A stretch of DNA of 64,000 nucleotides from assembly GCA_013359255.1 (NCBI GenBank), contig JABWCF010000003.1:1-64000 (forward strand), written 5' to 3'. The notes beneath the pieces were generated by a model that was not told where the DNA came from, did no database searches, and saw only the letters and a program-made list of their open reading frames with translations. Below are positions 1 to 64,000 of the stretch, piece by piece; positions within the stretch are counted from its first letter, which is position 1, and each line of letters opens with the position of its first letter. The stretch is from Flavobacteriales bacterium. GTDB taxonomy: Bacteria; Bacteroidota; Bacteroidia; Flavobacteriales_E; Vicingaceae. The position numbers and the translations under genes are program-made.

Positions 1-410
1 GTTACTGATAAGTAATTTGGAATTGTAAATTATATCTCCCGTTCTGAGTCTAATTGTATATAATCCAAAAGGTAAATTCTTAGCATCAATGTCAATTTGC
101 CTTTTATCGGACGTTTTACCTAATACTATTCCACTAAATAAATCAACGGAATATTTGTAGTAAGAAGAATGAATAGCATATTCCAATATGAAAAATTGAC
201 TGCATCCTGTATTAAAACTAAACCATTGCTCCGTCTGCCCATTGCCAAAAACAAAGGTTTGTGGGCTGTTACATTTCGACACCGGATTTAAAATGGCTGC
301 TGTTTGGCAAGAGTTGTTGTTTTGTGCATGGAGCATGCTGGTAACATTAATAAATACTGCAAACACAAGGGTTTTTAGTGTCCCGAAAATGGGAGGGGTA
401 AGTATTTCAT
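1..410 (-). CDS. Type A T9SS sorting-domain protein, frame-broken and cut by the window edge
   Basis: A minus-strand frame open from about position 420 to the window edge encodes a short secreted protein: a hydrophobic signal-like stretch ending in SMLHAQ, a Cys-containing middle (NNNSCQTAAI, FNTGCSQFF), and a C-terminus (LPFGLYTIRLRTGD then NSKLLISN) that looks like a type A T9SS sorting domain. The stop codon lies outside the window. The only ATG able to supply a whole signal peptide is at 410-408, but it is in another frame (MKYLPLPFSGH then stop). One extra base in the C4 or T4 run near 385-398 would join the two frames into MKYLPPPIFGTLKTLVFAVF. A consensus -7 promoter sits just upstream of that ATG. 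So this is either a fresh frameshift mutation or a homopolymer error in the sequence. An internal ATG at 336 would leave the protein without a signal peptide. Confidence 0.6.
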
Positions 411-436
411 AATGAGTACTTTATAAAGATGTGGTA

Positions 437-467
437 CAAAGATAGAGAAAAATAAAGCAGAGAACAA
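437..467 (-). promoter_or_regulatory. Bacteroidota-type promoter for the minus-strand T9SS protein
   Basis: Read on the minus strand, TATCTTTG (444-437) matches the Bacteroidota -7 consensus TAnnTTTG exactly, and a TTG (467-465) lies 20 bases upstream, within the usual spacing for the -33 element. Transcription would begin near 430, about 20 nt before the ATG at 410. This is the best-spaced two-part promoter I found in the window, and it supports the ATG at 410 as the true start of the frame-broken gene. Confidence 0.6.
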
Positions 468-900
468 GAATTATGTTGCAATTATTATTGCTTTTGGTGT
501 TGGCTCATGTTTTATTTATTCAAAAAATACCCCTTGTGCATTTAGAAGAATTTTTAATAAAAAAAGGGGGCCGTTCGAGTTTTTCTGAAAGAAAAATATC
601 GAGAACACACTTTTTTTATTGAGCATTTGTATTCTCGATATATTCCGCAATGCTGCGGAACACTCGAATTGACAAATTTTCTTTCAAATGCACAACGGGT
701 TCTAAAATATATTTTGAGAAGAAATACTGCGTAAAACACAGATTAAGTAAGAAAGTATCCATTCTATTAACATTTTAAATTTTCAAGACAAAATTTTTCT
801 AATATGCCGCAGAAGTTTAAAAATTCTAAAGCAACTAACTTAAAAAAAAACGTCTGAGTATTGCAAAACTTCTTACTTTAGTACGTTTTTATATTTTATT
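468..900. other. Gene-free stretch with nested inverted repeats
   Basis: No convincing coding sequence is present. The only ORF, on the minus strand at 554-739, has no recognisable domain and unusual composition. The stretch holds several inverted repeats: ATATCGAGAA (596-605) with TTCTCGATAT (632-641), TTCCGCA (643-649) with TGCGGAA (654-660), and TTCGAGT (574-580) with ACTCGAA (662-668). The last pair encloses the first two, so an RNA from either strand could fold as a three-way junction. No T-run follows, so a simple terminator is unlikely. The rest (700-900) is AT-rich leader of the next gene. Confidence 0.4.
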
Positions 901-3900
901 TTGAAAATTACTTTAATACATATATTTCTCTTTACTACTCTGTTTGTTAAAGCAAACGAAAATTCTCCCCTTAAATTTCAAGAAAACAAGGGCCAGTGGG
1001 ATGAAAAAATTCACTATATGGCTCAAATTCCTTCGGGTAAACTTTTTGTAGAAAATGGAACCCTCACTTACACCTTTGTTCACGAAGAAGATATTCATCG
1101 AATACACGATATTCACCACGGCCACTACCCCAACCCAAGCGAAAAGGACATGCAGATAAGAATGCACGCCTATAAAATACAATTCGAAAACAGCAACCCC
1201 AACGCTACATTTAAAACCAACAAAACAACTCCCGATTATGTAAACTACTTTATTGGTAACGATTCGGCAAAATGGGCGGGCAGAGTTAAACAATATGGAG
1301 AATTAACCTGCCAATCGTTGTACCAAGGCATAGACATGAAAATGTATTTTACAAAAGGTAAAATAAAGTACGACCTTATAGTACATGCCGGATCTAATCC
1401 AAAAGACATTAAACTAAATTATTCCGGAACCGATAAATTATTCCTTAAACGCGGAAGCTTGTACATTAAAACTTCAGTTAATGAAGTAATAGAAAAAAAG
1501 CCCTTTGCTTTTCAAAAAGTAAACGGACAACTGAGGCAAATCCCTTGTAATTACGTATTGAAAGGAAACACGCTCTCTTTCTCATTTCCGGCAGGATACG
1601 ATAAAAACTACGAACTGATTATAGACCCTGTTTTAATTTTTTCTACCTATACAGGCTCATCGGCAGATAATTGGGGTTTTACAGCCACCTACGATTCTCA
1701 AGGCAACTTGTATGCGGGTGGCATCTGTTTTAACTTTGGATACCCCACCACTGTTGGAGCTTTTCAAACTACCTTTGCGTTGGGAAGCACCGATATTGCC
1801 ATTTCTAAGTTTAACAGTACAGGAAATGCCCTGCTTTACTCTACCTACCTTGGCGGAAATAGTGCAGAAGCTCCACATAGCTTAGTGGTAGATAACGCAG
1901 ATCAATTGGTCGTTTTAGGTACCAGCAGCAGTCCAAATTTTCCAACAACAGGAAATGCTTACGACCAAACTTTTAACGGAGGTACTCCCTTCAGTTTCTA
2001 TTCAGTAAATTATGCGAATGGAGTAGACATTGTGGTTACAAAATTTAATATTTCGGGAACCGCTTTAGTAGGCTCTACCTTTGTGGGAGGAACAGGTAAT
2101 GATGGAAACAATACCGCACCCGGCTTACGGTACAATTATGGAGACCAGTTTAGAGGTGAAGTTATTTGCGATGCGGCTAATAACGTATTCGTAGCCTCTA
2201 CTACCAATTCTGTTAATTTTCCGGTAACGCCCGGAGCTTTTCAAACAATCTACGGAGGAGGTCTTCAAGATGCCGTTGTATTTAAACTAAATCAAGACCT
2301 ATCGGGAATGGCATGGAGCACCTACATTGGCGGAAATTCTGCCGATGCAGCATACGGTATTCAATTGAATAGTGCCGGAATTCCTTACGTTTCGGGTGGA
2401 ACTTTAAGCAATAATTTTCCCACTACACCCGGTGCCTTGTTTACAAATTTACAAGGAAGTACCGATGGGTTTTTATGTCGTTTAACTCCCACCGGAACGG
2501 CCCTTACGGCTTCTACCTACATGGGCACACCCCAGTACGACCAAAATTATTTTGTGCAAATAGACATGTTTGATGATGTGTATGTAATAGGGCAAACCGA
2601 AGGCACTTACCCCATTACACCCGGAGTTTACAGCAACCCTAATAGCGGTCAGTACATTCACAAATTAAATGCGAATCTTAGTGCCACAAAATTTTCTACC
2701 ACCTTTGGTTCGGGATTAAGCAAACTCGATATTTCGCTCAATGCCTTTTTAGTAAACGATTGCGACCATATTTATGTATCGGGTTGGGGAGGCTCTATCA
2801 ATTCGCTAAATGGAGGCCCTCCACAAAGTTCTACGAACGGACTATCCACTACCGTTGGTTCATATAAACCCACTACCGATGGAAGCGACTTTTACCTGAT
2901 GGTGTTAGACACGAATGCCAGTCAACTTTTATATGCCACCTTTTTTGGAGGCCCGGGACAAGAGCATGTTGATGGTGGCACCAGCCGATTTGATAAAAAA
3001 GGGATTGTGTATCAAGCCGTGTGTGCCGGTTGTGGAGGCAATTCTAATTTCCCTTCTACGCCCGGAGCTTGGTCTACCACTAATAGCAGTTCAAATTGCA
3101 ATTTGGCTGCCTTAAAATTCGATATGGCTCAGCTAAATGCCGCCATATCGAACAATGTTCCACCGGTTATTTGTGCCCCACCCGGAACGGTTACATTTAC
3201 GAACAACAGCAATGGAGGAAATCAATATTTTTGGGATTTTGGCGATGGCAATACTTCTACGGCCACTAATCCCACTCACACCTACAATGATACTGGTGTG
3301 TATACCATTATGTTGGTGGCCATGGATTCTCTCTCCTGTTTGCTATCTGACACCGCTTATACAACCATAAAGGTAGAGGGCCCTCCAGAAGCTGAAGTAA
3401 GTGCCCCCGTTAGTATTTGCCCCGGAGATAGTACTCAACTTACCTCATCGGGAGGCGATACTTATCTTTGGATACCATCGGCAGGGCTTAGTAATGCAAA
3501 TATTCCAAATCCAAAAGCCTCTCCAGATTCTACCACTACTTATAAAGTGATAGTTGGAAATTTTTGCGGTTTTGATACTGCCGAAGTTACCATTTCGGTG
3601 TTTACCGACCCTACATCAGCCATGGCTGATACGGCCATTTGTATAGGACAAAGTATTCAATTAAGTACATCCGGAGGAGTAAACTACCAGTGGGTTCCTG
3701 CCACCTTTTTGAGCAACCCCAATATTGCCAATCCGCAATGTACTCCCACTAATACAACGCAATATACCATACACATTACTGATGCCAACGGTTGCGAATG
3801 GCAACAAGATGTAACCATTACGGTTGATACTATTTTACCAAAAGCCTTGGCGTTAAACGATACTACGATTTGCAGAGGTGATACCATCTCTGTATACGGA

Positions 3901-4782
3901 TCAGGTGGCTCAAGTTATAATTGGTATCCAAATTATAATATCATCAATGCTTTTAATGATACGGCTCAAGTATTTCCGCTTGTTTCTACTACTTATTATT
4001 TAATTGCTAAAAATGCCTGCGGACAAGATTTAGATAGCTTGCATATTACCGTTGTATTTGTTGATGCCATTGTTTGTAACGACACGGCTATTTGTATAGG
4101 CACTCAGGCAACCTTATATGCCGGAGGAGGAGATTTTTACGAATGGAAACCGGCTGCTCCCCTCAACGATGCTTCTATTTCTAATCCAACGGCTACCATT
4201 TACTTGCCCACCGTATTTAATGTTGAAGTAAGCAATGCGTTGGGTTGTAAAGATATTGCAACCGTAAAGGTTGATACCCTACCTCGTCCGTATGTTTCGG
4301 CAGGTGCCGACACGGTTATCGAATTTTACGATGAATACCAATTACACGGGTATGGAAACGGACTTCCGCATTGGAGCCCCGATTACTTTTTAAGTTGCAC
4401 CAACTGCTTTAAACCATGGGCAAGACCTGAAGTAACTACCGAATATGTTTTTACCATTACCGATACCAATGGATGCAAAAATTCAGATACCGTTAAAGTG
4501 GTTGTAAAAGGAAATCTTTATATACCCAATACCTTTACGCCAGACGGAGATGGTATAAATGATATTTTTTATGCCTACGGTTACAATCTGAAAAATTTTA
4601 AAATGTTTATCTTCAATCGTTGGGGTGAGTTCCTTTTCGAAAGTACAGAGTTGGTAAAAGGTTGGGATGGAAAATACAAGGGTAATCCTTGCCAATTGGG
4701 CACTTACGTTTGGAAAGTATTTTACACCGATGATGCCAATGTGAGCAAGCAAGCCACAGGGCACGTGAATTTGATTAAGTAA
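901..4782 (+). CDS. Giant secreted T9SS type B protein (SBBP propeller, PKD, gliding-associated C-terminus)
   Basis: This 1293-residue protein starts at a TTG followed by a clear signal peptide (KITLIHIFLFTTLFVKA). Residues about 25-245 resemble the N-terminal domain found before SBBP propellers (QENKGQWDEKIHYMAQIPSG). Residues 245-740 hold repeated SBBP beta-propeller blades (STYLGG, STYIGGNSADAAYG, FPTTPGA). A PKD domain follows at about 755-830 (YFWDFGDGNTST, THTYNDTGVYT), then four similar Ig-like repeats, each with an Ala-Ile/Ser-Ile-Cys-x-Gly motif. Residues 1204-1293 are the gliding-motility-associated C-terminal domain (IPNTFTPDGDGINDIF, FNRWGEFLFES), the type B sorting signal of T9SS. 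It is therefore predicted to be exported across the outer membrane and displayed or released. The ligand is unknown; propeller and PKD modules suggest adhesion or matrix binding. It stands alone here, about 30 kb from the PorP/SprF gene. Confidence 0.9.
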   Translation: MKITLIHIFLFTTLFVKANENSPLKFQENKGQWDEKIHYMAQIPSGKLFVENGTLTYTFVHEEDIHRIHDIHHGHYPNPSEKDMQIRMHAYKIQFENSNPNATFKTNKTTPDYVNYFIGNDSAKWAGRVKQYGELTCQSLYQGIDMKMYFTKGKIKYDLIVHAGSNPKDIKLNYSGTDKLFLKRGSLYIKTSVNEVIEKKPFAFQKVNGQLRQIPCNYVLKGNTLSFSFPAGYDKNYELIIDPVLIFSTYTGSSADNWGFTATYDSQGNLYAGGICFNFGYPTTVGAFQTTFALGSTDIAISKFNSTGNALLYSTYLGGNSAEAPHSLVVDNADQLVVLGTSSSPNFPTTGNAYDQTFNGGTPFSFYSVNYANGVDIVVTKFNISGTALVGSTFVGGTGNDGNNTAPGLRYNYGDQFRGEVICDAANNVFVASTTNSVNFPVTPGAFQTIYGGGLQDAVVFKLNQDLSGMAWSTYIGGNSADAAYGIQLNSAGIPYVSGGTLSNNFPTTPGALFTNLQGSTDGFLCRLTPTGTALTASTYMGTPQYDQNYFVQIDMFDDVYVIGQTEGTYPITPGVYSNPNSGQYIHKLNANLSATKFSTTFGSGLSKLDISLNAFLVNDCDHIYVSGWGGSINSLNGGPPQSSTNGLSTTVGSYKPTTDGSDFYLMVLDTNASQLLYATFFGGPGQEHVDGGTSRFDKKGIVYQAVCAGCGGNSNFPSTPGAWSTTNSSSNCNLAALKFDMAQLNAAISNNVPPVICAPPGTVTFTNNSNGGNQYFWDFGDGNTSTATNPTHTYNDTGVYTIMLVAMDSLSCLLSDTAYTTIKVEGPPEAEVSAPVSICPGDSTQLTSSGGDTYLWIPSAGLSNANIPNPKASPDSTTTYKVIVGNFCGFDTAEVTISVFTDPTSAMADTAICIGQSIQLSTSGGVNYQWVPATFLSNPNIANPQCTPTNTTQYTIHITDANGCEWQQDVTITVDTILPKALALNDTTICRGDTISVYGSGGSSYNWYPNYNIINAFNDTAQVFPLVSTTYYLIAKNACGQDLDSLHITVVFVDAIVCNDTAICIGTQATLYAGGGDFYEWKPAAPLNDASISNPTATIYLPTVFNVEVSNALGCKDIATVKVDTLPRPYVSAGADTVIEFYDEYQLHGYGNGLPHWSPDYFLSCTNCFKPWARPEVTTEYVFTITDTNGCKNSDTVKVVVKGNLYIPNTFTPDGDGINDIFYAYGYNLKNFKMFIFNRWGEFLFESTELVKGWDGKYKGNPCQLGTYVWKVFYTDDANVSKQATGHVNLIK

Positions 4783-4808
4783 AAAATGAGGTGCTTAGAA
4801 AATGGTCG

Positions 4809-5816
4809 TTAATATTTTTCCATATTCAGCCATTTTAAGGCACTTCCACTAAGCAGCATTTTCTTAGTATCATCGGTGTAGGGCATACAGTGAATCAGCT
4901 TACCTGGTTCTAATTCGCCTAAAGGGAAAGGGTAATCAGAACCTAAGGCTACTTTGTCGGCACCTACTAAATTTACAATGTAATCGAGCATTTTCTCATC
5001 ATGCACCAAACTATCTAACCAAAATTTTCCTAAATAATTTTTCGGGTTTATGTTGTTATCAATTGCACATAAATCAGGACGTACTTGAAATCCATGCTCT
5101 ATACGGCCAATAGAAGAAGGGAAGGAACCCCCTCCGTGAGCAAAAGCGACCCTTAATTTAGGCAAACGTTCAAATACGCCTCCAAAAATCATAGAACAAA
5201 TAGCTAAAGAAGATTCGGCCGGCATACCCACTAACCAAGGCAGCCAGTATTTTTGCATTTTGTCTTTACCCATCATATCCCAAGGGTGAACAAAAACGCA
5301 CATATCTAACTCCTGTGCCGCTTCAAAAACAGGAAAGAGATGCTCGTCATTCAAATTCCAATCGTTAACATGTGAACCTATTTGAATACCTTTTAATCCT
5401 ATTTTTTTACATCGTTGAAGTTCTTGTATGGCAAGTTTTTCATCTTGCATGGGCAAGGTACCCAAGCCTGCAAAACGAGTAGAGAAATCGCTTACTATTC
5501 CGGCTATATGGTCGTTTAAAAATTGAGCAATTTCTAAGGTATGTTGAGGTTTAGCCCAGTAATTAAACATGACCGGAACCGTAGATAAAACCTGCAAATC
5601 TACATGATGTAAATTACATTCTTTTGTGCGCACCTCCGGATCCCATGCATTCGATTGTATTTCTCTGAAAAACGTGTTATCCATCATCATACGGGCACAG
5701 CAGGGTTTGTGATGTTCTAAGTGAATAAAACCTCCGTACCCGAATTTTTCGTTGAAAAAGGGGATTTTTTCGGGCAAAATATGTGTATGTATGTCTATGG
5801 TAAAAAACTTGCTCAT
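4809..5816 (-). CDS. nbaD: 2-amino-3-carboxymuconate-6-semialdehyde decarboxylase (ACMSD)
   Basis: Zinc amidohydrolase-fold decarboxylase of the kynurenine/3-hydroxyanthranilate route; it turns ACMS into 2-aminomuconic 6-semialdehyde in the cytoplasm. With the start at the ATG 5816-5814 (MSKFFTIDIHTHI) the protein has 335 residues, the family's usual length. The metal and catalytic residues then fall at H10 and H12 (DIHTHI), H177 (VHPWDMMG), H227 (AHGGG) and D294 (GSDYPFPLGE), almost the same numbering as the Pseudomonas enzyme. An upstream in-frame ATG at 5834 would add six residues and overlap the previous gene by 17 bases; I reject it. The gene follows nbaC with one base between the stop codon and this ATG, so the two are surely co-transcribed. 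Directing ACMS here prevents its spontaneous cyclisation to quinolinate. Confidence 0.93.
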   Translation of the reverse strand: MSKFFTIDIHTHILPEKIPFFNEKFGYGGFIHLEHHKPCCARMMMDNTFFREIQSNAWDPEVRTKECNLHHVDLQVLSTVPVMFNYWAKPQHTLEIAQFLNDHIAGIVSDFSTRFAGLGTLPMQDEKLAIQELQRCKKIGLKGIQIGSHVNDWNLNDEHLFPVFEAAQELDMCVFVHPWDMMGKDKMQKYWLPWLVGMPAESSLAICSMIFGGVFERLPKLRVAFAHGGGSFPSSIGRIEHGFQVRPDLCAIDNNINPKNYLGKFWLDSLVHDEKMLDYIVNLVGADKVALGSDYPFPLGELEPGKLIHCMPYTDDTKKMLLSGSALKWLNMEKY

Positions 5817-5817
5817 A

Positions 5818-6345
5818 CTATACGAATCTTGCATCGGCTTCCATTGTATGCCCGCATTTTTTACATGTTCTTAAAGCGTTAGAAGAGTAAAACTCTTTAA
5901 AACGCGAGAGGAAATCGTTTTCGATATTAATCAGTTTAAAATACGATTCGTGCAGTTTCGTATTGCATTTTTCGCAGAACCAAAGCAAACCATCGGTATC
6001 GTTTTCTTTTCGCACTTTTTCAATAACTAGTCCTACGGTGTTTTCGCCCCGCATAGGTGAGTGTGGAATTTTTGGTGGAAGCAGAAACAATTCGCCTTGT
6101 TTAATGGGTACATCAACGGGTTGATTATCTACCTGAATACGCACATTTACATCGCCCTCGATTTGGTAAAATAGTTCTTCCGATTCGTTGTAATGGTAAT
6201 CTTTACGGGCATTAGGGCCACCTACAATCATTACAATAAAATCGCCCGCTTCTACATACAGGTTTTTATTGGCAACAGGAGGTTTTAGTAAATGTCGGTT
6301 TTCTTCAATCCATTGATGCAAGTTGAAAGGGGGTTTTATTTCCAT
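5818..6345 (-). CDS. nbaC: 3-hydroxyanthranilate 3,4-dioxygenase
   Basis: Cupin-fold Fe(II) ring-cleaving dioxygenase that converts 3-hydroxyanthranilate to ACMS, the substrate of the next enzyme in the operon. The 175-residue length fits bacterial members. The iron ligands are H51, E57 and H95 (YHYNESEELFY, PPKIPHSPMRG); the substrate-contacting R47, R99 and E110 are at the same positions as in the Cupriavidus enzyme. The C-terminal rubredoxin-like metal site of bacterial forms is present as two CxxC pairs (C124/C127 and C161/C164). It is the first gene of a two-gene minus-strand operon with nbaD and is divergent from the SDR gene. The 64-bp gap holds overlapping near-consensus promoters for both directions. 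Confidence 0.94.
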   Translation of the reverse strand: MEIKPPFNLHQWIEENRHLLKPPVANKNLYVEAGDFIVMIVGGPNARKDYHYNESEELFYQIEGDVNVRIQVDNQPVDVPIKQGELFLLPPKIPHSPMRGENTVGLVIEKVRKENDTDGLLWFCEKCNTKLHESYFKLINIENDFLSRFKEFYSSNALRTCKKCGHTMEADARFV

Positions 6346-6409
6346 AAAATCGTTTTTTAAAAAAACAAGTTTAACTTCGCTTTGTTCACCCCGAAAATAC
6401 AGATATTTT

Positions 6410-7198
6410 ATGAATATAAACTTAAATGGGAAAACAGCATTAGTTTGTGGAAGTACACAGGGTATAGGAAAAGCTACTGCTATGATGCTGGCCGAAATGG
6501 GAGCTAATATTGTACTTCTTGCTCGAAATACCGAAAAATTAAAAGAAGTTCACAAATTACTCAGTACTACACAGAATCAGAAACATTATTTTATTTCGGC
6601 CGATTTTTCTTTTCCTCCTGAGGTAAAACTTGCCGTTGAAAATTATTTAGAAATAAATCCGCAAATAGATATTTTGGTAAATAACACAGGGGGGCCACAA
6701 GGGGGCTTAGCTTCTGAAGCTAGAACCGATGATTTTCTTCACGCCTTCAACAGTCATTTAATTTGCAATCATTTGTTGGCAGAAGCTGTAATTCCGAGTA
6801 TGAAAAAAAATAATTATGGTCGAATTATAAATATTATTTCTACTTCGGTTAAAATTCCTCTAAAAGGATTAGGGGTTTCGAATACCATAAGAGGTGCGGT
6901 AGCTAGTTGGGCTAAAACATTAGCAAATGAATTGGGGCAATACAACATTACAGTAAACAATGTACTACCGGGTGCCACCCGTACTCAGCGTTTGCTAAGT
7001 TTATTAGAGAACAAAGCAATAAGCACAGGGAAATCTGTGGAAGAATTATTGAGAGAAATGGAATCTGAAATTCCGATGAAACGCATTGCTACCCCCGAAG
7101 AAGTAGCGGCTGCCATTGCTTTTTTGGCCTCTCCGGCCGCATCTTATATTAACGGAATCAATATTCCGGTAGATGGAGGAAGAACCGGCTGTTTATAG
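6410..7198 (+). CDS. SDR-family protein with a degenerate active site
   Basis: A 262-residue Rossmann-fold short-chain dehydrogenase/reductase. I chose ATG 6410 (MNINLNGKTALVCGSTQGIG) because the longer reading frame from 6323 overlaps nbaC and adds an unrelated N-terminus. A near-consensus -7 element TAACTTCG (6372-6379) precedes it by 30 nt. The nucleotide-binding turn (GSTQGIG, 14-20) and NNTGG (91-95) are present. Ser144 of the catalytic triad is kept, but the YxxxK motif is replaced by S157-N-T-I-R161. That matches the known BKR-like SDR subgroup, which is described as lacking a full catalytic tetrad. The C-terminus (PEEVAAAIAFLASPAASYINGINIPVDGG, read in pieces) is normal for the fold. 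Its place beside the dioxygenase/ACMSD operon hints at aromatic catabolism, but its reaction, if any, is unknown. Confidence 0.82.
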   Translation: MNINLNGKTALVCGSTQGIGKATAMMLAEMGANIVLLARNTEKLKEVHKLLSTTQNQKHYFISADFSFPPEVKLAVENYLEINPQIDILVNNTGGPQGGLASEARTDDFLHAFNSHLICNHLLAEAVIPSMKKNNYGRIINIISTSVKIPLKGLGVSNTIRGAVASWAKTLANELGQYNITVNNVLPGATRTQRLLSLLENKAISTGKSVEELLREMESEIPMKRIATPEEVAAAIAFLASPAASYINGINIPVDGGRTGCL

Positions 7199-7251
7199 AA
7201 AAATAAAATGGGTTAACCGCTGTTAATTTGTTTTACTATTTTATTAACTGC

Positions 7252-7974
7252 TTATCCCTTTAATTTAAATACCACAGGTAAGGTGTAGTATTGACTCACG
7301 GCTCTTCCGTTTTGCTTGGCCGGAAAAAACTCCGGAAACATCTTTAAAACACGTATTGCTTCATTACTTAATTGTGTATGCGGAGTTCTTAGTACTTCTA
7401 TGTTTTCTATATCACCTGATTTGTTTACCACAAAACGTATAAAAACAGTGCCTTCAATTTCGGCTTTTTTCATGTCGGAAGGATACTTTAAGTTTTTTTG
7501 CAGCACTTTATTGATTTCATCAAATGTGCAAAGTTTACGTTGCTCTTCGTCTTCAATATTCTTGCAGTTTTTGGTGTGAGCAAAATGCTCGGCATGAAAA
7601 ACAGGCACATCTGGTTCATCTATTTTTTCTGTTTCTATTGGAACAATAGTGGTATTATTTGTAATTGGATTTGGATTGAGTGTATTATCCGTATTTATTA
7701 CCGTAGTGTTGGCAACCGGAACAAATTGCAGTGAGCGTACTAGGTGTTGTTTATTCACTTTGGGGGCTTCCGGTTGTGTCTCATTAAAAAAGGTATTGGG
7801 TATTACAAAGTCTTCTGTAATGTGAGTTTCTTTAGGTTCAAATTTAAATATAGTATAAGAGCTTTTCCACTCAAAAGCTAGTAAAACAAGACCTAAAGAA
7901 AGGATTAAACCTAGCTGAAAAAATAAAAACTTTTTATTTTCTAAGGTTTGTGAGGCATTTTTTTTGGCTTCCAT
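7252..7974 (-). CDS. TonB-family energy transducer
   Basis: A 240-residue protein with a short cytoplasmic N-terminus, one membrane segment at about residues 17-35 (FLFFQLGLILSLGLVLLAF), a long polar periplasmic linker rich in Asn/Thr/Pro, and a TonB C-terminal domain at about 165-240 (IEGTVFIRFVVNKSGDIEN, EAIRVLKMFPEFFPAK, YTLPVVFKLKG). This layout is that of Bacteroidota TonB homologues that couple the proton-motive force, via ExbB/ExbD, to outer-membrane transporters. No exbB, exbD or SusC-like receptor lies nearby, so its partner is not visible. The linker carries a Cys pair (CKNIEDEEQRKLC) that could form a disulfide. Convergent with the SDR gene. Confidence 0.85.
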   Translation of the reverse strand: MEAKKNASQTLENKKFLFFQLGLILSLGLVLLAFEWKSSYTIFKFEPKETHITEDFVIPNTFFNETQPEAPKVNKQHLVRSLQFVPVANTTVINTDNTLNPNPITNNTTIVPIETEKIDEPDVPVFHAEHFAHTKNCKNIEDEEQRKLCTFDEINKVLQKNLKYPSDMKKAEIEGTVFIRFVVNKSGDIENIEVLRTPHTQLSNEAIRVLKMFPEFFPAKQNGRAVSQYYTLPVVFKLKG

Positions 7975-7995
7975 GGCTATTGGTTTTTAAGTTTG
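7963..7995 (+). promoter_or_regulatory. Promoter for the small lipoprotein gene
   Basis: TTTG (7963-7966) and TAAGTTTG (7988-7995) are separated by 21 bases, a good match to the two-part Bacteroidota promoter. It would give a leader of about 60 nt before the ATG at 8061. The upstream half overlaps the 5' end of the divergent TonB gene. Confidence 0.5.
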
Positions 7996-8060
7996 AAATA
8001 TATAACTACATTAGCGGTTTAATTATTGTGTAGATGCAGTCTCATTTAAAATTCCATACT

Positions 8061-8498
8061 ATGTCTAAAAATTTTTTTTTATCAGTTCTTATTTTGGTTG
8101 TTTTTTTTTCTTGTAAAACAAAACCGGTTGCTACTTCTACAACTACCGCAAAAGCGGAAAGAATAATACAGTTTGGGGAAGGGGGTGGATTTACAGGAAT
8201 GTATGAAGAGTTTCAACTTTTAGAAATCGGAGAATTAAAATACCTTGACAACAAAACGGAACGCTGGATTTTGAAAAAAAACTTCTCTGATACACAAACA
8301 AAATCTTTTTTTAATCAGCTTGATGAGGCTGATATTACGGGTATAGATTTTAATAAACCGGGCAACATGAGTTCCTACATTGAACTAAAAACGAATGGTA
8401 CCACCTATAGGGTAACGTGGGGGAACCCTAGCACTTTTCCACCTCAAAAAATTGTTGATGTTTTTAATCAGCTAATGAAAGAAGCCAAGAAAGAGTAA
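8061..8498 (+). CDS. Small predicted lipoprotein of unknown function
   Basis: A 145-residue protein. ATG 8061 is preferred over 8034 because it begins a proper lipoprotein signal (MSKNFFLSVLILVVFFSC) with the lipidation Cys at residue 18; the earlier start would bury it behind nine polar residues. The mature part has a Gly-rich strand (FGEGGGFTGMYEEFQLLE), then a region ending in WGNPSTFPPQ and a charged helix at the C-terminus. I know this general pattern from Bacteroidota lipoproteins but cannot name a function. Likely anchored in the inner leaflet of the outer membrane or in the inner membrane. Transcribed alone from the promoter at 7963-7995. Confidence 0.75.
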   Translation: MSKNFFLSVLILVVFFSCKTKPVATSTTTAKAERIIQFGEGGGFTGMYEEFQLLEIGELKYLDNKTERWILKKNFSDTQTKSFFNQLDEADITGIDFNKPGNMSSYIELKTNGTTYRVTWGNPSTFPPQKIVDVFNQLMKEAKKE

Positions 8499-8597
8499 AA
8501 AAGCCTAAAGATATTTTTCGATTTTAATTTTTCGGCAGTTTCTATTTCCTGATTCGTTGTACTGCTTAATTTTAGTTTCTAGTGCATAGGGTGGTTT

Positions 8598-9106
8598 CTA
8601 TGCACCGTAAATACTTTTATTTAAATAAAACAGCAAATCATTTAATTTAAAGGTTTCTCTAACACTGGTTTGCTTATCCAAAATAGTTCCGCTATATACT
8701 TCCGATTCTAAGGCAAAGGTATTATCATCGCATCTAAAAAAAATCAGATAAAGTATAACATGTAATTTTTGTAAAGATGATCTAACCGCTTGCAGATTAC
8801 CCATTAAATCGCTTGTATAGGTAGTATACGGATTAGTATAATCGTAAGTACGATAACAAACTTTGTTTAGCGTTTCGTTTTGGTATTTAATATTTTTCTT
8901 ACCCTCAAAATAATTTTTGGTGTGTTGTTTTAATTCTTCCAAGGGCAGATTAAAAAAGTATTCTTGTAATAATTGCTTTTTTCTGTTTTAAGTTCGTGTA
9001 TTAATTTGCGTTTACATTCCTGCTTATACTTTTGAACATATACCCTATTGCCCAAGCCCAACAGTAAAATTATCAGCAGGCTTTGTATTATTTTTATTCT
9101 CTTCAT
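8598..9106 (-). pseudogene. Frameshifted gene for a small membrane-anchored protein
   Basis: Two overlapping minus-strand reading frames look like halves of one gene. The first starts at ATG 9106 (MKRIKIIQSLLIILLLGLG, a signal anchor) and runs out at about 8931; the second covers about 8990-8598 but has no ATG. The frames join smoothly if one A is added to the six-A run at about 8976-8981 (minus strand GAAAAAAGC), giving HELKTEKKQLLQEYFFNLPL. The restored product would be about 170 residues: an N-terminal anchor, a charged helix, and a soluble domain (CYRTYDYTNPYTTY, ILYLIFFRCDD). No function is recognised. It is either a recent pseudogene or a homopolymer sequencing error. Confidence 0.5.
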
Positions 9107-9143
9107 TACTTTTACTATACCGAGCAAGTAATATAGATAGAAA

Positions 9144-10379
9144 TTACTTCAACTTCAGAATAACAATTTCTACTCTACGATTTGCTGCGTGTTGGCTTGG
9201 AGTAACGGGATTTGGATAAAGCATTTTAGAATTTCCGTATCCGTTGGCTTTTAATCTTTTTTCCAAAATTCCGTTTTCGATTAAAAATTGTTTCACGGCC
9301 TCTGCCCTGTTATCAGATAGTTTTCTAAATTCGTTTGTATTGCTTGAATTAGGGCCATTTACATGCCCCTGAATTTCGATTATGGCATTTTCATTTTCTT
9401 TCATAAAATGCAGCAGGGCATGTAACGAGGGCTCTGAGGTGGGCAATAAAACGGCCTCATTTCCGTAGAACTGAATGTTCGATAAATTTACTTTCTCTCC
9501 CTCTTTAATCGGAGCCAATACAATTTGCACAATTTCTTTGCTTCCTTGTTTACCAGCAGTAACCGAACGGCTTTCGAACATATATCCTTTGGCACTTGCA
9601 TTTATATTAAAAGACTCATAGGGTTTAACCGAGAGGCGGTATTCACTGGCAAAAAGAGAAGTGTCTTTTCTAGAGGCAAGTCCCATTAAATTTATCTCGG
9701 CAATAAGGGGTGTTTTTTTATCGGGCATAAAAATACGTATCGCTATTTCGGCAAATTTTTCGGGCAACTCCATTTTGTTTTCTGATTTATTTTCTGTTTT
9801 TTCAACCGTACGTATTACTTTATTTTGGGCAATAGGTAAACTTATTTTTAGCGTATGCCCCTTACCGGATTTGCTCCAGTTGTTTGTTACAAGAATTATT
9901 TGTTGATTTTCTTTTACAAATATTGAAGCGGAATAGGCATTACCTACTCCCGATGGCACAAATTGACTTTTTGCATTTTTTGACAAACCCGTTTTGCCTC
10001 CATTATTTTTATCAACCCTAGAGATGTTGGATCTATGAGGCTTAAGTGCTACAATGGAATTACAATCGGTATTTTTGTCTGAAACATACACTAAAAAATC
10101 CCAGTCATCATTGGCATCATCGGGAATTAACTCAAAGGTAAATTCTCCGCTTTGGGTAATAGGTATTTTGTACCAAACCGATTGCTCCTCTTCGGGAAAT
10201 AGATACGGATGACGGAGAAGATTTCCTGAAATTTCTTTTTTATTTCCAAAATTTAACACATGCCCGGTTTGGTAAATTGAATCCATTAAAACAACGGCCG
10301 AATGACAGTCGCTAAAATGTTGTTGTGCAAAAACTGAATTCGTAAAAAGTATTAATACGATTAAAAACTTTGTGTGCAT
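9144..10379 (-). CDS. OmpA-family peptidoglycan-associated outer-membrane protein
   Basis: A 411-residue protein with signal peptide (MHTKFLIVLILFTNSVFAQ). Residues about 22-185 resemble the secreted beta-sandwich domain found at the N-terminus of many Bacteroidota surface proteins (CHSAVVLMD, SVWYKIPITQSGEFTFEL, DWDFLVYVSD). A middle segment of about 100 residues is probably a small beta domain. Residues about 295-411 are an OmpA-like domain: IEIQGHVNGP, LSDNRAEAVKQFLIENGI, LKANGYGNSKM, ANRRVEIVILK. The usual Asp of the peptidoglycan-binding motif (TDxxG) is replaced by Asn in HVNGP, while the Arg (DNRAEAV) is kept. It likely links the outer membrane to the wall. Three bases separate it from metH upstream, so it may be read through from that operon. 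Confidence 0.8.
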   Translation of the reverse strand: MHTKFLIVLILFTNSVFAQQHFSDCHSAVVLMDSIYQTGHVLNFGNKKEISGNLLRHPYLFPEEEQSVWYKIPITQSGEFTFELIPDDANDDWDFLVYVSDKNTDCNSIVALKPHRSNISRVDKNNGGKTGLSKNAKSQFVPSGVGNAYSASIFVKENQQIILVTNNWSKSGKGHTLKISLPIAQNKVIRTVEKTENKSENKMELPEKFAEIAIRIFMPDKKTPLIAEINLMGLASRKDTSLFASEYRLSVKPYESFNINASAKGYMFESRSVTAGKQGSKEIVQIVLAPIKEGEKVNLSNIQFYGNEAVLLPTSEPSLHALLHFMKENENAIIEIQGHVNGPNSSNTNEFRKLSDNRAEAVKQFLIENGILEKRLKANGYGNSKMLYPNPVTPSQHAANRRVEIVILKLK

Positions 10380-10382
10380 ACT

Positions 10383-13300
10383 TTAATAATTTAATGCCGA
10401 AGTGAGCCATTTTTCGGTGTCTTGGAGAGATGCAGCTTTTCTTTTAGCCAAATCTTCTACCTGATCTTTTTCTATTTTACCTACTCCGAAATATTTTGCC
10501 TGCGGATGGGCAAAATACCAACCACTAACCGAAGCTGCCGGATACATGGCTAAACTTTCGGTTAATGTTACCCCTGAATTCTTTTCGGCATTTAACAAAG
10601 TAAATATTTTTATTTTTTCGGTATGGTCAGGGCAAGCCGGGTATCCGGGTGCAGGTCTTATACCTGTGTAATTTTCTTTTATTAACTCTTCTGTATTCAA
10701 ATTTTCGTTTGGAGCATAAGCCCATAACTCCTTGCGCACATACGCATGCATGTATTCGGCAAAAGCTTCGGCTAGCCTGTCGGCAATAGCTTTTAGCATA
10801 ATACTGCTATAATCATCGTGCTGCTCTTCAAATGTTTTCAGGTGTTTTTCAATGCCGATTCCGCAGGTTACTACAAAACAACCTATATAATCCTTTTGCC
10901 CACTCTGTTTGGTTGCAACAAAATCGGCCAGGCACATATTATATGCCCCACTTGCTTTTTTAGTTTGCTGACGAAGATTATGATTAATGGCAAGAGTTTC
11001 GTTTCTGTTTTCGTTGGTATATATTTCTATATCGTCATCGTTTACAGTATTGGCCGGAAAAATTCCTGCTACAGCATTGGCTGTAAGCCAGTTTTCACTT
11101 ATTATTTTCTGAAGCATTTTTTGGGCATCGTTAAACAATTTAGTTGCTTCGTTGCCCACATGTTCATCTTGCAATATGCTGGGGTATCTACCTTTTAACT
11201 CCCAGGTTTGAAAAAAAGGTGTCCAATCTATTAAATGCTGAAATATTGAAATATCGAAATGTTTTAATGTTTTTATTCCTAAAAAATGAGGTTTCACAAT
11301 TTCTTGTGTATTCCAATTTATTGGAAATTTATTTTTTCTGGCATCGGCAAGCGAAACTTTTTCTTTAAAGGCAGTACGATTTTCGTGTTGTTTGCGTAGC
11401 TGTGCATATTCAGTTTTTACCTCATTTACAAAACCGGAATGGTTGGTTGCAAGTAAATTGGCAAGCACCGGCACTGAACGAGAAGCATCGAGTACATACA
11501 CGGTTTGAGCATTGGCGTAATGAGGTTCAATCTTTACGGCTGTATGTACTTTAGAAGTGGTAGCTCCTCCAATTAAAAGAGGAATAGTAAAATGTTGTTT
11601 CTGCATCTCTTTAGCCACATTTACCATTTCATCAAGCGAAGGGGTTATTAACCCACTTAAGCCAATGGCATCAACCTTTTCTATTTTGGCAGTTTCCAAT
11701 ATTTTTTCGGTTGGCACCATAACACCCAAATCTATTATTTCGTAGTTATTGCAAGCTAACACAACCGCTACTATGTTTTTGCCAATATCATGCACATCGC
11801 CTTTTACGGTAGCTAATAAGATTTTCTTCGCATTAGAGCTAATGCCTTTTTGATTGGAACTCTCGATAAAAGGCTGCAAATAAGCCACTGCTTTTTTCAT
11901 TACACGGGCACTTTTTACCACTTGGGGCAGAAACATTTTTCCGCTGCCAAACAAATCGCCTACCACGTTCATGCCTGCCATTAGCGGCCCTTCTATAATT
12001 TTTAATGGAGCATCAAAAGCCTTTAGAGCTTCGCACATGTCAGCCTCAATAAAATCGGTAATGCCGTTTACCAACGAATGGGTAATTCTGTTTTGTAAAG
12101 TAGTGCTTCTCCACTCTTCGTCTTTCTTGCTTTTTTCTACGCTTTTTCCTTTTACCTGCTCGGCATAACTTACTAACTTTTCGGTAGCATCATGGCTTTT
12201 ATTAAACAATACATCTTCTATTAATTGCAAAAACCCCTTATCAATATTTTCGTACACACGCAACTGTGAAGGATTTACTATACCCATATCCATTCCGGCC
12301 TGTATGCCATGGTATAGAAAAGCGGCATGAATGGCTTCTCGCATAGGGTCGTTTCCTCTAAAAGAAAAAGAAACATTGCTCACCCCTCCGCTTACCTTAG
12401 CTAGCAGAAGGTTCTGCTTTATCCATTTAGTGGCTTCAAAAAAATCGAGGGCATTTCTACGATGTTCTTCCATGCCGGTGGCAACGGGAAAAATATTGGG
12501 GTCGAAAATAATATCTTGGGGAGGAAACTGCAATTGGTTTACTAAAATATGATATGCTCTTTGGCAAATATCTATTCTTCGCTGCAGAGTATCGGCTTGT
12601 CCTTTTTCATCGAAAGCCATTACCACTACGGCTGCTCCGTATTTCTTAATCAGGTTAGCCTGACGGATAAATTCTTTTTCGCTCTCTTTTAAAGAAATAG
12701 AATTTACAATCCCTTTTCCTTGTGTGCACTGTAATCCTTTTTCAATTACGTTAAATTTAGAGGAGTCTATCATTATAGGCACACGCGAAATATCGGGTTC
12801 GGCAGCAATCAGGTTCAAAAAAGTACACATAGCCTCTTCGGCATCAAGCATGGCTTCGTCCATGCAAATATCTATTACCTGTGCCCCACCTTCCACTTGC
12901 TCGCGGGCTACCGAAAGAGCCTCATCGTACTTGTTGTCTAAAATAAGTCGTGCGAATTTTTTAGAACCTGTAACATTGGTGCGCTCTCCAATATTCATAA
13001 AATTGCTTTCTGGTGTAAGCGTTACCGCTTCCAATCCGCTTAAACGAAGATATGGTTTTATAAGCGGAATTTTTCGGGGTATGGCTTTACCTACTTCTTG
13101 AGCAATATGTGCAATGTGTTCGGGTGTGGTGCCACAGCAACCGCCCACCATATTTACAAAACCACTTTCTAAAAAATCGTGTATTTGGCAAGCCATGTGG
13201 TGTGGGGTTTCATCGTACTCGCCAAACTGGTTTGGCAAACCCGCATTTGGATAAGCACTAATAAAAAAAGGGGCTTTTTCTGAAAGTTCTTTTAAATAGG

Positions 13301-14051
13301 GGCGCATTTCTTTTGCCCCTAGTGCACAATTTAAACCTATGCTTAACAAATTTACATGCGATACGGAATTTAAAAAGGCTTCTACCGTTTGTCCGCTAAG
13401 TGTTCTTCCGCTAGCATCGGTAATGGTACCCGAAATCATAATAGGAAGTTCTATTCCTTTTTCTTCAAATACGGTTTGAATAGCAAACAATGTTGCTTTG
13501 GCATTTAAGGTATCGAAAATGGTTTCTGCGAGCAGAACATCCACTCCGCCATCTATTAAAGCGGCTACTTGTTCTTTATAGGCGTCAACTAGTTCATTCC
13601 ATGTTATAGCCCGATAACCAGGGTTGTTTACATCGGGCGAAAGCGAAAGGGTACGGTTGGTAGGACCAATGGCTCCAGCAACAAAAATATCTTCTCTGTT
13701 GTTGGAAGTTTTAAACTCGTTTGCCGCTTGGCGAGCTATTTTAGCCGCTTCCAGATTTATTTCGTAGGCCAACTCTTGCATATTATAATCGGCTAATGAA
13801 ATACGCTGTGCGTTAAAGGTGTTGGTTTCTATAATATTTGCACCGGCTTGCAAATACTGCAAATGAATATTTTTTATTATTTCGGCTTGAGTTAAAACCA
13901 ATAAATCGTTATTACCTTTTAAATCGCTTTCCCAGTTTTTAAAACGCTCACCACGGTAATCGGCTTCTCCGAGTTTGTGTTGCTGAATCATGGTGCCCAT
14001 GGCACCATCTAACACCAATATTTTTTGTTGAAGAAGTTCTCTAATGTTCAT
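10383..14051 (-). CDS. metH: Cobalamin-dependent methionine synthase
   Basis: A 1222-residue full-length MetH: it methylates homocysteine using 5-methyltetrahydrofolate through a bound cobalamin. Domains in order: homocysteine-binding barrel ([18 protein letters not shown]; zinc cysteines in GLNCALGA and [10 protein letters not shown]), pterin-binding barrel ([18 protein letters not shown]), cobalamin domain with axial ligand H754 in DVHDIGKN and the [14 protein letters not shown] loop, and the C-terminal SAM-binding reactivation domain ([15 protein letters not shown]). The start at ATG 14051 ([10 protein letters not shown]) was chosen because the longer frame from 14114 adds 21 unrelated residues and overlaps the upstream gene much more. 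The true start still overlaps that gene by 11 bases. I saw no cobalamin or SAM riboswitch ahead of the operon. Confidence 0.96.
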
Positions 14052-14298
14052 TATTCGGGGAAGGGTGGCTAATCTCTTTTGCTTTTTGGTTATTTCTATA
14101 AATAAGGTAACCAATTACCACAAACAAAACATAGGGAATAAACATTAAATACAAGATGCCGTTATTTACACCTTCTGCAATATCTCCTCCCGCTTGTCCG
14201 TTAGACTCTATCACTGCTTTGCATATAGAGCACTGCGAAAATAGGTGCTCGTCAAGCGAAAGTATAATTGCAAATAATAAAAAAACTTTTTTGTTCAT
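14041..14298 (-). CDS. Small membrane protein upstream of metH
   Basis: An 85-residue protein with a signal peptide ([15 protein letters not shown]), a CxxC motif right after it ([14 protein letters not shown]), and one membrane helix at about residues 50-68 ([19 protein letters not shown]) followed by a basic cytoplasmic tail. Small proteins of this layout are common in Bacteroidota, but I know of no assigned function; the exposed CxxC could bind metal or be redox-active. It has its own perfect -7 element (minus-strand TAACTTTG at 14313-14306) and overlaps the metH start by 11 bases, so metH translation is probably coupled to it. Confidence 0.75.
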
Positions 14299-14305
14299 TC
14301 CTTTG

Positions 14306-14313
14306 CAAAGTTA
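14306..14313 (-). promoter_or_regulatory. -7 promoter element for the metH operon
   Basis: Minus-strand TAACTTTG matches TAnnTTTG exactly and lies 8 bases before the ATG at 14298, so the transcript would have almost no 5' leader. No clear -33 TTG is seen at the expected distance. Confidence 0.5.
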
Positions 14314-14451
14314 GTTAAAAGAATATACAGTAATATCATGTAAATGGTTTACTGAGAGATTGCAATTACTTAGAGATTCATTTTGTTTTAATCTTTCAAA
14401 TATTGTTCAGTTTCTTAATTCTTGCTTCTTTTGCAGTAAATTACAATATCC

Positions 14452-15897
14452 GTGGAAACCATAAAAAGAACTAAAATTAAAGACCTTCTCATATCAAAGC
14501 CTGATGGACGAGAAATAAATGTAAAAGGCTGGGTGCGTACCTTTAGAAATAACCAGTTTATAAGCATAAACGATGGCTCTACCATACACAACCTGCAAGC
14601 CGTTATAAACTTCGAAAACACTGCTTCAGAAACCTTAAAACGCATTTCCACCGGAGCTGCTCTAAGTATTACCGGCAAACTGGTGCCTTCGTTAGGCAAA
14701 GGGCAAACAATGGAATTACAAGCAGAAACATTGGAAATACTGGGCGATTGCGACCCGGAACAATACCCTTTGCAATTAAAAAACAGACCTAGTTTAGAAT
14801 ACCTACGAGAAAATGCACATCTGCGTTTTAGAACAAATACATTCTCTGCCATTTTCAGAATACGGCATGCCTTGGCATTTGCTATTCATGATTTTTTTAA
14901 TAAAAGAGGATTTGTGTATCTCAACACTCCAATTATTACCGCCTCCGATGCCGAAGGAGCAGGCGAAATGTTTCATGTTACATCACTAAGCATAGCTAAT
15001 CCGCCACGAAACGAAACAGGAAAAGTTGATTTTAAAGAAGATTTTTTTGGAAAGGAAACCCACCTCACCGTTTCCGGGCAACTGGAAGCCGAATTAGGAG
15101 CAATGGCATTGGGCGAAGTGTACACCTTTGGTCCCACTTTTAGGGCAGAAAACTCAAACACCACCCGCCACCTTGCCGAATTTTGGATGATTGAACCGGA
15201 AGTAGCTTTTGCCAATTTAAACGATGATATGGATTTGGCAGAAGATTTACTAAAATACGTAATGCGGCACGTACTGGATAATTGTAAAGACGATTTGGAA
15301 TTTTTAAACAATCGCTTTTTAGAAGAAGAAAAAACTAAGCCCCAACAAGACCGTGCCGAACTGGATTTGTTGCAAAAACTACATTTCTGCACCGATAATA
15401 AATTTGAACGCATTACGTACACCGAAGCTATTGAGATACTAAAAAACAGTACGCCCAACAAAAAGAAAAAATTTCAATATTTCATAAACGAGTGGGGAGT
15501 AGATTTACAATCGGAACACGAACGCTTTTTGGTAGAAAAACACTTTAAAAAACCAGTTATTCTTACCGATTACCCAAAAGAAATAAAAGCTTTTTACATG
15601 CGGCTGAATGATGATAATAAAACCGTAAGAGCCATGGATATTTTATTTCCCGGAATTGGTGAAATTATTGGAGGTTCGCAACGTGAAGAACGATTAGACA
15701 TTTTAGAAAACAAAATGAAAACCATGAACATACCTGCCGAAGAAATGTACTGGTATTTAGATACCCGCAGATTTGGTTCTGCCCCCCACGCAGGTTTTGG
15801 ATTAGGTTTTGAACGATTGGTGCTTTTTGTTACAGGAATGACCAACATACGAGACGTAATACCTTTTCCTCGTTTTCCTAAAAGTGCCGAATTTTAA
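14452..15897 (+). CDS. asnS: Asparaginyl-tRNA synthetase
   Basis: A 481-residue class IIb synthetase that charges tRNA-Asn. The N-terminal OB-fold anticodon-binding domain covers about 15-115 ([20 protein letters not shown]). The catalytic domain carries motif 2 ([21 protein letters not shown] region, about 225-245) and motif 3 ([15 protein letters not shown], about 455-470). A segment of about 60 residues between them, rich in charged residues ([16 protein letters not shown]), is usual in Bacteroidota AsnRS. The start is GTG 14452; no ATG in frame lies at a better place, and the N-terminus fits the family. It is followed 48 bases later by rpoN, an order seen widely in this phylum. Confidence 0.96.
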
Positions 15898-15913
15898 TTT
15901 TGGAATAATTTTG
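15895..15913 (+). promoter_or_regulatory. Two overlapping -7 elements before rpoN
   Basis: TAATTTTG occurs twice, at 15895-15902 (starting on the asnS stop codon) and 15906-15913. Both match TAnnTTTG and would start transcription 25-40 nt before the rpoN ATG, so rpoN may be transcribed on its own as well as from asnS. Confidence 0.4.
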
Positions 15914-15945
15914 GTTTAATTAAAACGAAGCCTTAATTTTAGAAT

Positions 15946-17406
15946 ATGCTAAAACAAACCCTACAACAGAAAATGCTGCAGAAGTTGTCTCCTCAACAGA
16001 TACAACTCATGAAACTATTGCAACTTCCCACGGTTGCTCTAGAGCAACGCATAAAAGAAGAATTGGAAATAAACCCTGCACTCGATGAAGGAAAAGATGA
16101 AGATGATACGGTGCAAGATAGCATAGACAGTAATGATTACGATGATGATTCACAGGTTTCGGAAGCCGAGAAAGAATTTGATTATTACGAATATTCAAAC
16201 GATGACGATACTCCCGACTATAAACTTTACGCAAACAATAAAGGAAAAGACGAAGAAACCCACCAAATGCCCGTTACCGGAGGAGTTACCTTTCACGAAG
16301 TGTTAGAAGCACAGCTTAGGCTTACCCCACTTGGCGAAAACAAAATGAATGTGGCCAAACATTTAATCGGAAGTTTAGATGATTCCGGATATTTACGCAG
16401 AGAACTTTCGGCCATTATTGACGACTTGGCTTTCACACAAAATATAACCACCAACCTAAACGAATTACAAGATGCCCTTGCCATCATTCAGCAATTAGAC
16501 CCTCCAGGAGTGGGTGCCCGAAACCTGCAAGAATGCCTGCTTTTACAAATAAAACGTAAAGACAATAAAAAGCCCTCTGTAATTCTGGCAAGAGAAATTC
16601 TGCAAGAAAAATTTGAAGAATTTACAAAAAAACACTTCGATAAAATTTCCAAGTATTTCAATGCCAGTGCAAGCGAACTGAAAGATGCCATTGCCGAAAT
16701 ACTAAAGCTAAACCCTAAACCCGGCAATTCCATTGGCGAAGTAAGCAAAAGTGCTATGCAAATTGTACCCGATTATTTGCTAACAATAGAAGAAGACGAA
16801 ATCGTCATTTCCATGAATTCGCGTAATGCTCCAGAATTGAAAATTAGCAGAACATATGCGAATATGCTGGAAGATTATAGCCGCTCGAAAGAAAAATCGA
16901 AATCGCAACGCGATGCCGTAATGTTTGTGAAACAAAAACTAGATGCCGCCAAGTGGTTTATCGATGCCATACAGCAACGCCAAAACACCCTGCTTTACAC
17001 CATGGAAGCCATTGCCTCATACCAAAAAGAATATTTTTTAGAAGGAGATGAAACCAAGTTAAAACCTATGATTCTAAAAGATATTGCAGACATCGTAGGA
17101 TTGGATATTTCTACCGTATCGAGGGTAGTAAACAGTAAATACGTTCAAACACCCTACGGCACCTTTCTTTTAAAATCGTTCTTCTCCGAATCTCTTTCTA
17201 CCGATAGCGGTGAAGAAGTTTCTACCCGAGAAGTGAAAAAAATACTACAGGAAGAAATTGGAAAAGAAAGCAAGAAAAAACCACTTACAGACGACCATTT
17301 AGCCAAAGTGCTAAAACAAAAAGGCTATAATATAGCCCGTAGAACCGTTGCCAAATACCGCGAACAACTTGATATACCTGTAGCCAGAATGAGAAAGGAA
17401 TTATGA
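15946..17406 (+). CDS. rpoN: RNA polymerase sigma-54 factor
   Basis: A 486-residue sigma-54, the alternative sigma factor that needs AAA+ enhancer-binding proteins. Region I is the Gln/Leu-rich N-terminus (LKQTLQQKMLQKLSPQQIQ). Region II is an acidic linker (about 45-105, many Asp/Glu). Region III holds the core-binding domain (GVGARNLQECLLLQI) and the HTH (DIADIVGLDISTVSRVVN). The RpoN box ARRTVAKYRE is at 464-473 and is intact. No sigma-54 activator gene lies in this window. The stop codon overlaps the next start as ATGA. Confidence 0.96.
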   Translation: MLKQTLQQKMLQKLSPQQIQLMKLLQLPTVALEQRIKEELEINPALDEGKDEDDTVQDSIDSNDYDDDSQVSEAEKEFDYYEYSNDDDTPDYKLYANNKGKDEETHQMPVTGGVTFHEVLEAQLRLTPLGENKMNVAKHLIGSLDDSGYLRRELSAIIDDLAFTQNITTNLNELQDALAIIQQLDPPGVGARNLQECLLLQIKRKDNKKPSVILAREILQEKFEEFTKKHFDKISKYFNASASELKDAIAEILKLNPKPGNSIGEVSKSAMQIVPDYLLTIEEDEIVISMNSRNAPELKISRTYANMLEDYSRSKEKSKSQRDAVMFVKQKLDAAKWFIDAIQQRQNTLLYTMEAIASYQKEYFLEGDETKLKPMILKDIADIVGLDISTVSRVVNSKYVQTPYGTFLLKSFFSESLSTDSGEEVSTREVKKILQEEIGKESKKKPLTDDHLAKVLKQKGYNIARRTVAKYREQLDIPVARMRKEL

Positions 17407-18020
17407 TTAGAATATTTATCGGAGGACTGGCAAAACTCTTTTCTGTACTATTTCACCCCATTTTTATTCCCCTCATTGGTATTGCATTTATATTTCATTC
17501 CAACACCTATCTAAACTACACTATACACCCGGAACTTAAAAATGCAATTTATTTGCTAATAATACTCAACACCATTTTAATGCCTGTGGTAATTAGTTCA
17601 TTTTTGCTTTGGAAAGGAATGATTACGAGTATTAAAATGGAAAACCAAAAAGAAAGAACATTACCTTATATCGGAACAATAATATTTTATCTGCTAACCC
17701 TCTACTTACTCAAAGATGTGTATGTACCGTCCTTAGTATTTTTATTTATGATAGGTGCTGCCGTATCGGTATTTACCGCACTAATTATAAACTTGTTTTG
17801 GAAATTAAGTGCACATATGATTGGCATGGGTGGTTTGTGTGGAACTCTTATCTGCATCAGTCATAAGCTTCAAACCGATATGCTCCTATTCATTCTCTTA
17901 GCCATTATTATATCGGGTTTTGTTGGTGCTTCAAGAATATTATTAAAAGCTCATAACCCTAAACAAGTGTACGTAGGTTTTTTGATTGGGCTTTTTTGGC
18001 AACTACTCATTGTGCTTTAA
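17403..18020 (+). CDS. PAP2-like integral membrane protein
   Basis: A 205-residue protein with about six hydrophobic helices. Three short motifs resemble, in order, the PAP2 phosphatase signature: KMENQKERTLPY (like KxxxxxxRP), LSAHMIGMGG (like PSGH) and SRILLKAHNPKQVYVG (like SRxxxxxHxxxD). Key residues K, R, H, R and H are kept, but the Pro and Gly of PSGH and the final Asp are changed. It is therefore a PAP2-superfamily protein of uncertain activity, perhaps acting on a lipid phosphate or pyrophosphate. It overlaps rpoN by ATGA and must be translated with it; a similar gene after rpoN is frequent in Bacteroidota. Confidence 0.7.
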   Translation: MIRIFIGGLAKLFSVLFHPIFIPLIGIAFIFHSNTYLNYTIHPELKNAIYLLIILNTILMPVVISSFLLWKGMITSIKMENQKERTLPYIGTIIFYLLTLYLLKDVYVPSLVFLFMIGAAVSVFTALIINLFWKLSAHMIGMGGLCGTLICISHKLQTDMLLFILLAIIISGFVGASRILLKAHNPKQVYVGFLIGLFWQLLIVL

Positions 18021-18115
18021 TAAAGCAACTGAAGGGCTCTTTTTATCGTCATTAATAAACAGCAATTTGTTAACATAAAACCATTCGCTAAAATTAACGT
18101 ACAAAGGAAATAAAT

Positions 18116-18123
18116 TAACTTTG
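18116..18123 (+). promoter_or_regulatory. -7 promoter element before a small gene
   Basis: TAACTTTG is an exact TAnnTTTG match, 20 bases before the TTG start at 18144. It supports separate transcription of that 96-codon gene and its TTG start. Confidence 0.5.
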
Positions 18124-18143
18124 CCGATAATATATTAAAAATT

Positions 18144-18434
18144 TTGACATCCGGATTTAATACAAACGATAAGTATCTAAATGATATTTTAAGAAAAAGT
18201 TCGAGCAAATCGCTACTTGGAATTACCACTATTAACGATTTGCGAGACATGGAATTCAATAATATTGAAATTACTCCCCAACATCGTTTGGCATTAAAAA
18301 ATTTTGACAGATACAGAATCAATCAGCTCAAAAAAGTAAAGTCAGATGCCGCCTTTCACAACAAGTACATGCAACTTCAGGCTATCGCTAACCTTATGCC
18401 CTACGAAGAATTTTTAAAAGAAGAATACTTTTAG
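18144..18434 (+). CDS. Small soluble protein of unknown function
   Basis: A 96-residue protein with no signal peptide or membrane segment. It starts at a TTG 20 bases after a perfect -7 element. It is rich in Lys, Asn and Leu and mostly helical by eye: KYLNDILRKSSSKSLLG, HRLALKNFDRYRINQLKK, NKYMQLQAIANLMPYEEF. An opposite-strand frame over 18017-18322 was rejected because it lacks a promoter and has poor composition. No function is recognised. The length, promoter and codon use make it a likely real gene. Confidence 0.6.
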   Translation: MTSGFNTNDKYLNDILRKSSSKSLLGITTINDLRDMEFNNIEITPQHRLALKNFDRYRINQLKKVKSDAAFHNKYMQLQAIANLMPYEEFLKEEYF

Positions 18435-18475
18435 TATCTTCGTTCCTCTTTTCGTACACTTTAAAATACATCTAT

Positions 18476-19519
18476 ATGAACAAATTCTTACTTCTTTTAG
18501 GATTTATTGCTAGCATAAGTTTACAGGCACAACCTACACTTACCAATGCTAATATGGCACCCTCTATTGGCGAAACATACACCTACTATGTGGCCGATTC
18601 CTTAGCTAATCCGGGAGGCAGCGGAGCTAATATCACATGGGATTTTTCCACCTTAAAAGGATATGCAGTGCCCACAGAAACCATTTATATTGTAAACCCG
18701 GCCTTAACCCCACAAGGGCCTGTTTATTTCGGAAATTCTCAATTTGCCGATACTTCAGCAGGGAAAAATATTACCTATTACACTGCCAATAGCAATGAAA
18801 TGATAAACAAAGGGTATGTATTTGTAAATCCATACACGGGTTCTTCAGTTATTGAATGGGATATCAATGACGAAAAAATAATGCAGTTTCCATTTACCTA
18901 CAATACCAGTTTTAATGATAATTATTCCGGAACCTTGCACTATACCGTATTAGGAACCCCATTAACAGCCGCTATTAGCGGCTCTGTGAATGTGCAAGGA
19001 GATGGACATGGAACACTAATGCTTCCATTTTCTGTAACCTTAAGCAATGTACTAAGAGTTGTTACCGCAGAAAATGCTTCAGCCAATATTCCTGGCTTCG
19101 GACCAGTTAATATTTCTTCTACCATTTATTCGTTTTATGAACCAGGTACCAGCAAATACCCTATACTTCGTATTATCAATTCTACATTAAATAGCACACA
19201 AAGCAATATGGCTTACTGTATGTACCCTCTTAATGCGGGAGCTTCGATAGCAGAGAATAGTGCGTTTAATAACATCTCTTTGTTTCCGAATCCTGCGAAC
19301 CAACACACTCAATTATTCTTTTATTCTTTTAAAAGCAGTATGGCACGTATTCTTTTAAAAAATATGCTCGGGCAAAATGTAACTACCGTATTTAACGGAA
19401 CATTAAATGCCGGAAATAATACTTTTACCATAGACACAGAGCAACTAAAAAGCGGCATCTATTTTATTATTATTGAAAATTCGGAGAGTTCAAAAACAAT
19501 AAAACTACAGGTAAATTAA
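18476..19519 (+). CDS. Secreted T9SS type A sorting-domain protein
   Basis: A 347-residue protein with a signal peptide (MNKFLLLLGFIASISLQAQ). Residues about 20-255 form one domain seen in other Bacteroidota secreted proteins: GETYTYYVADSL, NITWDFSTLKGY and a run of beta strands. Residues about 265-347 are the type A sorting domain (NISLFPNPANQHTQLFF, KNMLGQNVTTVF, LKSGIYFIIIENSE, KTIKLQVN). Such domains direct export through T9SS and attachment to the surface. A near-consensus -7 element TATCTTCG (18434-18441) lies at the end of the previous gene, and a strong terminator follows at 19535. Function of the main domain is unknown. Confidence 0.85.
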   Translation: MNKFLLLLGFIASISLQAQPTLTNANMAPSIGETYTYYVADSLANPGGSGANITWDFSTLKGYAVPTETIYIVNPALTPQGPVYFGNSQFADTSAGKNITYYTANSNEMINKGYVFVNPYTGSSVIEWDINDEKIMQFPFTYNTSFNDNYSGTLHYTVLGTPLTAAISGSVNVQGDGHGTLMLPFSVTLSNVLRVVTAENASANIPGFGPVNISSTIYSFYEPGTSKYPILRIINSTLNSTQSNMAYCMYPLNAGASIAENSAFNNISLFPNPANQHTQLFFYSFKSSMARILLKNMLGQNVTTVFNGTLNAGNNTFTIDTEQLKSGIYFIIIENSESSKTIKLQVN

Positions 19520-19534
19520 CTCACACTAGGTTAT

Positions 19535-19568
19535 AAAAAAAAGGGCGGAAAATACCGCCCTTTTTTTT
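19535..19568. terminator. Bidirectional intrinsic terminator
   Basis: A-run, GGGCGG (19543-19548), a six-base loop, CCGCCC (19555-19560) and a run of eight T. The stem reads the same on both strands and sits between two convergent genes, so it should stop transcription in both directions. Confidence 0.9.
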
Positions 19569-21009
19569 ATAACTTAATGCAAACATTTTTGGGTTCTGTA
19601 AAAAACTCTAAGGCTTCGAAGCCCCCCTCTCTTCCCACTCCCGAGTTTTTAACTCCGCCAAATGGAGTTCTCAAATCGCGTAATAACCAGCAATTAATCC
19701 ATACTATGCCGGAGTGTAATTTTTCGGCCATGCGGTGTGCTCGGGTAAGATTGTTTGTCCACAATGTAGCAGCTAATCCATACTTGGTGGAATTAGCATA
19801 CATGAGCACCTCCTCTTCTGTATCAAAAGGCATAATGGTAACCACAGGTCCAAAAATTTCTTCTTGATTCGTACGGCAGTTAAAGGGCAATCCTTCTATT
19901 ACAGTGGGTTTAATAAACCAACCCTTTTCACATCGGCCAGCAACAGAAGCCTGCCGACCTCCACACAAAACATTACCCCCTTCTTGCTTTGCTAATTCAA
20001 TATACGATAATACTTTTTCCATGTGTTGCTTGGATACTACTGCTGCCAACTTACTTTCTTCTAACAAAGGGTCGCCTACCTGCATCTCGGAAACCTTTTG
20101 TACAAACGCGTTTTTGAATTTTTCATAAAGTGGTCTTTCAACAAATATTCTAGAACCACATAAACAAATTTGCCCCTGATTAGCAAAAGAGGATTGAACG
20201 GTAGTATTTAAAGCTGCTTCAAAATTGCAATCGGAAAAAAGGATATTCGGATTTTTACCGCCCAATTCTAACGACATTTTTTTAAACATTGGAGCTGCTA
20301 CCGATGCTATTTGAGCTCCGGTAGAGGTGCCTCCGGTAAAAGAAATTACCGGTATTTGCGGATGCCCACTTATGGCTGCTCCTACTTTATGACCTAATCC
20401 ATGCACAATGTTTAGTACTCCTGCAGGTAAGCCTGCCTCTATGCATATTTCAGAAAGCAAAAAGGCTGTCATAGGAGTAATTTCAGAGGGTTTGGCAACT
20501 ACGCAATTGCCGGTAGCTAAAGCCGGAGCTATTTTCCATGTAAATAAATACAAGGGTAAATTCCATGGAGAAATGCATCCTGCTACACCAATGGGCGAAC
20601 GTAATGTATAGTTTAATGCATTATTCTCTAAATAATGCGTTTCGGTTGAATGGTGAAGAATGGCTGTTGCATAAAATCTGAAGTTGCTTGAAGCTCTTGG
20701 TATATCTACTTTTCTTGAAAGCCAAAGAGGCTTTCCGTTATCGTTTGTTTCGGCTAATGCAAATTTTTCTAAATTTTGTTCGATTAAATCAGCTATTTTC
20801 AATAGAATATTCGACCGCTTTTCTATGCCAGCCACCGACCACGCGGGGAAGGCTTGCAGAGCAGATTGCACAGCTATTTCCACATCTTTTTCATTGGAAT
20901 CGGGCAAAAACGAATATACTTCTCCAGTAGCCGGATTGCAATTTTCTAGTTTCTTACCACTTACCGAATCGAGCAACTGCCCATTAATATAATTTTTAAT
21001 TTGCTGCAT
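19567..21009 (-). CDS. nbaE: 2-aminomuconic 6-semialdehyde dehydrogenase (ALDH8-type)
   Basis: A 480-residue NAD-dependent aldehyde dehydrogenase. It is placed in the aminomuconic/hydroxymuconic semialdehyde group by its C-terminal signature WINCWLLRDLRTPFGG and GVKNSGVGREGG, which general ALDHs lack. Catalytic Cys282 is in NQGQICLCGSR, the general base Glu248 in SLELGGKNP, and Asn150 in SPWNLPLYLF; Arg111 (SSNFRFYA) fits the substrate-carboxylate arginine of this group. It would oxidise the ACMSD product to 2-aminomuconate, the substrate of the RidA-type deaminase at 61.7 kb. A hydroxymuconic semialdehyde is an alternative substrate that sequence alone cannot exclude. Transcribed alone; two hairpins lie upstream. 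Confidence 0.88.
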   Translation of the reverse strand: MQQIKNYINGQLLDSVSGKKLENCNPATGEVYSFLPDSNEKDVEIAVQSALQAFPAWSVAGIEKRSNILLKIADLIEQNLEKFALAETNDNGKPLWLSRKVDIPRASSNFRFYATAILHHSTETHYLENNALNYTLRSPIGVAGCISPWNLPLYLFTWKIAPALATGNCVVAKPSEITPMTAFLLSEICIEAGLPAGVLNIVHGLGHKVGAAISGHPQIPVISFTGGTSTGAQIASVAAPMFKKMSLELGGKNPNILFSDCNFEAALNTTVQSSFANQGQICLCGSRIFVERPLYEKFKNAFVQKVSEMQVGDPLLEESKLAAVVSKQHMEKVLSYIELAKQEGGNVLCGGRQASVAGRCEKGWFIKPTVIEGLPFNCRTNQEEIFGPVVTIMPFDTEEEVLMYANSTKYGLAATLWTNNLTRAHRMAEKLHSGIVWINCWLLRDLRTPFGGVKNSGVGREGGFEALEFFTEPKNVCIKL

Positions 21010-21082
21010 AAATAAAAGTAATTTCGATAAAATTAATAATAAAACTTGTGTGGCTTATTTTACTAAATTCAAACAACATAAA

Positions 21083-21143
21083 AAAGGAGATACTTTTAAT
21101 AAGTATCTCCTTTGCACAAAACAATTCTCACAGAAAGTGAGAA
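21083..21143. promoter_or_regulatory. Two tandem hairpins between divergent genes
   Basis: AAAGGAGATACTT (21083-21095) pairs perfectly with AAGTATCTCCTTT (21101-21113) around a five-base loop, and TTCTCAC (21125-21131) pairs with GTGAGAA (21137-21143). On the minus strand the larger stem is followed by six T, the form of an intrinsic terminator, although it lies upstream of the dehydrogenase gene in that gene's direction. It may stop antisense readthrough or act as an attenuator in the leader. The rest of the 288-bp gap shows nothing else. Confidence 0.5.
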
Positions 21144-21255
21144 AACATGAAAAAACAATGTGTAACTAAACCTAATCTAATTACACCACAAATATCCTTT
21201 TAAATTGCAGTATTACCTGTTAACAGAAATACAATAAGTGTTAAAAAAAGTTAAG

Positions 21256-21290
21256 TTGCCTACCATTTAAAACCGACACAACTACCTTTG
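21256..21290 (+). promoter_or_regulatory. Promoter of rprXY
   Basis: TACCTTTG (21283-21290) is an exact -7 match with TTG at 21256-21258, 24 bases upstream (slightly long). The ATG of the kinase gene is only 8 bases after the element, so the mRNA is predicted to be almost leaderless. Confidence 0.5.
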
Positions 21291-21297
21291 TATAATA

Positions 21298-22878
21298 ATG
21301 AAAAAAAACTACATCAGCATTTTAATTGTCATCATTTCAGCGGCACTTCTTGGGTTGGTGTTTATACAATTATACTGGATTAAAAATGCCATTACACTTC
21401 GCGAAGATGAGTTTTATAGAAAAGTAACATTTGTTCTTTTTCAGGTTTCTAACAAGTTAGAAAAAATAGAAACCATGCAGCATATCCAGTCTGTTTCTAA
21501 CGAGCAATGGGAGAAAATGAATGCAATGAACAATCCCATTATTGGCAATACGCTATTCTACGATACCATAAAAACATTTCGTGATGAAGACATGGAAATA
21601 AAAGTGGTAGAAGGAAAAACACTTGACTCGTCAAAAAAAATAATTTCACAAAGCATTGAAGGCAACAGCAAAATAGGAAAAAACAGTTACGACTTTAAAC
21701 TAAACCTAAATGCATACAACCACAATAGTATTACCGCTACTATCAACGACAGTGTGTATCTGCTGCAAAAAGAAAAAAGAAGCAATCTTATCAGCGATTT
21801 AGTGGAAAAAATGTACGAACCCGAAAACATTAAACCCATAAAAGAAAGGCTTAACAAAGATTTATTAGACTCTCTTCTAAAAAACGAACTATTATTGGCT
21901 GGCATAAATACTCCACACGATTACAATGTGTTCGACTATTACGGCAACCCTTTGTTTGAATTGCATAAAAACCAACTCGAAAAATTTCAAACCCTATCGT
22001 ACAATATGAAATTGTACCCATCGGACATTATAGAAAAACCCCATTTTTTGAGTATTTATTTTCCAAAACAAAAAAGCTATCTCTTAAAATCAATGGGGCT
22101 TATTCTTACCTCTTCTGTAATAATTATGTTGTTTGTCATTGCTTCGTTTACCTACACCATACTTACCATATTGAAACAAAAAAAACTAAGCATTATTAAA
22201 AATGATTTTATAAATAACATGACACACGAATTAAAAACCCCTATCTCCACTATATCATTGGCTGCCGAAGCTCTCTCCGACCCTGAAATTAGCAATAATA
22301 GTTCTTTTAGAACAAACTACCTTAATATGATAAAAGACGAGAATAAACGCCTAGCCATGATGGTAGAAAATGTACTAAAAAGCGCTCTATGGGATAAACC
22401 TGATTTTAAATTGCATCGTGAAACACTTGACATACATGAAGTTCTATTAGAAATTATAAATAGCCTATCCTTGCAAGTTCAAGTTAAAGGAGGCAAAATA
22501 GAAAAACGCTTTTTAGCAGAAAACACTAAGGTTTATGCTGACAAAGTACATATAACAAACTTATTCTTTAATTTAATTGATAATGCTATAAAATACACCA
22601 TTAAAACACCCGAAATAGTAGTAGAAACATCTGCTCATAACAATTATATAAAAATTGCCGTTAAAGACAACGGCATAGGCATTAGCAAAGAGCACCAAAA
22701 AAAAATATTTGACAAATTTTACCGAGTTCCCACCGGAAATATTCACAACGTAAAAGGATTTGGATTAGGCTTGAACTACGTAAAAGCCATTGTAGAAAAA
22801 CATAAAGGACAAATAACAGTTAAAAGCGAAGTAAACAAAGGAAGCTGCTTTGAAATTGTATTACCCACTAAACTCTAA
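21298..22878 (+). CDS. rprX: Membrane sensor histidine kinase, RprX-type
   Basis: A 526-residue sensor kinase. Membrane helix 1 is at about 7-28 and helix 2 at about 265-290; between them is a periplasmic sensor of about 235 residues with no recognised fold. The HisKA H-box is NNMTHELKTPIST with phospho-acceptor H310. The ATPase domain has the N box (FFNLIDNAIKYT), G1 (VKDNGIGIS), F box (FDKFYRVP) and G2 (GFGLGLNYVKAIVEKHKG). No HAMP domain is seen. The response regulator gene follows after 5 bases and is very like Bacteroides RprY, which is why I use the rprX name. The signal sensed is unknown; the family is linked to envelope and oxidative stress. Confidence 0.88.
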   Translation: MKKNYISILIVIISAALLGLVFIQLYWIKNAITLREDEFYRKVTFVLFQVSNKLEKIETMQHIQSVSNEQWEKMNAMNNPIIGNTLFYDTIKTFRDEDMEIKVVEGKTLDSSKKIISQSIEGNSKIGKNSYDFKLNLNAYNHNSITATINDSVYLLQKEKRSNLISDLVEKMYEPENIKPIKERLNKDLLDSLLKNELLLAGINTPHDYNVFDYYGNPLFELHKNQLEKFQTLSYNMKLYPSDIIEKPHFLSIYFPKQKSYLLKSMGLILTSSVIIMLFVIASFTYTILTILKQKKLSIIKNDFINNMTHELKTPISTISLAAEALSDPEISNNSSFRTNYLNMIKDENKRLAMMVENVLKSALWDKPDFKLHRETLDIHEVLLEIINSLSLQVQVKGGKIEKRFLAENTKVYADKVHITNLFFNLIDNAIKYTIKTPEIVVETSAHNNYIKIAVKDNGIGISKEHQKKIFDKFYRVPTGNIHNVKGFGLGLNYVKAIVEKHKGQITVKSEVNKGSCFEIVLPTKL

Positions 22879-22883
22879 TAAAC

Positions 22884-23582
22884 ATGGAAAACGAAACGAA
22901 ATCAAAAATACTACTAGCCGAAGATGACCAAAACCTTGGCACACTTCTTTCGGAATACCTCTCTTTAAAAGGATATTCTACCACACTTACCCGAAATGGG
23001 CAAGAAGCCTTTGATGCCTTTTTTAAAAACAACTTTAATCTATGCATCTTCGATGTAATGATGCCCCTGAAAGATGGTTTTACCCTTGCAAAAGAAATTA
23101 GAAAGCATAACGAAGAAATACCTATTCTATTTTTAACTGCGAAATCTTTAAAAGAAGACACGTTGGAAGGCTTTAAATCCGGAGCTGATGATTACCTTAC
23201 CAAACCATTTAGCATGGAAGAACTCTTATACCGTATTAAGGCCCTGCTGAAACGTACACAAAACCAAACAAAAGAACTAGAACAAACCCTTTTCGAAATA
23301 GGAAAATTTCATTTCGACTACAATAAACAACTCTTAAAAACATCTCAAAGCGAACAAAAATTAACTTCGAAAGAAAACGAATTGCTCCATCTGCTTTGCC
23401 TCTCTCAAAACGGTATTCTGGACCGAACCTTTGCCCTGAAAAAAATATGGGAAGACGACAGTTATTTCAATGCCCGTAGTATGGATGTGTACATTGCAAA
23501 ACTTCGTAAATACCTTAAGACCGACCCTCAAGTAGAAATAATTAATATACACGGAAAAGGATTTAAACTTCTGATAAACTAA
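22884..23582 (+). CDS. rprY: OmpR-class response regulator, RprY-type
   Basis: A 232-residue regulator. The receiver domain (7-125) has the acidic pair (LAEDDQN), phospho-acceptor D57 (CIFDVMMPLKDGFT), T85 (FLTAK) and K107 (DDYLTKPFSMEEL). The C-terminal winged helix (about 135-232) is of the OmpR type (LTSKENELLHLLC, ARSMDVYIAKLRKYL, IINIHGKGFKLLI). The stretch LTAKSLKEDTLEGFKSGADD is very close to Bacteroides RprY as I recall it. It forms an operon with the kinase upstream. Its target promoters are not evident; the adjacent ferritin gene has its own promoter and could be one target, which is only a guess. Confidence 0.9.
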   Translation: MENETKSKILLAEDDQNLGTLLSEYLSLKGYSTTLTRNGQEAFDAFFKNNFNLCIFDVMMPLKDGFTLAKEIRKHNEEIPILFLTAKSLKEDTLEGFKSGADDYLTKPFSMEELLYRIKALLKRTQNQTKELEQTLFEIGKFHFDYNKQLLKTSQSEQKLTSKENELLHLLCLSQNGILDRTFALKKIWEDDSYFNARSMDVYIAKLRKYLKTDPQVEIINIHGKGFKLLIN

Positions 23583-23589
23583 AACCAAG

Positions 23590-23597
23590 TATCTTTG
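23590..23597 (+). promoter_or_regulatory. -7 promoter element for the ferritin gene
   Basis: TATCTTTG, exact TAnnTTTG match, 34 bases before the ATG at 23631. It shows that the longer reading frame starting at 23595 is not the gene start, because that start lies inside the promoter. Confidence 0.55.
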
Positions 23598-23630
23598 TTT
23601 CGTTATACTGAAACACAAAAACTGAAAAAT

Positions 23631-24149
23631 ATGTTATCGAAAAAAATTGAAAAAGCATTAAACCATCAAATTAAACTAGAAGCAGATTCTTCTCAGTTTT
23701 ACTTAGCTATGGCATCATGGGCCGAACACAACGGACTAAACGGTGCTGCCTCTTTTTTGTATCGCCATTCTGACGAAGAAAGAATGCATATGCTTAAACT
23801 AGTTCATTATGTTAACGAACGTGGAGGAAAAGCAGTAATACCCTCTATTCAACAACCTCCCACCTCTTTCCAATCTCTCTCTCATATTTTTGAGAGTTTA
23901 TTAAAACACGAGATAAACGTAACCAACGAAATAAACAAGGTGGTAGGAGCCTGTTTGGAAGATAAAGATTATACAACCCACCATTTTATGCAATGGTATG
24001 TGGCCGAACAAATTGAAGAAGAAGCCCTCGCAAGAACCATTATGGATAAGCTAAAATTAATTGGAAATGATAAAGGCGGCCTATACTTGTTCGACCGAGA
24101 TATTCAAGCCTTGGCAAACACCCCGGTTCCGAGCCCCAAAACAACCTGA
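23631..24149 (+). CDS. ftnA: Ferritin (bacterial non-haem iron storage protein)
   Basis: A 172-residue four-helix ferritin. The start at ATG 23631 (MLSKKIEKALNHQIKLEAD) follows the promoter and gives the usual length. Ferroxidase-centre residues are present: E17 (KLEADSSQFY), E50 and H53 (DEERMHML), E94 (HEINVTNE) and the EQIEEEALAR helix. It oxidises Fe(II) and stores it as ferric mineral in the cytoplasm as a 24-mer. Such proteins also protect against peroxide, which fits the neighbouring stress-type two-component pair, although a functional link is not shown by the sequence. Confidence 0.93.
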   Translation: MLSKKIEKALNHQIKLEADSSQFYLAMASWAEHNGLNGAASFLYRHSDEERMHMLKLVHYVNERGGKAVIPSIQQPPTSFQSLSHIFESLLKHEINVTNEINKVVGACLEDKDYTTHHFMQWYVAEQIEEEALARTIMDKLKLIGNDKGGLYLFDRDIQALANTPVPSPKTT

Positions 24150-24250
24150 TTTATACCTTACTATAAAATATTTTATATATTTTATAATCTGCATTTTTTA
24201 ACAGGCTAAATTTTAATATTTTTACCACTTATTATTAAAAGGCTAATTTC

Positions 24251-24580
24251 TTGAGAAGAGTACTTTTATTTTTTTTGTTTTCGTTTGTTTTAGTTTCTGT
24301 GGCAAATGCCCAACGCAGAAAAACTACCGCTTCGAATCGAGCCACTAAACCTAGTGTGGTAGACTATGAAGATGCCTTTAAACGAAAATCAAAAAAAGGA
24401 CCCAGAATAAATTCCGGACGCCCCGGCTCCTCGAAAAGAAATAATGATGCCACTGCTACTTTTGCCACAAAAAGAAGATACCATAAAACAATCAAACAAG
24501 GAAATAAAGAAGCTTTTGCAGGAGGTTCTAAAAAATCGAGTGGTGGTGGAAGGCAAGACGGAAAAGGAAAAAAGAAATAG
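24251..24580 (+). CDS. Small secreted, very basic protein of unknown function
   Basis: A 109-residue protein starting at TTG 24251, with a signal peptide ending in SVANAQ (residue about 20). The mature chain is short, disordered-looking and very rich in Lys, Arg, Gly and Ser (KRKSKKGPRINSGRPG, SGGGRQDGKGKKK). No domain is recognised. It could bind a polyanion such as nucleic acid, LPS or capsule, but that is inference from composition only. It lies between ferritin and the YfiR-like gene with no strong promoter visible. Confidence 0.6.
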   Translation: MRRVLLFFLFSFVLVSVANAQRRKTTASNRATKPSVVDYEDAFKRKSKKGPRINSGRPGSSKRNNDATATFATKRRYHKTIKQGNKEAFAGGSKKSSGGGRQDGKGKKK

Positions 24581-24623
24581 TGAAAACCACCTCTTTTACT
24601 ACGCTTGTTTTTTAATTGTTTAT

Positions 24624-24631
24624 TAACTTTG
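24624..24631 (+). promoter_or_regulatory. -7 promoter element of the YfiR/TPR/phosphatase operon
   Basis: TAACTTTG, exact consensus, with TTG at 24605-24607 sixteen bases upstream. It lies 27 bases before the GTG at 24659 and downstream of the longer reading frame's TTG (24605), so it decides the start in favour of the GTG. Confidence 0.55.
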
Positions 24632-24658
24632 GCCTACTTTTTGAATTGGAAAAACCTC

Positions 24659-25180
24659 GTGAAAAGAATTATTTACATAATATCCTTTCTTACCCTCGTT
24701 TCTGCAACTCCTCCGCAAGGACCAGGATACGACACCAATGCAAAAATTAAGTCTGTTTTTATTTACAACTTTACCAAGTACATTGAGTGGCCAAAAAACT
24801 ACCGACAAGGTAATTTTATAGTAGGTGTACTTGGAGAAAGTTCTCTCTATAAAGAACTTGAAAATATGGCTAAAACTAAGAAAGTAGCCAACCAAGATAT
24901 TGAATTAGTTAAATTCAATGATTCGAAAGCTATATCAAATTGCCATATTTTAATTATCCCTCCGGATCGTTCGGACGAACTAAATAACGCCATTAAACAA
25001 GTAAAAAAGAACAGTACCCTCATCATTACTGAAAAAGAAGGTTTAACCAAAGAAGGGGCTGCCATCAATTTTATTGTACAAACCAATAAACAAAAATTTG
25101 AACTAAGTAAAACAAACGTAGAAAAATACAATTTAAAAGTAAACAGCAGTTTAGAATCGTTAGCCATTGTGGTTAACTAA
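24659..25180 (+). CDS. YfiR-family (DUF4154) periplasmic protein
   Basis: A 173-residue secreted protein. The GTG at 24659 starts a signal peptide (VKRIIYIISFLTLVSA) and follows the promoter correctly. The mature part carries the YfiR signatures: IKSVFIYNFTKYIEWPKN near the N-terminus, CHILIIPP and TLIITEKEGL in the middle, and YNLKVNSSLESLAIVV at the end. In Pseudomonas, YfiR is a periplasmic repressor that binds the sensor region of the diguanylate cyclase YfiN and is relieved by redox or envelope stress. Here only one Cys remains, so the disulfide control known there is unlikely. The operon partner is a HAMP-PP2C phosphatase two genes on, not a GGDEF protein; YfiR may bind its periplasmic domain. 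Confidence 0.85.
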   Translation: MKRIIYIISFLTLVSATPPQGPGYDTNAKIKSVFIYNFTKYIEWPKNYRQGNFIVGVLGESSLYKELENMAKTKKVANQDIELVKFNDSKAISNCHILIIPPDRSDELNNAIKQVKKNSTLIITEKEGLTKEGAAINFIVQTNKQKFELSKTNVEKYNLKVNSSLESLAIVVN

Positions 25181-25193
25181 TACATAATAGATT

Positions 25194-26102
25194 ATGCGTA
25201 AATGGACATACATATTACTCTTTACTCTTTTAGCCGGAACACAGCTAAAGGGGCAGGATATTGTCCAACAAGCTTTAATGCACCTTCAAAACAACGAACT
25301 GGAAAGTGCAAAAGAACTTGTAGATAAAGCCATTCAGTTAGATTTATATAACCAAAAAGCCACCACCTGGTTTTACTATGGTTATGTTTACAAAGAACTT
25401 TATAAGGCCAACGATGTAGGAAATATTAACTCAACTAACCTTGAAACAGCTTCTAATGCCTATCTGAAAGCACTAGAAATGGACAATAACCACCCCGAAA
25501 GAAATAATAATATTTTGGGAATAAACTACCTTGCCATTCAATATTACAACATTGCCGGAACCATATTAAATCAAGCCACATTCAACGTAAATATCGACAC
25601 CAATATTATCAACAAAGCCATTACAAATTATGCTCGTTACAAAGAACTTAAAAAAATATCCGAACCAAATTTCAATAACACAGAGCGCGATATCTCCTTC
25701 TACTACCAACTAGGTTCTGCATATCATTTAAAATACGATTCTTCAAAATTTGCCGATAAAAAAAGTGGCAAATATGCCGAGCTCTATTTTGGAAAAGTAC
25801 TTGAACTTGACAATAATAACGTCTCTGCGTTATACAATGTTGGAATCATTTACTACAACGAAGCGGTAGATATAATCAACACCCTCGATTATGATGAGGA
25901 CTTGGAAAAACTAAACAAATCGCTCGATTATTCTATAGAACTTTTTCTGAAAGCACTGCCCTACATGAAAAAAGCCTACGAATTAGAACCAAAAAGAAAA
26001 GAAACAATTGTAGGATTATCGTATATTTACCTCAGTTTAAACGACAACGAGAAATCGGAGCAGTTTAGAAAAGAACTTAAAATGCTCGAAGCAAACGAAT
26101 AA
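25194..26102 (+). CDS. Secreted TPR protein
   Basis: A 302-residue protein with a signal peptide (MRKWTYILLFTLLAGTQLKGQ) and several TPR-like helical hairpins: ALMHLQNNELESAKELVDKA at about 27-46, ASNAYLKALEMDNNHPE at about 83-99, AELYFGKVLELDNNNVSALY at about 193-212, and KKAYELEPKRKETIVGLSYIY near the C-terminus. TPRs are protein-binding scaffolds; as a periplasmic or outer-membrane protein it could hold together the YfiR-like protein and the sensor region of the phosphatase. It starts 13 bases after the YfiR-like gene and ends 5 bases before the phosphatase gene, so the three form one operon. No enzymatic domain is present. Confidence 0.8.
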   Translation: MRKWTYILLFTLLAGTQLKGQDIVQQALMHLQNNELESAKELVDKAIQLDLYNQKATTWFYYGYVYKELYKANDVGNINSTNLETASNAYLKALEMDNNHPERNNNILGINYLAIQYYNIAGTILNQATFNVNIDTNIINKAITNYARYKELKKISEPNFNNTERDISFYYQLGSAYHLKYDSSKFADKKSGKYAELYFGKVLELDNNNVSALYNVGIIYYNEAVDIINTLDYDEDLEKLNKSLDYSIELFLKALPYMKKAYELEPKRKETIVGLSYIYLSLNDNEKSEQFRKELKMLEANE

Positions 26103-26107
26103 CTATA

Positions 26108-27898
26108 ATGAGTTTTAGGTTTACTATTGGTAAAAAAATTGGCTTAGGCTTTGGTGCTCTTATTATTCTTACCGTGGGCGTATTTATGGTTACAAACACC
26201 ACACTAAACCAAAGTAAACAAATAAACGATCAAATAAATGATATTTATAACCCTTCTGTTGCAGCACTCGAAGAGTTAAAACTTTTAGGATACCGTTCAA
26301 AACTACTTATTTACACATGGGTATACTCTCCTAGTTCAACAGACGATAACCCCGATAAACTTAGGCTAAACAACCTTACTTTTCAAGATTTTCCCAGAAT
26401 AAAAAAAAGATTGTTCGAACTTTCTGAACACTGGACCAAAGACGAACAGTTTATGATTACCTCGGTATTTTCTGATTTCGAAGATCTCTGGAACTACCAT
26501 AATGAAATCAAATCTCTCCTCAACTCTTTCGAAAGTTACAACGATTCCGAAAATAAATTTTTAGCAGAATTTGAAATTGGAGAAGGAGGAAGAATTTACG
26601 AAAAAACCGATGAAATCATTTTTCAACTCGATGATCTAATAAAACGCCAAAAACTAAAATCAAACAAGGTTACCGAAGAAATGATATCTTCTTTCGATTT
26701 GTTACAATTTTTGGTTCGCTACCTCGGTATAGGGCTTGTCATTGGAGGTATCTTAATCGCCATTTTTACTACTCGAACCATTGTAAAACCCGTTTATTCT
26801 CTTAAAAACATTTTGCTGGGTTTAAGTAAGGGTATTTTCCCTTCTCAAAAACTAAAACCCAGAAACGATGAAATTGGCGAAATGGTAGAAGCAATGGACA
26901 CCTTGGTAGAAGGTTTAAAACGCACCAAGGACTTTGCAGAACAAGTAGGTTCCGGCAATTTCGAGTGGGAATATCAACCCCTTAGTGAAGCCGATGATTT
27001 AGGACATGCCCTTATAAAAATGCGTGATGACTTAGAAGTGAACGAAAGGGAACTAGAAAATAAAGTAAAAGAAAGAACCGCAGAAGTTGTAAAACAAAAA
27101 GAGGAACTGGAACAACAAAGCAAACGCATAGGAGAACTTTACACACAAGTTACAGACAGTATTCGCTATGCAAAACGCCTGCAAGAAGCAATTCTTCCAC
27201 CTCCTACCACAGTAAAAAAATTACTTCCCAACTGCTTTATTTTATATAAACCAAAAGACATTGTGAGCGGAGACTTTTACTGGATGGACGAAAAAAATGG
27301 AAAAGTTTATTATTCAGCTGTTGACTGCACCGGACATGGTGTGCCAGGTGCTTTTATGAGCATAGTAGCGTACAACAATATACAAACTGCATTTAACGAC
27401 CCTACAAATAGTACACCGGCAAACATACTAAATGCATTGAATAAAGGTATTACAAAATCTTTGCACCAAAAAGAAGGAAATACCCGCGATGGAATGGATA
27501 TGGCCATTTGTGCCATAGAAAAAGGCAAAAATTACATCGAATATGCGGGAGCAAATAATGCGTTGTACATCGTACGAAATGGCCAAATATTAGAAACAAA
27601 ACCTAACAAACAAGCCATAGGCTCGTACAATGAAGAGGAAACAAAAGAATTTACCAATCACGTGATAGAGGTTCAGAAAGAAGATATGGTTTACATCTTT
27701 TCCGATGGGTATGCCGACCAATTTGGGGGAGCAAAAGGAAAAAAACTCATGTACAAAAAATTTAGGCAGGTGCTTATCGAAAATGCAGCCCTAAATACAT
27801 ACGAACAGCAAGCTCACCTTAATAACTATATCGAAAACTGGAAAGATAAACTCGAACAAGTTGATGATATTCTTGTAATTGGTTTGCGTATTTCATAA
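26108..27898 (+). CDS. Membrane sensor with HAMP domain and SpoIIE-type PP2C phosphatase
   Basis: A 596-residue two-pass membrane protein. Helix 1 at about 8-29; a helical-bundle periplasmic sensor of about 175 residues; helix 2 at about 204-222 (RYLGIGLVIGGILIAIF); HAMP at about 222-280; a coiled coil at about 305-350 (NKVKERTAEVVKQKEELE); and a SpoIIE/RsbU-type Ser/Thr phosphatase at about 365-596. The metal-binding aspartates are present: D389 (IVSGDFYW), D406 (AVDCTGHGVPGAFMS), the Asp pair in FSDGYADQFGG, and QVDDILVIG at the end. Such proteins usually dephosphorylate an anti-sigma-factor antagonist; none is encoded nearby. It ends an operon with the YfiR-like and TPR proteins. It replaces the GGDEF enzyme that YfiR is known to control. 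Confidence 0.88.
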   Translation: MSFRFTIGKKIGLGFGALIILTVGVFMVTNTTLNQSKQINDQINDIYNPSVAALEELKLLGYRSKLLIYTWVYSPSSTDDNPDKLRLNNLTFQDFPRIKKRLFELSEHWTKDEQFMITSVFSDFEDLWNYHNEIKSLLNSFESYNDSENKFLAEFEIGEGGRIYEKTDEIIFQLDDLIKRQKLKSNKVTEEMISSFDLLQFLVRYLGIGLVIGGILIAIFTTRTIVKPVYSLKNILLGLSKGIFPSQKLKPRNDEIGEMVEAMDTLVEGLKRTKDFAEQVGSGNFEWEYQPLSEADDLGHALIKMRDDLEVNERELENKVKERTAEVVKQKEELEQQSKRIGELYTQVTDSIRYAKRLQEAILPPPTTVKKLLPNCFILYKPKDIVSGDFYWMDEKNGKVYYSAVDCTGHGVPGAFMSIVAYNNIQTAFNDPTNSTPANILNALNKGITKSLHQKEGNTRDGMDMAICAIEKGKNYIEYAGANNALYIVRNGQILETKPNKQAIGSYNEEETKEFTNHVIEVQKEDMVYIFSDGYADQFGGAKGKKLMYKKFRQVLIENAALNTYEQQAHLNNYIENWKDKLEQVDDILVIGLRIS

Positions 27899-27910
27899 AT
27901 TTTTATAACT

Positions 27911-27938
27911 TTATGCTTTGTTATATATTAAAGCATAA
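27911..27938 (+). promoter_or_regulatory. Hairpin just before the start codon of a T9SS protein gene
   Basis: TTATGCTTT (27911-27919) pairs perfectly with AAAGCATAA (27930-27938) around a ten-base AT loop, ending 6 bases before the ATG at 27945. There is no T-run, so it is not a classical terminator. It could be a translation-control hairpin or a protein-binding site. Confidence 0.4.
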
Positions 27939-27944
27939 TCAGTT

Positions 27945-30521
27945 ATGAAACAATCCTCTTTCAAATTTCTGTTTGCACTTTTCTTTACACTAATATATTC
28001 CAACAGCCTTTACTGCAATATTAACGACACGCCTTGTAATGCCGATACAACTTTGCCCGTTATCCCTTTTGGCTGTAATAATCCCATGCAAACTACTGGT
28101 TATTCATTTGATAATCTTACCGCAAATTGGGAAAATGTTGGTACACAATTTACCGGCTGCAAGGGCGGCACTTTTACCACCCCCGTTGCCGATGTTTGGT
28201 TCAGAGTGATTCCTACTCAAAAAAATTTGATTTTAAACTTAACACAAGGAATGTTTGGTCCCTATTTAGGACAAGCCCGATACACCATATACCAATACAA
28301 CGGAAACTGTAATTCTTTAGTACCCATTCAATGCAAAATAGGGACAACGAGCAACTTAAGTGATACCATTTTTGGCCTCATTCCGCTTACAAAATATTAC
28401 ATTCAAGTAGCAGGGAAAGATATAAACGACAAAGGTAATTTTCAAATCAGTCTATCCTCATACGATTTTTGCACCTCATGTATTTTACACACTTCAATGG
28501 ATGTTAAGCCAGGAAGCGGCATGGGCAATTACCCACCCGATACAGAAGTTCAGTTCTGTATTTCTGTTGTGGGGTACAACCCTGCTAGCCCAAACCAACT
28601 GCATGGCCTATCTTTAAACTTTGGAAACGGGTGGGATATGAACACCTTTTCCAATCTTACCCTTCCGTATTCTGTAAGTGGTACAGGGGCATGGGATTTT
28701 TATCCCTCGATTACCATACATGGAACTAACCACAAAGGCTATTTTTTCGAACCATACTTTTCCAAGAATGGAGACCCTTCCGATAACATAGGCGATCAAG
28801 GAAATAATACCTCCATTTGGATTTTTTGTTTTAAAATAAAAACCAAAGCCGATAATACCTGCAACCAAACTAATAATAACTTAAATGTATTTGCCACTTG
28901 GCACAATGATGCTGAAACGGGTTCTAATTTTCCAAATAATAATTTCTGCCCGGCAGAAGGAAACAAACTTTCGTTTTTTGCTGTTCGTAATTGTTGCGGA
29001 GCTCCCCAACAACTTAATGTTACCAAAACTTCTTGCAAAGGTTTATGCGATGCAAAAGTTCAGCTAACCCAAATAGGCAACAATGCCACTTTTACACTCA
29101 AAGATGCCAACAACAATATGATTGGCTCACCTCAATTTGGGCAAAGCTGTCTGTTTCAGAATCTCTGTGCCAATAAATATACTTTATTTATAGATGCCAT
29201 TGCTTGCACCAATACACTCTCCTTCGAAGTATTAGAAAATGATAGCATATTGGCATTACAAAATGTTTTTGGCTGCGTAGGAGAAGAAAAAAACGAAGCT
29301 TCTGCATTACCATTATACCCTCAACTATTAAATAGGGCTCCTTATTTATACGAATGGGAAAGCTTGCCTCTTTTTCCCTCGTATTTTCTTGCCTATAACC
29401 CCTCTAATACAGCAGCAAACATGCCTGGAGGAGTTTATAATGTTAGAGTAAAAGACAAAAATGGATGCGTTGCGGAAAAAGAGATTATTATTTTTGATAA
29501 ACCAAAAGACAATGCCATCCTTTCCTATTCCAATACCGTTTTTTGCACCAATAGTGCTGCTGCTACACCCACGTTTTCTCCTTCAGGGGGCTCTTTTACA
29601 TCAAGTCCTAACGGATTAAACTTAAATTCTTCAACCGGAGAAATAATCTTCTCTTCATCTACACCTAATACCTATTTTATAACATACAACACAGAGAGCA
29701 ATGCCAATAAATGTGGAGATACAGCCTCCTTCAAAATTACAATTCAACCTCCACCCTCTACTCCTACACTTTCTAAAAATACTTTAGAATATTGCATTAA
29801 TACCTTTGCTGATACCATTTTTGCATTTAATAACCCTCCGGGCACTACCGTTGTTTGGTTAGATCAAAACTTAAACATCGTTGCAACAGGTTTATTCTAT
29901 ATTCCCTCATTTACAAATACTGGACAAGTTACCATTTACGTAGTTTCTTACGATCCGATTACGGGGTGTTACAGTAATCCTACCACATTAACCGTAACCA
30001 TTAAAAATGGAGGGAACATAGATGCCGGAGAAAACCAAACCATCTGCTTCGGACACACTGCATTGCTTGAAGCAAAAGGTAGTGCTTCTGAAATACTTTG
30101 GCAACCGGGGAAAGGGCTTTCCGATAGTACAGCATTTAACACCATTGCCTCGCCAGAAAATACCATAATGTATTATGCTTATGCCAAAAGCAATGATGGT
30201 TGCAATGGGATAGATTCTGTTCTTATAACTGTAGTAACCAAACCTGAATGTGATTTAAAAATTTATTCAGGTTTTACACCAAACATAGATGGTAAAAACG
30301 ACACTTGGCTTATAGATGGAATACGCCTATACCCCGATAACAATGTGAAAATTTTTAACCGGTGGGGAACAAATGTATATGCTGTAAAAAACTACGATAA
30401 CCAACTAAATGTTTGGAAAGGAAAAAACAACGAAGGAAATATTCTGCCTACCGGCACCTATTATTACATAGTAGATATTGGCACAAAAAAATACAAAGGT
30501 TGGGTTGAATTAACACGTTAA
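27945..30521 (+). CDS. Large secreted T9SS type B protein
   Basis: An 858-residue protein with signal peptide (MKQSSFKFLFALFFTLIYSNS). Residues about 30-185 are a Cys-containing beta-sandwich like the N-terminal domain of other gliding-associated surface proteins (ADVWFRVIPTQKN, GQARYTIYQYNGNC, YYIQVAGKD). The middle is a series of Ig/SprB-like domains, Cys-rich at 28.9-29.3 kb and with NAGENQTICFGHTALLEA-type repeats near 680. Residues about 768-858 are the type B sorting domain ([45 protein letters not shown]). It is the first gene of a plus-strand run leading to PorP/SprF, the usual arrangement of an SprB-like adhesin with its dedicated SprF-like barrel. An adhesive or motility role is inferred. 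Confidence 0.87.
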   Translation: MKQSSFKFLFALFFTLIYSNSLYCNINDTPCNADTTLPVIPFGCNNPMQTTGYSFDNLTANWENVGTQFTGCKGGTFTTPVADVWFRVIPTQKNLILNLTQGMFGPYLGQARYTIYQYNGNCNSLVPIQCKIGTTSNLSDTIFGLIPLTKYYIQVAGKDINDKGNFQISLSSYDFCTSCILHTSMDVKPGSGMGNYPPDTEVQFCISVVGYNPASPNQLHGLSLNFGNGWDMNTFSNLTLPYSVSGTGAWDFYPSITIHGTNHKGYFFEPYFSKNGDPSDNIGDQGNNTSIWIFCFKIKTKADNTCNQTNNNLNVFATWHNDAETGSNFPNNNFCPAEGNKLSFFAVRNCCGAPQQLNVTKTSCKGLCDAKVQLTQIGNNATFTLKDANNNMIGSPQFGQSCLFQNLCANKYTLFIDAIACTNTLSFEVLENDSILALQNVFGCVGEEKNEASALPLYPQLLNRAPYLYEWESLPLFPSYFLAYNPSNTAANMPGGVYNVRVKDKNGCVAEKEIIIFDKPKDNAILSYSNTVFCTNSAAATPTFSPSGGSFTSSPNGLNLNSSTGEIIFSSSTPNTYFITYNTESNANKCGDTASFKITIQPPPSTPTLSKNTLEYCINTFADTIFAFNNPPGTTVVWLDQNLNIVATGLFYIPSFTNTGQVTIYVVSYDPITGCYSNPTTLTVTIKNGGNIDAGENQTICFGHTALLEAKGSASEILWQPGKGLSDSTAFNTIASPENTIMYYAYAKSNDGCNGIDSVLITVVTKPECDLKIYSGFTPNIDGKNDTWLIDGIRLYPDNNVKIFNRWGTNVYAVKNYDNQLNVWKGKNNEGNILPTGTYYYIVDIGTKKYKGWVELTR

Positions 30522-30578
30522 TTTTAAAAATAAATTCAATTGTATTGCATACATTCGTACCCTAAAAATTACCCTAAA

Positions 30579-32558
30579 ATGAAAAAAATTATTGCACTAT
30601 TAACTGTTTCATTTTTTTCTTTAATTCAAGTATACTCACAAGGCAGCCCTAATGGCATAAACTACCAAGCTGTTGCCAGAGATTTAGCGGGCGAACCGTT
30701 GGCAAATCAAACCATTGGAACTATAAAGATTTTTATTACTAACGCTACAGGCCTTACCACGTACTATTCCGAAGAACACACAAATGTCCCTACCAATCAG
30801 TTCGGTTTGTTTAATATTATTATTGGTAATGGAATAAACAGATTCCCTAACTCTAACTCAAAAATAAAGGATTTGAAATGGGGGATTAATTCACATCATA
30901 TTAAATTCGAAATTGACGGACAATCTACTTCTCTATTACAATTGCTTTCTGTACCCTATGCCTTTTATGCCGATTCTTCAGGAATTCCAGGGCCTCAGGG
31001 GCCTATTGGCCCTCAAGGAATCCAAGGACTTCAGGGACCTCAAGGTCCTGTTGGAGTTAAAGGCACAACTGGTACAACGGGAGTTACAGGAACTACGGGT
31101 TTAACAGGACCAACAGGACCTGCTCCGACAAATTCCACAGAAGCCACTAGCTCCAATGTTTGGTCCATTTTAGGAAATGCTAACACCTTTCCCGCTTCAC
31201 ACTTCTTAGGCACCACAGACGGACAACCTATCATTTTCAGAACTTTGAATACAGAGAGAATGAGATTACTAAGTACAGGGGAAATTGGAATAGGTACACC
31301 TATTCCTACAGCAAAACTAGAATTGCAAGGAGTTTCAGATATTAATGCACAGGTAAGATCTATAAGAAATGGTGGGGCTACTGCATTTTTTGGTGGTGGC
31401 CAAGTAGGTGGTTACGTTGGTACATTGACAAACCATGATTTTTATTTCAGAACTAATAGCCTAGATAGGATGATTATTACTGCTGCTGGAAATGTTGGCA
31501 TTGGAACTACAAACCCAGACACCCGATTACATTTACTAGGAACAAGTTATGAAAGTTTAAAAATACAAACATCTTCTAACTCTGGTGCAGGAGTACAAAC
31601 AGTTTTCACCACACCTCAAAATGAATGGATAATAGGTTCCCGAAACGATGGTGCCTTTGGTGCTTCAGAAAATTTTGCCATAGCAGATGGCACTGTTCCC
31701 CGCATGGTTTTTGACCAAAATGGAAATGTGGGAATTGGAACAAATGCTCCTTCCCAACGCCTACAAGTTGAACACAATACAGACCATTCTATTAGCATGC
31801 TTGCCCCAAATAATGCAAATATGTACTTAGCTTTTGGAACTCCTGCTCTATATAACAAAGGACTGATACAATATAATAATGCCAGTAATATGATGACCTT
31901 TTGGACAAATAACTCAGAAAAAATGTATATTACATCTGCTGGTGATATTGGTATAGGAACTAATTCTCCGGCAAGTAGATTACACATTTCAGGCAACGGA
32001 TTGTGGTCTTCATTTATTTCTATGCAACATGCTACTGAATGGGCTGCCGGAGTTAATGGAAATGATTTTTTAATTGTAAAAAAGAGTGGTTCAACTTTTA
32101 CTCCATTTCAAATGTATGCCACCGGAGGTTTCGATTTTAACAATGCGGCAGGAACAAATATTGTAAAGATTTTAAATAGTGGAAATGTAGGGATTGGAAC
32201 AAATATCCCAACTGAAAAATTAGCTGTGGTAGGAAATATACGACTGGGCAGTACGGCTCAATTTTATGCAACAGGCGATTCGGAAAATTTACGGATTCTG
32301 CGAGGACACATACAAGGCAATGGAACTATTAGTAGTGGTGCCGGTTTTACAGTAACCAAATTAAGTACAGGATCATACCAAATAAACTTTACTGTTCCTT
32401 TTGGCGGAACTGCAACACCTGTGGCATCTCCAGTTTCTTCAGGAATAATTTGCAGAGTACAAGGTTTTAGTGCTGCATCAATTCAAGTTGATTGTTTTAC
32501 TACCGGGGGAAGTCCACAGGATGCAATATTTACCTTTATAGTTGTAGGCCCAAAATAA
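30579..32558 (+). CDS. Collagen-like secreted protein with tail-fibre-type repeats (copy 1)
   Basis: A 659-residue protein. ATG 30579 ([21 protein letters not shown]) begins a signal peptide; the ORF extends 13 codons further upstream, which I leave out. The N-terminal domain ([20 protein letters not shown]) is a common Bacteroidota surface module. A collagen-like Gly-x-y region at about 136-183 ([20 protein letters not shown], then GTTGTTG units) is followed by a long series of tail-fibre-like repeats with the mark [10 protein letters not shown]/[10 protein letters not shown]. The C-terminus is a beta domain with no T9SS sorting signal. The trimerising Gly-x-y and fibre repeats suggest a thin surface fibre. 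It is a paralog of the next gene. Confidence 0.82.
30985..31125 (+). repeat. Collagen-like coding repeat, copy 1
   Basis: About sixteen Gly-x-y triplets, first of the type GPQ/GIQ/GLQ and then of the type GTT/GVT/GLT, encoded by imperfect 9-bp and 18-bp units. Such arrays change length readily by slippage or recombination. Confidence 0.8.
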
Positions 32559-32636
32559 AATTGACATAAAAAATTTCTTACTATGCAAAATGATTGAAGT
32601 AAGCTTAAAAAATGATATTAACTATATAAAAAACTC

Positions 32637-32644
32637 TACATTTG
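32637..32644 (+). promoter_or_regulatory. -7 promoter element before collagen-like copy 2
   Basis: TACATTTG, exact TAnnTTTG match in the 113-bp gap between the paralogs, 28 bases before the ATG at 32672. It suggests that copy 2 and the T9SS genes after it can be transcribed apart from copy 1. Confidence 0.45.
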
Positions 32645-32671
32645 TGAGACTTTAGTATTAATTCGTAAAAA

Positions 32672-35029
32672 ATGAAAAAAAAACATATCATCACTCTATC
32701 ATTCTTACTGTTTGTTTTTTTTGGCTTATTTGCACAAGGTAGCCCCAATGGCATCAATTATCAGGCGGTTGCAAGAGATTTAGCGGGCGAACCGTTGGCT
32801 AATCAAAACCTGAATGTTAAAATTTTTATTACTAATGCCACAGGATTAACCACCTTTTACAGCGAAGAACACAATGTTACAACCAACCAGTTTGGATTAT
32901 TTACACTGGTTATTGGAACCGGAGGCAATAGATTTCCAAACAGCAATTCTCAAGTAAAATCTTTAGCTTGGGGTACCCAAGCACATTTTATAAAATTTGA
33001 AATAGATGGACAAGCTTCTTCCCTTTTACAACTATTATCGGTTCCCTACGCTTTTTATGCCGATAATTCAGGGAACGGAGGAGTGCAAGGCCCTACCGGA
33101 CCACAAGGAGTTCCCGGTCCTAGTGGTGCAAAAGGTGTTACAGGAACTACCGGAATAACAGGAACTGCCGGTATTACAGGACCAACAGGCCTTACAGGGA
33201 CTACTGGATTACAAGGAATTCCTGGTGTTACAGGAACTACCGGAACAACAGGAATTGCCGGTATTACAGGACCAACAGGAACTACAGGATTACAAGGTCT
33301 TCAGGGTGTTACAGGAGCTAAAGGAACTACCGGTACCACAGGACTTACCGGAGCTACAGGCACTACAGGTGTTGCTGGAACTACCGGTTTAACCGGACCA
33401 ACAGGACCCGCTCCGGCAAATGCCACCGATGCAACGAATGCAAATGTTTGGTCTATTTTAGGAAATGCAAATATCATTCCTGCTTCTCACTTCCTTGGAA
33501 CTACAGATGCACAACCTATCATTTTCAAAACTTCGAATACTGAAAGAATGAGAATATTGTCTACTGGAAATGTTGGAATAGGAACAATTAATCCTCTTCA
33601 ACAATTTACATTATCTCATGCCACTTCCCCCATATTTAGATTAGAAAGATCTGGTTTGAACATGTTCGATTGGGAAGTTTATTCAGATAACACCGGATTT
33701 CATATTAAAGGCGGTGCTGATGGAACAGGTGGTGCTTTAACTGATTATGTAACCATTGATGGAAATGGAAAGGTAGGAATTGGAACCGGTATTCCATCTC
33801 AAAAATTAGATGTAAACGGAAATACCAATATTTTAGGAGATGGTGCAGGAGACCCCTTAGTGGTTCGTTCTCCGATAGACGGCTTTTCATTAACGGTTAA
33901 AGAATCAGATAATGGAAACGTAGCAGCAAGAATTTTTGGGTATGCTACTCGTGGTCGTATGCTTCTTAATAATAATGGAAATCCTGCCATTAATCTCGAT
34001 GCTGATCCAAGCACTTTTTCCTACATTAATGCCGGAAATGTTGGAATTGGCACTTCAATACCTGGCGCCAAGCTACAAATTATTAATACAACAGAAAATA
34101 CAAGTACTGATATTCAGACCACCTTAAATTCTGCATCACCGAAATATGGGATAAATAGCTACAACAATAGCTCTGGAGCAGGCTCTAATTATGGGGGTTA
34201 TTTCTATGTTGCCAATAGTACAATCGATAACTATGCAGTGTATGGAAGTGCTGGGGGTAACAGTGGAACAAAAACCGGACTTTATGGAACAGCAACCGGA
34301 ACAGGAACAAACTATGCATTGCGAAGCAGTGCCGTGGGTGGAACTATCAACTGGGCGGGGTATTTTGATGGGGGAAATGTGTTTATTCAGAACAACTTGG
34401 GAATTGGAACAACATCCCCTGTTTTAAATTTACATATAAATGCTGCTTCGGAAGTTACTCCACCAAGCTCAGGAACCATTGCCGCAGGCATATCTCGCTA
34501 TTCTGTTGGCGGATCGCCCATCGTATTAGATATGGGAATTGTTGATGATATGTATACTGGGGCTTGGCTTCAAGCCCATAACAGCAGTAATATGGCAACC
34601 AATCAACCTATTCTATTAAACCCAAATGGAGGAAACATTGGTATTGGTAGCCTTAATGCCCCCACTGAGAAATTAGATGTTAGCGGATCCGTAAAAATTA
34701 CAGGAACTGTTTCTGAGGAACTTAATCATTCTGCCACTGGATTAGCTAATCTTATTCCTATAGCATATGGGGCCGTTAGCTCTACAGGAGTCATACAATC
34801 TGGAACAGGAAACTTTATTGTTAATTATGCAGGCCTTGGTCAGTATCAAATCATTGTTACAGGTCATGCATTAACACAAACAAATTGTTCTGTTAGCATT
34901 ACTACTTTTAATTCTAATCCACGTTTTGCAGGTTTGGGATCGAGTGGTGGGGGCATTTACATATATATAAGAGATGCATCTTCTACTTTTATAGATAATG
35001 GTTTTTCATTTATTATATACAAACAATGA
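32672..35029 (+). CDS. Collagen-like secreted protein with tail-fibre-type repeats (copy 2)
   Basis: A 785-residue paralog of the previous protein, with the same order of parts: signal peptide ending in FAQ, the [19 protein letters not shown] domain, a collagen-like region about 113 residues long (about 137-250, more than twice that of copy 1), tail-fibre-like repeats ([26 protein letters not shown]), and a C-terminal beta domain unrelated to that of copy 1. In the N-terminal part the two genes share runs of identical bases, so the duplication or a later gene conversion is fairly recent. No T9SS sorting domain is seen. Its last codon overlaps the next ATG as ATGA, tying it to the type B protein downstream; a complex between the two is possible. 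Confidence 0.82.
33080..33415 (+). repeat. Collagen-like coding repeat, copy 2
   Basis: About 37 Gly-x-y triplets, mostly GTT, GIT, GLT, GAT and GPT, built from repeated blocks such as GVTGTTG and GITGPTG. Threonine in the third place, with little Pro, is typical of bacterial collagens whose triple helix may be stabilised by glycosylated Thr. Confidence 0.85.
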
Positions 35030-35781
35030 GTTTTAAAACTTATTATATATTTTTTCTTTTTTTAACCGTTGTTGGGGTTAAAGTTTCTTTTTCTCAAACC
35101 AGCATCGAGCGTCAGGTTTTTGGTACTGCCGGCAAAGCCGAAGCAATAGGTTCTATTGATATTTCCTATACCATAGGAGAAGTTGTTATTACCACAGAAA
35201 CAACAGGCAGCAATATTCTTACACAAGGTTTTCAGCAACCCGAAAAATTTACTTCGCCCGATAGCATTGTGTACGAAAAACAAAATGCCACCTGCAAAGA
35301 TTCAAAAGATGGACTAATAAGAATTATTAGTGTACCTAATTGTACTCTTTCTGTGCTACAAAATTTCTTTTGGAGTGATGGCGATACGTCTCGTATAAGA
35401 ACCAATTTGCCTGCCGGCACTTACATTGCCAATTTTGTTTGTTTATCGGCTCCACTTGATACTATTCGCGATACCATTACCATTGGCTTAGAAAGCGAAG
35501 ACCCTTGTGTACTTAAATTTTACTCGGGCTTTACTCCAAACAAAGATGGAGGCAACGATTATTGGCATATAGAAAATATAGAAGTTTTTCAGCCCAACAG
35601 CATCAACGTATTTAACCGCTGGGGTGATTTGGTATGGACGGGGGAAAACTACGATAATAACACAGTTAAGTGGATAGGCAGGGAATACCGCAAAGATATA
35701 CCCTTACCCGATGGCACGTATTTTTATGTAGCTAAGGTGCAAGATATTATTTACAAAGGTTGGGTAGAATTAACACGTTAA
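35026..35781 (+). CDS. T9SS type B sorting-domain protein, short
   Basis: A 251-residue protein with signal peptide ([24 protein letters not shown]). An N-terminal domain of about 45 residues ([31 protein letters not shown]) is a known small module of T9SS cargo. A SprB-like repeat follows ([14 protein letters not shown]) and then a type B sorting domain ([45 protein letters not shown]). The last nine residues, YKGWVELTR, are identical to those of the 858-residue protein, and the domains are clearly related. It overlaps collagen-like copy 2 by ATGA and precedes PorP/SprF by 10 bases, so it is the likely dedicated cargo or anchor of this T9SS unit. Confidence 0.85.
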
Positions 35782-35791
35782 AAAAAGTATA

Positions 35792-36736
35792 TTGAAAAAT
35801 AAATTGAAAATAAAATTCATTTTGTGCTGCCTTGTAGCCTTACAAAGCAACTCTATGATAGCACAACAAGACCCCCACTATTCGCAGTATATGTTTAACC
35901 CTCTTGGTGTGAATGCCGGTTACACAGGAAGCAGAGAAGCATTGAGTTTAGTAATGTTGCACAGAAGTCAATGGGTGGGCTTTGACGGAGCCCCAAGCAC
36001 TCAAACATTAGCACTACACTCACCTATGAAAAACAAAAACATGGGCTTAGGTTTAATACTAATGAATGATGTGGTAGGTCCTCATTCTACCATTAGTGCA
36101 GCTGCATCTTATGCCTATAGAATAAAATTAGGAGCAGGGAAACTTGCCTTTGGCTTAAAAGCAGGAGTTCAAAACCACCAAATTAAGTGGGATAAAATAG
36201 AATATAAAAATACAAGCGACAATATTCCTGCTTACGGAGTAAATTCGTTAACGGTTCCAAATTTTGATTTTGGAATATATTATAACACCAATTCCTTTTA
36301 TGCCGGATTTGAAATTCAACACTTGAATGCACCGGAATTATATTTTTCCGACTCTTCTGCCACCAACGATTCTGGTGGGGTTGCACGTCTCTTTAGGCAC
36401 GGCACTTTTATTATGGGAAAAGCCTTTCGTATAAGCGAAAGTATCGTTTTTAAACCCTCATTTATTTTGCGTGGAGCAGGAAAAATGGAAGGAATTGGCG
36501 ACTTAAACCTCTGCTTTCTTTTTCACAATAAATTATGGGCTGGTGTATTTTTCCGTTCTAAATACGGACCAGGACTTATGCTTGAATACAACATTACTCC
36601 GCAGTTTAGACTAGGCTATGCATACGATTTAAATACGAATGGATTGGCTAACACTAATAGTGGTTCGCATGAAATATTTATTGGATACGACTTTAATGTA
36701 TTTAAATCAAAAGTAACATCACCACGCTATTTTTAA
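35792..36736 (+). CDS. PorP/SprF-family T9SS outer-membrane barrel
   Basis: A 314-residue outer-membrane beta-barrel of the PorP/SprF family, starting at TTG 35792 with a signal peptide ending in MIAQQ. The family mark is plain: QQDPHYSQYMFNPLGVNAGY, RSQWVGFDGAPSTQTL, NMGLGLILMNDVVGPHS and the C-terminal GSHEIFIGYDF strand. In Flavobacterium, SprF-like proteins sit next to the gene of a large type B adhesin and are needed for its export, so this one probably serves the type B cargo encoded just upstream. The PorE-like protein follows after 9 bases. Confidence 0.93.
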   Translation: MKNKLKIKFILCCLVALQSNSMIAQQDPHYSQYMFNPLGVNAGYTGSREALSLVMLHRSQWVGFDGAPSTQTLALHSPMKNKNMGLGLILMNDVVGPHSTISAAASYAYRIKLGAGKLAFGLKAGVQNHQIKWDKIEYKNTSDNIPAYGVNSLTVPNFDFGIYYNTNSFYAGFEIQHLNAPELYFSDSSATNDSGGVARLFRHGTFIMGKAFRISESIVFKPSFILRGAGKMEGIGDLNLCFLFHNKLWAGVFFRSKYGPGLMLEYNITPQFRLGYAYDLNTNGLANTNSGSHEIFIGYDFNVFKSKVTSPRYF

Positions 36737-36745
36737 AAAGATTAA

Positions 36746-39055
36746 ATGAACAGAACACAAATTATACTTCTCTTTTTTCTGTTAGGTTTATTCTCTTTTA
36801 ACCTTTCTGCTTCGGCTCAAATGAGTCGTGCCAACACTCTTTATACCCAAGGCAGATATACAGATGCCGCCAAAGTATTTGAAAAGATTGTAAAAAAAGA
36901 AAGTACAAACTACGAAGCCATTTCAAAACTTGCCAGTTGTTACCGCATTTTAAAAGATTATGCAAAAGCTGAAGAATATTATGCAAAAGCAGTAACACTG
37001 CCCAATGCAGATGCAGAGCAACATTTATTGTACGGTCAGGCATTAAAAAACAATAAAAAATTTGCAGAAGCAAAAGAACAGTTTGATTTATATGTACAAA
37101 AAAAACCCTCCTCACTGTTAGGTAAATTGCTGTTACAATCCATCAACGATGTAAAAACATGGGAAAGCGAACCGGCATGGTTTACAGTATCTAGACAAGA
37201 TGATTTAAATTCCGAATTAGCAGATTTCTCACCAACGGTTATAAATAATTACGTTGTTTTTACAACAGAAAGGGAAGAAGATTACGTAAACGAGAACCAA
37301 AACGGAGCAAACAATAAACCTTATTTGACACTTTTTTCTGCCAAGGCCAACGATAATGATTTTCGTTCTTTTTCTAAACCCAAAAGATTTGCCTCATCAC
37401 TCAAATCGCCTTATCATGATGGACCAGCAAGTTTTTCTAAAGCAAGCAATGTGCTTTATTTCAGCCGTTCGGCAAGAGAATTAAAAGGAAATAAAGAAAA
37501 CAAAATAAAAATTTATTACGCAAACAATACCGGCAAGTCCTGGACAAAATCATATCCTTTTCCGTACAACAGCAACGAATATAATACAGCACATCCCGCC
37601 ATTTCAGAAGATGGAAAACTATTATTTTTTGCTTCAGATATGCCCGGAGGACTGGGAGGAATGGATATTTATATGTGCCGTTGGGAAAACAATCAGTGGA
37701 CAAAACCTCAAAATTTAGGCAATGGTGTAAACTCCTCACAAGATGAAGTATTTCCTTCTTTCAGAAACGGAGAACTTTATTTTTCTTCGAACGGTTTACC
37801 CGGTTATGGAGGCCTTGATATATTTGTGTCAAAACTAAATGACAATTTTGAATCATCAGTAAACTTTCGCACTCCATTAAACTCAAATACTGATGATTTT
37901 GGAATTTGCTGGATTGACGATAAAAATGGTTTCTTTTCTTCCGACAGAAGTGGAGGATTAGGGGGCGATGATATTTATCGTTTTAACTTTTTGGGCATAA
38001 AAACTGTTGAAAAAACAAGTATGCAGGGATTGCTGGAATATCAGCAACTACCCATAAGTGGAATGACAGTAAAATTATTAGACGAAAACGATAATGTACT
38101 TCAGGTTACTAAAACTGATAATTCCGGAAAATTTACTTTCGATAAACTAAATGCCGACCAAAAATACATGGTGTTGGTGGACACTAAAGACGAAGGAGTG
38201 CTTACCAATGGTAAAGTGTACCTGACTAATAAAAACGGAGAAAAAGTATTACTCGCAAACAAAATAAAAAGCGGAGTATTTACATTTCAAGCACTACCTG
38301 CCGATAGATATGCTCAAATGCCTATTCTTCAGGAAAAAGATGAGAGTTTATTTACCATAGGTCTTTACGGACAAGTTTACCAACAACTGCCCGGAGATTT
38401 TAACAAGCAAATGGAATTATACGTTGTAGATGATGACGGAAAAATTGTAGCCACCACAAGAACTGACAAAGACGGCAAATTTTATTTCCCTAAATTGTCG
38501 CCCGATGCAAAATACTTTTTTAGAACCGAAGAGGAAGATGGCAGTTTAAAAATTGTGATGCTTACCGAAAATGGAGAAATTTTAGAATCTACTTCTAAAA
38601 AAGGAAAAGATTACGTTTACGTTAGGTTAGACCCCGATAAAAAAAGCATTACACTCCTTAATGAAGAAGATGTGGTGATTAGAATTAAAGTAAACGAAAA
38701 CTTTATCATATCAAATATTTATTACGATTACGATAAAGCCGATATAAACCCCGCTGCGGCAAAAGAACTAGATAAACTGGTAACCATCTTGAAAAAAAAT
38801 AAACATATTGCCGTTGAACTTAGTTCGCACACCGACTCTAGAGCCTCTGATGATTATAACCTTAAATTATCACAAAAAAGGGCTGATGCCGCTGCCGAAT
38901 ATATAATTTCGAAAGGAATTGAAAAGAAAAGAATTTTTGGAAAAGGCTACGGAGAAACTCGCCTGATGAACAAATGCAGTAACGGAATAGAATGCACTGA
39001 AGAAGAACATGGCAAAAACAGAAGAACCGAATTTAAAGTTATTGCCCTGCAATAA
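36746..39055 (+). CDS. PorE-like OmpA protein (TPR, PD40 propeller, regulatory-like domains, OmpA)
   Basis: A 769-residue envelope protein with signal peptide. Parts in order: TPR at about 25-130 (ANTLYTQGRYTDAAKVFEK), WD40/PD40 propeller at about 150-415 (SEDGKLLFFASDMPGGLGGM, LYFSSNGLPGYGGLDIF, NGFFSSDRSGGLGGDDIY), two carboxypeptidase-regulatory-like domains at about 422-500 and 540-615 (ISGMTVKLLDENDNVL, TDKDGKFYFPKL), and an OmpA domain from about 650. The OmpA domain keeps the Asp and Arg for peptidoglycan binding (SSHTDSRASDDYN, SQKRADAAAEY). This is the architecture of Porphyromonas PorE, which anchors the T9SS to the wall. Next to PorP/SprF it fits a tailored copy for this cargo unit. 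Confidence 0.88.
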   Translation: MNRTQIILLFFLLGLFSFNLSASAQMSRANTLYTQGRYTDAAKVFEKIVKKESTNYEAISKLASCYRILKDYAKAEEYYAKAVTLPNADAEQHLLYGQALKNNKKFAEAKEQFDLYVQKKPSSLLGKLLLQSINDVKTWESEPAWFTVSRQDDLNSELADFSPTVINNYVVFTTEREEDYVNENQNGANNKPYLTLFSAKANDNDFRSFSKPKRFASSLKSPYHDGPASFSKASNVLYFSRSARELKGNKENKIKIYYANNTGKSWTKSYPFPYNSNEYNTAHPAISEDGKLLFFASDMPGGLGGMDIYMCRWENNQWTKPQNLGNGVNSSQDEVFPSFRNGELYFSSNGLPGYGGLDIFVSKLNDNFESSVNFRTPLNSNTDDFGICWIDDKNGFFSSDRSGGLGGDDIYRFNFLGIKTVEKTSMQGLLEYQQLPISGMTVKLLDENDNVLQVTKTDNSGKFTFDKLNADQKYMVLVDTKDEGVLTNGKVYLTNKNGEKVLLANKIKSGVFTFQALPADRYAQMPILQEKDESLFTIGLYGQVYQQLPGDFNKQMELYVVDDDGKIVATTRTDKDGKFYFPKLSPDAKYFFRTEEEDGSLKIVMLTENGEILESTSKKGKDYVYVRLDPDKKSITLLNEEDVVIRIKVNENFIISNIYYDYDKADINPAAAKELDKLVTILKKNKHIAVELSSHTDSRASDDYNLKLSQKRADAAAEYIISKGIEKKRIFGKGYGETRLMNKCSNGIECTEEEHGKNRRTEFKVIALQ

Positions 39056-39059
39056 AAAG

Positions 39060-42000
39060 ATGTACTTTAAATATGCCGAAGCTTTCTTTCGCTTCGGCAT
39101 ATTTGTTTTCTTATTTTTCCTTTCTCCAGCCTATTTTACACAAAACCACTCTACCATCCACTTTAAGAAACTTGCCTTAAACGATGGGTTATCGCAAAGC
39201 TCTGTAAACTGTATAACGCAAGACCCCTTTGGATTTCTGTGGTTTGGAACACAAGACGGTTTAAACCAATACGATGGGTATTCCTTTAAAATTTTTCAGC
39301 ACGACTTAGCAAACAAACAATCTCTCTCAAACAATTTTATTCATTCTATTACAGCCACACACGATTCTTTTTTGCTTATAGGAACAGAGCGAGGACTTAA
39401 CTTATACAACCCATTTACCAATAGATTTACTTACTTTTTTGAAGATAAAAATTCAGGATTGAACCACAACAATATTTGGAGCGTATTAAAGACAACTAAA
39501 AACCAATACTGGATAGGTACCGAAAAAGGATTGCTTCAATTTAATTACACAGAAAAAAAATTTACAGAAATAATTCTCTCGCCTCTTACCGGAAAAAACT
39601 TAAAAATACGCTCGTTATTCGAAGATTCTAAAAACAGAATTTGGATTGCTACCGAAGGAAACGGAATATACTGCTACAACCCCACTTCTCAAGAAGTAAT
39701 TCATCTCTTTGCAAATACCAATAACAATGTGCTTAGAAATAACCATGTGTGGTGCGTAACCGAAACCGAAAAAAATACTTTTTGGATTGGCACCAACAGC
39801 GGGTTGGATATTTACTACGAAAACCTAAATAAAATTGAACATTTCAACGAATTGAAATTAAATCCGAATTCTTCGGAAAGCACTATAAAGTCATTATTCA
39901 ACGACCATAACGGAAACCTTTGGATAGGCACAAACGGAGCAGGAGTATTTAAGTATAATCTGAAATATAAAAACACGATCTCTTTTAAACACAACAACAC
40001 TCTATTGCATACCATAAGCAATAATGTTATTCTTTCTTTTTACAAAGATTTTACAGGCAGTGTGTGGATAGGTACAGAAGTTGGAATAAATAAATTCGAT
40101 ATCAATAAACAATTTTTTAATCTCTATCAGAAAAGGACCGATAACGAAAATAGTTTAAGCAACAATCTGATATGGTCCGTATTTAAAGATAAAAACATCA
40201 TTTATGTTGGTACAGATGAAGGGCTGGATAAAATAAACACCCTTACTAAAAAAATAACCAACCATAAAATCCCTCTAACCAATAAAAACCTTCAGGCGAA
40301 AAAAGGAATTTACAGCATTTACCGCGATAGTAAAAACATTTTATGGACAGGTACTGACATAGGTTTATATTTTTTCGATGAACAACAAGAAAAAATAATT
40401 CCATTTCATCTAACCCAAAAATTTACAGAGCTTACCCACAGAGTTTACTCCATTTACGAAGACCGTAATCATTTTTTGTGGATTGGCACAAAAGATGGTT
40501 TAATTCTCATTAATCCGGCAAGAAACCAACATTTTTTATATCAGCAATTAGAAAATACTGGATTAGGGCTAAGCGGCAACACCATACGTACTATTACAGA
40601 AGATAAAAAAGGGAACTTATGGTTGGGAATAGATAATGGAGGCTTATGCAAAGCCATCGTTCAAAATGCAGATTACTCCAAGGTTCAGTTTAAAGCATTC
40701 ACTCATCAGTTCGAAAATCCAAGCTCTATTTCAAATAACACCGTTTTATCTATTCATATCGACAAACAAGATATTTTATGGATAGGCACATTCGGGGGCG
40801 GTTTAAATAAATTCAATCCAACCACTGAAAAGTTTGAAAGCATTACCCAAAAAGACGGACTGGCCAATAACGTGGTATATGGAGTATTAGAAGATAAGGA
40901 GCAACAACTGTGGCTGAGTACCAACAGAGGCATTTGCCGCTATGATAAAAACAGCAAACACTTCCTGAATTTCGAACAAAACGATGGTTTGCAAAGCAAC
41001 GAATTTAATGTTGGGGCTTACTTTGCATCAAACGATGGCGAATTCTTTTTTGGAGGCATCAACGGCCTCAACTCTTTTTACCCTTCTGAAATACAAAAAA
41101 ATTTAATACCCCCTAAAATTAATATTACCGGATTTTATCTTTTTAATAACCCTATCACTGAAAATCATAAAATCATAAACGGCTCTTTTCTCAAAGAAGC
41201 TCAAATTAACCTAAATTACAAGCAAAATGTAATTAGTATTGAATATGCCGGCTTGCACTACTCCTATTCCGAAAAAAACAACTACCAATACAAATTAGAG
41301 GGGTTTGACGAAAATTGGATAAACGCAGGGACTGAACGAAAAGCCAATTTCACTAACCTTGATCCTGGCGAATATATTTTTATGGTAAGAGCCTGCAACA
41401 GCGATGGAATATGGAGCAAAGAAACCGCTCAGCTAAAAATTATTGTTACCCCTCCCATTTGGAAAACATGGTGGTTTAGAATTACAGGTATTTGCATTAT
41501 TCTTTTAACCATTTATGTAATATACAAAGTTCGCTTAAATGCCATTGAGGCACAAAAACTTGAATTAGAATGGCAAGTGCAACAACGTACAGCCGAAATA
41601 ATAAAGCAAAAAGAAAAAATAGAAGAGCAAAAAACATTACTAGAAGTAGAAAAAAATAAAGTAGAAAAACTTCTACTAAATATATTACCAGAAGATACCG
41701 TTGAAGAATTAAAATCAAAAGGAAAAGCAAGTGCCCGTAACTACCGTACCGTTTCGGTAATGTTTACCGATTTTAAAGGGTTTACAAAATTGGCCGAAAA
41801 ATTTCGCCCCAAAGAATTGCTTACTGAACTAGATAGTTATTTCATAAAGTTTGACGAAATCATTCAAAAATACAATATAGAGAAAATTAAAACCATGGGC
41901 GATTCCTACATGTGTGCTGGAGGAATACCCATTAGAAATAAAAGCAATCCTATTGACATTGTGCTAGCCGGCCTCGAAATTCAACGATACATACAAGAAA

Positions 42001-42953
42001 TAAAAAAAATAAAAGGAGAAAATGCCTGGAGTTTACGCATTGGTATTAACACCGGAGAACTAATTGCTGGTGTTGTAGGTATAAAAAGATTTGCCTACGA
42101 TATTTGGGGTGATACCGTAAATATTGCCAGCCGAATGGAATCTTCGGGCGAAGAAGATAAAGTAAATATATCGGGGGCCACCTACGAACACATAAAAGAT
42201 TTTTTTGTGTGCGAGTATCGAGGAAAAGTAAAGGCTAAAAACAAAGGTTTTATTGATATGTACTTTGTAAACTCAATAAAGCCAGAACTTTCTGTTAGCG
42301 GAGAAGGTATAGAGCCAAACGAAAACTTCTGGAAGTACGTAAATCTTATTCTTTACAGTAGCATAAATTATAAAAAAGCCGAAAAATTTATTCTAAAAAT
42401 GCTAGAAGAAAAACTGCCCACCAATCTTCATTATCACAGTATATCCCATACAAAAGACGTCTGCCAGGCCATTGAACGCATTGCACTCATGGAGGGAGTA
42501 GTAGGCGAAGAGTTATTCTTACTCAAAACAGCCGCACTTTATCATGATTCTGGTTTTGTGCAGCAATACGAAACAAACGAAGCTATTGGTGCCGATATGG
42601 CCAAAGACGCACTACACCAGTTCGGTTATACACAAGAACAAATAGAAATTGTACAACAACTTATTTTAGCCACCAAAGTACCACAACAACCCCAAAACCA
42701 CCTCGAACAAATTATTTGTGATGCCGATTTAGATTACCTCGGAAGAGACGATTTTCATTCCATAGCCGATAACTTAAAACTTGAATTGTTGGAACGAAAC
42801 AAAATTCAAAACGATAAACAATGGGACGAAATTCAAATTAAATTTTTAGAAGCCCACCATTATTTTACCCAATCTGCCATTCAATTAAGACAAGATAAAA
42901 AATTTAAAAACATTGAAGAAATTAAGAACCGACTTGCCAACTACACAAACTAA
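39060..42953 (+). CDS. Sensor propeller-adenylate cyclase-HD phosphohydrolase fusion protein
   Basis: A 1297-residue single-span membrane protein. ATG 39060, five bases after the PorE-like stop, starts the signal peptide; the frame extends upstream inside the previous gene, which I reject. Residues about 30-690 are two-component-regulator propeller blades (GFLWFGTQDGLNQYDGYSF and repeats of LWIGT). A Y_Y_Y domain (about 735-795), a membrane helix (about 805-824) and a coiled coil (about 830-880) follow. The class III cyclase domain is at about 895-1075, with metal Asp904 and Asp948, ATP-selecting Lys944 and Asp1014, and transition-state Asn1021 and Arg1025, all intact. The C-terminal HD domain (about 1120-1245) has H1130, H1162-D1163 and D1221. 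It probably senses a periplasmic ligand and makes cAMP; the role of the HD part is open. Confidence 0.9.
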   Translation: MYFKYAEAFFRFGIFVFLFFLSPAYFTQNHSTIHFKKLALNDGLSQSSVNCITQDPFGFLWFGTQDGLNQYDGYSFKIFQHDLANKQSLSNNFIHSITATHDSFLLIGTERGLNLYNPFTNRFTYFFEDKNSGLNHNNIWSVLKTTKNQYWIGTEKGLLQFNYTEKKFTEIILSPLTGKNLKIRSLFEDSKNRIWIATEGNGIYCYNPTSQEVIHLFANTNNNVLRNNHVWCVTETEKNTFWIGTNSGLDIYYENLNKIEHFNELKLNPNSSESTIKSLFNDHNGNLWIGTNGAGVFKYNLKYKNTISFKHNNTLLHTISNNVILSFYKDFTGSVWIGTEVGINKFDINKQFFNLYQKRTDNENSLSNNLIWSVFKDKNIIYVGTDEGLDKINTLTKKITNHKIPLTNKNLQAKKGIYSIYRDSKNILWTGTDIGLYFFDEQQEKIIPFHLTQKFTELTHRVYSIYEDRNHFLWIGTKDGLILINPARNQHFLYQQLENTGLGLSGNTIRTITEDKKGNLWLGIDNGGLCKAIVQNADYSKVQFKAFTHQFENPSSISNNTVLSIHIDKQDILWIGTFGGGLNKFNPTTEKFESITQKDGLANNVVYGVLEDKEQQLWLSTNRGICRYDKNSKHFLNFEQNDGLQSNEFNVGAYFASNDGEFFFGGINGLNSFYPSEIQKNLIPPKINITGFYLFNNPITENHKIINGSFLKEAQINLNYKQNVISIEYAGLHYSYSEKNNYQYKLEGFDENWINAGTERKANFTNLDPGEYIFMVRACNSDGIWSKETAQLKIIVTPPIWKTWWFRITGICIILLTIYVIYKVRLNAIEAQKLELEWQVQQRTAEIIKQKEKIEEQKTLLEVEKNKVEKLLLNILPEDTVEELKSKGKASARNYRTVSVMFTDFKGFTKLAEKFRPKELLTELDSYFIKFDEIIQKYNIEKIKTMGDSYMCAGGIPIRNKSNPIDIVLAGLEIQRYIQEIKKIKGENAWSLRIGINTGELIAGVVGIKRFAYDIWGDTVNIASRMESSGEEDKVNISGATYEHIKDFFVCEYRGKVKAKNKGFIDMYFVNSIKPELSVSGEGIEPNENFWKYVNLILYSSINYKKAEKFILKMLEEKLPTNLHYHSISHTKDVCQAIERIALMEGVVGEELFLLKTAALYHDSGFVQQYETNEAIGADMAKDALHQFGYTQEQIEIVQQLILATKVPQQPQNHLEQIICDADLDYLGRDDFHSIADNLKLELLERNKIQNDKQWDEIQIKFLEAHHYFTQSAIQLRQDKKFKNIEEIKNRLANYTN
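39069..39104 (+). terminator. Strong hairpin inside the first codons of the cyclase gene
   Basis: A perfect 14-bp stem (left arm 39069-39082, right arm 39091-39104, eight-base loop), core GCCGAAGC/GCTTCGGC, followed by a T-rich tract (GTTTTCTTATTTTTCC). It begins 14 bases after the stop codon of the PorE-like gene, the place for an intrinsic terminator, yet it lies within the signal-peptide codons of the cyclase. It may end most transcripts of the T9SS unit or act as an attenuator for the cyclase. Confidence 0.65.
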
Positions 42954-42959
42954 TGTTAA

Positions 42960-43733
42960 ATGAAAATTGAACTCTCGGTAGTAATCATTACGTTCAACGA
43001 AGAAAAAAACATTGCGCGTTGCCTTCTTTCGGTAAAAGATATTGCTGATGACATTGTGGTAGTCGATTCTTTCTCTACCGATAAAACAAAAGAAATATGC
43101 CTACAACACGGAGCCCGATTTATAGAACATGCATTTAACGGGCATATAGAACAAAAAAACTGGGCCATTACACAAGCCCAATTCCCCTTCATCCTTTCTC
43201 TTGATGCTGATGAAGCTCTAGACGATACACTGAAACAAGAAATTGCTTCAATAAAAAACCATTGGGAATTTGATGGTTACAAGATGAATCGCCTAACCAA
43301 CTATTGCGGACAGTGGATTAAACACTGTGGCTGGTATCCTGATACAAAATTAAGGTTGTGGGACAGCCGAAAAGGCAGATGGCAAGGAATTAATCCACAC
43401 GACCGTTACGAATTAAATGAAAACGCTAACATAAAACATCTTAAAGGAAATATTTTACATTACTCGTATTACACCATAGAGGAACATTACAAGCAATTAG
43501 AGTACTTTAGTTCTATTTCGGCAAAAGCCATGCATGGGCTTCAAAAAAATAGCAGTTTACTACACCTACTATTTAAACCCCTTGCCAAATTCATTAAAGC
43601 ATACCTTATTAAAAGAGGTTTCCTAGACGGAAAAAACGGATTTATTATTTCTAAATTGATGGCTTATGAAACCTTTTTAAAATATAAAAAACTCTTACAC
43701 ATTCAAAAATCATCGTCTAGCTCTGCGGGATAA
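42960..43733 (+). CDS. Family 2 glycosyltransferase, LPS-core type
   Basis: A 257-residue GT-A enzyme. The N-terminus VVIITFNEEKNIARCL, the VVDSFSTDKT loop, the metal-binding LSLDADEALDD, and the later YKMNRLTNYCGQWIKHCGWYPD segment are those of the WaaE/KdtX-like glycosyltransferases that add a sugar to the LPS inner core. The acceptor is not known here. It begins 6 bases after the cyclase gene and may be in its operon. Its 3' end overlaps the convergent O-antigen ligase-like gene by 31 bases. It acts at the cytoplasmic face of the inner membrane. Confidence 0.88.
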   Translation: MKIELSVVIITFNEEKNIARCLLSVKDIADDIVVVDSFSTDKTKEICLQHGARFIEHAFNGHIEQKNWAITQAQFPFILSLDADEALDDTLKQEIASIKNHWEFDGYKMNRLTNYCGQWIKHCGWYPDTKLRLWDSRKGRWQGINPHDRYELNENANIKHLKGNILHYSYYTIEEHYKQLEYFSSISAKAMHGLQKNSSLLHLLFKPLAKFIKAYLIKRGFLDGKNGFIISKLMAYETFLKYKKLLHIQKSSSSSAG

Positions 43734-45283
43734 AGCCAGCATAATATGCTATGCATAAAAATATAAAAAGTAACTCCAGCCTGTGATTCTAAGGTATCTT
43801 CTGTAATAAAAGATGCCACCACTACCACAAAAAAACCTAAATAAATAAAACGATTATATAACTTCAATTTATACAAAGGATAAAACAAAGCTGCTATAAA
43901 TACCAGTATTCCAAATACTCCAAAGGTTATAGCAAAAGTGATGAACTGATTGTGTGCTCTTAGACGAAACTCCGGCTTAAGAATAGAATTTTCTTTTTCA
44001 TACATTTTCTGAAATTCGTTTTGTACATCTCCTGTTCCAACACCTAACAAAAAATTTTCTTTTACAATTTTAAAACCTGTTTTCCAGTATATCCATCGCA
44101 TTACTATAGAATGCCCATTATAATCCCTGCTATGTAAATAATTATCTATTTCCCAAACAATTTGATGTAATCGGGTTTTAATAGCAGACTGATGCATATA
44201 ATTTACGTTGGCCATTCCATTTTCAATGGCCTTTATTTCGCCATTACTCAATGAGGCCACTCCCTCTGCATCTTTGTTTAATCCTTTTGATGTTAGAAAA
44301 CGTAGAAGTGTATTTTTAATTTGCTGATTACTTAAGTCTAATTCATTATACTTAATTTGACTACGATTATTCCAACTCTCCTCTAGTTCTTTCCATGCAA
44401 TATTTCTGTATATCAAATAACCGTTTTCTATCGCGTTTTTATGATGACCTGTTAAATCTTGGTAATACGCTTCGCCTCCTTTTGTACGTGTTAAGAGAGT
44501 GGTGTGTTTGGGCATATTAATTTTATGATAGTCGGTTATTGTAATATACATAAATCCAAATGGTATAGCTAATAGAAGAAAAAGAATAAGCAATGTTTTC
44601 CATTGAGGTGTTTTGTATTTTGTAAAAATTTTCTTTAAAAGATAAATGCCTAAAAAAATAAATAATACGCTTAAACCCGTTATAAAGCCCATGCTTAGCA
44701 TAAAAAAACACATCCAAAAAATTGCGATGGCAATAAAAATTTTAAATATTCTGTTTTCGGTTTTATAAAAATATATTAAAGCAATAATAGTCACTACCAT
44801 AATAAGCCCAAATCGAATATGAGAAATGAAAACAGAAATTTCTCTTTTATCTATTATCTCGTATCCAAACAAGCCAAGGTAACGAGTTAAACCTATTAAA
44901 GTGGATAATATTACAGAAAGTGAAAGAATGTAAAATATCCATTTAAATTGATTTTTTGTAAGCGGGCGAAACGAAGAGAGAACAAATGGCAATAAAAACA
45001 AAGGCATCTTTACCCGAATGTCGTTTATGGCATATTTAAAATCTGAAGTATATAGGAGCCCTACTAAGTGCAACAGAAAAAGTAAACTTACGGCTACTGC
45101 CGTAGTATTATTAAAATAATTAATCAGCAACTGTTTATAATTTCCCAATAAAATCCACGAAAGAAAAATAATCATTTGCCCCACACTCATTAAAAATTTA
45201 GACAGAGGGAGACCTATGGCTACAAGAATTAATCCGAGATATAAAATATTCTCAGGCTTTAAAATATTTTTTTGAGATAACAT
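43703..45283 (-). CDS. O-antigen ligase/polymerase-family membrane protein
   Basis: A 526-residue protein with about eleven membrane helices and one large periplasmic loop (about 240-400), the layout of the Wzy/WaaL family. The loop before the last helices contains LLGVGTGDVQNEFQKMYE and RAHNQFITFAITFG, matching the Wzy_C signature (GVGxGxxxxxF ... HNxFL) seen in ligases that join polysaccharide to lipid A-core. Whether it acts as ligase, polymerase or glycoprotein oligosaccharyltransferase cannot be told from sequence. It is the last gene of the minus-strand group running from 50.6 kb and overlaps the glycosyltransferase gene tail to tail. Confidence 0.82.
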   Translation of the reverse strand: MLSQKNILKPENILYLGLILVAIGLPLSKFLMSVGQMIIFLSWILLGNYKQLLINYFNNTTAVAVSLLFLLHLVGLLYTSDFKYAINDIRVKMPLFLLPFVLSSFRPLTKNQFKWIFYILSLSVILSTLIGLTRYLGLFGYEIIDKREISVFISHIRFGLIMVVTIIALIYFYKTENRIFKIFIAIAIFWMCFFMLSMGFITGLSVLFIFLGIYLLKKIFTKYKTPQWKTLLILFLLLAIPFGFMYITITDYHKINMPKHTTLLTRTKGGEAYYQDLTGHHKNAIENGYLIYRNIAWKELEESWNNRSQIKYNELDLSNQQIKNTLLRFLTSKGLNKDAEGVASLSNGEIKAIENGMANVNYMHQSAIKTRLHQIVWEIDNYLHSRDYNGHSIVMRWIYWKTGFKIVKENFLLGVGTGDVQNEFQKMYEKENSILKPEFRLRAHNQFITFAITFGVFGILVFIAALFYPLYKLKLYNRFIYLGFFVVVVASFITEDTLESQAGVTFYIFMHSILCWLYPAELDDDF

Positions 45284-45307
45284 TAAATAGCCTTTACTAA
45301 TGGAAAA

Positions 45308-46996
45308 CTATTTTTTTGTTTTATCTCCCTTTTCAATTCCTTTTAATATGTTGGAGTATTTTTGCTTATTTCCTAATACTTCAAACGCGGCACTAATACA
45401 ATCATCTTTAGATAGCACATTTTCTACCTGCCCTTTTTGATAAAAATAACGGGACACAATTTCTATCTCTAGAAAGTTTTTTATTTCGTTTTTAAAAAGA
45501 ATTAAATCTTCATTTTTATTATGCGATAGTTTCTCTTTTAACAAAATAAACTCCTTTTCTATACTTGCATAATATTTTTCTTCAACAGAAGCTTCCTTTA
45601 GTTTTTCCAACATATCTTCGCTTACTGTAGTATAATCATACTCCTTATCTTTAAGAAATTCCATAAAATTACTATATTCGTTTTCGCTTACCCTAAATGT
45701 TTTTGCAGGTTCTATGGAAGAATGCTTGATTCTAAAATCTGTAGCAAAATCAAAAAGCAAATGATTACTAAATAAACTTTGAAGTATTTCGCTGGGTTTC
45801 TCTTCTTCTATGGTAATATCGGGCTCTATACCGGCACCATCAAGAACTTTGCGTTTATTTTTTAATGTGGTAAACTCTTTTCTAAGGGAATCGGGTACCG
45901 CGTTCACTTTTCCTTCATCGTCCCTATGAGAATAATCCAATCGCTGAATACATCGCCCACTCGGTACGTAATATTTCGATACTGTAACTTTAAATTTTGA
46001 GTTATACGAAAGGGGGCGGGCTGATTGTACAAGACCTTTTCCGTATGTATTTTGACCAATTACGATGGCTCGGTCTAAATCTTGCAATGCCCCGGCTACC
46101 ACTTCCGATGCTGAAGCCGACCCTCCGTCAACGAGTACAACCATTGGAATTTCTGTATCTACCGGAGTATTGAGTGCCCGGTATTCTTTTTCCCATTCTT
46201 TAACTTTTCCTTTGGTGCTAACCACTAACTCTCCTTTGTTTACGAATAAATTTACAATATTAACTGCTTCGTTTAGCAAACCTCCTCCATTTCCTCGTAA
46301 ATCTAAAATTATTGATTTTGCTTGTTTTGCCTTTAAGTCTACAAGTGCTGTTTTTACTTCCTTGGTGGCTGTTTCTGTAAAACCTGTAAGTTTAATGTAT
46401 CCAGTTTCGTTATTTAACATCCCGAAATAGGGCACATCATTAATTTTTACTTCTTCTCGTATTACTGTTTTTTCAAAGGTTCCTTCTGTGCCGGGTCTTT
46501 GAATTAAAATTTTTACAGGTGTATTGGGTTGCCCCAACAAAATCTCTCTTACTTCAGATGATGTCTTTCCTTTTAGTGGTTTTCCATCAATTTCTAAAAT
46601 TTTATCACCGGCCATTAAACCGGCTTTGTGTGCCGGAAAATTCTCGTAAGGTTCGGTAATAATAACATAATCTCCTCTGTTTTGAATGGAGGCCCCTATG
46701 CCTCCGTATTGCCCGGTCATCATCATTTTAAAATCTTCTATTTGCGACTCCGGAATATAAACCGTGTAAGGGTCTAAAGATTCTAGCATGGCGTCAATAG
46801 CTGTTTTCATTAACTTTCCGGGGTCGGTATCTTCTACGTAATAAATATTTAGTTCACGGTAAAGTGTGGCAAATATGTCGAGGTTTTTAGATACTTCGAA
46901 ATAGCTGCTTACAAAACCTAAGGAAATATACGATGAAACTGAAATGAGTATTGCAACTGCAATAATGGTAATTCTTTTTCCGAAAATCTTTTTCAT
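45308..46996 (-). CDS. S41-family C-terminal processing protease
   Basis: A 562-residue periplasmic serine protease with an N-terminal signal anchor (IIAVAILISVSSYISLGF), a PDZ domain at about 95-175 (GGIGASIQNRGDYVIITEP, LMAGDKILEIDGKPLKG) and the S41 domain. The Ser-Lys dyad is S295 (DGGSASASEVVAGAL) and K320 (NTYGKGLVQSA), spaced 25 residues apart as in Prc. A C-terminal region of about 170 residues rich in Glu/Lys/Phe is an extension of unknown role that is common in Bacteroidota CtpA-like proteases. These enzymes cut unfolded or C-terminally tagged envelope proteins. It sits 18 bases after yidD and is probably in one operon with yidD and rnpA. Confidence 0.93.
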   Translation of the reverse strand: MKKIFGKRITIIAVAILISVSSYISLGFVSSYFEVSKNLDIFATLYRELNIYYVEDTDPGKLMKTAIDAMLESLDPYTVYIPESQIEDFKMMMTGQYGGIGASIQNRGDYVIITEPYENFPAHKAGLMAGDKILEIDGKPLKGKTSSEVREILLGQPNTPVKILIQRPGTEGTFEKTVIREEVKINDVPYFGMLNNETGYIKLTGFTETATKEVKTALVDLKAKQAKSIILDLRGNGGGLLNEAVNIVNLFVNKGELVVSTKGKVKEWEKEYRALNTPVDTEIPMVVLVDGGSASASEVVAGALQDLDRAIVIGQNTYGKGLVQSARPLSYNSKFKVTVSKYYVPSGRCIQRLDYSHRDDEGKVNAVPDSLRKEFTTLKNKRKVLDGAGIEPDITIEEEKPSEILQSLFSNHLLFDFATDFRIKHSSIEPAKTFRVSENEYSNFMEFLKDKEYDYTTVSEDMLEKLKEASVEEKYYASIEKEFILLKEKLSHNKNEDLILFKNEIKNFLEIEIVSRYFYQKGQVENVLSKDDCISAAFEVLGNKQKYSNILKGIEKGDKTKK

Positions 46997-47014
46997 ATAT
47001 TTTAAATTAAATTT

Positions 47015-47224
47015 TTAGGGCACAGGGTCGTAGCCACTGCTACCTAATGGATGACACTTTGAAATTCTTTTTATACTATAACGCATACCTTTAAAAAATC
47101 CATATTTTTTTAATGCTTCTATACAATATTGTGAGCAAGTTGGCACAAAACGACAATTATTTCCAAGATATGGCGAAATACTAATCTGATATAATTTTAT
47201 TAAGAAAATAAAGAACCGGCTCAT
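47015..47224 (-). CDS. yidD: Membrane protein insertion efficiency factor YidD
   Basis: A 69-residue protein with the YidD family marks: [36 protein letters not shown] and [13 protein letters not shown]. It is thought to help YidC/Sec insert membrane proteins. Its ATG shares one base with the rnpA stop (TAATG), the conserved rnpA-yidD coupling found across bacteria. Confidence 0.94.
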
Positions 47225-47595
47225 TAAACTACCTTTATTAAACGCTGCAAAAGTACAATTATTTTATGCTCTATCGTTTTGTAATCAGTAGTCTGTGATG
47301 AGGTATAAATGAAAAATATTTTTAATTGAATATTTTTACTTAGCAAATGAGGTAAGATGTGTTTTTTGTTTTTTCTAAAGGACTCTTTCATTCTTCTTCT
47401 CAGTAAATTACGCTGATGTGCCTTTTTAAAACATTTTTTAGGAACCGTAAATCCTACTTCTATTCCTGTAGTATTTTCGAATAAAAGGTACAACAGTTTT
47501 ATTGGCTTCTCCTCTAAAGCTGTTCCACTTTTGAAAAGTAAATCTATGGTGTTTTTAGAGCGTAATATTTCGCTTTTAGGTAATGTTTCTCTCAA
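47224..47595 (-). CDS. rnpA: Ribonuclease P protein component
   Basis: A 123-residue basic protein of RNase P, which matures tRNA 5' ends. The RNR signature is present as [15 protein letters not shown] at about 60-75, preceded by [13 protein letters not shown]. The start is TTG 47595, the only start in frame that gives a normal N-terminus ([17 protein letters not shown]). A near-consensus -7 element (minus TAACTTCG, 47627-47620) lies 24 bases upstream. rpmH, the usual neighbour in other phyla, is absent; hemD lies upstream instead. Confidence 0.93.
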
Positions 47596-47653
47596 AATAC
47601 CCTGTGTTTTATATTCTAGCGAAGTTAAAAGGAATGAGAAGTTAAAACAAGTC

Positions 47654-48403
47654 TTATTTTTTCTTGCTTTCTCTTTTAATAAATTGCTCTAAGGCCATCG
47701 TCATAGAGGGGGCCTCAGTATTGGGGGCAGAAATATCAATCTTTAAACCTGCCTTCATAGCTGCTTTTGCGGTGGTATGTCCAAATACGGCTACCTTAGT
47801 TTCTCTTTGTTTAAAGTTTGGAAAGTTCTGAAATAAAGAAGTAATTCCTGAAGGACTAAAAAATACGAGAATATCGTAGTTTACATTTTTTAAATCTTTT
47901 AAATCACTACAAACGGTTCGATACAAGATTGCCTTTTCAAATTTTATATTCGAATCTTTTAATTGTTTCGAGATATCTTGCTTATGAATATCAGAACATG
48001 GTAAAAGAAAATACTCGTCTTTATGTTTTTTAATAATATCCATCAACTCATTAAAGGTTTGTTTACCGTAAAATATTTTTCTTTTTCTGTAAACAACATA
48101 CTTTTGGAGATAAAAGGCGGTGGATTCCGAAATACAAAAATATTTTAATGTTTCGGGCACAATATATCTCATTTCTTCGGCAATTCTAAAGAAATGATCT
48201 ACTGAATTTCGGCTGGTAAATATTATGGCAGAGTACTCCTGTAAGGTAATTTTCTCTTTCCTAAAGTCTTTTGCGGGCACACCCTCCAAATGTATAAAGG
48301 GCTTAAAATCTATTTTCACTTTAAATTTTTGTGCTAAGTCAAAATACGGAGACTTGTCCGTCTCGGGTTTCGGTTGAGAAACTAAAATACTTTTAACTTT
48401 CAA
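47654..48403 (-). CDS. hemD: Uroporphyrinogen-III synthase
   Basis: A 249-residue two-domain HemD-fold protein of the tetrapyrrole pathway; it cyclises hydroxymethylbilane to uroporphyrinogen III. Supporting segments: ILVSQPKPETDKSPYFD at the start, AIIFTSRNSVDHFFRIAEEM near residue 80, DILVFFSPSGITSLFQNFP near 175, and KVAVFGHTTAKAAMKAGLKI near 210. The family is poorly conserved, but these positions fit. It lies 37 bases after the DUF4271 gene, an association common in Bacteroidota. Haem supply fits the c-type cytochrome at the head of this gene group. Confidence 0.88.
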   Translation of the reverse strand: MKVKSILVSQPKPETDKSPYFDLAQKFKVKIDFKPFIHLEGVPAKDFRKEKITLQEYSAIIFTSRNSVDHFFRIAEEMRYIVPETLKYFCISESTAFYLQKYVVYRKRKIFYGKQTFNELMDIIKKHKDEYFLLPCSDIHKQDISKQLKDSNIKFEKAILYRTVCSDLKDLKNVNYDILVFFSPSGITSLFQNFPNFKQRETKVAVFGHTTAKAAMKAGLKIDISAPNTEAPSMTMALEQFIKRESKKK

Positions 48404-48440
48404 TGTCTTAAAGTTTTCTGTTTTGCCCGTTAAACCAGCA

Positions 48441-49334
48441 TTATTGTATGATTAATAATTTAATCAACACCATAAGCGGTAAAAATTCGAGTGCACAAAA
48501 GTACAAAAAAATATAACTCATAACAGCCCCCTGCTGAATAGACATATAAATGTTTCTAATTGTTCTGTAACTAATGAAAAAGGCAATCATTGTAAATGAA
48601 ATCATTAGCACTATTTCTTTAGGCAGTGAGGTGTATGTATATAGAACTAATATGGGGAATAACAACACCCCCAATCCAATATTAAATAACAGCAAATTGA
48701 ATATGTAATTAGAAGCCAATTCCTTCTGTTCAAATACAAAAGACAAAAAGGTTACCGTAATTATTTTTGCAAAATACACGAACATAAAACCAAAAAAAAG
48801 TGTGCTAAAAAGCATTGTTTTATCAGAAATATCCGTTGTATATCGATAATAATGAATTCCATTATATACACAAAGCGAAACTCCTAATAAAAAAGCCAAA
48901 AGCAACATCACAGAACTTCTGTGCGATATAATTTTTTCTTCTCGTTTTAGCACATTGGCAAACGATACAGCAAGCATCGCCTTATATAACTGCTTTATCC
49001 GTTTCCCTTCAATAGCAGAGGTTATACCCAAAAGCAGAAAAATAAGCAATAAAATTCCCGATACTAAATCTTCTGTAAAAGGTTCTCTATACTGCGGTTC
49101 TTTATATCCCTTGCCACTTTGTCTTATGCGTTCAGTAATTAACATATTTTTATTTACTGGTTCTTGGATAATGAGCGTATCATATTTAGAAATATTCGAT
49201 TTAAAAACAGAATCGAGCCTGTTGAAATAAGAAACTTGCCTTAAAGAATCGGTATTTTCTATTGGCTTACTACTGCTAATAAAAGTAGTAATAATAGGGC
49301 TTTGTATGCTATCTGGCAAAACTCCTTGATTCAT
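48441..49334 (-). CDS. DUF4271-type integral membrane protein
   Basis: A 297-residue protein with a polar N-terminal region of about 85 residues and about six to seven membrane helices after it (LVSGILLLIFLLLGITSA, SSVMLLLAFLLGVSLCVYNG, and others). It matches the Bacteroidota family DUF4271 by layout and by its place directly upstream of hemD. Function unknown; its constant link to hemD hints at a role near haem or envelope biogenesis, which is inference. It starts 5 bases after the DUF5777-type gene, so the minus-strand genes from 50.6 kb to 47.7 kb are probably one transcript. Confidence 0.75.
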   Translation of the reverse strand: MNQGVLPDSIQSPIITTFISSSKPIENTDSLRQVSYFNRLDSVFKSNISKYDTLIIQEPVNKNMLITERIRQSGKGYKEPQYREPFTEDLVSGILLLIFLLLGITSAIEGKRIKQLYKAMLAVSFANVLKREEKIISHRSSVMLLLAFLLGVSLCVYNGIHYYRYTTDISDKTMLFSTLFFGFMFVYFAKIITVTFLSFVFEQKELASNYIFNLLLFNIGLGVLLFPILVLYTYTSLPKEIVLMISFTMIAFFISYRTIRNIYMSIQQGAVMSYIFLYFCALEFLPLMVLIKLLIIQ

Positions 49335-49339
49335 ATTTA

Positions 49340-50230
49340 TTACATCTTAAAGGGTCTCGAAATGGTAAATCCTAATTTATATTCCCCTTTCATCCACGTA
49401 TCGTTGGTGTATGGAATAAAATCATTTTCTAGAATTCCTGTAGCATTGGTAATATTCAGTTGAAAAGTGTGCCCCCCGGTTACAATTTCCACGCCCACAC
49501 TAAGCGGATTATAAAATGCTAAAGAAGAATTGTTTTTTCTGTAAGGTGAGTGTATAATAAAATAATCGGCAACCAGCGAAGTGGTTTTACTTATCTTTAG
49601 CCTAAGCCCCGTTCCGATAGCAAAAAGATCGTTGGTTTCTTTTGCTTGGTTTTCTGGATTTACAAAACCCTTAATATGATTGCGGTGTTGGTATGTGGGC
49701 AGAAGCACCACCGACAACCAAGAGCTTACCTTGCTCGCCAGTATAAGTTGGTGGATATACGACAATCGGCTGGAAAATTCACGGTAACTCGTATCGGGGT
49801 CTTCTTCCGGAGTAAACGACATACAACTATACCATGCTAAGCTCAAAGGCATAGAGGCATCGGTTGTTTGGTCTATTAAACGAATTTTGAAGTTGGCATC
49901 GATATGCTCTTTGGTTTTGCTTCTTCCTATTCCTACTGTTAGTTTATTATTAATTCCATAATCGAAAGAAAAGCGAATGTTGCTGGCATTATCAAAACCA
50001 AACAGCGTATGTCTTCCTTGAGGACTATCTATATACATACTGCCAAAACGATGCGTAATTCTAAAATCAAGCACTCGCTTGTTTAAGGTTTGTGTGGTAT
50101 TGGCATTCACAATTTTATTCGATAAAAAAATTTCGTACACCTTTTCCTTTTTCAATGCCGGCATAACATCTTCCTGAGCCAAACTTAAAAGTGGCCATAA
50201 AAAAAACGGAATAAGAAATTTTATTCGCAT
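49340..50230 (-). CDS. DUF5777-type outer-membrane beta-barrel protein
   Basis: A 296-residue protein. ATG 50230 (MRIKFLIPFFLWPLLSLAQ) starts a signal peptide; the frame six codons longer is not needed. The mature chain is a string of amphipathic beta strands (VLDFRITHRFGSMY, NIRFSFDYGINNKLTVGIG, KLGFTISRPFKM at the end), the layout of the DUF5777 barrel family of Bacteroidota. Genes of this family usually stand next to c-type cytochromes, as here: it overlaps the cytochrome gene by 10 bases. A role in an outer-membrane electron-transfer or haem-related complex is plausible but unproven. Confidence 0.8.
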   Translation of the reverse strand: MRIKFLIPFFLWPLLSLAQEDVMPALKKEKVYEIFLSNKIVNANTTQTLNKRVLDFRITHRFGSMYIDSPQGRHTLFGFDNASNIRFSFDYGINNKLTVGIGRSKTKEHIDANFKIRLIDQTTDASMPLSLAWYSCMSFTPEEDPDTSYREFSSRLSYIHQLILASKVSSWLSVVLLPTYQHRNHIKGFVNPENQAKETNDLFAIGTGLRLKISKTTSLVADYFIIHSPYRKNNSSLAFYNPLSVGVEIVTGGHTFQLNITNATGILENDFIPYTNDTWMKGEYKLGFTISRPFKM

Positions 50231-50619
50231 GCTCCCTGAATAATCCATATTAAAATAGAATCGCGTTGTTGCAGTGGCAACGGATTACCGGATGGCATAA
50301 AGGAAGGCACCCCGTCAATCACTCTCTTTTTAAAAGAACCATTTGTTACCGAGGCTTTTGTTCCGGCATATGCGGTAAAGTTTCCGGGAGCTCCGCCCCC
50401 GTGACAATATATAGAATTACATTTTGTATCTAAAATATTCTTTACATAATTCGTATAGGTTATGGTTGCTGTATCGCACGCCTCTACCACCGGGCTTTGC
50501 GGAGGGTTAGATGGTACGGGCAATTCATCTATTCGATATGTACACGAAGCGTAAAACCACATCAGTATTGGAATTACAAAAAAATAAATGTTTGTTTTCT
50601 CCTTTATACAGCCTTTCAT
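50221..50619 (-). CDS. c-type cytochrome-like lipoprotein with a CX4CH haem motif
   Basis: A 132-residue protein. ATG 50619 gives a lipoprotein signal peptide (FFVIPILMWFYASC) with the lipidation Cys; the longer frame adds 11 residues before it. The mature part has a haem-binding motif with four residues between the cysteines (CNSIYCH) rather than the usual two, and a likely axial Met (SFMPSG) about 45 residues later, as in class I monohaem cytochromes. A further Cys pair (EACDT and the C-terminal GACE) may form a disulfide. It leads the minus-strand group with the DUF5777-type barrel and has a near-consensus -7 element (TAACTTCG) upstream. A Zn or disulfide site instead of haem cannot be excluded. 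Confidence 0.75.
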   Translation of the reverse strand: MKGCIKEKTNIYFFVIPILMWFYASCTYRIDELPVPSNPPQSPVVEACDTATITYTNYVKNILDTKCNSIYCHGGGAPGNFTAYAGTKASVTNGSFKKRVIDGVPSFMPSGNPLPLQQRDSILIWIIQGACE

Positions 50620-50748
50620 TTCAAAAGCGAAGTTAAACAAATTGAAAATCATTTTACCTTAAATCATACTATCCCTGCGGTTTGTTATTTTTTTCGGACT
50701 TTTTATAAGTTTTATTTAGATATTTGTTGCACTAAAAATTTTATAAAA

Positions 50749-51939
50749 ATGGCAACAGACAGATTTCAGGCTCCCGATTATTATTTATTAGACGATTTAC
50801 TTACCGATGAACAAAAATTAGTGAGAGACACCGTCCGTGCGTGGGTAAAAAAAGAAGTATCTCCCATTATCGAAGACTACTCGCAACGTGCCGAATTTCC
50901 AAAACAACTCATAGGAGGTCTTGCCGAAATAGGAGCTTTCGGCCCATACATTCCTCAAGAATATGGAGGTGCAGGTTTAGATCAAATTTCGTACGGACTT
51001 ATAATGCAAGAACTAGAACGATGCGATTCCGGTTTACGATCTACGGCATCAGTGCAAAGTTCATTAGTAATGTACCCCATTTGGAAATACGGTAACGAAG
51101 AACAAAAGAAAAAATACTTACCCAAACTGGCCACCGGTGAAATGATTGGTTGTTTTGGTTTAACCGAACCAGATCACGGTTCTAATCCTGGCGGAATGGT
51201 AACTCACTTTAAAGATGCAGGAAGCCACTACATTTTAAACGGAGCAAAAATGTGGATTACTAATGCTCCAATAGCCGATATAGCCGTAGTATGGGCAAAA
51301 AACGAACAAGGTCGTATTCACGGCCTCATTGTAGAAAGAGGAATGGAAGGCTTTACGACTCCCGAAACACACGGAAAATGGAGTTTAAGAGCCTCAGCTA
51401 CCGGAGAATTGGTTTTTAATAATGTAAAGGTTCCAAAAGAAAATTTACTGCCTAATAAATCGGGCTTAGGGGCTCCCCTTGGCTGCCTCGATTCTGCCCG
51501 CTTTGGCATTGCGTGGGGGGCCATTGGTGCAGCTATGGATTGTTACGACTCTTCGCTCCGTTACTCTAAAGAAAGAATACAATTCGAAGTTCCTATTGCC
51601 TCGTTTCAACTCACTCAAAAAAAATTAGCCGAAATGATTACTGAAATTACCAAAGCTCAGCTTTTAACATGGAGATTAGGGGTATTAAGAAATGAAGGCA
51701 GAGCCACTACGGCACAAATTTCTATGGCAAAAAGAAATAATGTACACATGGCTTTAACTATAGCCCGCGAAGCCCGGCAAATACATGGAGCAATGGGCAT
51801 CACAGGTGAATACTCTTTAATGAGGCACATGATGAATCTTGAATCGGTTATTACCTACGAAGGAACCCACGATGTGCACATGCTTATTACCGGCATGGAT
51901 GTCACAGGAATCAGTGCCTTTAGAAACGATGGAAAATAA
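50749..51939 (+). CDS. gcdH: Glutaryl-CoA dehydrogenase-type acyl-CoA dehydrogenase
   Basis: A 396-residue flavoprotein. ATG 50749 (MATDRFQAPDYYLLDDLL) was chosen; the frame runs open 84 codons upstream through non-homologous sequence that overlaps the divergent cytochrome gene. The GCDH features are clear: SGLRSTASVQSSLVMYPI with the substrate Arg, CFGLTEPDHGSNPGGM, and the catalytic base E371 in TYEGTHDVHMLITG. The enzyme oxidises and decarboxylates glutaryl-CoA to crotonyl-CoA, the last specific step of tryptophan and lysine breakdown. It fits with the lower kynurenine enzymes elsewhere in this window. A strong palindromic terminator follows. Confidence 0.92.
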   Translation: MATDRFQAPDYYLLDDLLTDEQKLVRDTVRAWVKKEVSPIIEDYSQRAEFPKQLIGGLAEIGAFGPYIPQEYGGAGLDQISYGLIMQELERCDSGLRSTASVQSSLVMYPIWKYGNEEQKKKYLPKLATGEMIGCFGLTEPDHGSNPGGMVTHFKDAGSHYILNGAKMWITNAPIADIAVVWAKNEQGRIHGLIVERGMEGFTTPETHGKWSLRASATGELVFNNVKVPKENLLPNKSGLGAPLGCLDSARFGIAWGAIGAAMDCYDSSLRYSKERIQFEVPIASFQLTQKKLAEMITEITKAQLLTWRLGVLRNEGRATTAQISMAKRNNVHMALTIAREARQIHGAMGITGEYSLMRHMMNLESVITYEGTHDVHMLITGMDVTGISAFRNDGK

Positions 51940-52000
51940 AGTTTTGTTACCAGTAAAGTAGTTGAAATCACTCTACGTTTGAAATTTTGTTCACTTTTAA

Positions 52001-52038
52001 CAACAAAAAAGCCTTTCAATTGAAAGGCTTTTTTGTTG
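52001..52038. terminator. Perfect 38-bp palindromic bidirectional terminator
   Basis: Seventeen bases, AATT, then their exact complement, with A6 and T6 runs in the arms and GCCTTTC/GAAAGGC as core. It serves gcdH on the plus strand and the tRNA-Phe gene on the minus strand, whose 3' end it touches. Confidence 0.9.
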
Positions 52039-52111
52039 TGGTGCGGGAGGGAATCGAACCCCCGACACAAGGATTTTCAGTCCTTTGCTCTACCGACTGA
52101 GCTACCGCACC
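52039..52111 (-). tRNA. tRNA-Phe (GAA anticodon)
   Basis: The minus strand folds as a normal cloverleaf: acceptor GGTGCGG/CCGCACC, D-arm GCTC/GAGC, anticodon arm AGGAC-TGAAAAT-CC type with GAA, and T-arm GGGGGTTCGATTCCCTC. The CCA end is not encoded. A consensus -7 element (TATCTTTG, minus strand 52137-52130) stands 19 bases before the 5' end. Confidence 0.95.
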
Positions 52112-52129
52112 CCGTTTTTTAATGGTCGG

Positions 52130-52148
52130 CAAAGATAAAATAATTTTG
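52130..52148. promoter_or_regulatory. Back-to-back -7 elements for tRNA-Phe and coaX
   Basis: Minus-strand TATCTTTG (52137-52130) for the tRNA and plus-strand TAATTTTG (52141-52148) for coaX are three bases apart, so the two promoters must overlap. The coaX leader would be about 70 nt. Confidence 0.5.
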
Positions 52149-52220
52149 GAATACCGCACATCATTTTTTACATTCCTTCTAAACTTCCTGCAAATCCTTA
52201 ATTTAGCAACCTCTTTACTT

Positions 52221-52946
52221 ATGATATTAATTGTAGACATCGGAAATACTAAAACCAAATTGGTTTGGTTCAAAAACAACAAGCCTTTCAAATCGGCAGC
52301 TTTTATCAATACAAATTTTCGCGAATTTGCCGTCCAAGCCCGTCAGTATCCTTTTACATCAGGCATTATCTCCTGTGTAAAACCCACTTCGGAATCTTAT
52401 AAAAAATGGGCAAAAAAAAATCAGCTCTTTTTTCTTTCTCATAACAGCAAATTGCCAATTAAAAATTTATATCAAACTCCACATACACTAGGCAACGACC
52501 GATTAGCCGCAGTAGTGGGTGCACAAGAACTCTATCCTCAAAAAAATATTTTAATAATAGATGCGGGCACTTGTATTACCTATGATATTCTCACAGCAAA
52601 AAAAGAGTATTTAGGAGGAGCTATCTCACCCGGTATTTATTTGCGGTTAAAAGCCTTGCACACTTTTACAGGGAAGCTACCTCTTGTAAGTGCAAAACAT
52701 AAAATGCACAACCTTACGGGAAATAATACACAATCTTCTATATTATCGGGCGTTTATAATGGCACTATATCCGAAATGGACTCCATAATTAATAAATACC
52801 ATTCGGTTTATAAAAATTTAACAGTGATATTAACCGGTGGCGATGCTCCCTACTTTGAAAAAGCTTTAAAAAATCGCATCTTTGCCCGCCCCGAATTAGT
52901 AATTACGGGTTTGTATAAAATTTTTACACTGAATAATGGCAAATAA
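52221..52946 (+). CDS. coaX: Type III pantothenate kinase
   Basis: A 241-residue ASKHA-fold kinase for the first step of coenzyme A synthesis. The start is ATG 52221 (MILIVDIGNTKTKLVWF); a longer frame would read through the promoter. The phosphate-binding motifs are VDIGNT (5-10), IDAGTCITYDI and GGAISPGIYLRLKAL, followed by ILTGGDAPYF. CoA supply matches the CoA-ester chemistry of gcdH next door, although this is a housekeeping gene. It overlaps the next ATG by 11 bases. Confidence 0.93.
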   Translation: MILIVDIGNTKTKLVWFKNNKPFKSAAFINTNFREFAVQARQYPFTSGIISCVKPTSESYKKWAKKNQLFFLSHNSKLPIKNLYQTPHTLGNDRLAAVVGAQELYPQKNILIIDAGTCITYDILTAKKEYLGGAISPGIYLRLKALHTFTGKLPLVSAKHKMHNLTGNNTQSSILSGVYNGTISEMDSIINKYHSVYKNLTVILTGGDAPYFEKALKNRIFARPELVITGLYKIFTLNNGK

Positions 52947-54237
52947 TTTTTATCGCAGAATTTTAATGTTGGCCACATTTGTCTTTGTATCTGGCGTTTT
53001 GCAATCCCAAACTATTACTGATTCTCCTTATAGCCGATACGGTATTGGAGAAGTAAACTCTATGGCTTTTGTTCCGCAATATGCTATGGGCGGAACAGGA
53101 ATTGCCTTGCGTTCTCCTTTTATGATTAACGTATTAAACCCTGCCTCCTACTCCTCTATGAAACTCACTACCTTCGATGTAGGAATGAGCACTAAAAATG
53201 TTTTCTTTTCGGCCGATACCCAACAACTTTATACAAACAAAACATACATGAACCATATGGCATTAGGTACTCCCATTACAAAATGGTGGGGAATGGCCTT
53301 TGGACTAATGCCTTTCAGTGGTATGGGGTACAACTACACTCTAAACGATTCATTGGCCTACATTGGTAATGTAGATTATTATTACAAAGGAAATGGGGGT
53401 ATTAACAAAGCCTTTCTAGGAAACAGCTTCTTCATAAAAGCCGATTCGCTAAATCATTTTAGTGTTGGCTTTAATGTTAGTTACTTATTTGGCGAATTGT
53501 TTCAGGAAAGAAAAATGGTTTTTAAAGACGTAAGCAATGTATTCAATACTTGGGTTATTGAATCAAATGCGGCAGCCGATTTTAATTTCGATTTTGGCAT
53601 ACAATACATTCACTTGCTAAAAGATAACAAAAGAATAATTATAGGAGCAACATTTGCTCACCAGCAAAATATTACCAGTAGTTTAAATAAAGCCGCCATA
53701 ACCTTTTCGGGAAATCCTGGTTTTGAAAAGAAAAAAGATACTCTCTATTTCGATGTAGGAATTGCCAATAAACTGCAAACCCCTCAATCGGTAGGCCTTG
53801 CGGCAATGTTTGAAAATACCGATAAATTCAATATTACAAGCGAGGCTCAAAAGCAATTTTGGAGCAAAACTATCTTTAATAATACCGGCAACATTGCCGA
53901 CAGCTACAGAGCCGCAATGGGACTACAGTGGATACCCAACTACAACTCCTCCAAATACACAAAAACCATTCGTTACCGTATGGGAGCACGCTATACCTCT
54001 ACTTACTGGAATTTACAAAACACCACACTTACAGAGTATGGCATAACTTTTGGTTTTGGAATGCCAATACGTGTTCCAAAAAGCCAGGGTGTTATTACCT
54101 TTCCGTTTGTAAATACCGGAATAGAACTTGGGCGAAGAGGAACCACACAAAACAAACTGATAAAAGAAAATTTTATAAATATTTATCTTAGCCTTAGTGT
54201 AAGCGATAAATGGTTTATTAAACGTAAATACGATTAA
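52936..54237 (+). CDS. Outer-membrane beta-barrel protein
   Basis: A 433-residue barrel protein with signal peptide (RRILMLATFVFVSGVLQSQ). The start of the mature chain, ITDSPYSRYGIGEVNSMAFV, and AMGGTGIALRSPFMINVLNPASYSSM resemble FadL/PorV-like barrels found in Bacteroidota; many strands with aromatic girdles follow. The substrate is unknown. The frame overlaps coaX by 11 bases and the TPR gene follows after 12, so coaX, this gene and the next ones through lptC look like one long operon, an order I have seen in related genomes. Confidence 0.78.
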   Translation: MANNFYRRILMLATFVFVSGVLQSQTITDSPYSRYGIGEVNSMAFVPQYAMGGTGIALRSPFMINVLNPASYSSMKLTTFDVGMSTKNVFFSADTQQLYTNKTYMNHMALGTPITKWWGMAFGLMPFSGMGYNYTLNDSLAYIGNVDYYYKGNGGINKAFLGNSFFIKADSLNHFSVGFNVSYLFGELFQERKMVFKDVSNVFNTWVIESNAAADFNFDFGIQYIHLLKDNKRIIIGATFAHQQNITSSLNKAAITFSGNPGFEKKKDTLYFDVGIANKLQTPQSVGLAAMFENTDKFNITSEAQKQFWSKTIFNNTGNIADSYRAAMGLQWIPNYNSSKYTKTIRYRMGARYTSTYWNLQNTTLTEYGITFGFGMPIRVPKSQGVITFPFVNTGIELGRRGTTQNKLIKENFINIYLSLSVSDKWFIKRKYD

Positions 54238-54249
54238 ATTTTTAAAACG

Positions 54250-55554
54250 ATGAAAAAGAAATTAATTACCACAACAGCTCTAAGCCTCTTTGCTCTTGCA
54301 ATAATGGCTCAAACCGGCAAATACGGCAAAACCCCTCAAGATAGTATTAAATGCGTAGAAGGCCTCTCTCTTTACAAAGATTTTGTGGGGAAAGACGACA
54401 AAACAGCCCTCTCATACTGGCGGGTACCTTTTTCTGTATGTCCCCTATCGAGCGAAAAAATGTACCTTGACGGAATTACCATTTACAGCAGTTTGGCCTC
54501 CAAAGAAAAAGATGCCGCAGCACAACAAAAACTTTTAGATACCCTTTTTATGGTGTACGATAAACGCATTGAAAACTTTGGAAAAGAAGGATTTGTGCGA
54601 GGAAGAAAAGGAGTAGACTTGTTTAAATTCAGACCTAAAGACTTAGAAGCAGCATTTGCAGAACTTTCTAAATCTATTCAACTCCAATCTAACAAAAGTG
54701 AAGCGGCCGTAATTGCCACCTACATGCAAATCTCTGCCGAACTAGAAAAATCTGGTAAGAGAACCAAAGAACAAGTAGTAGAAGATTACGGACTAATTTC
54801 TGAAATAGCCGACTTTAACGTAGCAAACAATGAAAAAAACAAAGATTTTTACACCAAAGCACAAGAGAACATAGATGCCATTGCGGCACCATACCTGAGC
54901 TGCGAGGTGCTTTCCAAATCGTTGGCCGATAAATACGAAGCCAATAAAGAAAATTTAAACTGGCTAAAAAAGAGCGAAAGTTTGCTTAGTCGTAAAAGTT
55001 GTACCGAAGCACAACCCTATTTTAAAATTGCCGAAAGCCTTTACAAATTAGAGCCCAGTGCTGCAGCGGCTGCCAGCATGGCAAAAATGTATGTAGGTCA
55101 AAAACAATACAACAAAGCCAACGATTTCTTTAAACAAGCCATTGAACAAGAAACCGACAATAATAAAAAGGCAGAATATACCCTTTACCTTGCAAAAGTT
55201 TCACTGATTAATGGACAAGCAGAAACTGCAAAAAACTATGCACTTAAAGCAGCCGGACTTCGTTCCGGTTGGGGCGAACCCTACCTTATTATTGGCTCTG
55301 CTTATGCATCGGCTGCAGGCTCTTGTGCACAAAACGAATGTGAAAAAGGCCTCATATATATTGCTGCGGTAGAACAGTTCGCAAAAGCAAAAGCCGTTGA
55401 TGCAAGTGTTGCAGCAGATGCTAACAAAGAGATAGCTAAATACAGTAAATATTATCCTACCAATAAAGATTGCTTCTTTCATGGCATACAAGATGGATCT
55501 TCTTACAAAATAGGTTGCTGGATTAACGAAACGGTTACCGTAAAAACACAATAA
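54250..55554 (+). CDS. Secreted TPR protein
   Basis: A 434-residue protein with signal peptide (MKKKLITTTALSLFALAIMAQ) and an alpha-helical repeat chain. Clear TPR units lie at about 255-330 (CTEAQPYFKIAESLYKLEP, AAASMAKMYVGQKQYNKA, FFKQAIEQETDNNKKAEY, AKNYALKAAGLRSGWGEPYL). Four Cys in the C-terminal third (GSCAQNECEKG, KDCFFHG, GCWIN) may pair as disulfides. Such TPR proteins sit in the periplasm as scaffolds. It is located between the barrel protein and lptC and probably takes part in outer-membrane assembly. Confidence 0.8.
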   Translation: MKKKLITTTALSLFALAIMAQTGKYGKTPQDSIKCVEGLSLYKDFVGKDDKTALSYWRVPFSVCPLSSEKMYLDGITIYSSLASKEKDAAAQQKLLDTLFMVYDKRIENFGKEGFVRGRKGVDLFKFRPKDLEAAFAELSKSIQLQSNKSEAAVIATYMQISAELEKSGKRTKEQVVEDYGLISEIADFNVANNEKNKDFYTKAQENIDAIAAPYLSCEVLSKSLADKYEANKENLNWLKKSESLLSRKSCTEAQPYFKIAESLYKLEPSAAAAASMAKMYVGQKQYNKANDFFKQAIEQETDNNKKAEYTLYLAKVSLINGQAETAKNYALKAAGLRSGWGEPYLIIGSAYASAAGSCAQNECEKGLIYIAAVEQFAKAKAVDASVAADANKEIAKYSKYYPTNKDCFFHGIQDGSSYKIGCWINETVTVKTQ

Positions 55555-55556
55555 AT

Positions 55557-56147
55557 TTGGCTCGCAACATCACTGCCCTTATTCTAAAAAGCATCTCCGC
55601 ACTCATTATTGCAGAGATGCTTTTTGCTTGTGAAAACAAAATAGAAGATGTTGAACTTTTTTCCAACAAAGGAATTATAGCCATGGAAACTGGCGATGAC
55701 GTAGAAATTCTCTTCAGTGAGAATGGTATTATTCGCGTTAAAATGCTAGTAAAGCGAATGGAAAGATATGGAGGCGACAGACCTTACATTGATATGAAAA
55801 ACGGAGTTCAACTCTTTTTTTTCGACTCTGCCGGGAGTACATCTTCCACACTTCAATCGGATAAAGCCATCAATTACATAAACGAAGACCGCCTCGAAGC
55901 CAGTGGTAACGTAGTGGTTACCAATAACGAAAATCAAAAAATACAAACCGAATTTTTAGTTTGGGAAGCCGATGAAAAAGATGCCGAAAAAAAAATTTGG
56001 TCGGACAAATTTGTAACCATTACCACCAAAAACGAAATATTAATGGGCGATGGTTTTGAAGCACGACAAGATTTTAGTAAATATAAAATAAAAAAACTAA
56101 AAGGCACTGTTACTATAAAAGAAGAGGAAGAAGATAACGAGGATTAA
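55557..56147 (+). CDS. lptC: LPS export periplasmic protein LptC
   Basis: A 196-residue LptC-family lipoprotein-like protein, starting at TTG 55557 two bases after the previous stop. The N-terminus (ALIIAEMLFACENKIED) has a lipobox-like LFAC. The beta-jellyroll follows with VRVKMLVKRMERYG-like strands, the SDKAINYINEDRLEASGNVVV turn and WSDKFVTITTKNEILMGDGF, all typical of the Bacteroidota LptC/YrbK form. It passes LPS from the LptBFG transporter to LptA. The C-terminus is very acidic (EEEEDNED). Fits the LPS-related glycosyltransferase and ligase genes elsewhere in the window. Confidence 0.9.
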   Translation: MARNITALILKSISALIIAEMLFACENKIEDVELFSNKGIIAMETGDDVEILFSENGIIRVKMLVKRMERYGGDRPYIDMKNGVQLFFFDSAGSTSSTLQSDKAINYINEDRLEASGNVVVTNNENQKIQTEFLVWEADEKDAEKKIWSDKFVTITTKNEILMGDGFEARQDFSKYKIKKLKGTVTIKEEEEDNED

Positions 56148-56158
56148 CCCTACATAAA

Positions 56159-56359
56159 ATGAACAGATATCATTCAATAATGGAAACCGTTTGGTTGGTA
56201 ATTGGAATTATTACCACCTTTATTTCCGTTTATCTTGTATATACAGCCGGAATAAAAGAAACCTGGGAATTTCTACTGATGCCCATTTTTGCATTTATTC
56301 TCTTCTTTATGCGAAGAACTTTCCGAAAACACTACGAAAAGAACAATTTTAATAAATAA
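56159..56359 (+). CDS. Small two-helix membrane protein
   Basis: A 66-residue protein with two membrane helices (VWLVIGIITTFISVYLVYTA and WEFLLMPIFAFILFFM) and a basic tail (RRTFRKHYEKNN). Unknown function. It stands between lptC and the CorC-like gene, whose ATG shares the last base of this stop codon, so it is translated with them. I recall a similar small gene at this place in related genomes but cannot name it. Confidence 0.72.
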   Translation: MNRYHSIMETVWLVIGIITTFISVYLVYTAGIKETWEFLLMPIFAFILFFMRRTFRKHYEKNNFNK

Positions 56360-57624
56360 TGGAACCCTTTTTAATACCTGCCTTATTCATCAGTTTAATT
56401 TTTTCGGCTATTTTCTCTGGTCTGGAAATAGCCTTTGTAAGTGCAAACAAGTTAAAAATAGAGCTAGATAGTAAACAAGGTATGTTCTCCGCCAAAATAT
56501 ACTCCCGTTTTTTAAAAACACCCTCGTACTTTATCGCCACCATGTTGGTTGGAAACAACATTGCTCTCGTTATTTACGGTATTGTAATGGCAATATTATT
56601 AGAGCCATATATCAGCAAATATATACACTCTGAAATCGTATTATTACTCTCACAAACCGGCATTTCTACCGCATTAGTACTTATTGTGGCCGAATTTCTA
56701 CCAAAAGTTTTTTTTCGCATCAACCCAAACAAAACATTAGCCTTTTTTGCCATCCCGGTATTTATTATTTATTATACCCTATACCCAATTGTTATAATTT
56801 TTACTACCCTTTCAGAATTTATTCTAACCAAATTCTTTAAACAAGATAGCAGTGCTCAGGAAATTGTATTCGGAAAACTAGACTTGGGGCAATACATTGA
56901 AGAATCTACCGAAAATGCAAAAGACAAAAGCAATATAGATCACGAAGTAACTATTTTCCGAAACGCCCTCGATTTCTCAAATGTTAAAGCACGTGAATGT
57001 ATGGTTCCTCGTATTGATATTACGGCCGTTGAATTAAACGAAAGCATAGAAACCATTAAACAAAAATTTATAGAAACCGGTTTTTCTAAAATTTTAGTTT
57101 ACCGCGATAATGTTGACAATATGATTGGATATATCCATTCCTTCGAACTTTTTAAAAAACCGGAGTCTATCAAAGCTATTTTACTTCCACTGCTTATAGT
57201 ACCCGAATCTATGCCCGCCAACGAAGCTCTTTCGCAGTTTATTGCTCAGCACAGAAGTATGGCTTTGGTAGTTGATGAATTTGGAGGCACTTCAGGAATA
57301 CTTACTATTGAAGATGTAATAGAACAAATTTTTGGAGAAATAGAAGACGAGCACGATACCGATGAGCTCACCGAACAAAAGATTTCCGAAACCGAGTATC
57401 TTTTCTCAGCCCGCCACGAAATTAAATACCTCAACGAAAAATACCACCTTAAACTACCCGAATCAGATGAATACGAAACACTGGCAGGACTTATTATTCA
57501 TCTCTACGAAAGCATTCCGGGAATAAACGAACGCATACTTACCCCTATTCACGAATTTACTATCAAAAAAGTAGCCGGAAACCGCATTGATTTGGTAAAG
57601 CTGAAGTTTCGTGCAAAAGCGTAA
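56359..57624 (+). CDS. CorC/HlyC-type hemolysin-family membrane protein
   Basis: A 421-residue protein of the CNNM/CorC type: an N-terminal DUF21 domain with four membrane helices (about 1-150), two CBS domains (about 200-330; VPRIDITAVELNE, SKILVYRDNVDNMIGYIH, MALVVDEFGGTSGILTIEDV) and a C-terminal CorC_HlyC domain (about 340-421). The family includes Mg/Co efflux proteins and Bacteroidota gliding protein GldE; the sequence does not settle which. The order lptC, small protein, CorC-like, PpiD-like is frequent in the phylum. Confidence 0.88.
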   Translation: MEPFLIPALFISLIFSAIFSGLEIAFVSANKLKIELDSKQGMFSAKIYSRFLKTPSYFIATMLVGNNIALVIYGIVMAILLEPYISKYIHSEIVLLLSQTGISTALVLIVAEFLPKVFFRINPNKTLAFFAIPVFIIYYTLYPIVIIFTTLSEFILTKFFKQDSSAQEIVFGKLDLGQYIEESTENAKDKSNIDHEVTIFRNALDFSNVKARECMVPRIDITAVELNESIETIKQKFIETGFSKILVYRDNVDNMIGYIHSFELFKKPESIKAILLPLLIVPESMPANEALSQFIAQHRSMALVVDEFGGTSGILTIEDVIEQIFGEIEDEHDTDELTEQKISETEYLFSARHEIKYLNEKYHLKLPESDEYETLAGLIIHLYESIPGINERILTPIHEFTIKKVAGNRIDLVKLKFRAKA

Positions 57625-57625
57625 A

Positions 57626-57633
57626 TATCTTTG
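57626..57633 (+). promoter_or_regulatory. -7 promoter element before the PpiD-like gene
   Basis: TATCTTTG, exact consensus, directly after the stop codon of the CorC-like gene and 54 bases before the ATG at 57688. It suggests independent transcription of the folding factor. Confidence 0.5.
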
Positions 57634-57687
57634 TAATTTCGTTTTACTATCGTATATTCGCAACCCAATTTAAAACTCGTTACATAA

Positions 57688-59769
57688 ATGGCTGTTATAG
57701 GTAAAATACGTGAAAAATCCACCCTCATTCTTATTATAATTGGTGGAGCATTATTGGCATTTGTATTAGGCGATTTGCTAGGAAATAAAGGCTCTATGGG
57801 TGGGCCGGTAAACATTGGCGAAATAAACGGGCAAGAAATTCAGGGACTCGATTTTGAAGCTCGTGTATCAAAGAATATTGCCGATTATGAAGAACGAAAT
57901 TCCGTTCCTGCCACCGAGGAGGTTACCTCTTCCATACGTGATATGGTATGGAATCAATTGCTAATTGATTATATTGTAAAAAAAGAAATAGAAAAACTAG
58001 GTATCGAAGTAAGTCCTGAAGAATTGTTTGATATGGTTCGCGGAAATGACCCACACCCGCAAGTTCGCCAGGCCTTCTCCAACCCACAAACTGGGCAATT
58101 TAACCCCGATGATGTTATTCGCTACCTTAAAACCATGGACCAAGACCCTAGCGGAAAAGCCAAAAACCAATGGATTCAGTTTGAAAAAAGCATTAAAGAA
58201 GAACGCCTGCAAGCCAAATACTACAATCTTATTAAAAAAGGGTTATACCCAACCCTTACCGAAGCAAAACGATATTATTCCGATGCCTCCACAATGTTCA
58301 ATGTTCGTTTTGTTGCTAAACGCTATGCTACTCTAATCGACAGCACCATAGAAGTTTCTGACAAAGAACTAAAATCCTTCTATACTGAAAACATTAAAAA
58401 ATATCAGCAGGAAGAACCCATACGAGAAATTAAATATGTTACCTACCAAATACTTCCTTCAGAAGATGATAAGCTAGAAACCGAAAAATGGTTTAAAGAA
58501 AAAATGGAAGAATTTACAGCCTCTACCGATGATTCTCTTTTTCTTGCAGCTAACTCCGATGGCACCCCCACCTTTACCTACTTTGCCAAAGCAAGCGGCC
58601 TACCCGAGCGTTTAGATACCGTGGTGTTTAATATGGAAAAAGGCCAGGTATTTGGCCCCTACATTGAATTTAACACATATAAAGCCTCTAAAATTATTGA
58701 TTTTAAACTTACCCCCGATTCGGTTAAAGCTAGGCACATACTCATTAACATAGAAGGAGATACTGCACGTGCAATGGCACTTGTAGACAGTTTAAAAAGT
58801 TTAGTGCTAAGTAAAAAGAGGAAATTCGAGGATCTTGCCAAAGAATTCTCTAAAGACTTTGGCTCCGCTCAAGAAGGCGGCAGCTTAGGCTGGTTTAAAG
58901 AAGGTGTTATGGTTCCACCATTTAACGATGCTTGCTTTAAAGGAAAAAAAGGAGATTTACCCATTATTACCTCTCAATTTGGAATACACTTTATTGAAAT
59001 CTTAGACAAAGGAGTAGAATCTAAAAAAGTACAGTTAGCCACCTTAGAAAGAAAAATTGAACCCAGCGGAGCTACTTTCGATAAATATTTTAACGATGCT
59101 ACCGCCTTTTCCATCAAATATAATTCGGCCGAAACTTTTGTAAAAGGAGCCGAAGAAAACGGATTAAATTTACGATCTCAGGAACTAAAACAAGCCGATC
59201 GGTTTGTAGCCGATTTAGAATCGCCAAGAGAACTGATTCGATGGGCGTTTAACGGAAAAGTAAACGAAATTTCAGACCCTTTTCGGTTTGGAGAAAAATT
59301 TGTGGTGGCCTGCATCACAGATGCTAAAGAAAAAGGAGATATTCCTTTTGAAAAAGTGAAAGATGATGTAACGGTTGAAGTGCGTAAAAACAAAAAAGCC
59401 GAACAGTTTATTAAAGAAATGAGTGGAATTTCCAATATAGATGAATTATCACAAAAACTAAATTTACCCCTCGAAAGAGGTGATAATATCAGTTTCTCAT
59501 CCTTCTCTGTACCGGGTATGGGAAGAGAACCTTATGTGGTAGGAAAACTTACCACTCTTAAAAAAGGGCAGATTAGTATTCCTATTAAGGGCGACCAAGG
59601 AGTATATGTAGTATATGTAGACAATATAATAGATGCACCGGAAGTATCCGATTATTCAGGCTATAAAACTAGTATTAAACAAAGTTGGGCATCTCGTGTG
59701 AATAATGAAGTATTCGAAGCCCTTAAAGAAAATGCAAACGTAATAGACGATAGAGCCAAGTTCTATTAA
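57688..59769 (+). CDS. PpiD/SurA-like peptidyl-prolyl isomerase
   Basis: A 693-residue periplasmic folding factor anchored by one N-terminal helix (STLILIIIGGALLAFVLGDL). A SurA_N/PpiD-like chaperone region covers about 35-220, and a parvulin domain sits at about 343-440 (SVKARHILINIEG, FEDLAKEFSKDFGSAQEGGS, GWFKEGVMVPPFNDACF, SQFGIHFIEILDKG). A second, degenerate isomerase-like domain follows to about 600. PpiD-like proteins help newly exported proteins at the Sec exit, relevant to the large outer-membrane and T9SS cargo encoded here. A good terminator follows. Confidence 0.92.
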   Translation: MAVIGKIREKSTLILIIIGGALLAFVLGDLLGNKGSMGGPVNIGEINGQEIQGLDFEARVSKNIADYEERNSVPATEEVTSSIRDMVWNQLLIDYIVKKEIEKLGIEVSPEELFDMVRGNDPHPQVRQAFSNPQTGQFNPDDVIRYLKTMDQDPSGKAKNQWIQFEKSIKEERLQAKYYNLIKKGLYPTLTEAKRYYSDASTMFNVRFVAKRYATLIDSTIEVSDKELKSFYTENIKKYQQEEPIREIKYVTYQILPSEDDKLETEKWFKEKMEEFTASTDDSLFLAANSDGTPTFTYFAKASGLPERLDTVVFNMEKGQVFGPYIEFNTYKASKIIDFKLTPDSVKARHILINIEGDTARAMALVDSLKSLVLSKKRKFEDLAKEFSKDFGSAQEGGSLGWFKEGVMVPPFNDACFKGKKGDLPIITSQFGIHFIEILDKGVESKKVQLATLERKIEPSGATFDKYFNDATAFSIKYNSAETFVKGAEENGLNLRSQELKQADRFVADLESPRELIRWAFNGKVNEISDPFRFGEKFVVACITDAKEKGDIPFEKVKDDVTVEVRKNKKAEQFIKEMSGISNIDELSQKLNLPLERGDNISFSSFSVPGMGREPYVVGKLTTLKKGQISIPIKGDQGVYVVYVDNIIDAPEVSDYSGYKTSIKQSWASRVNNEVFEALKENANVIDDRAKFY

Positions 59770-59787
59770 TCGTTAAGCTGAATTTAC

Positions 59788-59821
59788 AAAAAAACCTTCC
59801 CTAAACACGGAAGGTTTTTTT
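59788..59821. terminator. Intrinsic terminator after the PpiD-like gene
   Basis: A7 run, CCTTCC (59795-59800), eight-base loop, GGAAGG (59809-59814), T7. It also faces the convergent gene ending at 59868, so it can act both ways. Confidence 0.88.
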
Positions 59822-59867
59822 GTTTTGTTCTACCATAAAAGGAATATAACCAAAAACAAAAATGTAT

Positions 59868-60704
59868 TTAACACCCCATACTTGTGTGCATTCCAACTGG
59901 CACTAATAGACCGTCTTTATCGGCTGGTTTCGATAAATATAAAGTAGGAGAGGAAACATTATAATGTCGAGAAGTATTAATGATTAAGTCCAATATGTTG
60001 TCTCCATCTATATCTCCTGCAAAAAGCAAATAAGTCAATTGGTTATTAAAATTAGGTTGTGCAACGAGAAGACTTTTTTTAATTCTCCCCTTTATATTTG
60101 CCGAAATATATAGTTTATAATTCCAAACTTCAAAAAAATCAGCAGAATACTCGGGCTTCCTTTTTCCACCGGTTGCGGTTATTTCATAATGCACAGCCTT
60201 ATACCAAAACTTCAACGTATCACCCGGGTAAATATAATCTTTCGCAAGATTTTCTTTTTGAACTTTTCTTCCTTTGATATAAGAATTTTTTACAAACAAA
60301 AGGATACAGTTATCCGAATTATTAGAAATAATCTTGCTACCTGTTTTTTCATCATCGGCATCAAAAATTGGGTCATAAACTTTGTGTAGTTTAATTTCCG
60401 TCTTCGAAATATACCAACCTTTCTTTCCATTAAATAATCCCCACCAAACTTCATTCTCTGCATTTTCCCAAACCTCGTTGCCATGAAAAGTACTCTGAGG
60501 TAATATTTTTATTGTGTATTCTTTTTTCTTTGGAAAAATTAGAGTATCGTAAACAATAGTATCTGTGATGTTTTTAGCATACTCTACATTGTTTTTATCG
60601 CCTGTAATCGTTGTCTGTTTGTTACGTTTTCTTTGAAACTTTAAATCATAACTAGCAGAAAGCCCTATAAAAGCAAAAGCGAATAAAACTAAAGTCTTTT
60701 TCAA
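59868..60704 (-). CDS. Secreted protein of unknown function with a Ca-binding-like Asp loop
   Basis: A 278-residue protein. I take TTG 60704 as start because it opens a good signal peptide (KKTLVLFAFAFIGLSASY), while the frame upstream to 60794 adds a Cys-rich tail unlike a signal. The mature chain is beta-rich (EYTIKILPQSTFHGN, WWGLFNGKKGWYISKTEI, LKFWYKAVHYEITATGG). Near the C-terminus FAGDIDGDNILDLIINT is the Asp-rich calcium loop seen in VCBS/FG-GAP repeats. No catalytic motif is recognised and no T9SS sorting domain is present. It stands alone between a terminator and tRNA-Ala. A C9 tract lies about 100 bases upstream of its start. Confidence 0.68.
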   Translation of the reverse strand: MKKTLVLFAFAFIGLSASYDLKFQRKRNKQTTITGDKNNVEYAKNITDTIVYDTLIFPKKKEYTIKILPQSTFHGNEVWENAENEVWWGLFNGKKGWYISKTEIKLHKVYDPIFDADDEKTGSKIISNNSDNCILLFVKNSYIKGRKVQKENLAKDYIYPGDTLKFWYKAVHYEITATGGKRKPEYSADFFEVWNYKLYISANIKGRIKKSLLVAQPNFNNQLTYLLFAGDIDGDNILDLIINTSRHYNVSSPTLYLSKPADKDGLLVPVGMHTSMGC

Positions 60705-60802
60705 TAGTATATTTTTAGGTGAACAGAAAATAGAACTCCGTTTTAAAAAATTGAAACCCGTGCAACATAGGGATACGTGTAGAATCAAGCCCATTTAAAT
60801 TA

Positions 60803-60811
60803 CCCCCCCCC
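60803..60811. repeat. C9 homopolymer tract
   Basis: Nine C in a row in an AT-rich gap, about 100 bases upstream of the start of the minus-strand secreted protein (G9 on its coding strand). Such tracts are prone to length change. Confidence 0.6.
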
Positions 60812-60862
60812 GAAATGAAAGAAAATGATTGCTCAACATTCATCTTCTTTTTTAATTCTTTG

Positions 60863-60937
<75 letters not shown>

Positions 60938-60947
60938 TTTATGAGGG

Positions 60948-60955
60948 CAAAGATA
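60948..60955 (-). promoter_or_regulatory. -7 promoter element of tRNA-Ala
   Basis: Minus-strand TATCTTTG, the same octamer as before tRNA-Phe. It gives a tRNA precursor with a 5' leader of only a few bases. Confidence 0.5.
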
Positions 60956-61088
60956 TTAATTATTTATTCAAATCTGTTAGGTTAGAAACAATTAAATCGC
61001 AAAAAAAATATTTGCATTCATTCCGTCCATAAACATAGGAATATCTGTTGCAGTTTACCCTTTGGGGAGGTGCTAATTATTTTTTATT

Positions 61089-61096
61089 TACCTTTG
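61089..61096 (+). promoter_or_regulatory. -7 promoter element of the FKBP gene
   Basis: TACCTTTG, exact consensus, with TTTG at 61061-61064 (24-base spacer, slightly long). The predicted leader is about 90 nt, the longest in the window, and shows no obvious riboswitch. Confidence 0.45.
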
Positions 61097-61193
61097 TCGG
61101 CATAACATCCTGAGCCCTTTTCTTCGGCCTAATTAGCAAGCAACGTATCGGCTTCATGTGTTATTAATGTTGTAATAATAATTTTTTATATCT

Positions 61194-61625
61194 ATGCTTA
61201 TTGTAAAAGACAAAGACACTGTAAAGGTACACTACACCGGAAAATTTATCAATGGTGAAATTTTCGACTCTTCGGAAGGAAGAGAACCCCTTGAATTTAC
61301 CCTAGGACAAGGAATGTTAATACCCGGTTTTGAAAAAGCGGTAATCGGAATGATGGCAAACCAATCGAAAACTGTTACTATTCCGGTGGAAGAAGCTTAC
61401 GGCCCGGTAATGAAAGAAATGGTGCAGCAAGTGCCTCGCGAAGCACTACCCCCCGACATGGAACCTCATGTGGGTATGCAGTTAATGTCGCAACTACCCA
61501 ATGGAACCGAAATACCTTTAGTGATAACCGCGTTAAACGAAACTGAAATCACGGTTGACGCAAACCATCCCTTAGCCGGAAAAGAATTGGTTTTTGAAAT
61601 TACGTTGGTTTCTGTTGTGGGCTAA
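61194..61625 (+). CDS. slyD: FKBP-type peptidyl-prolyl isomerase, SlyD-like
   Basis: A 143-residue cytoplasmic isomerase/chaperone. The FKBP core is VKVHYTGKFINGEIFDSS at about 10-27 and TLGQGMLIPGFEKAVIGM at about 36-54, with the insert-in-flap chaperone domain between about 65 and 130 (IPVEEAYGP, VTALNETEITVDANHPLAG-type end). The His/Cys-rich metal-binding tail of E. coli SlyD is missing, so a nickel role is unlikely. Transcribed from its own promoter, with the deaminase gene 68 bases downstream. Confidence 0.92.
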   Translation: MLIVKDKDTVKVHYTGKFINGEIFDSSEGREPLEFTLGQGMLIPGFEKAVIGMMANQSKTVTIPVEEAYGPVMKEMVQQVPREALPPDMEPHVGMQLMSQLPNGTEIPLVITALNETEITVDANHPLAGKELVFEITLVSVVG

Positions 61626-61655
61626 AAAATAGTTTAAACTCACAAAATGCAAGAA

Positions 61656-61677
61656 ACAATTTTTCTATAAAAATTGT
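61656..61677. promoter_or_regulatory. Inverted repeat before the RidA-family gene
   Basis: ACAATTTTT (61656-61664) and AAAAATTGT (61669-61677) are exact complements around CTAT, ending 16 bases before the ATG at 61694. It may be an operator or a weak terminator of the FKBP gene. Confidence 0.35.
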
Positions 61678-61693
61678 AGTAAATAGAATATTT

Positions 61694-62128
61694 ATGACCA
61701 ACAAAGAAAGTATATCGGCTGCAAATGCCCCTAAGCCTGTTGGCTCCTACCCACACGCCCGCAAAATTGGTAATTTATTATTTCTTTCCGGGGTTGGTCC
61801 TCGTTTACCTAAAAGCAACCACAACGACTCAGATGTGCCGGGCTTAAAAATAGACCATAACGGAAATTTTTTGGAGTTTGATTTTGAAGCTCAAGTACAC
61901 GCAGTGTTCAATAATGTTAAAATCATTTTAGAAGAATCGGGTAGCCATTGGAACAACATGATTGATATTACTGTTTTTCTGGTAAATATGAAAAGAGACT
62001 TTATCACTTTTAACCGTATTTATGCCGAATACTTTAAAGAAAATCAACCCTGCAGAACTACTGTTGAAATAAATGCCCTGCCCACTCCTATTTCCATTGA
62101 ATTAAAGGTAATAGCAACCATTGAATAA
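61694..62128 (+). CDS. RidA-family protein, probable 2-aminomuconate deaminase
   Basis: A 144-residue RidA/YjgF-fold enzyme. The fold marks are SAANAPKPVGSYPHARKIGN, LLFLSGVGPRLP, VHAVFNNVKIILEESGSHWN, DITVFLVNMKRDF, and the catalytic Arg and Glu of CRTTVEINALPTPISIELK. The VPGLKIDHNGN insert and the deaminase-like ending match the 2-aminomuconate deaminase (NbaF/AmnD) branch as I recall it, not the general RidA enamine hydrolase, which is shorter. It would take the product of the aldehyde dehydrogenase at 19.6 kb to 4-oxalocrotonate and ammonia. General RidA activity is the alternative. Confidence 0.78.
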   Translation: MTNKESISAANAPKPVGSYPHARKIGNLLFLSGVGPRLPKSNHNDSDVPGLKIDHNGNFLEFDFEAQVHAVFNNVKIILEESGSHWNNMIDITVFLVNMKRDFITFNRIYAEYFKENQPCRTTVEINALPTPISIELKVIATIE

Positions 62129-64000
62129 AAAATTCTTAAAACAATTCTTTCCTCCAGAAATAAAATTACTCTTTAGGTTATTTTTTACAGGTTCTGTTTT
62201 ATTTATGCTTGGCCGAAGTTTTTTTTTATTTTCACATGTCAACCATTTCAGTTTTTTCGATTTAACTAAAACTTTTTTTATTGGTTTTAGGCTCGATTCC
62301 GTTATAAATTCTGCGGTTTTACTCTTTGTGATACTGCTCTTATTTATATCCAATGTTTTTAATAAAATGTTTTATTTAAGAGCAGGCTTAATAGCGGTTT
62401 CCTTTTTTTATGCCTTGGCCTTTTATCTGGTAATGGCCGATATTGTATTTTATTCTCATTACAAAACACATATTTCTATAAGTGCATTACACTGGATAGA
62501 CTCCCCTCTTTTTATGATAAAAATGATTTTTGGAGAAATTAAAAACATCTTATATTTCTTAGTGTATTTACTTATTGCCTTTGTTCTTTTTTGGATTATA
62601 AAACGAATGAGTAATAGTTACTCAAATTCATTTAAGCAAAACCACTACCGTTACATCATATTAGTATTGCTTATTCCTTTTTTAATTTTTGGAATACGAG
62701 GACGACTAGCCTCCAAATCTACCATAAACTGGGGTGTGGCCATGTTTAGTACAAATCAAAATTTAAATATGGCCGCTATCAATCCGGTGTATTATTTTGT
62801 AAAAAGTTTCGGCTGGAATAATGCAGCAAAAAATAAAATAATAGAATCTATTCCCTATCCGTATGCCCTGCAATTAGTAAAAAACAATATAACCACCCCA
62901 TTTCAGTACACCAACAAGAATAGTATTTACCGAGAAGTAACTCCAAATGGAGAAGAAAAAAAATACAACATCGTGTTGGTTATTTCCGAAAGTTTAGGAA
63001 CCAGTAAAATGAATGCAAGCCATACGTTGCATGCCCTTACCCCTTTTACCGACTCACTTGCTTTAAGTAGTACTTATTTTTCCAACTTCTACGCAGATGG
63101 CATTCATACCTTTAACGGGCTTTATTCATCGCTTACGGGCATGCCCTCTTTACCTTTAGAACACTCATTAAAGCAATATGCCACTTATTTATCCGGAATA
63201 AAATTGCCGCAACTTTTAAATGAAAAAGGCTACCATACCACGTTTTATTCTACACACGATAAATTATTCGATAATCAATACGGATTTGCCAAATTAATAG
63301 GCTTCGAAAAAGTTATTTCACAAGAAAACTTTCCAACATCCGAAGTAATTGGCGCAACCGGTGTACCCGACCACGCACTATTTAATAAAGCAATAAAAGA
63401 TTTCGATACTACTCAAAAACACTTTTTTGCTTGCATACTAACCGGCACCGACCACCCTCCGTACGATATACCCAACATACCAAATTTTATCCCTGCATTT
63501 TCTCAGCCATTCGAAAATGCCGCAAATTATGCCGATTGGGCATTAAGAAATTTTATTTATCAGAGTCAATCTAAACCATGGTTTGATAACACCATTTTTA
63601 TTATAACCGGAGACCATGGATCCATTATCCATACCGAAAGCGATATGTATCTTTCTAAGCTAAGTGTACCACTGATTATCTACGCTCCGGCTATACTTAA
63701 ACAAAGCCAACCGAGAACAAGTCTTGCAGGGCAAATAGATATTCCGCCAACCATATTGGGGCTGCTGCAAATACCATACACAAACACAAGTTTTGGTATT
63801 GACGTATTTCGCGAAAAAAGAAATTTTATTTCTTCAACCTACGATGAAACGATGTTGGCATTTGACACCCTTAATTTTTACGTTTATAGAAAACTAGACC
63901 CTGCAATATTCATGAAAAATAAAAACATGAAATACTGCAAACGCCTGCAGTGTATAAGTAAAACCTGTTTGCCTTTAAAATTATTTCCGTTATGTACAGC
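62121..64000 (+). CDS. LtaS/sulfatase-superfamily membrane enzyme (3' end outside window)
   Basis: An open frame from TTG 62121, overlapping the previous stop by 8 bases, runs to the window edge: at least 626 residues. Five hydrophobic helices cover about 1-190 (LLFRLFFTGSVLFMLG, AVLLFVILLLFISNVF, GLIAVSFFYALAFYLVMA, and two more). The extracytoplasmic sulfatase-fold domain follows: NIVLVISESLGTSKMNAS, the probable nucleophile Thr in DGIHTFNGLYSSLTGMP, CILTGTDHPPYD, FIITGDHGSIIH and DIPPTILGLL. The layout is that of lipoteichoic acid synthase and phosphoethanolamine transferases. In Gram-negative Bacteroidota it probably modifies a lipid or glycan with a phospho-alcohol head group; the substrate is not known. 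Confidence 0.85.
   Translation, partial: MNKKFLKQFFPPEIKLLFRLFFTGSVLFMLGRSFFLFSHVNHFSFFDLTKTFFIGFRLDSVINSAVLLFVILLLFISNVFNKMFYLRAGLIAVSFFYALAFYLVMADIVFYSHYKTHISISALHWIDSPLFMIKMIFGEIKNILYFLVYLLIAFVLFWIIKRMSNSYSNSFKQNHYRYIILVLLIPFLIFGIRGRLASKSTINWGVAMFSTNQNLNMAAINPVYYFVKSFGWNNAAKNKIIESIPYPYALQLVKNNITTPFQYTNKNSIYREVTPNGEEKKYNIVLVISESLGTSKMNASHTLHALTPFTDSLALSSTYFSNFYADGIHTFNGLYSSLTGMPSLPLEHSLKQYATYLSGIKLPQLLNEKGYHTTFYSTHDKLFDNQYGFAKLIGFEKVISQENFPTSEVIGATGVPDHALFNKAIKDFDTTQKHFFACILTGTDHPPYDIPNIPNFIPAFSQPFENAANYADWALRNFIYQSQSKPWFDNTIFIITGDHGSIIHTESDMYLSKLSVPLIIYAPAILKQSQPRTSLAGQIDIPPTILGLLQIPYTNTSFGIDVFREKRNFISSTYDETMLAFDTLNFYVYRKLDPAIFMKNKNMKYCKRLQCISKTCLPLKLFPLCT

Follow-up and report, generated by a model that had tools for sequence, protein, structure and literature searches.

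The last gene of a conserved signalling cluster in a Flavobacteriales bacterium encodes a predicted inner-membrane protein that combines an outside-facing sensor with a predicted cAMP maker and a predicted cAMP remover. The gene lies in a window of 64,000 nucleotides of contig JABWCF010000003.1. The protein appears to be a membrane-spanning cyclic-nucleotide switch (probability of about 0.55), in which the sensor would set a class III adenylate cyclase (AC) that makes cAMP and an HD domain would hydrolyse the 3',5'-cyclic nucleotide. By sequence comparison, the AC-HD fusion is a real, old and conserved module. It is present in about 41 of the 45 genomes of the host's family, and at least seven further families of the class have it as well. 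Thus, the earlier note's concern that homologs might be missing outside close relatives does not hold. The inputs of these AC-HD proteins vary and include the propeller, a bare helix, TPR, and GAF. A search of the literature for this fusion found no description of it.

The gene is a single uninterrupted ORF on the + strand (39060..42953, stop included), as are all features given below. It begins at the ATG at 39060 and encodes 1297 amino acids. A longer in-frame start at 39009 would overlap the upstream gene, and in most relatives the sensor-AC-HD gene starts after the upstream stop. The domain order that the earlier note had proposed, propeller and Y_Y_Y, one membrane helix, coiled coil, AC, and HD, was recovered with Pfam and in the translation. 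The residues that it singled out (D904, K944, D948, D1014, N1021, R1025, H1130, H1162-D1163, and D1221) are all found at those numbers. Pfam places Guanylate_cyc at residues 892-1071 (E=8e-50) and HD at residues 1128-1223 (E=1.4e-6). The translation begins with an N-terminal signal sequence (residues 1-29, 39060..39146). This is overlapped by an intrinsic-terminator-like hairpin inside codons 4-16 of the ORF (39068..39105), with a 15-bp stem and a T tract (z=-7.4). The stem is also present in a genome of the same genus, G001.

The sensor consists of a periplasmic Reg_prop beta-propeller region (residues about 30-690, 39147..41129; Pfam E=2.5e-55), a Y_Y_Y domain (residues 734-796, 41259..41447; Pfam E=6.7e-20), and one transmembrane helix that includes the hydrophobic stretch WWFRITGICIILLTIYVIYKV (about residues 804-827, 41469..41540). 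The propeller blades, the Y_Y_Y domain, and the single membrane helix are those of a Reg_prop/Y_Y_Y sensor. Across the propeller and Y_Y_Y, the periplasmic part aligns with 4a2l, a BT4663-type sensor structure (E=6.6e-122), and the same periplasmic propeller, Y_Y_Y, and single membrane helix are found in the hybrid two-component sensors 4a2l (BT4663), 3v9f, and 3ott. The output of those sensors is a histidine kinase, whereas here it is AC-HD. Membership in the hybrid two-component systems (HTCS) was therefore rejected, as Pfam finds an AC and an HD and no HisKA/HATPase. PorZ was rejected as well, since the NCBIfam PorZ score of 142 bits falls short of the cut-off of 260 and the likeness is limited to the propeller. 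Sensors of this kind had been described beforehand as normally driving histidine kinases. That is not the main output in this genome, where the six that were read lead to three SpoIIE phosphatases, two histidine kinases, and one AC-HD.

Between the membrane and the cyclase there is a coiled coil with a cyclase-transducer-like segment, LLLNILPEDTVEELK (41553..41729). In the AC-HD model it forms a long helix (2-35 in the model's numbering) followed by a second helix (38-47), and matches to bacterial AC structures extend over the transducer-like part. The segment contains LLLNILP and resembles that of class III ACs with an N-terminal transducer, namely the Mycobacterium-type Cya (4p2f/5o5k/7yz9) and mammalian AC9. 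All catalytic and base-selecting residues are shared with these enzymes. The C-terminal HD and the propeller input are additional here.

The AC domain (residues 892-1071, 41733..42272), assigned with Pfam, structures, and residue counts, possesses the complete class III set: two metal Asp, the Lys and Asp/Thr base selectors, and the transition-state Asn and Arg. Across the fusions these are kept as D904 (86/89), K944 (90/90), D948 (90/90), D1014 (88/90), N1021 (90/90), and R1025 (83/90). As Lys and Asp occupy the base-selecting sites, ATP is the predicted substrate, and the domain is strongly predicted to make cAMP. The genome has no other class III cyclase.

The cyclase is followed by a conserved linker, IKPELSxxGxGxxPN and then a helix (42273..42410), which was recognized in the alignment and is confidently folded in the AC-HD model (pLDDT 91.5, pTM 0.83). 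The HD domain (residues 1105-1297, 42372..42950) was placed with Pfam, alignment, and a fold search. It possesses the H...HD...D metal ligands and the all-helical fold of the HD superfamily. Y1125, H1126, H1130, H1162, D1163, E1174, D1221, D1223, and H1266 are invariant in 90 of 90 fusions, and the active-site residues of both AC and HD are, from these alignments, under strong constraint. The domain belongs to an AC-linked clade A, which is marked by Q1259-x-x-F1262 whether fused or unfused. The Gln is present in 115 of 118 clade A sequences and in 0 of 32 of the sister clade B. Clade B includes HD-PycTM proteins and occurs in genomes that have no class III cyclase; thus, the HD family as a whole is not tied to cAMP. 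A scan of viral contigs with the HD query found no relatives.

Genomic associations of the HD point to cyclic nucleotides. A class III cyclase was found within 5 kb of unfused HD homologs at nine of 40 loci, against 0.34 expected, with the remaining 31 lacking a nearby cyclase. Among the sampled genomes of the class, those with the AC-linked clade all had a class III cyclase (17/17, or 15/15 when two genomes with a fused cyclase are left out), as compared with 19 of the 55 others, in a count that treats genomes as independent of ancestry. In addition, one HD protein carries a fused cNMP-binding domain with the canonical Glu/Arg. Because of this tie to class III cyclases, cyclic-nucleotide hydrolysis is the leading guess at the substrate and the HD is inferred to be a cyclic-nucleotide phosphodiesterase. 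One chain would then both make and remove cAMP. The genome's eight cNMP-binding proteins all lack the canonical cAMP-binding Glu/Arg, so no cAMP receptor was identified.

PDE5 and PDE4 of class I are among the fold neighbours of the HD. The H-x3-H and Q-x-x-F motifs, named for class I PDE, are both present, a match at the level of motifs. The second-metal signature of class I, HDxxH, is absent: the window protein reads HDSGF, and in the family alignment a small residue and then Gly come after the HD. PDEase_I (PF00233) does not match the window protein at E<=0.01. A paralog gave 0.0016, which is below the cut-off, and no genome of the phylum sample passed it. The matches of the HD family to this profile are sub-threshold and span the metal-site region.

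The best fold and profile matches are, ahead of the PDEs, the hydrolase 2pq7 (profile E=6e-7) and, by fold, YpgQ with bound ADP. The YpgQ-like fold and metal site are present, with a TM of 0.63-0.65, and the structural alignment gives an identity of about 16-18%. With a mononuclear H...HD...D pattern that is typical of HD phosphatases (PMC8177086), this raises a rather doubtful alternative. In it the AC makes cAMP and the HD works like YpgQ as a nucleotide pyrophosphohydrolase, or as a nucleotidase, on ATP/dNTPs or by-products, tuning the substrate pool or limiting the cyclase by using its ATP. It would leave unexplained the cNMP-binding-domain fusion, the clade-A-specific Q-x-x-F, and why linkage is selective for class III cyclases. 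Moreover, cAMP and cGMP are reported substrates of the plant YpgQ-like PDEs AtCN-PDE1 and BDPDE1 (PMC8431786). These and the YpgQ-like hydrolases (5dqv/5dqw) share the HD fold and the H...HD...D metal site with the domain described here (TM about 0.65), whereas the Q-x-x-F and the cyclase linkage are on its side.

An HD that is weak or silent in catalysis and regulates the cyclase allosterically by binding nucleotides, sensing product or metal, is improbable. The conserved, structured linker packs AC and HD closely, and the HD is kept in two fusions where the AC is degenerate (L052 and L053; D904E, D1014T), as such a role would have it. All metal ligands and neighbouring polar residues are nevertheless the same throughout the 90 fusions as well as in the unfused proteins, which exceeds what binding would need. 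A link between two messenger systems, with the HD acting on ppGpp, c-di-AMP, or c-di-GMP, is very improbable. HD superfamily enzymes do act on all three (PMC8177086), but the extra His pair and GYP motif of HD-GYP/PgpH are absent, and at the loci examined no synthetase of these nucleotides was seen linked to the HD. For c-di-GMP, the alignment lacks the extra His residues of HD-GYP (H..HD..H..HH..D) along with GYP, and the genome encodes no GGDEF protein, so this substrate was rejected.

Under the preferred reading of a cyclic-nucleotide switch, a periplasmic propeller/Y_Y_Y dimer would bind an envelope or outside ligand, as the HTCS sensor family suggests. The single helix, coiled coil, and cyclase-transducer segment would relay this and set the activity of the class III AC homodimer, which by its residues would make cAMP. 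The linker would hold the HD nearby to hydrolyse the 3',5'-cyclic nucleotide. Made and cleared by the same chain, the messenger would be kept low at rest and rise in a brief, self-limiting pulse.

The neighbouring genes may indicate what is sensed. A conserved cluster of about 18 kb, annotated with Pfam, ends with AC-HD. Its outer end contains a histidine kinase, a response regulator, and a ferritin (21298..24149), an order that is the same in G001 and G013, with the ferritin also in G018. A YfiR-like DUF4154 protein (24605-25180), a TPR protein (25194-26102), and a SpoIIE-type phosphatase with N-terminal membrane segments (26108..27898) follow, and each is linked to AC-HD in other families. 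Then come four surface-protein genes (27945..35781). Two carry the CHU_C (type B CTD) T9SS signal (27945-30521 and 35026-35781) and two are collagen-like (30540-32558 and 32672-35029). A PorP/SprF-like outer-membrane protein (35792..36736, E=1.3e-73) and a PorE-like TPR/PD40/carboxypeptidase-regulatory/OmpA protein (36746..39055) complete the T9SS unit, which ends 4 nt upstream of the AC-HD gene in a conserved order. The unit had been placed directly upstream by the earlier note, and comparison of the neighbours of AC-HD homologs, which it had proposed, found the T9SS linkage conserved in the host's family. Since the gene is last in the signalling cluster and directly follows the PorP-PorE unit, its input is probably the status of the envelope or surface layer. 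The idea of the T9SS unit as an ancestral partner of AC-HD had to be narrowed, as Crocinitomicaceae-type loci have no T9SS genes and their AC-HD adjoins ferritin or ferritin-YfiR-TPR-SpoIIE.

Several known systems are comparable in part. MpCAPE of Marchantia is a combined adenylyl cyclase and phosphodiesterase for which both activities were measured, and the H-x3-H pair is essential in this plant fusion (PMC5159850). In both chains a class III AC is joined to an HD-fold hydrolase that has the H-x3-H. In MpCAPE the class I PDE is N-terminal and the AC C-terminal, whereas here the order is reversed, the HD is of a separate family, and the activity is predicted. The protein is therefore not a CAPE, and the likeness is kept as one of working. 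PycTM of Pycsar (PycC and PycTM) is found fused in the sister clade B, whereas the AC here has ATP-type residues. Pycsar membership was rejected, since matches to PycC are generic class III similarity and no PycTM/PycTIR was among the neighbours scanned. YfiBNR is an envelope module of YfiR, YfiB, and a HAMP-GGDEF cyclase (PMC2837407). By analogy, the cluster may resemble it in its YfiR-family protein, OmpA-domain protein, and membrane-bound signalling outputs. It is not a YfiBNR system, as the outputs are a SpoIIE phosphatase and AC-HD in a genome without GGDEF.

Tentatively, Bacteroidota could own an HD-type cNMP phosphodiesterase family, clade A, with repeated fusion or linkage to class III cyclases. 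The protein would then be a one-chain make-and-break cAMP switch driven by its envelope sensor. In bacteria that have no c-di-GMP, it would act as the output of a circuit like YfiBNR, made up of YfiR, the OmpA-domain PorE, SpoIIE, and AC-HD, with coupling to the T9SS surface layer.

To our knowledge, little is on record about cAMP signalling in Bacteroidota. If the switch is real, the maker and remover of cAMP would be named in one protein, which would be a bacterial counterpart to CAPE of plants. Clade A would also be a candidate for a new phosphodiesterase family, with Q1259 as its candidate specificity residue, and cyclic-nucleotide signalling would be tied to a T9SS surface unit. The AC-HD pair is preserved in many related bacteria and may be a self-limiting switch.

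The protein encoded at 39060-42953 on the forward strand (1297 aa, uninterrupted reading frame) carries a sensor, a class III adenylate cyclase (AC) and an HD domain in one chain, as the earlier note proposed, and every residue named there was found at its number in the translation. Pfam identified Reg_prop repeats in the periplasmic part (E=2.5e-55), Y_Y_Y (residues 734-796), Guanylate_cyc (892-1071, E=8e-50) and HD (1128-1223, E=1.4e-6). The BT4663-type HTCS sensor 4a2l is a homologue of the periplasmic part (6.6e-122). Structures of AC9 and Mycobacterium-type Cya, including the N-terminal transducer, align to the cyclase region. The 2.92-Mb genome encodes no other PF00211 cyclase.

The AC-HD part was used as a query against 100 related genomes. 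The full-length fusion is present in about 41 of the 45 Vicingaceae genomes (counted from the hit table) and also occurs in seven or more further families of Bacteroidia, a wider conservation than the earlier note could see. The best 80 named loci, a list skewed to close matches that measures breadth and not frequency, hold 61 propeller-(Y_Y_Y)-AC-HD proteins and 16 without a detected propeller; Brumimicrobium, Fluviicola, Crocinitomix and Lishizhenia are represented. The inputs to AC-HD are a propeller (about 1300 aa), a bare membrane helix and coiled coil (about 515 aa), TPR (about 904 aa) or GAF. Elsewhere in the window's genome, Reg_prop/Y_Y_Y sensors drive histidine kinases (two) and SpoIIE phosphatases (three). 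AC-HD is thus a module, since its input domain is exchangeable and the same sensor type drives other outputs. One sensor of this type in the window's genome (L244, 730 aa) has a LytS-type His_kinase output.

The gene begins 4 nt 3' of a PorE-like gene, which has the TPR, propeller-repeat, carboxypeptidase-regulatory and OmpA parts described for PorE (PMC9143113). PorP/SprF, CHU_C and collagen-like genes lie further upstream, in a cluster (21298-39055) ordered HK-RR-ferritin-YfiR(DUF4154)-TPR-SpoIIE-surface proteins-PorP-PorE. The position directly after a T9SS unit is real: this T9SS gene order precedes AC-HD in nearly all adequately covered family loci, even those lacking the propeller. The HK-to-SpoIIE order upstream of the T9SS genes is kept in G001 (same genus), G013, and G018 as far as sequence extends; it was not found in the stretch read for G014 or for three family members that are more distant or of the shorter form. 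Crocinitomicaceae-type loci have ferritin, or ferritin-YfiR-TPR-SpoIIE, then AC-HD, with T9SS genes absent. Read most simply, the signalling cluster is the older part, and the T9SS unit was either inserted into it or lost from it.

Propeller-less AC-HD proteins (about 515 aa) adjoin a longer PorE-like protein (about 1100 aa versus the usual 770 or so) with additional carboxypeptidase-regulatory/SdrD_B-like repeats, at L051, L212, L213, L216, L217, L218 and L231. L219 and L224 have the long forms of both. In YfiBNR, YfiR and an OmpA-domain protein control a membrane cyclase (PMC2837407). The window cluster, with its YfiR-like DUF4154, resembles this arrangement, although GGDEF is absent from the genome; by this analogy, a similar envelope circuit around AC-HD is possible, as speculation. 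A terminator-like hairpin (39068-39105, forward strand, 15-bp stem and T tract, RNA z=-7.4) begins 12 nt past the PorE-like stop, falls within codons 4-16 of the AC-HD reading frame and also occurs in G001. The hairpin could act as an attenuator of AC-HD expression, or translation could relieve it.

The active sites of both domains are strongly constrained. No variation occurs among 90 distinct fusions at HD residues Y1125, H1126, H1130, H1162, D1163, E1174, D1221, D1223 and H1266, and the AC residues are nearly constant: D904 (86/89), K944 (90/90), D948 (90/90), D1014 (88/90), N1021 (90/90) and R1025 (83/90). A shorter relative (L052, L053) has a degenerate AC and an intact HD. At L051 and L089 the cyclase transition-state Arg (R1025A/H) and HD Q1259 (to N) are both altered. 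The AC-HD model (pLDDT 91.5, pTM 0.83) has a confidently folded, conserved linker, which suggests that the domains are held in a fixed arrangement.

The HD model (pLDDT 96.6) is closest to the HD hydrolases 2pq7 and YpgQ, then PDE5 and PDE4; the profile search gave 2pq7 (6e-7), PDE9A (0.009) and YpgQ (0.009). Because these matches mix hydrolases with PDEs, fold alone does not choose between phosphodiesterase and pyrophosphohydrolase, and more can be learnt from genomic context. The HD tree has two clades (SH-aLRT 99). Clade A, which includes the window HD, holds every AC-fused HD, unfused HDs near cyclases and one HD-cNMP_binding-SpoIIE protein. Its sister, clade B, holds HD-PycTM proteins and other unfused HDs. 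The HD-PycTM proteins (L161, L164, L165, L169, L170 and L171; about 400 aa) join a Pycsar-type effector domain to an intact HD, and some of their genomes lack class III cyclases. An unfused paralog (38% identity) lies in the window's genome just 3' of a D-Ala-D-Ala carboxypeptidase gene (G000:C31:52174-52746; L061, L245).

In a phylum-wide draw, a class III cyclase lies within 5 kb of the unfused HD at 9 of 40 loci, where the numbers of cyclases in the genomes carrying them predict 0.34. Of these nine, three belong to clade B and match AC weakly (E 2e-6 to 2e-8); setting them aside leaves a clean signal of 6 of 14 clade A loci versus 0.11 expected. A class III cyclase is present in all 17 sampled Bacteroidia genomes that carry clade A (15/15 after dropping two with a fused HD), versus 19/55 without clade A (Fisher 6e-7, uncorrected for shared ancestry).

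Catalytic residues are identical between the clades. Gln at position 1259 occurs in 115 of 118 clade A members (27/27 unfused) and 0 of 32 in clade B, and R1277 follows the same pattern. Q1259-x-x-F1262 is a candidate specificity motif that recalls, and may be equivalent to, the base-holding Gln and Phe of class I PDEs (PDE4D Q369 and F372). The H-x3-H of the window HD (H1126, H1130) matches, by motif, two histidines essential in the PDE half of MpCAPE (PMC5159850), and YpgQ-like plant HD proteins reportedly cleave cAMP and cGMP (PMC8431786). We therefore infer clade A to be a family of cyclic-nucleotide phosphodiesterases.

Against this, PDEase_I gave no match above cut-off for the window protein, the HD family or the phylum genome sample, and clade B is present in many genomes without any class III cyclase. 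None of the eight cNMP-binding proteins of the genome has the Glu and Arg that are canonical in cAMP-binding CRP proteins, but both are present in the HD-fused cNMP domain of the 673-aa HD-cNMP_binding-SpoIIE protein (L055:5313-7334). A self-limiting cAMP switch, in which a single chain would both make and clear cAMP, is the leading prediction for the AC-HD protein.
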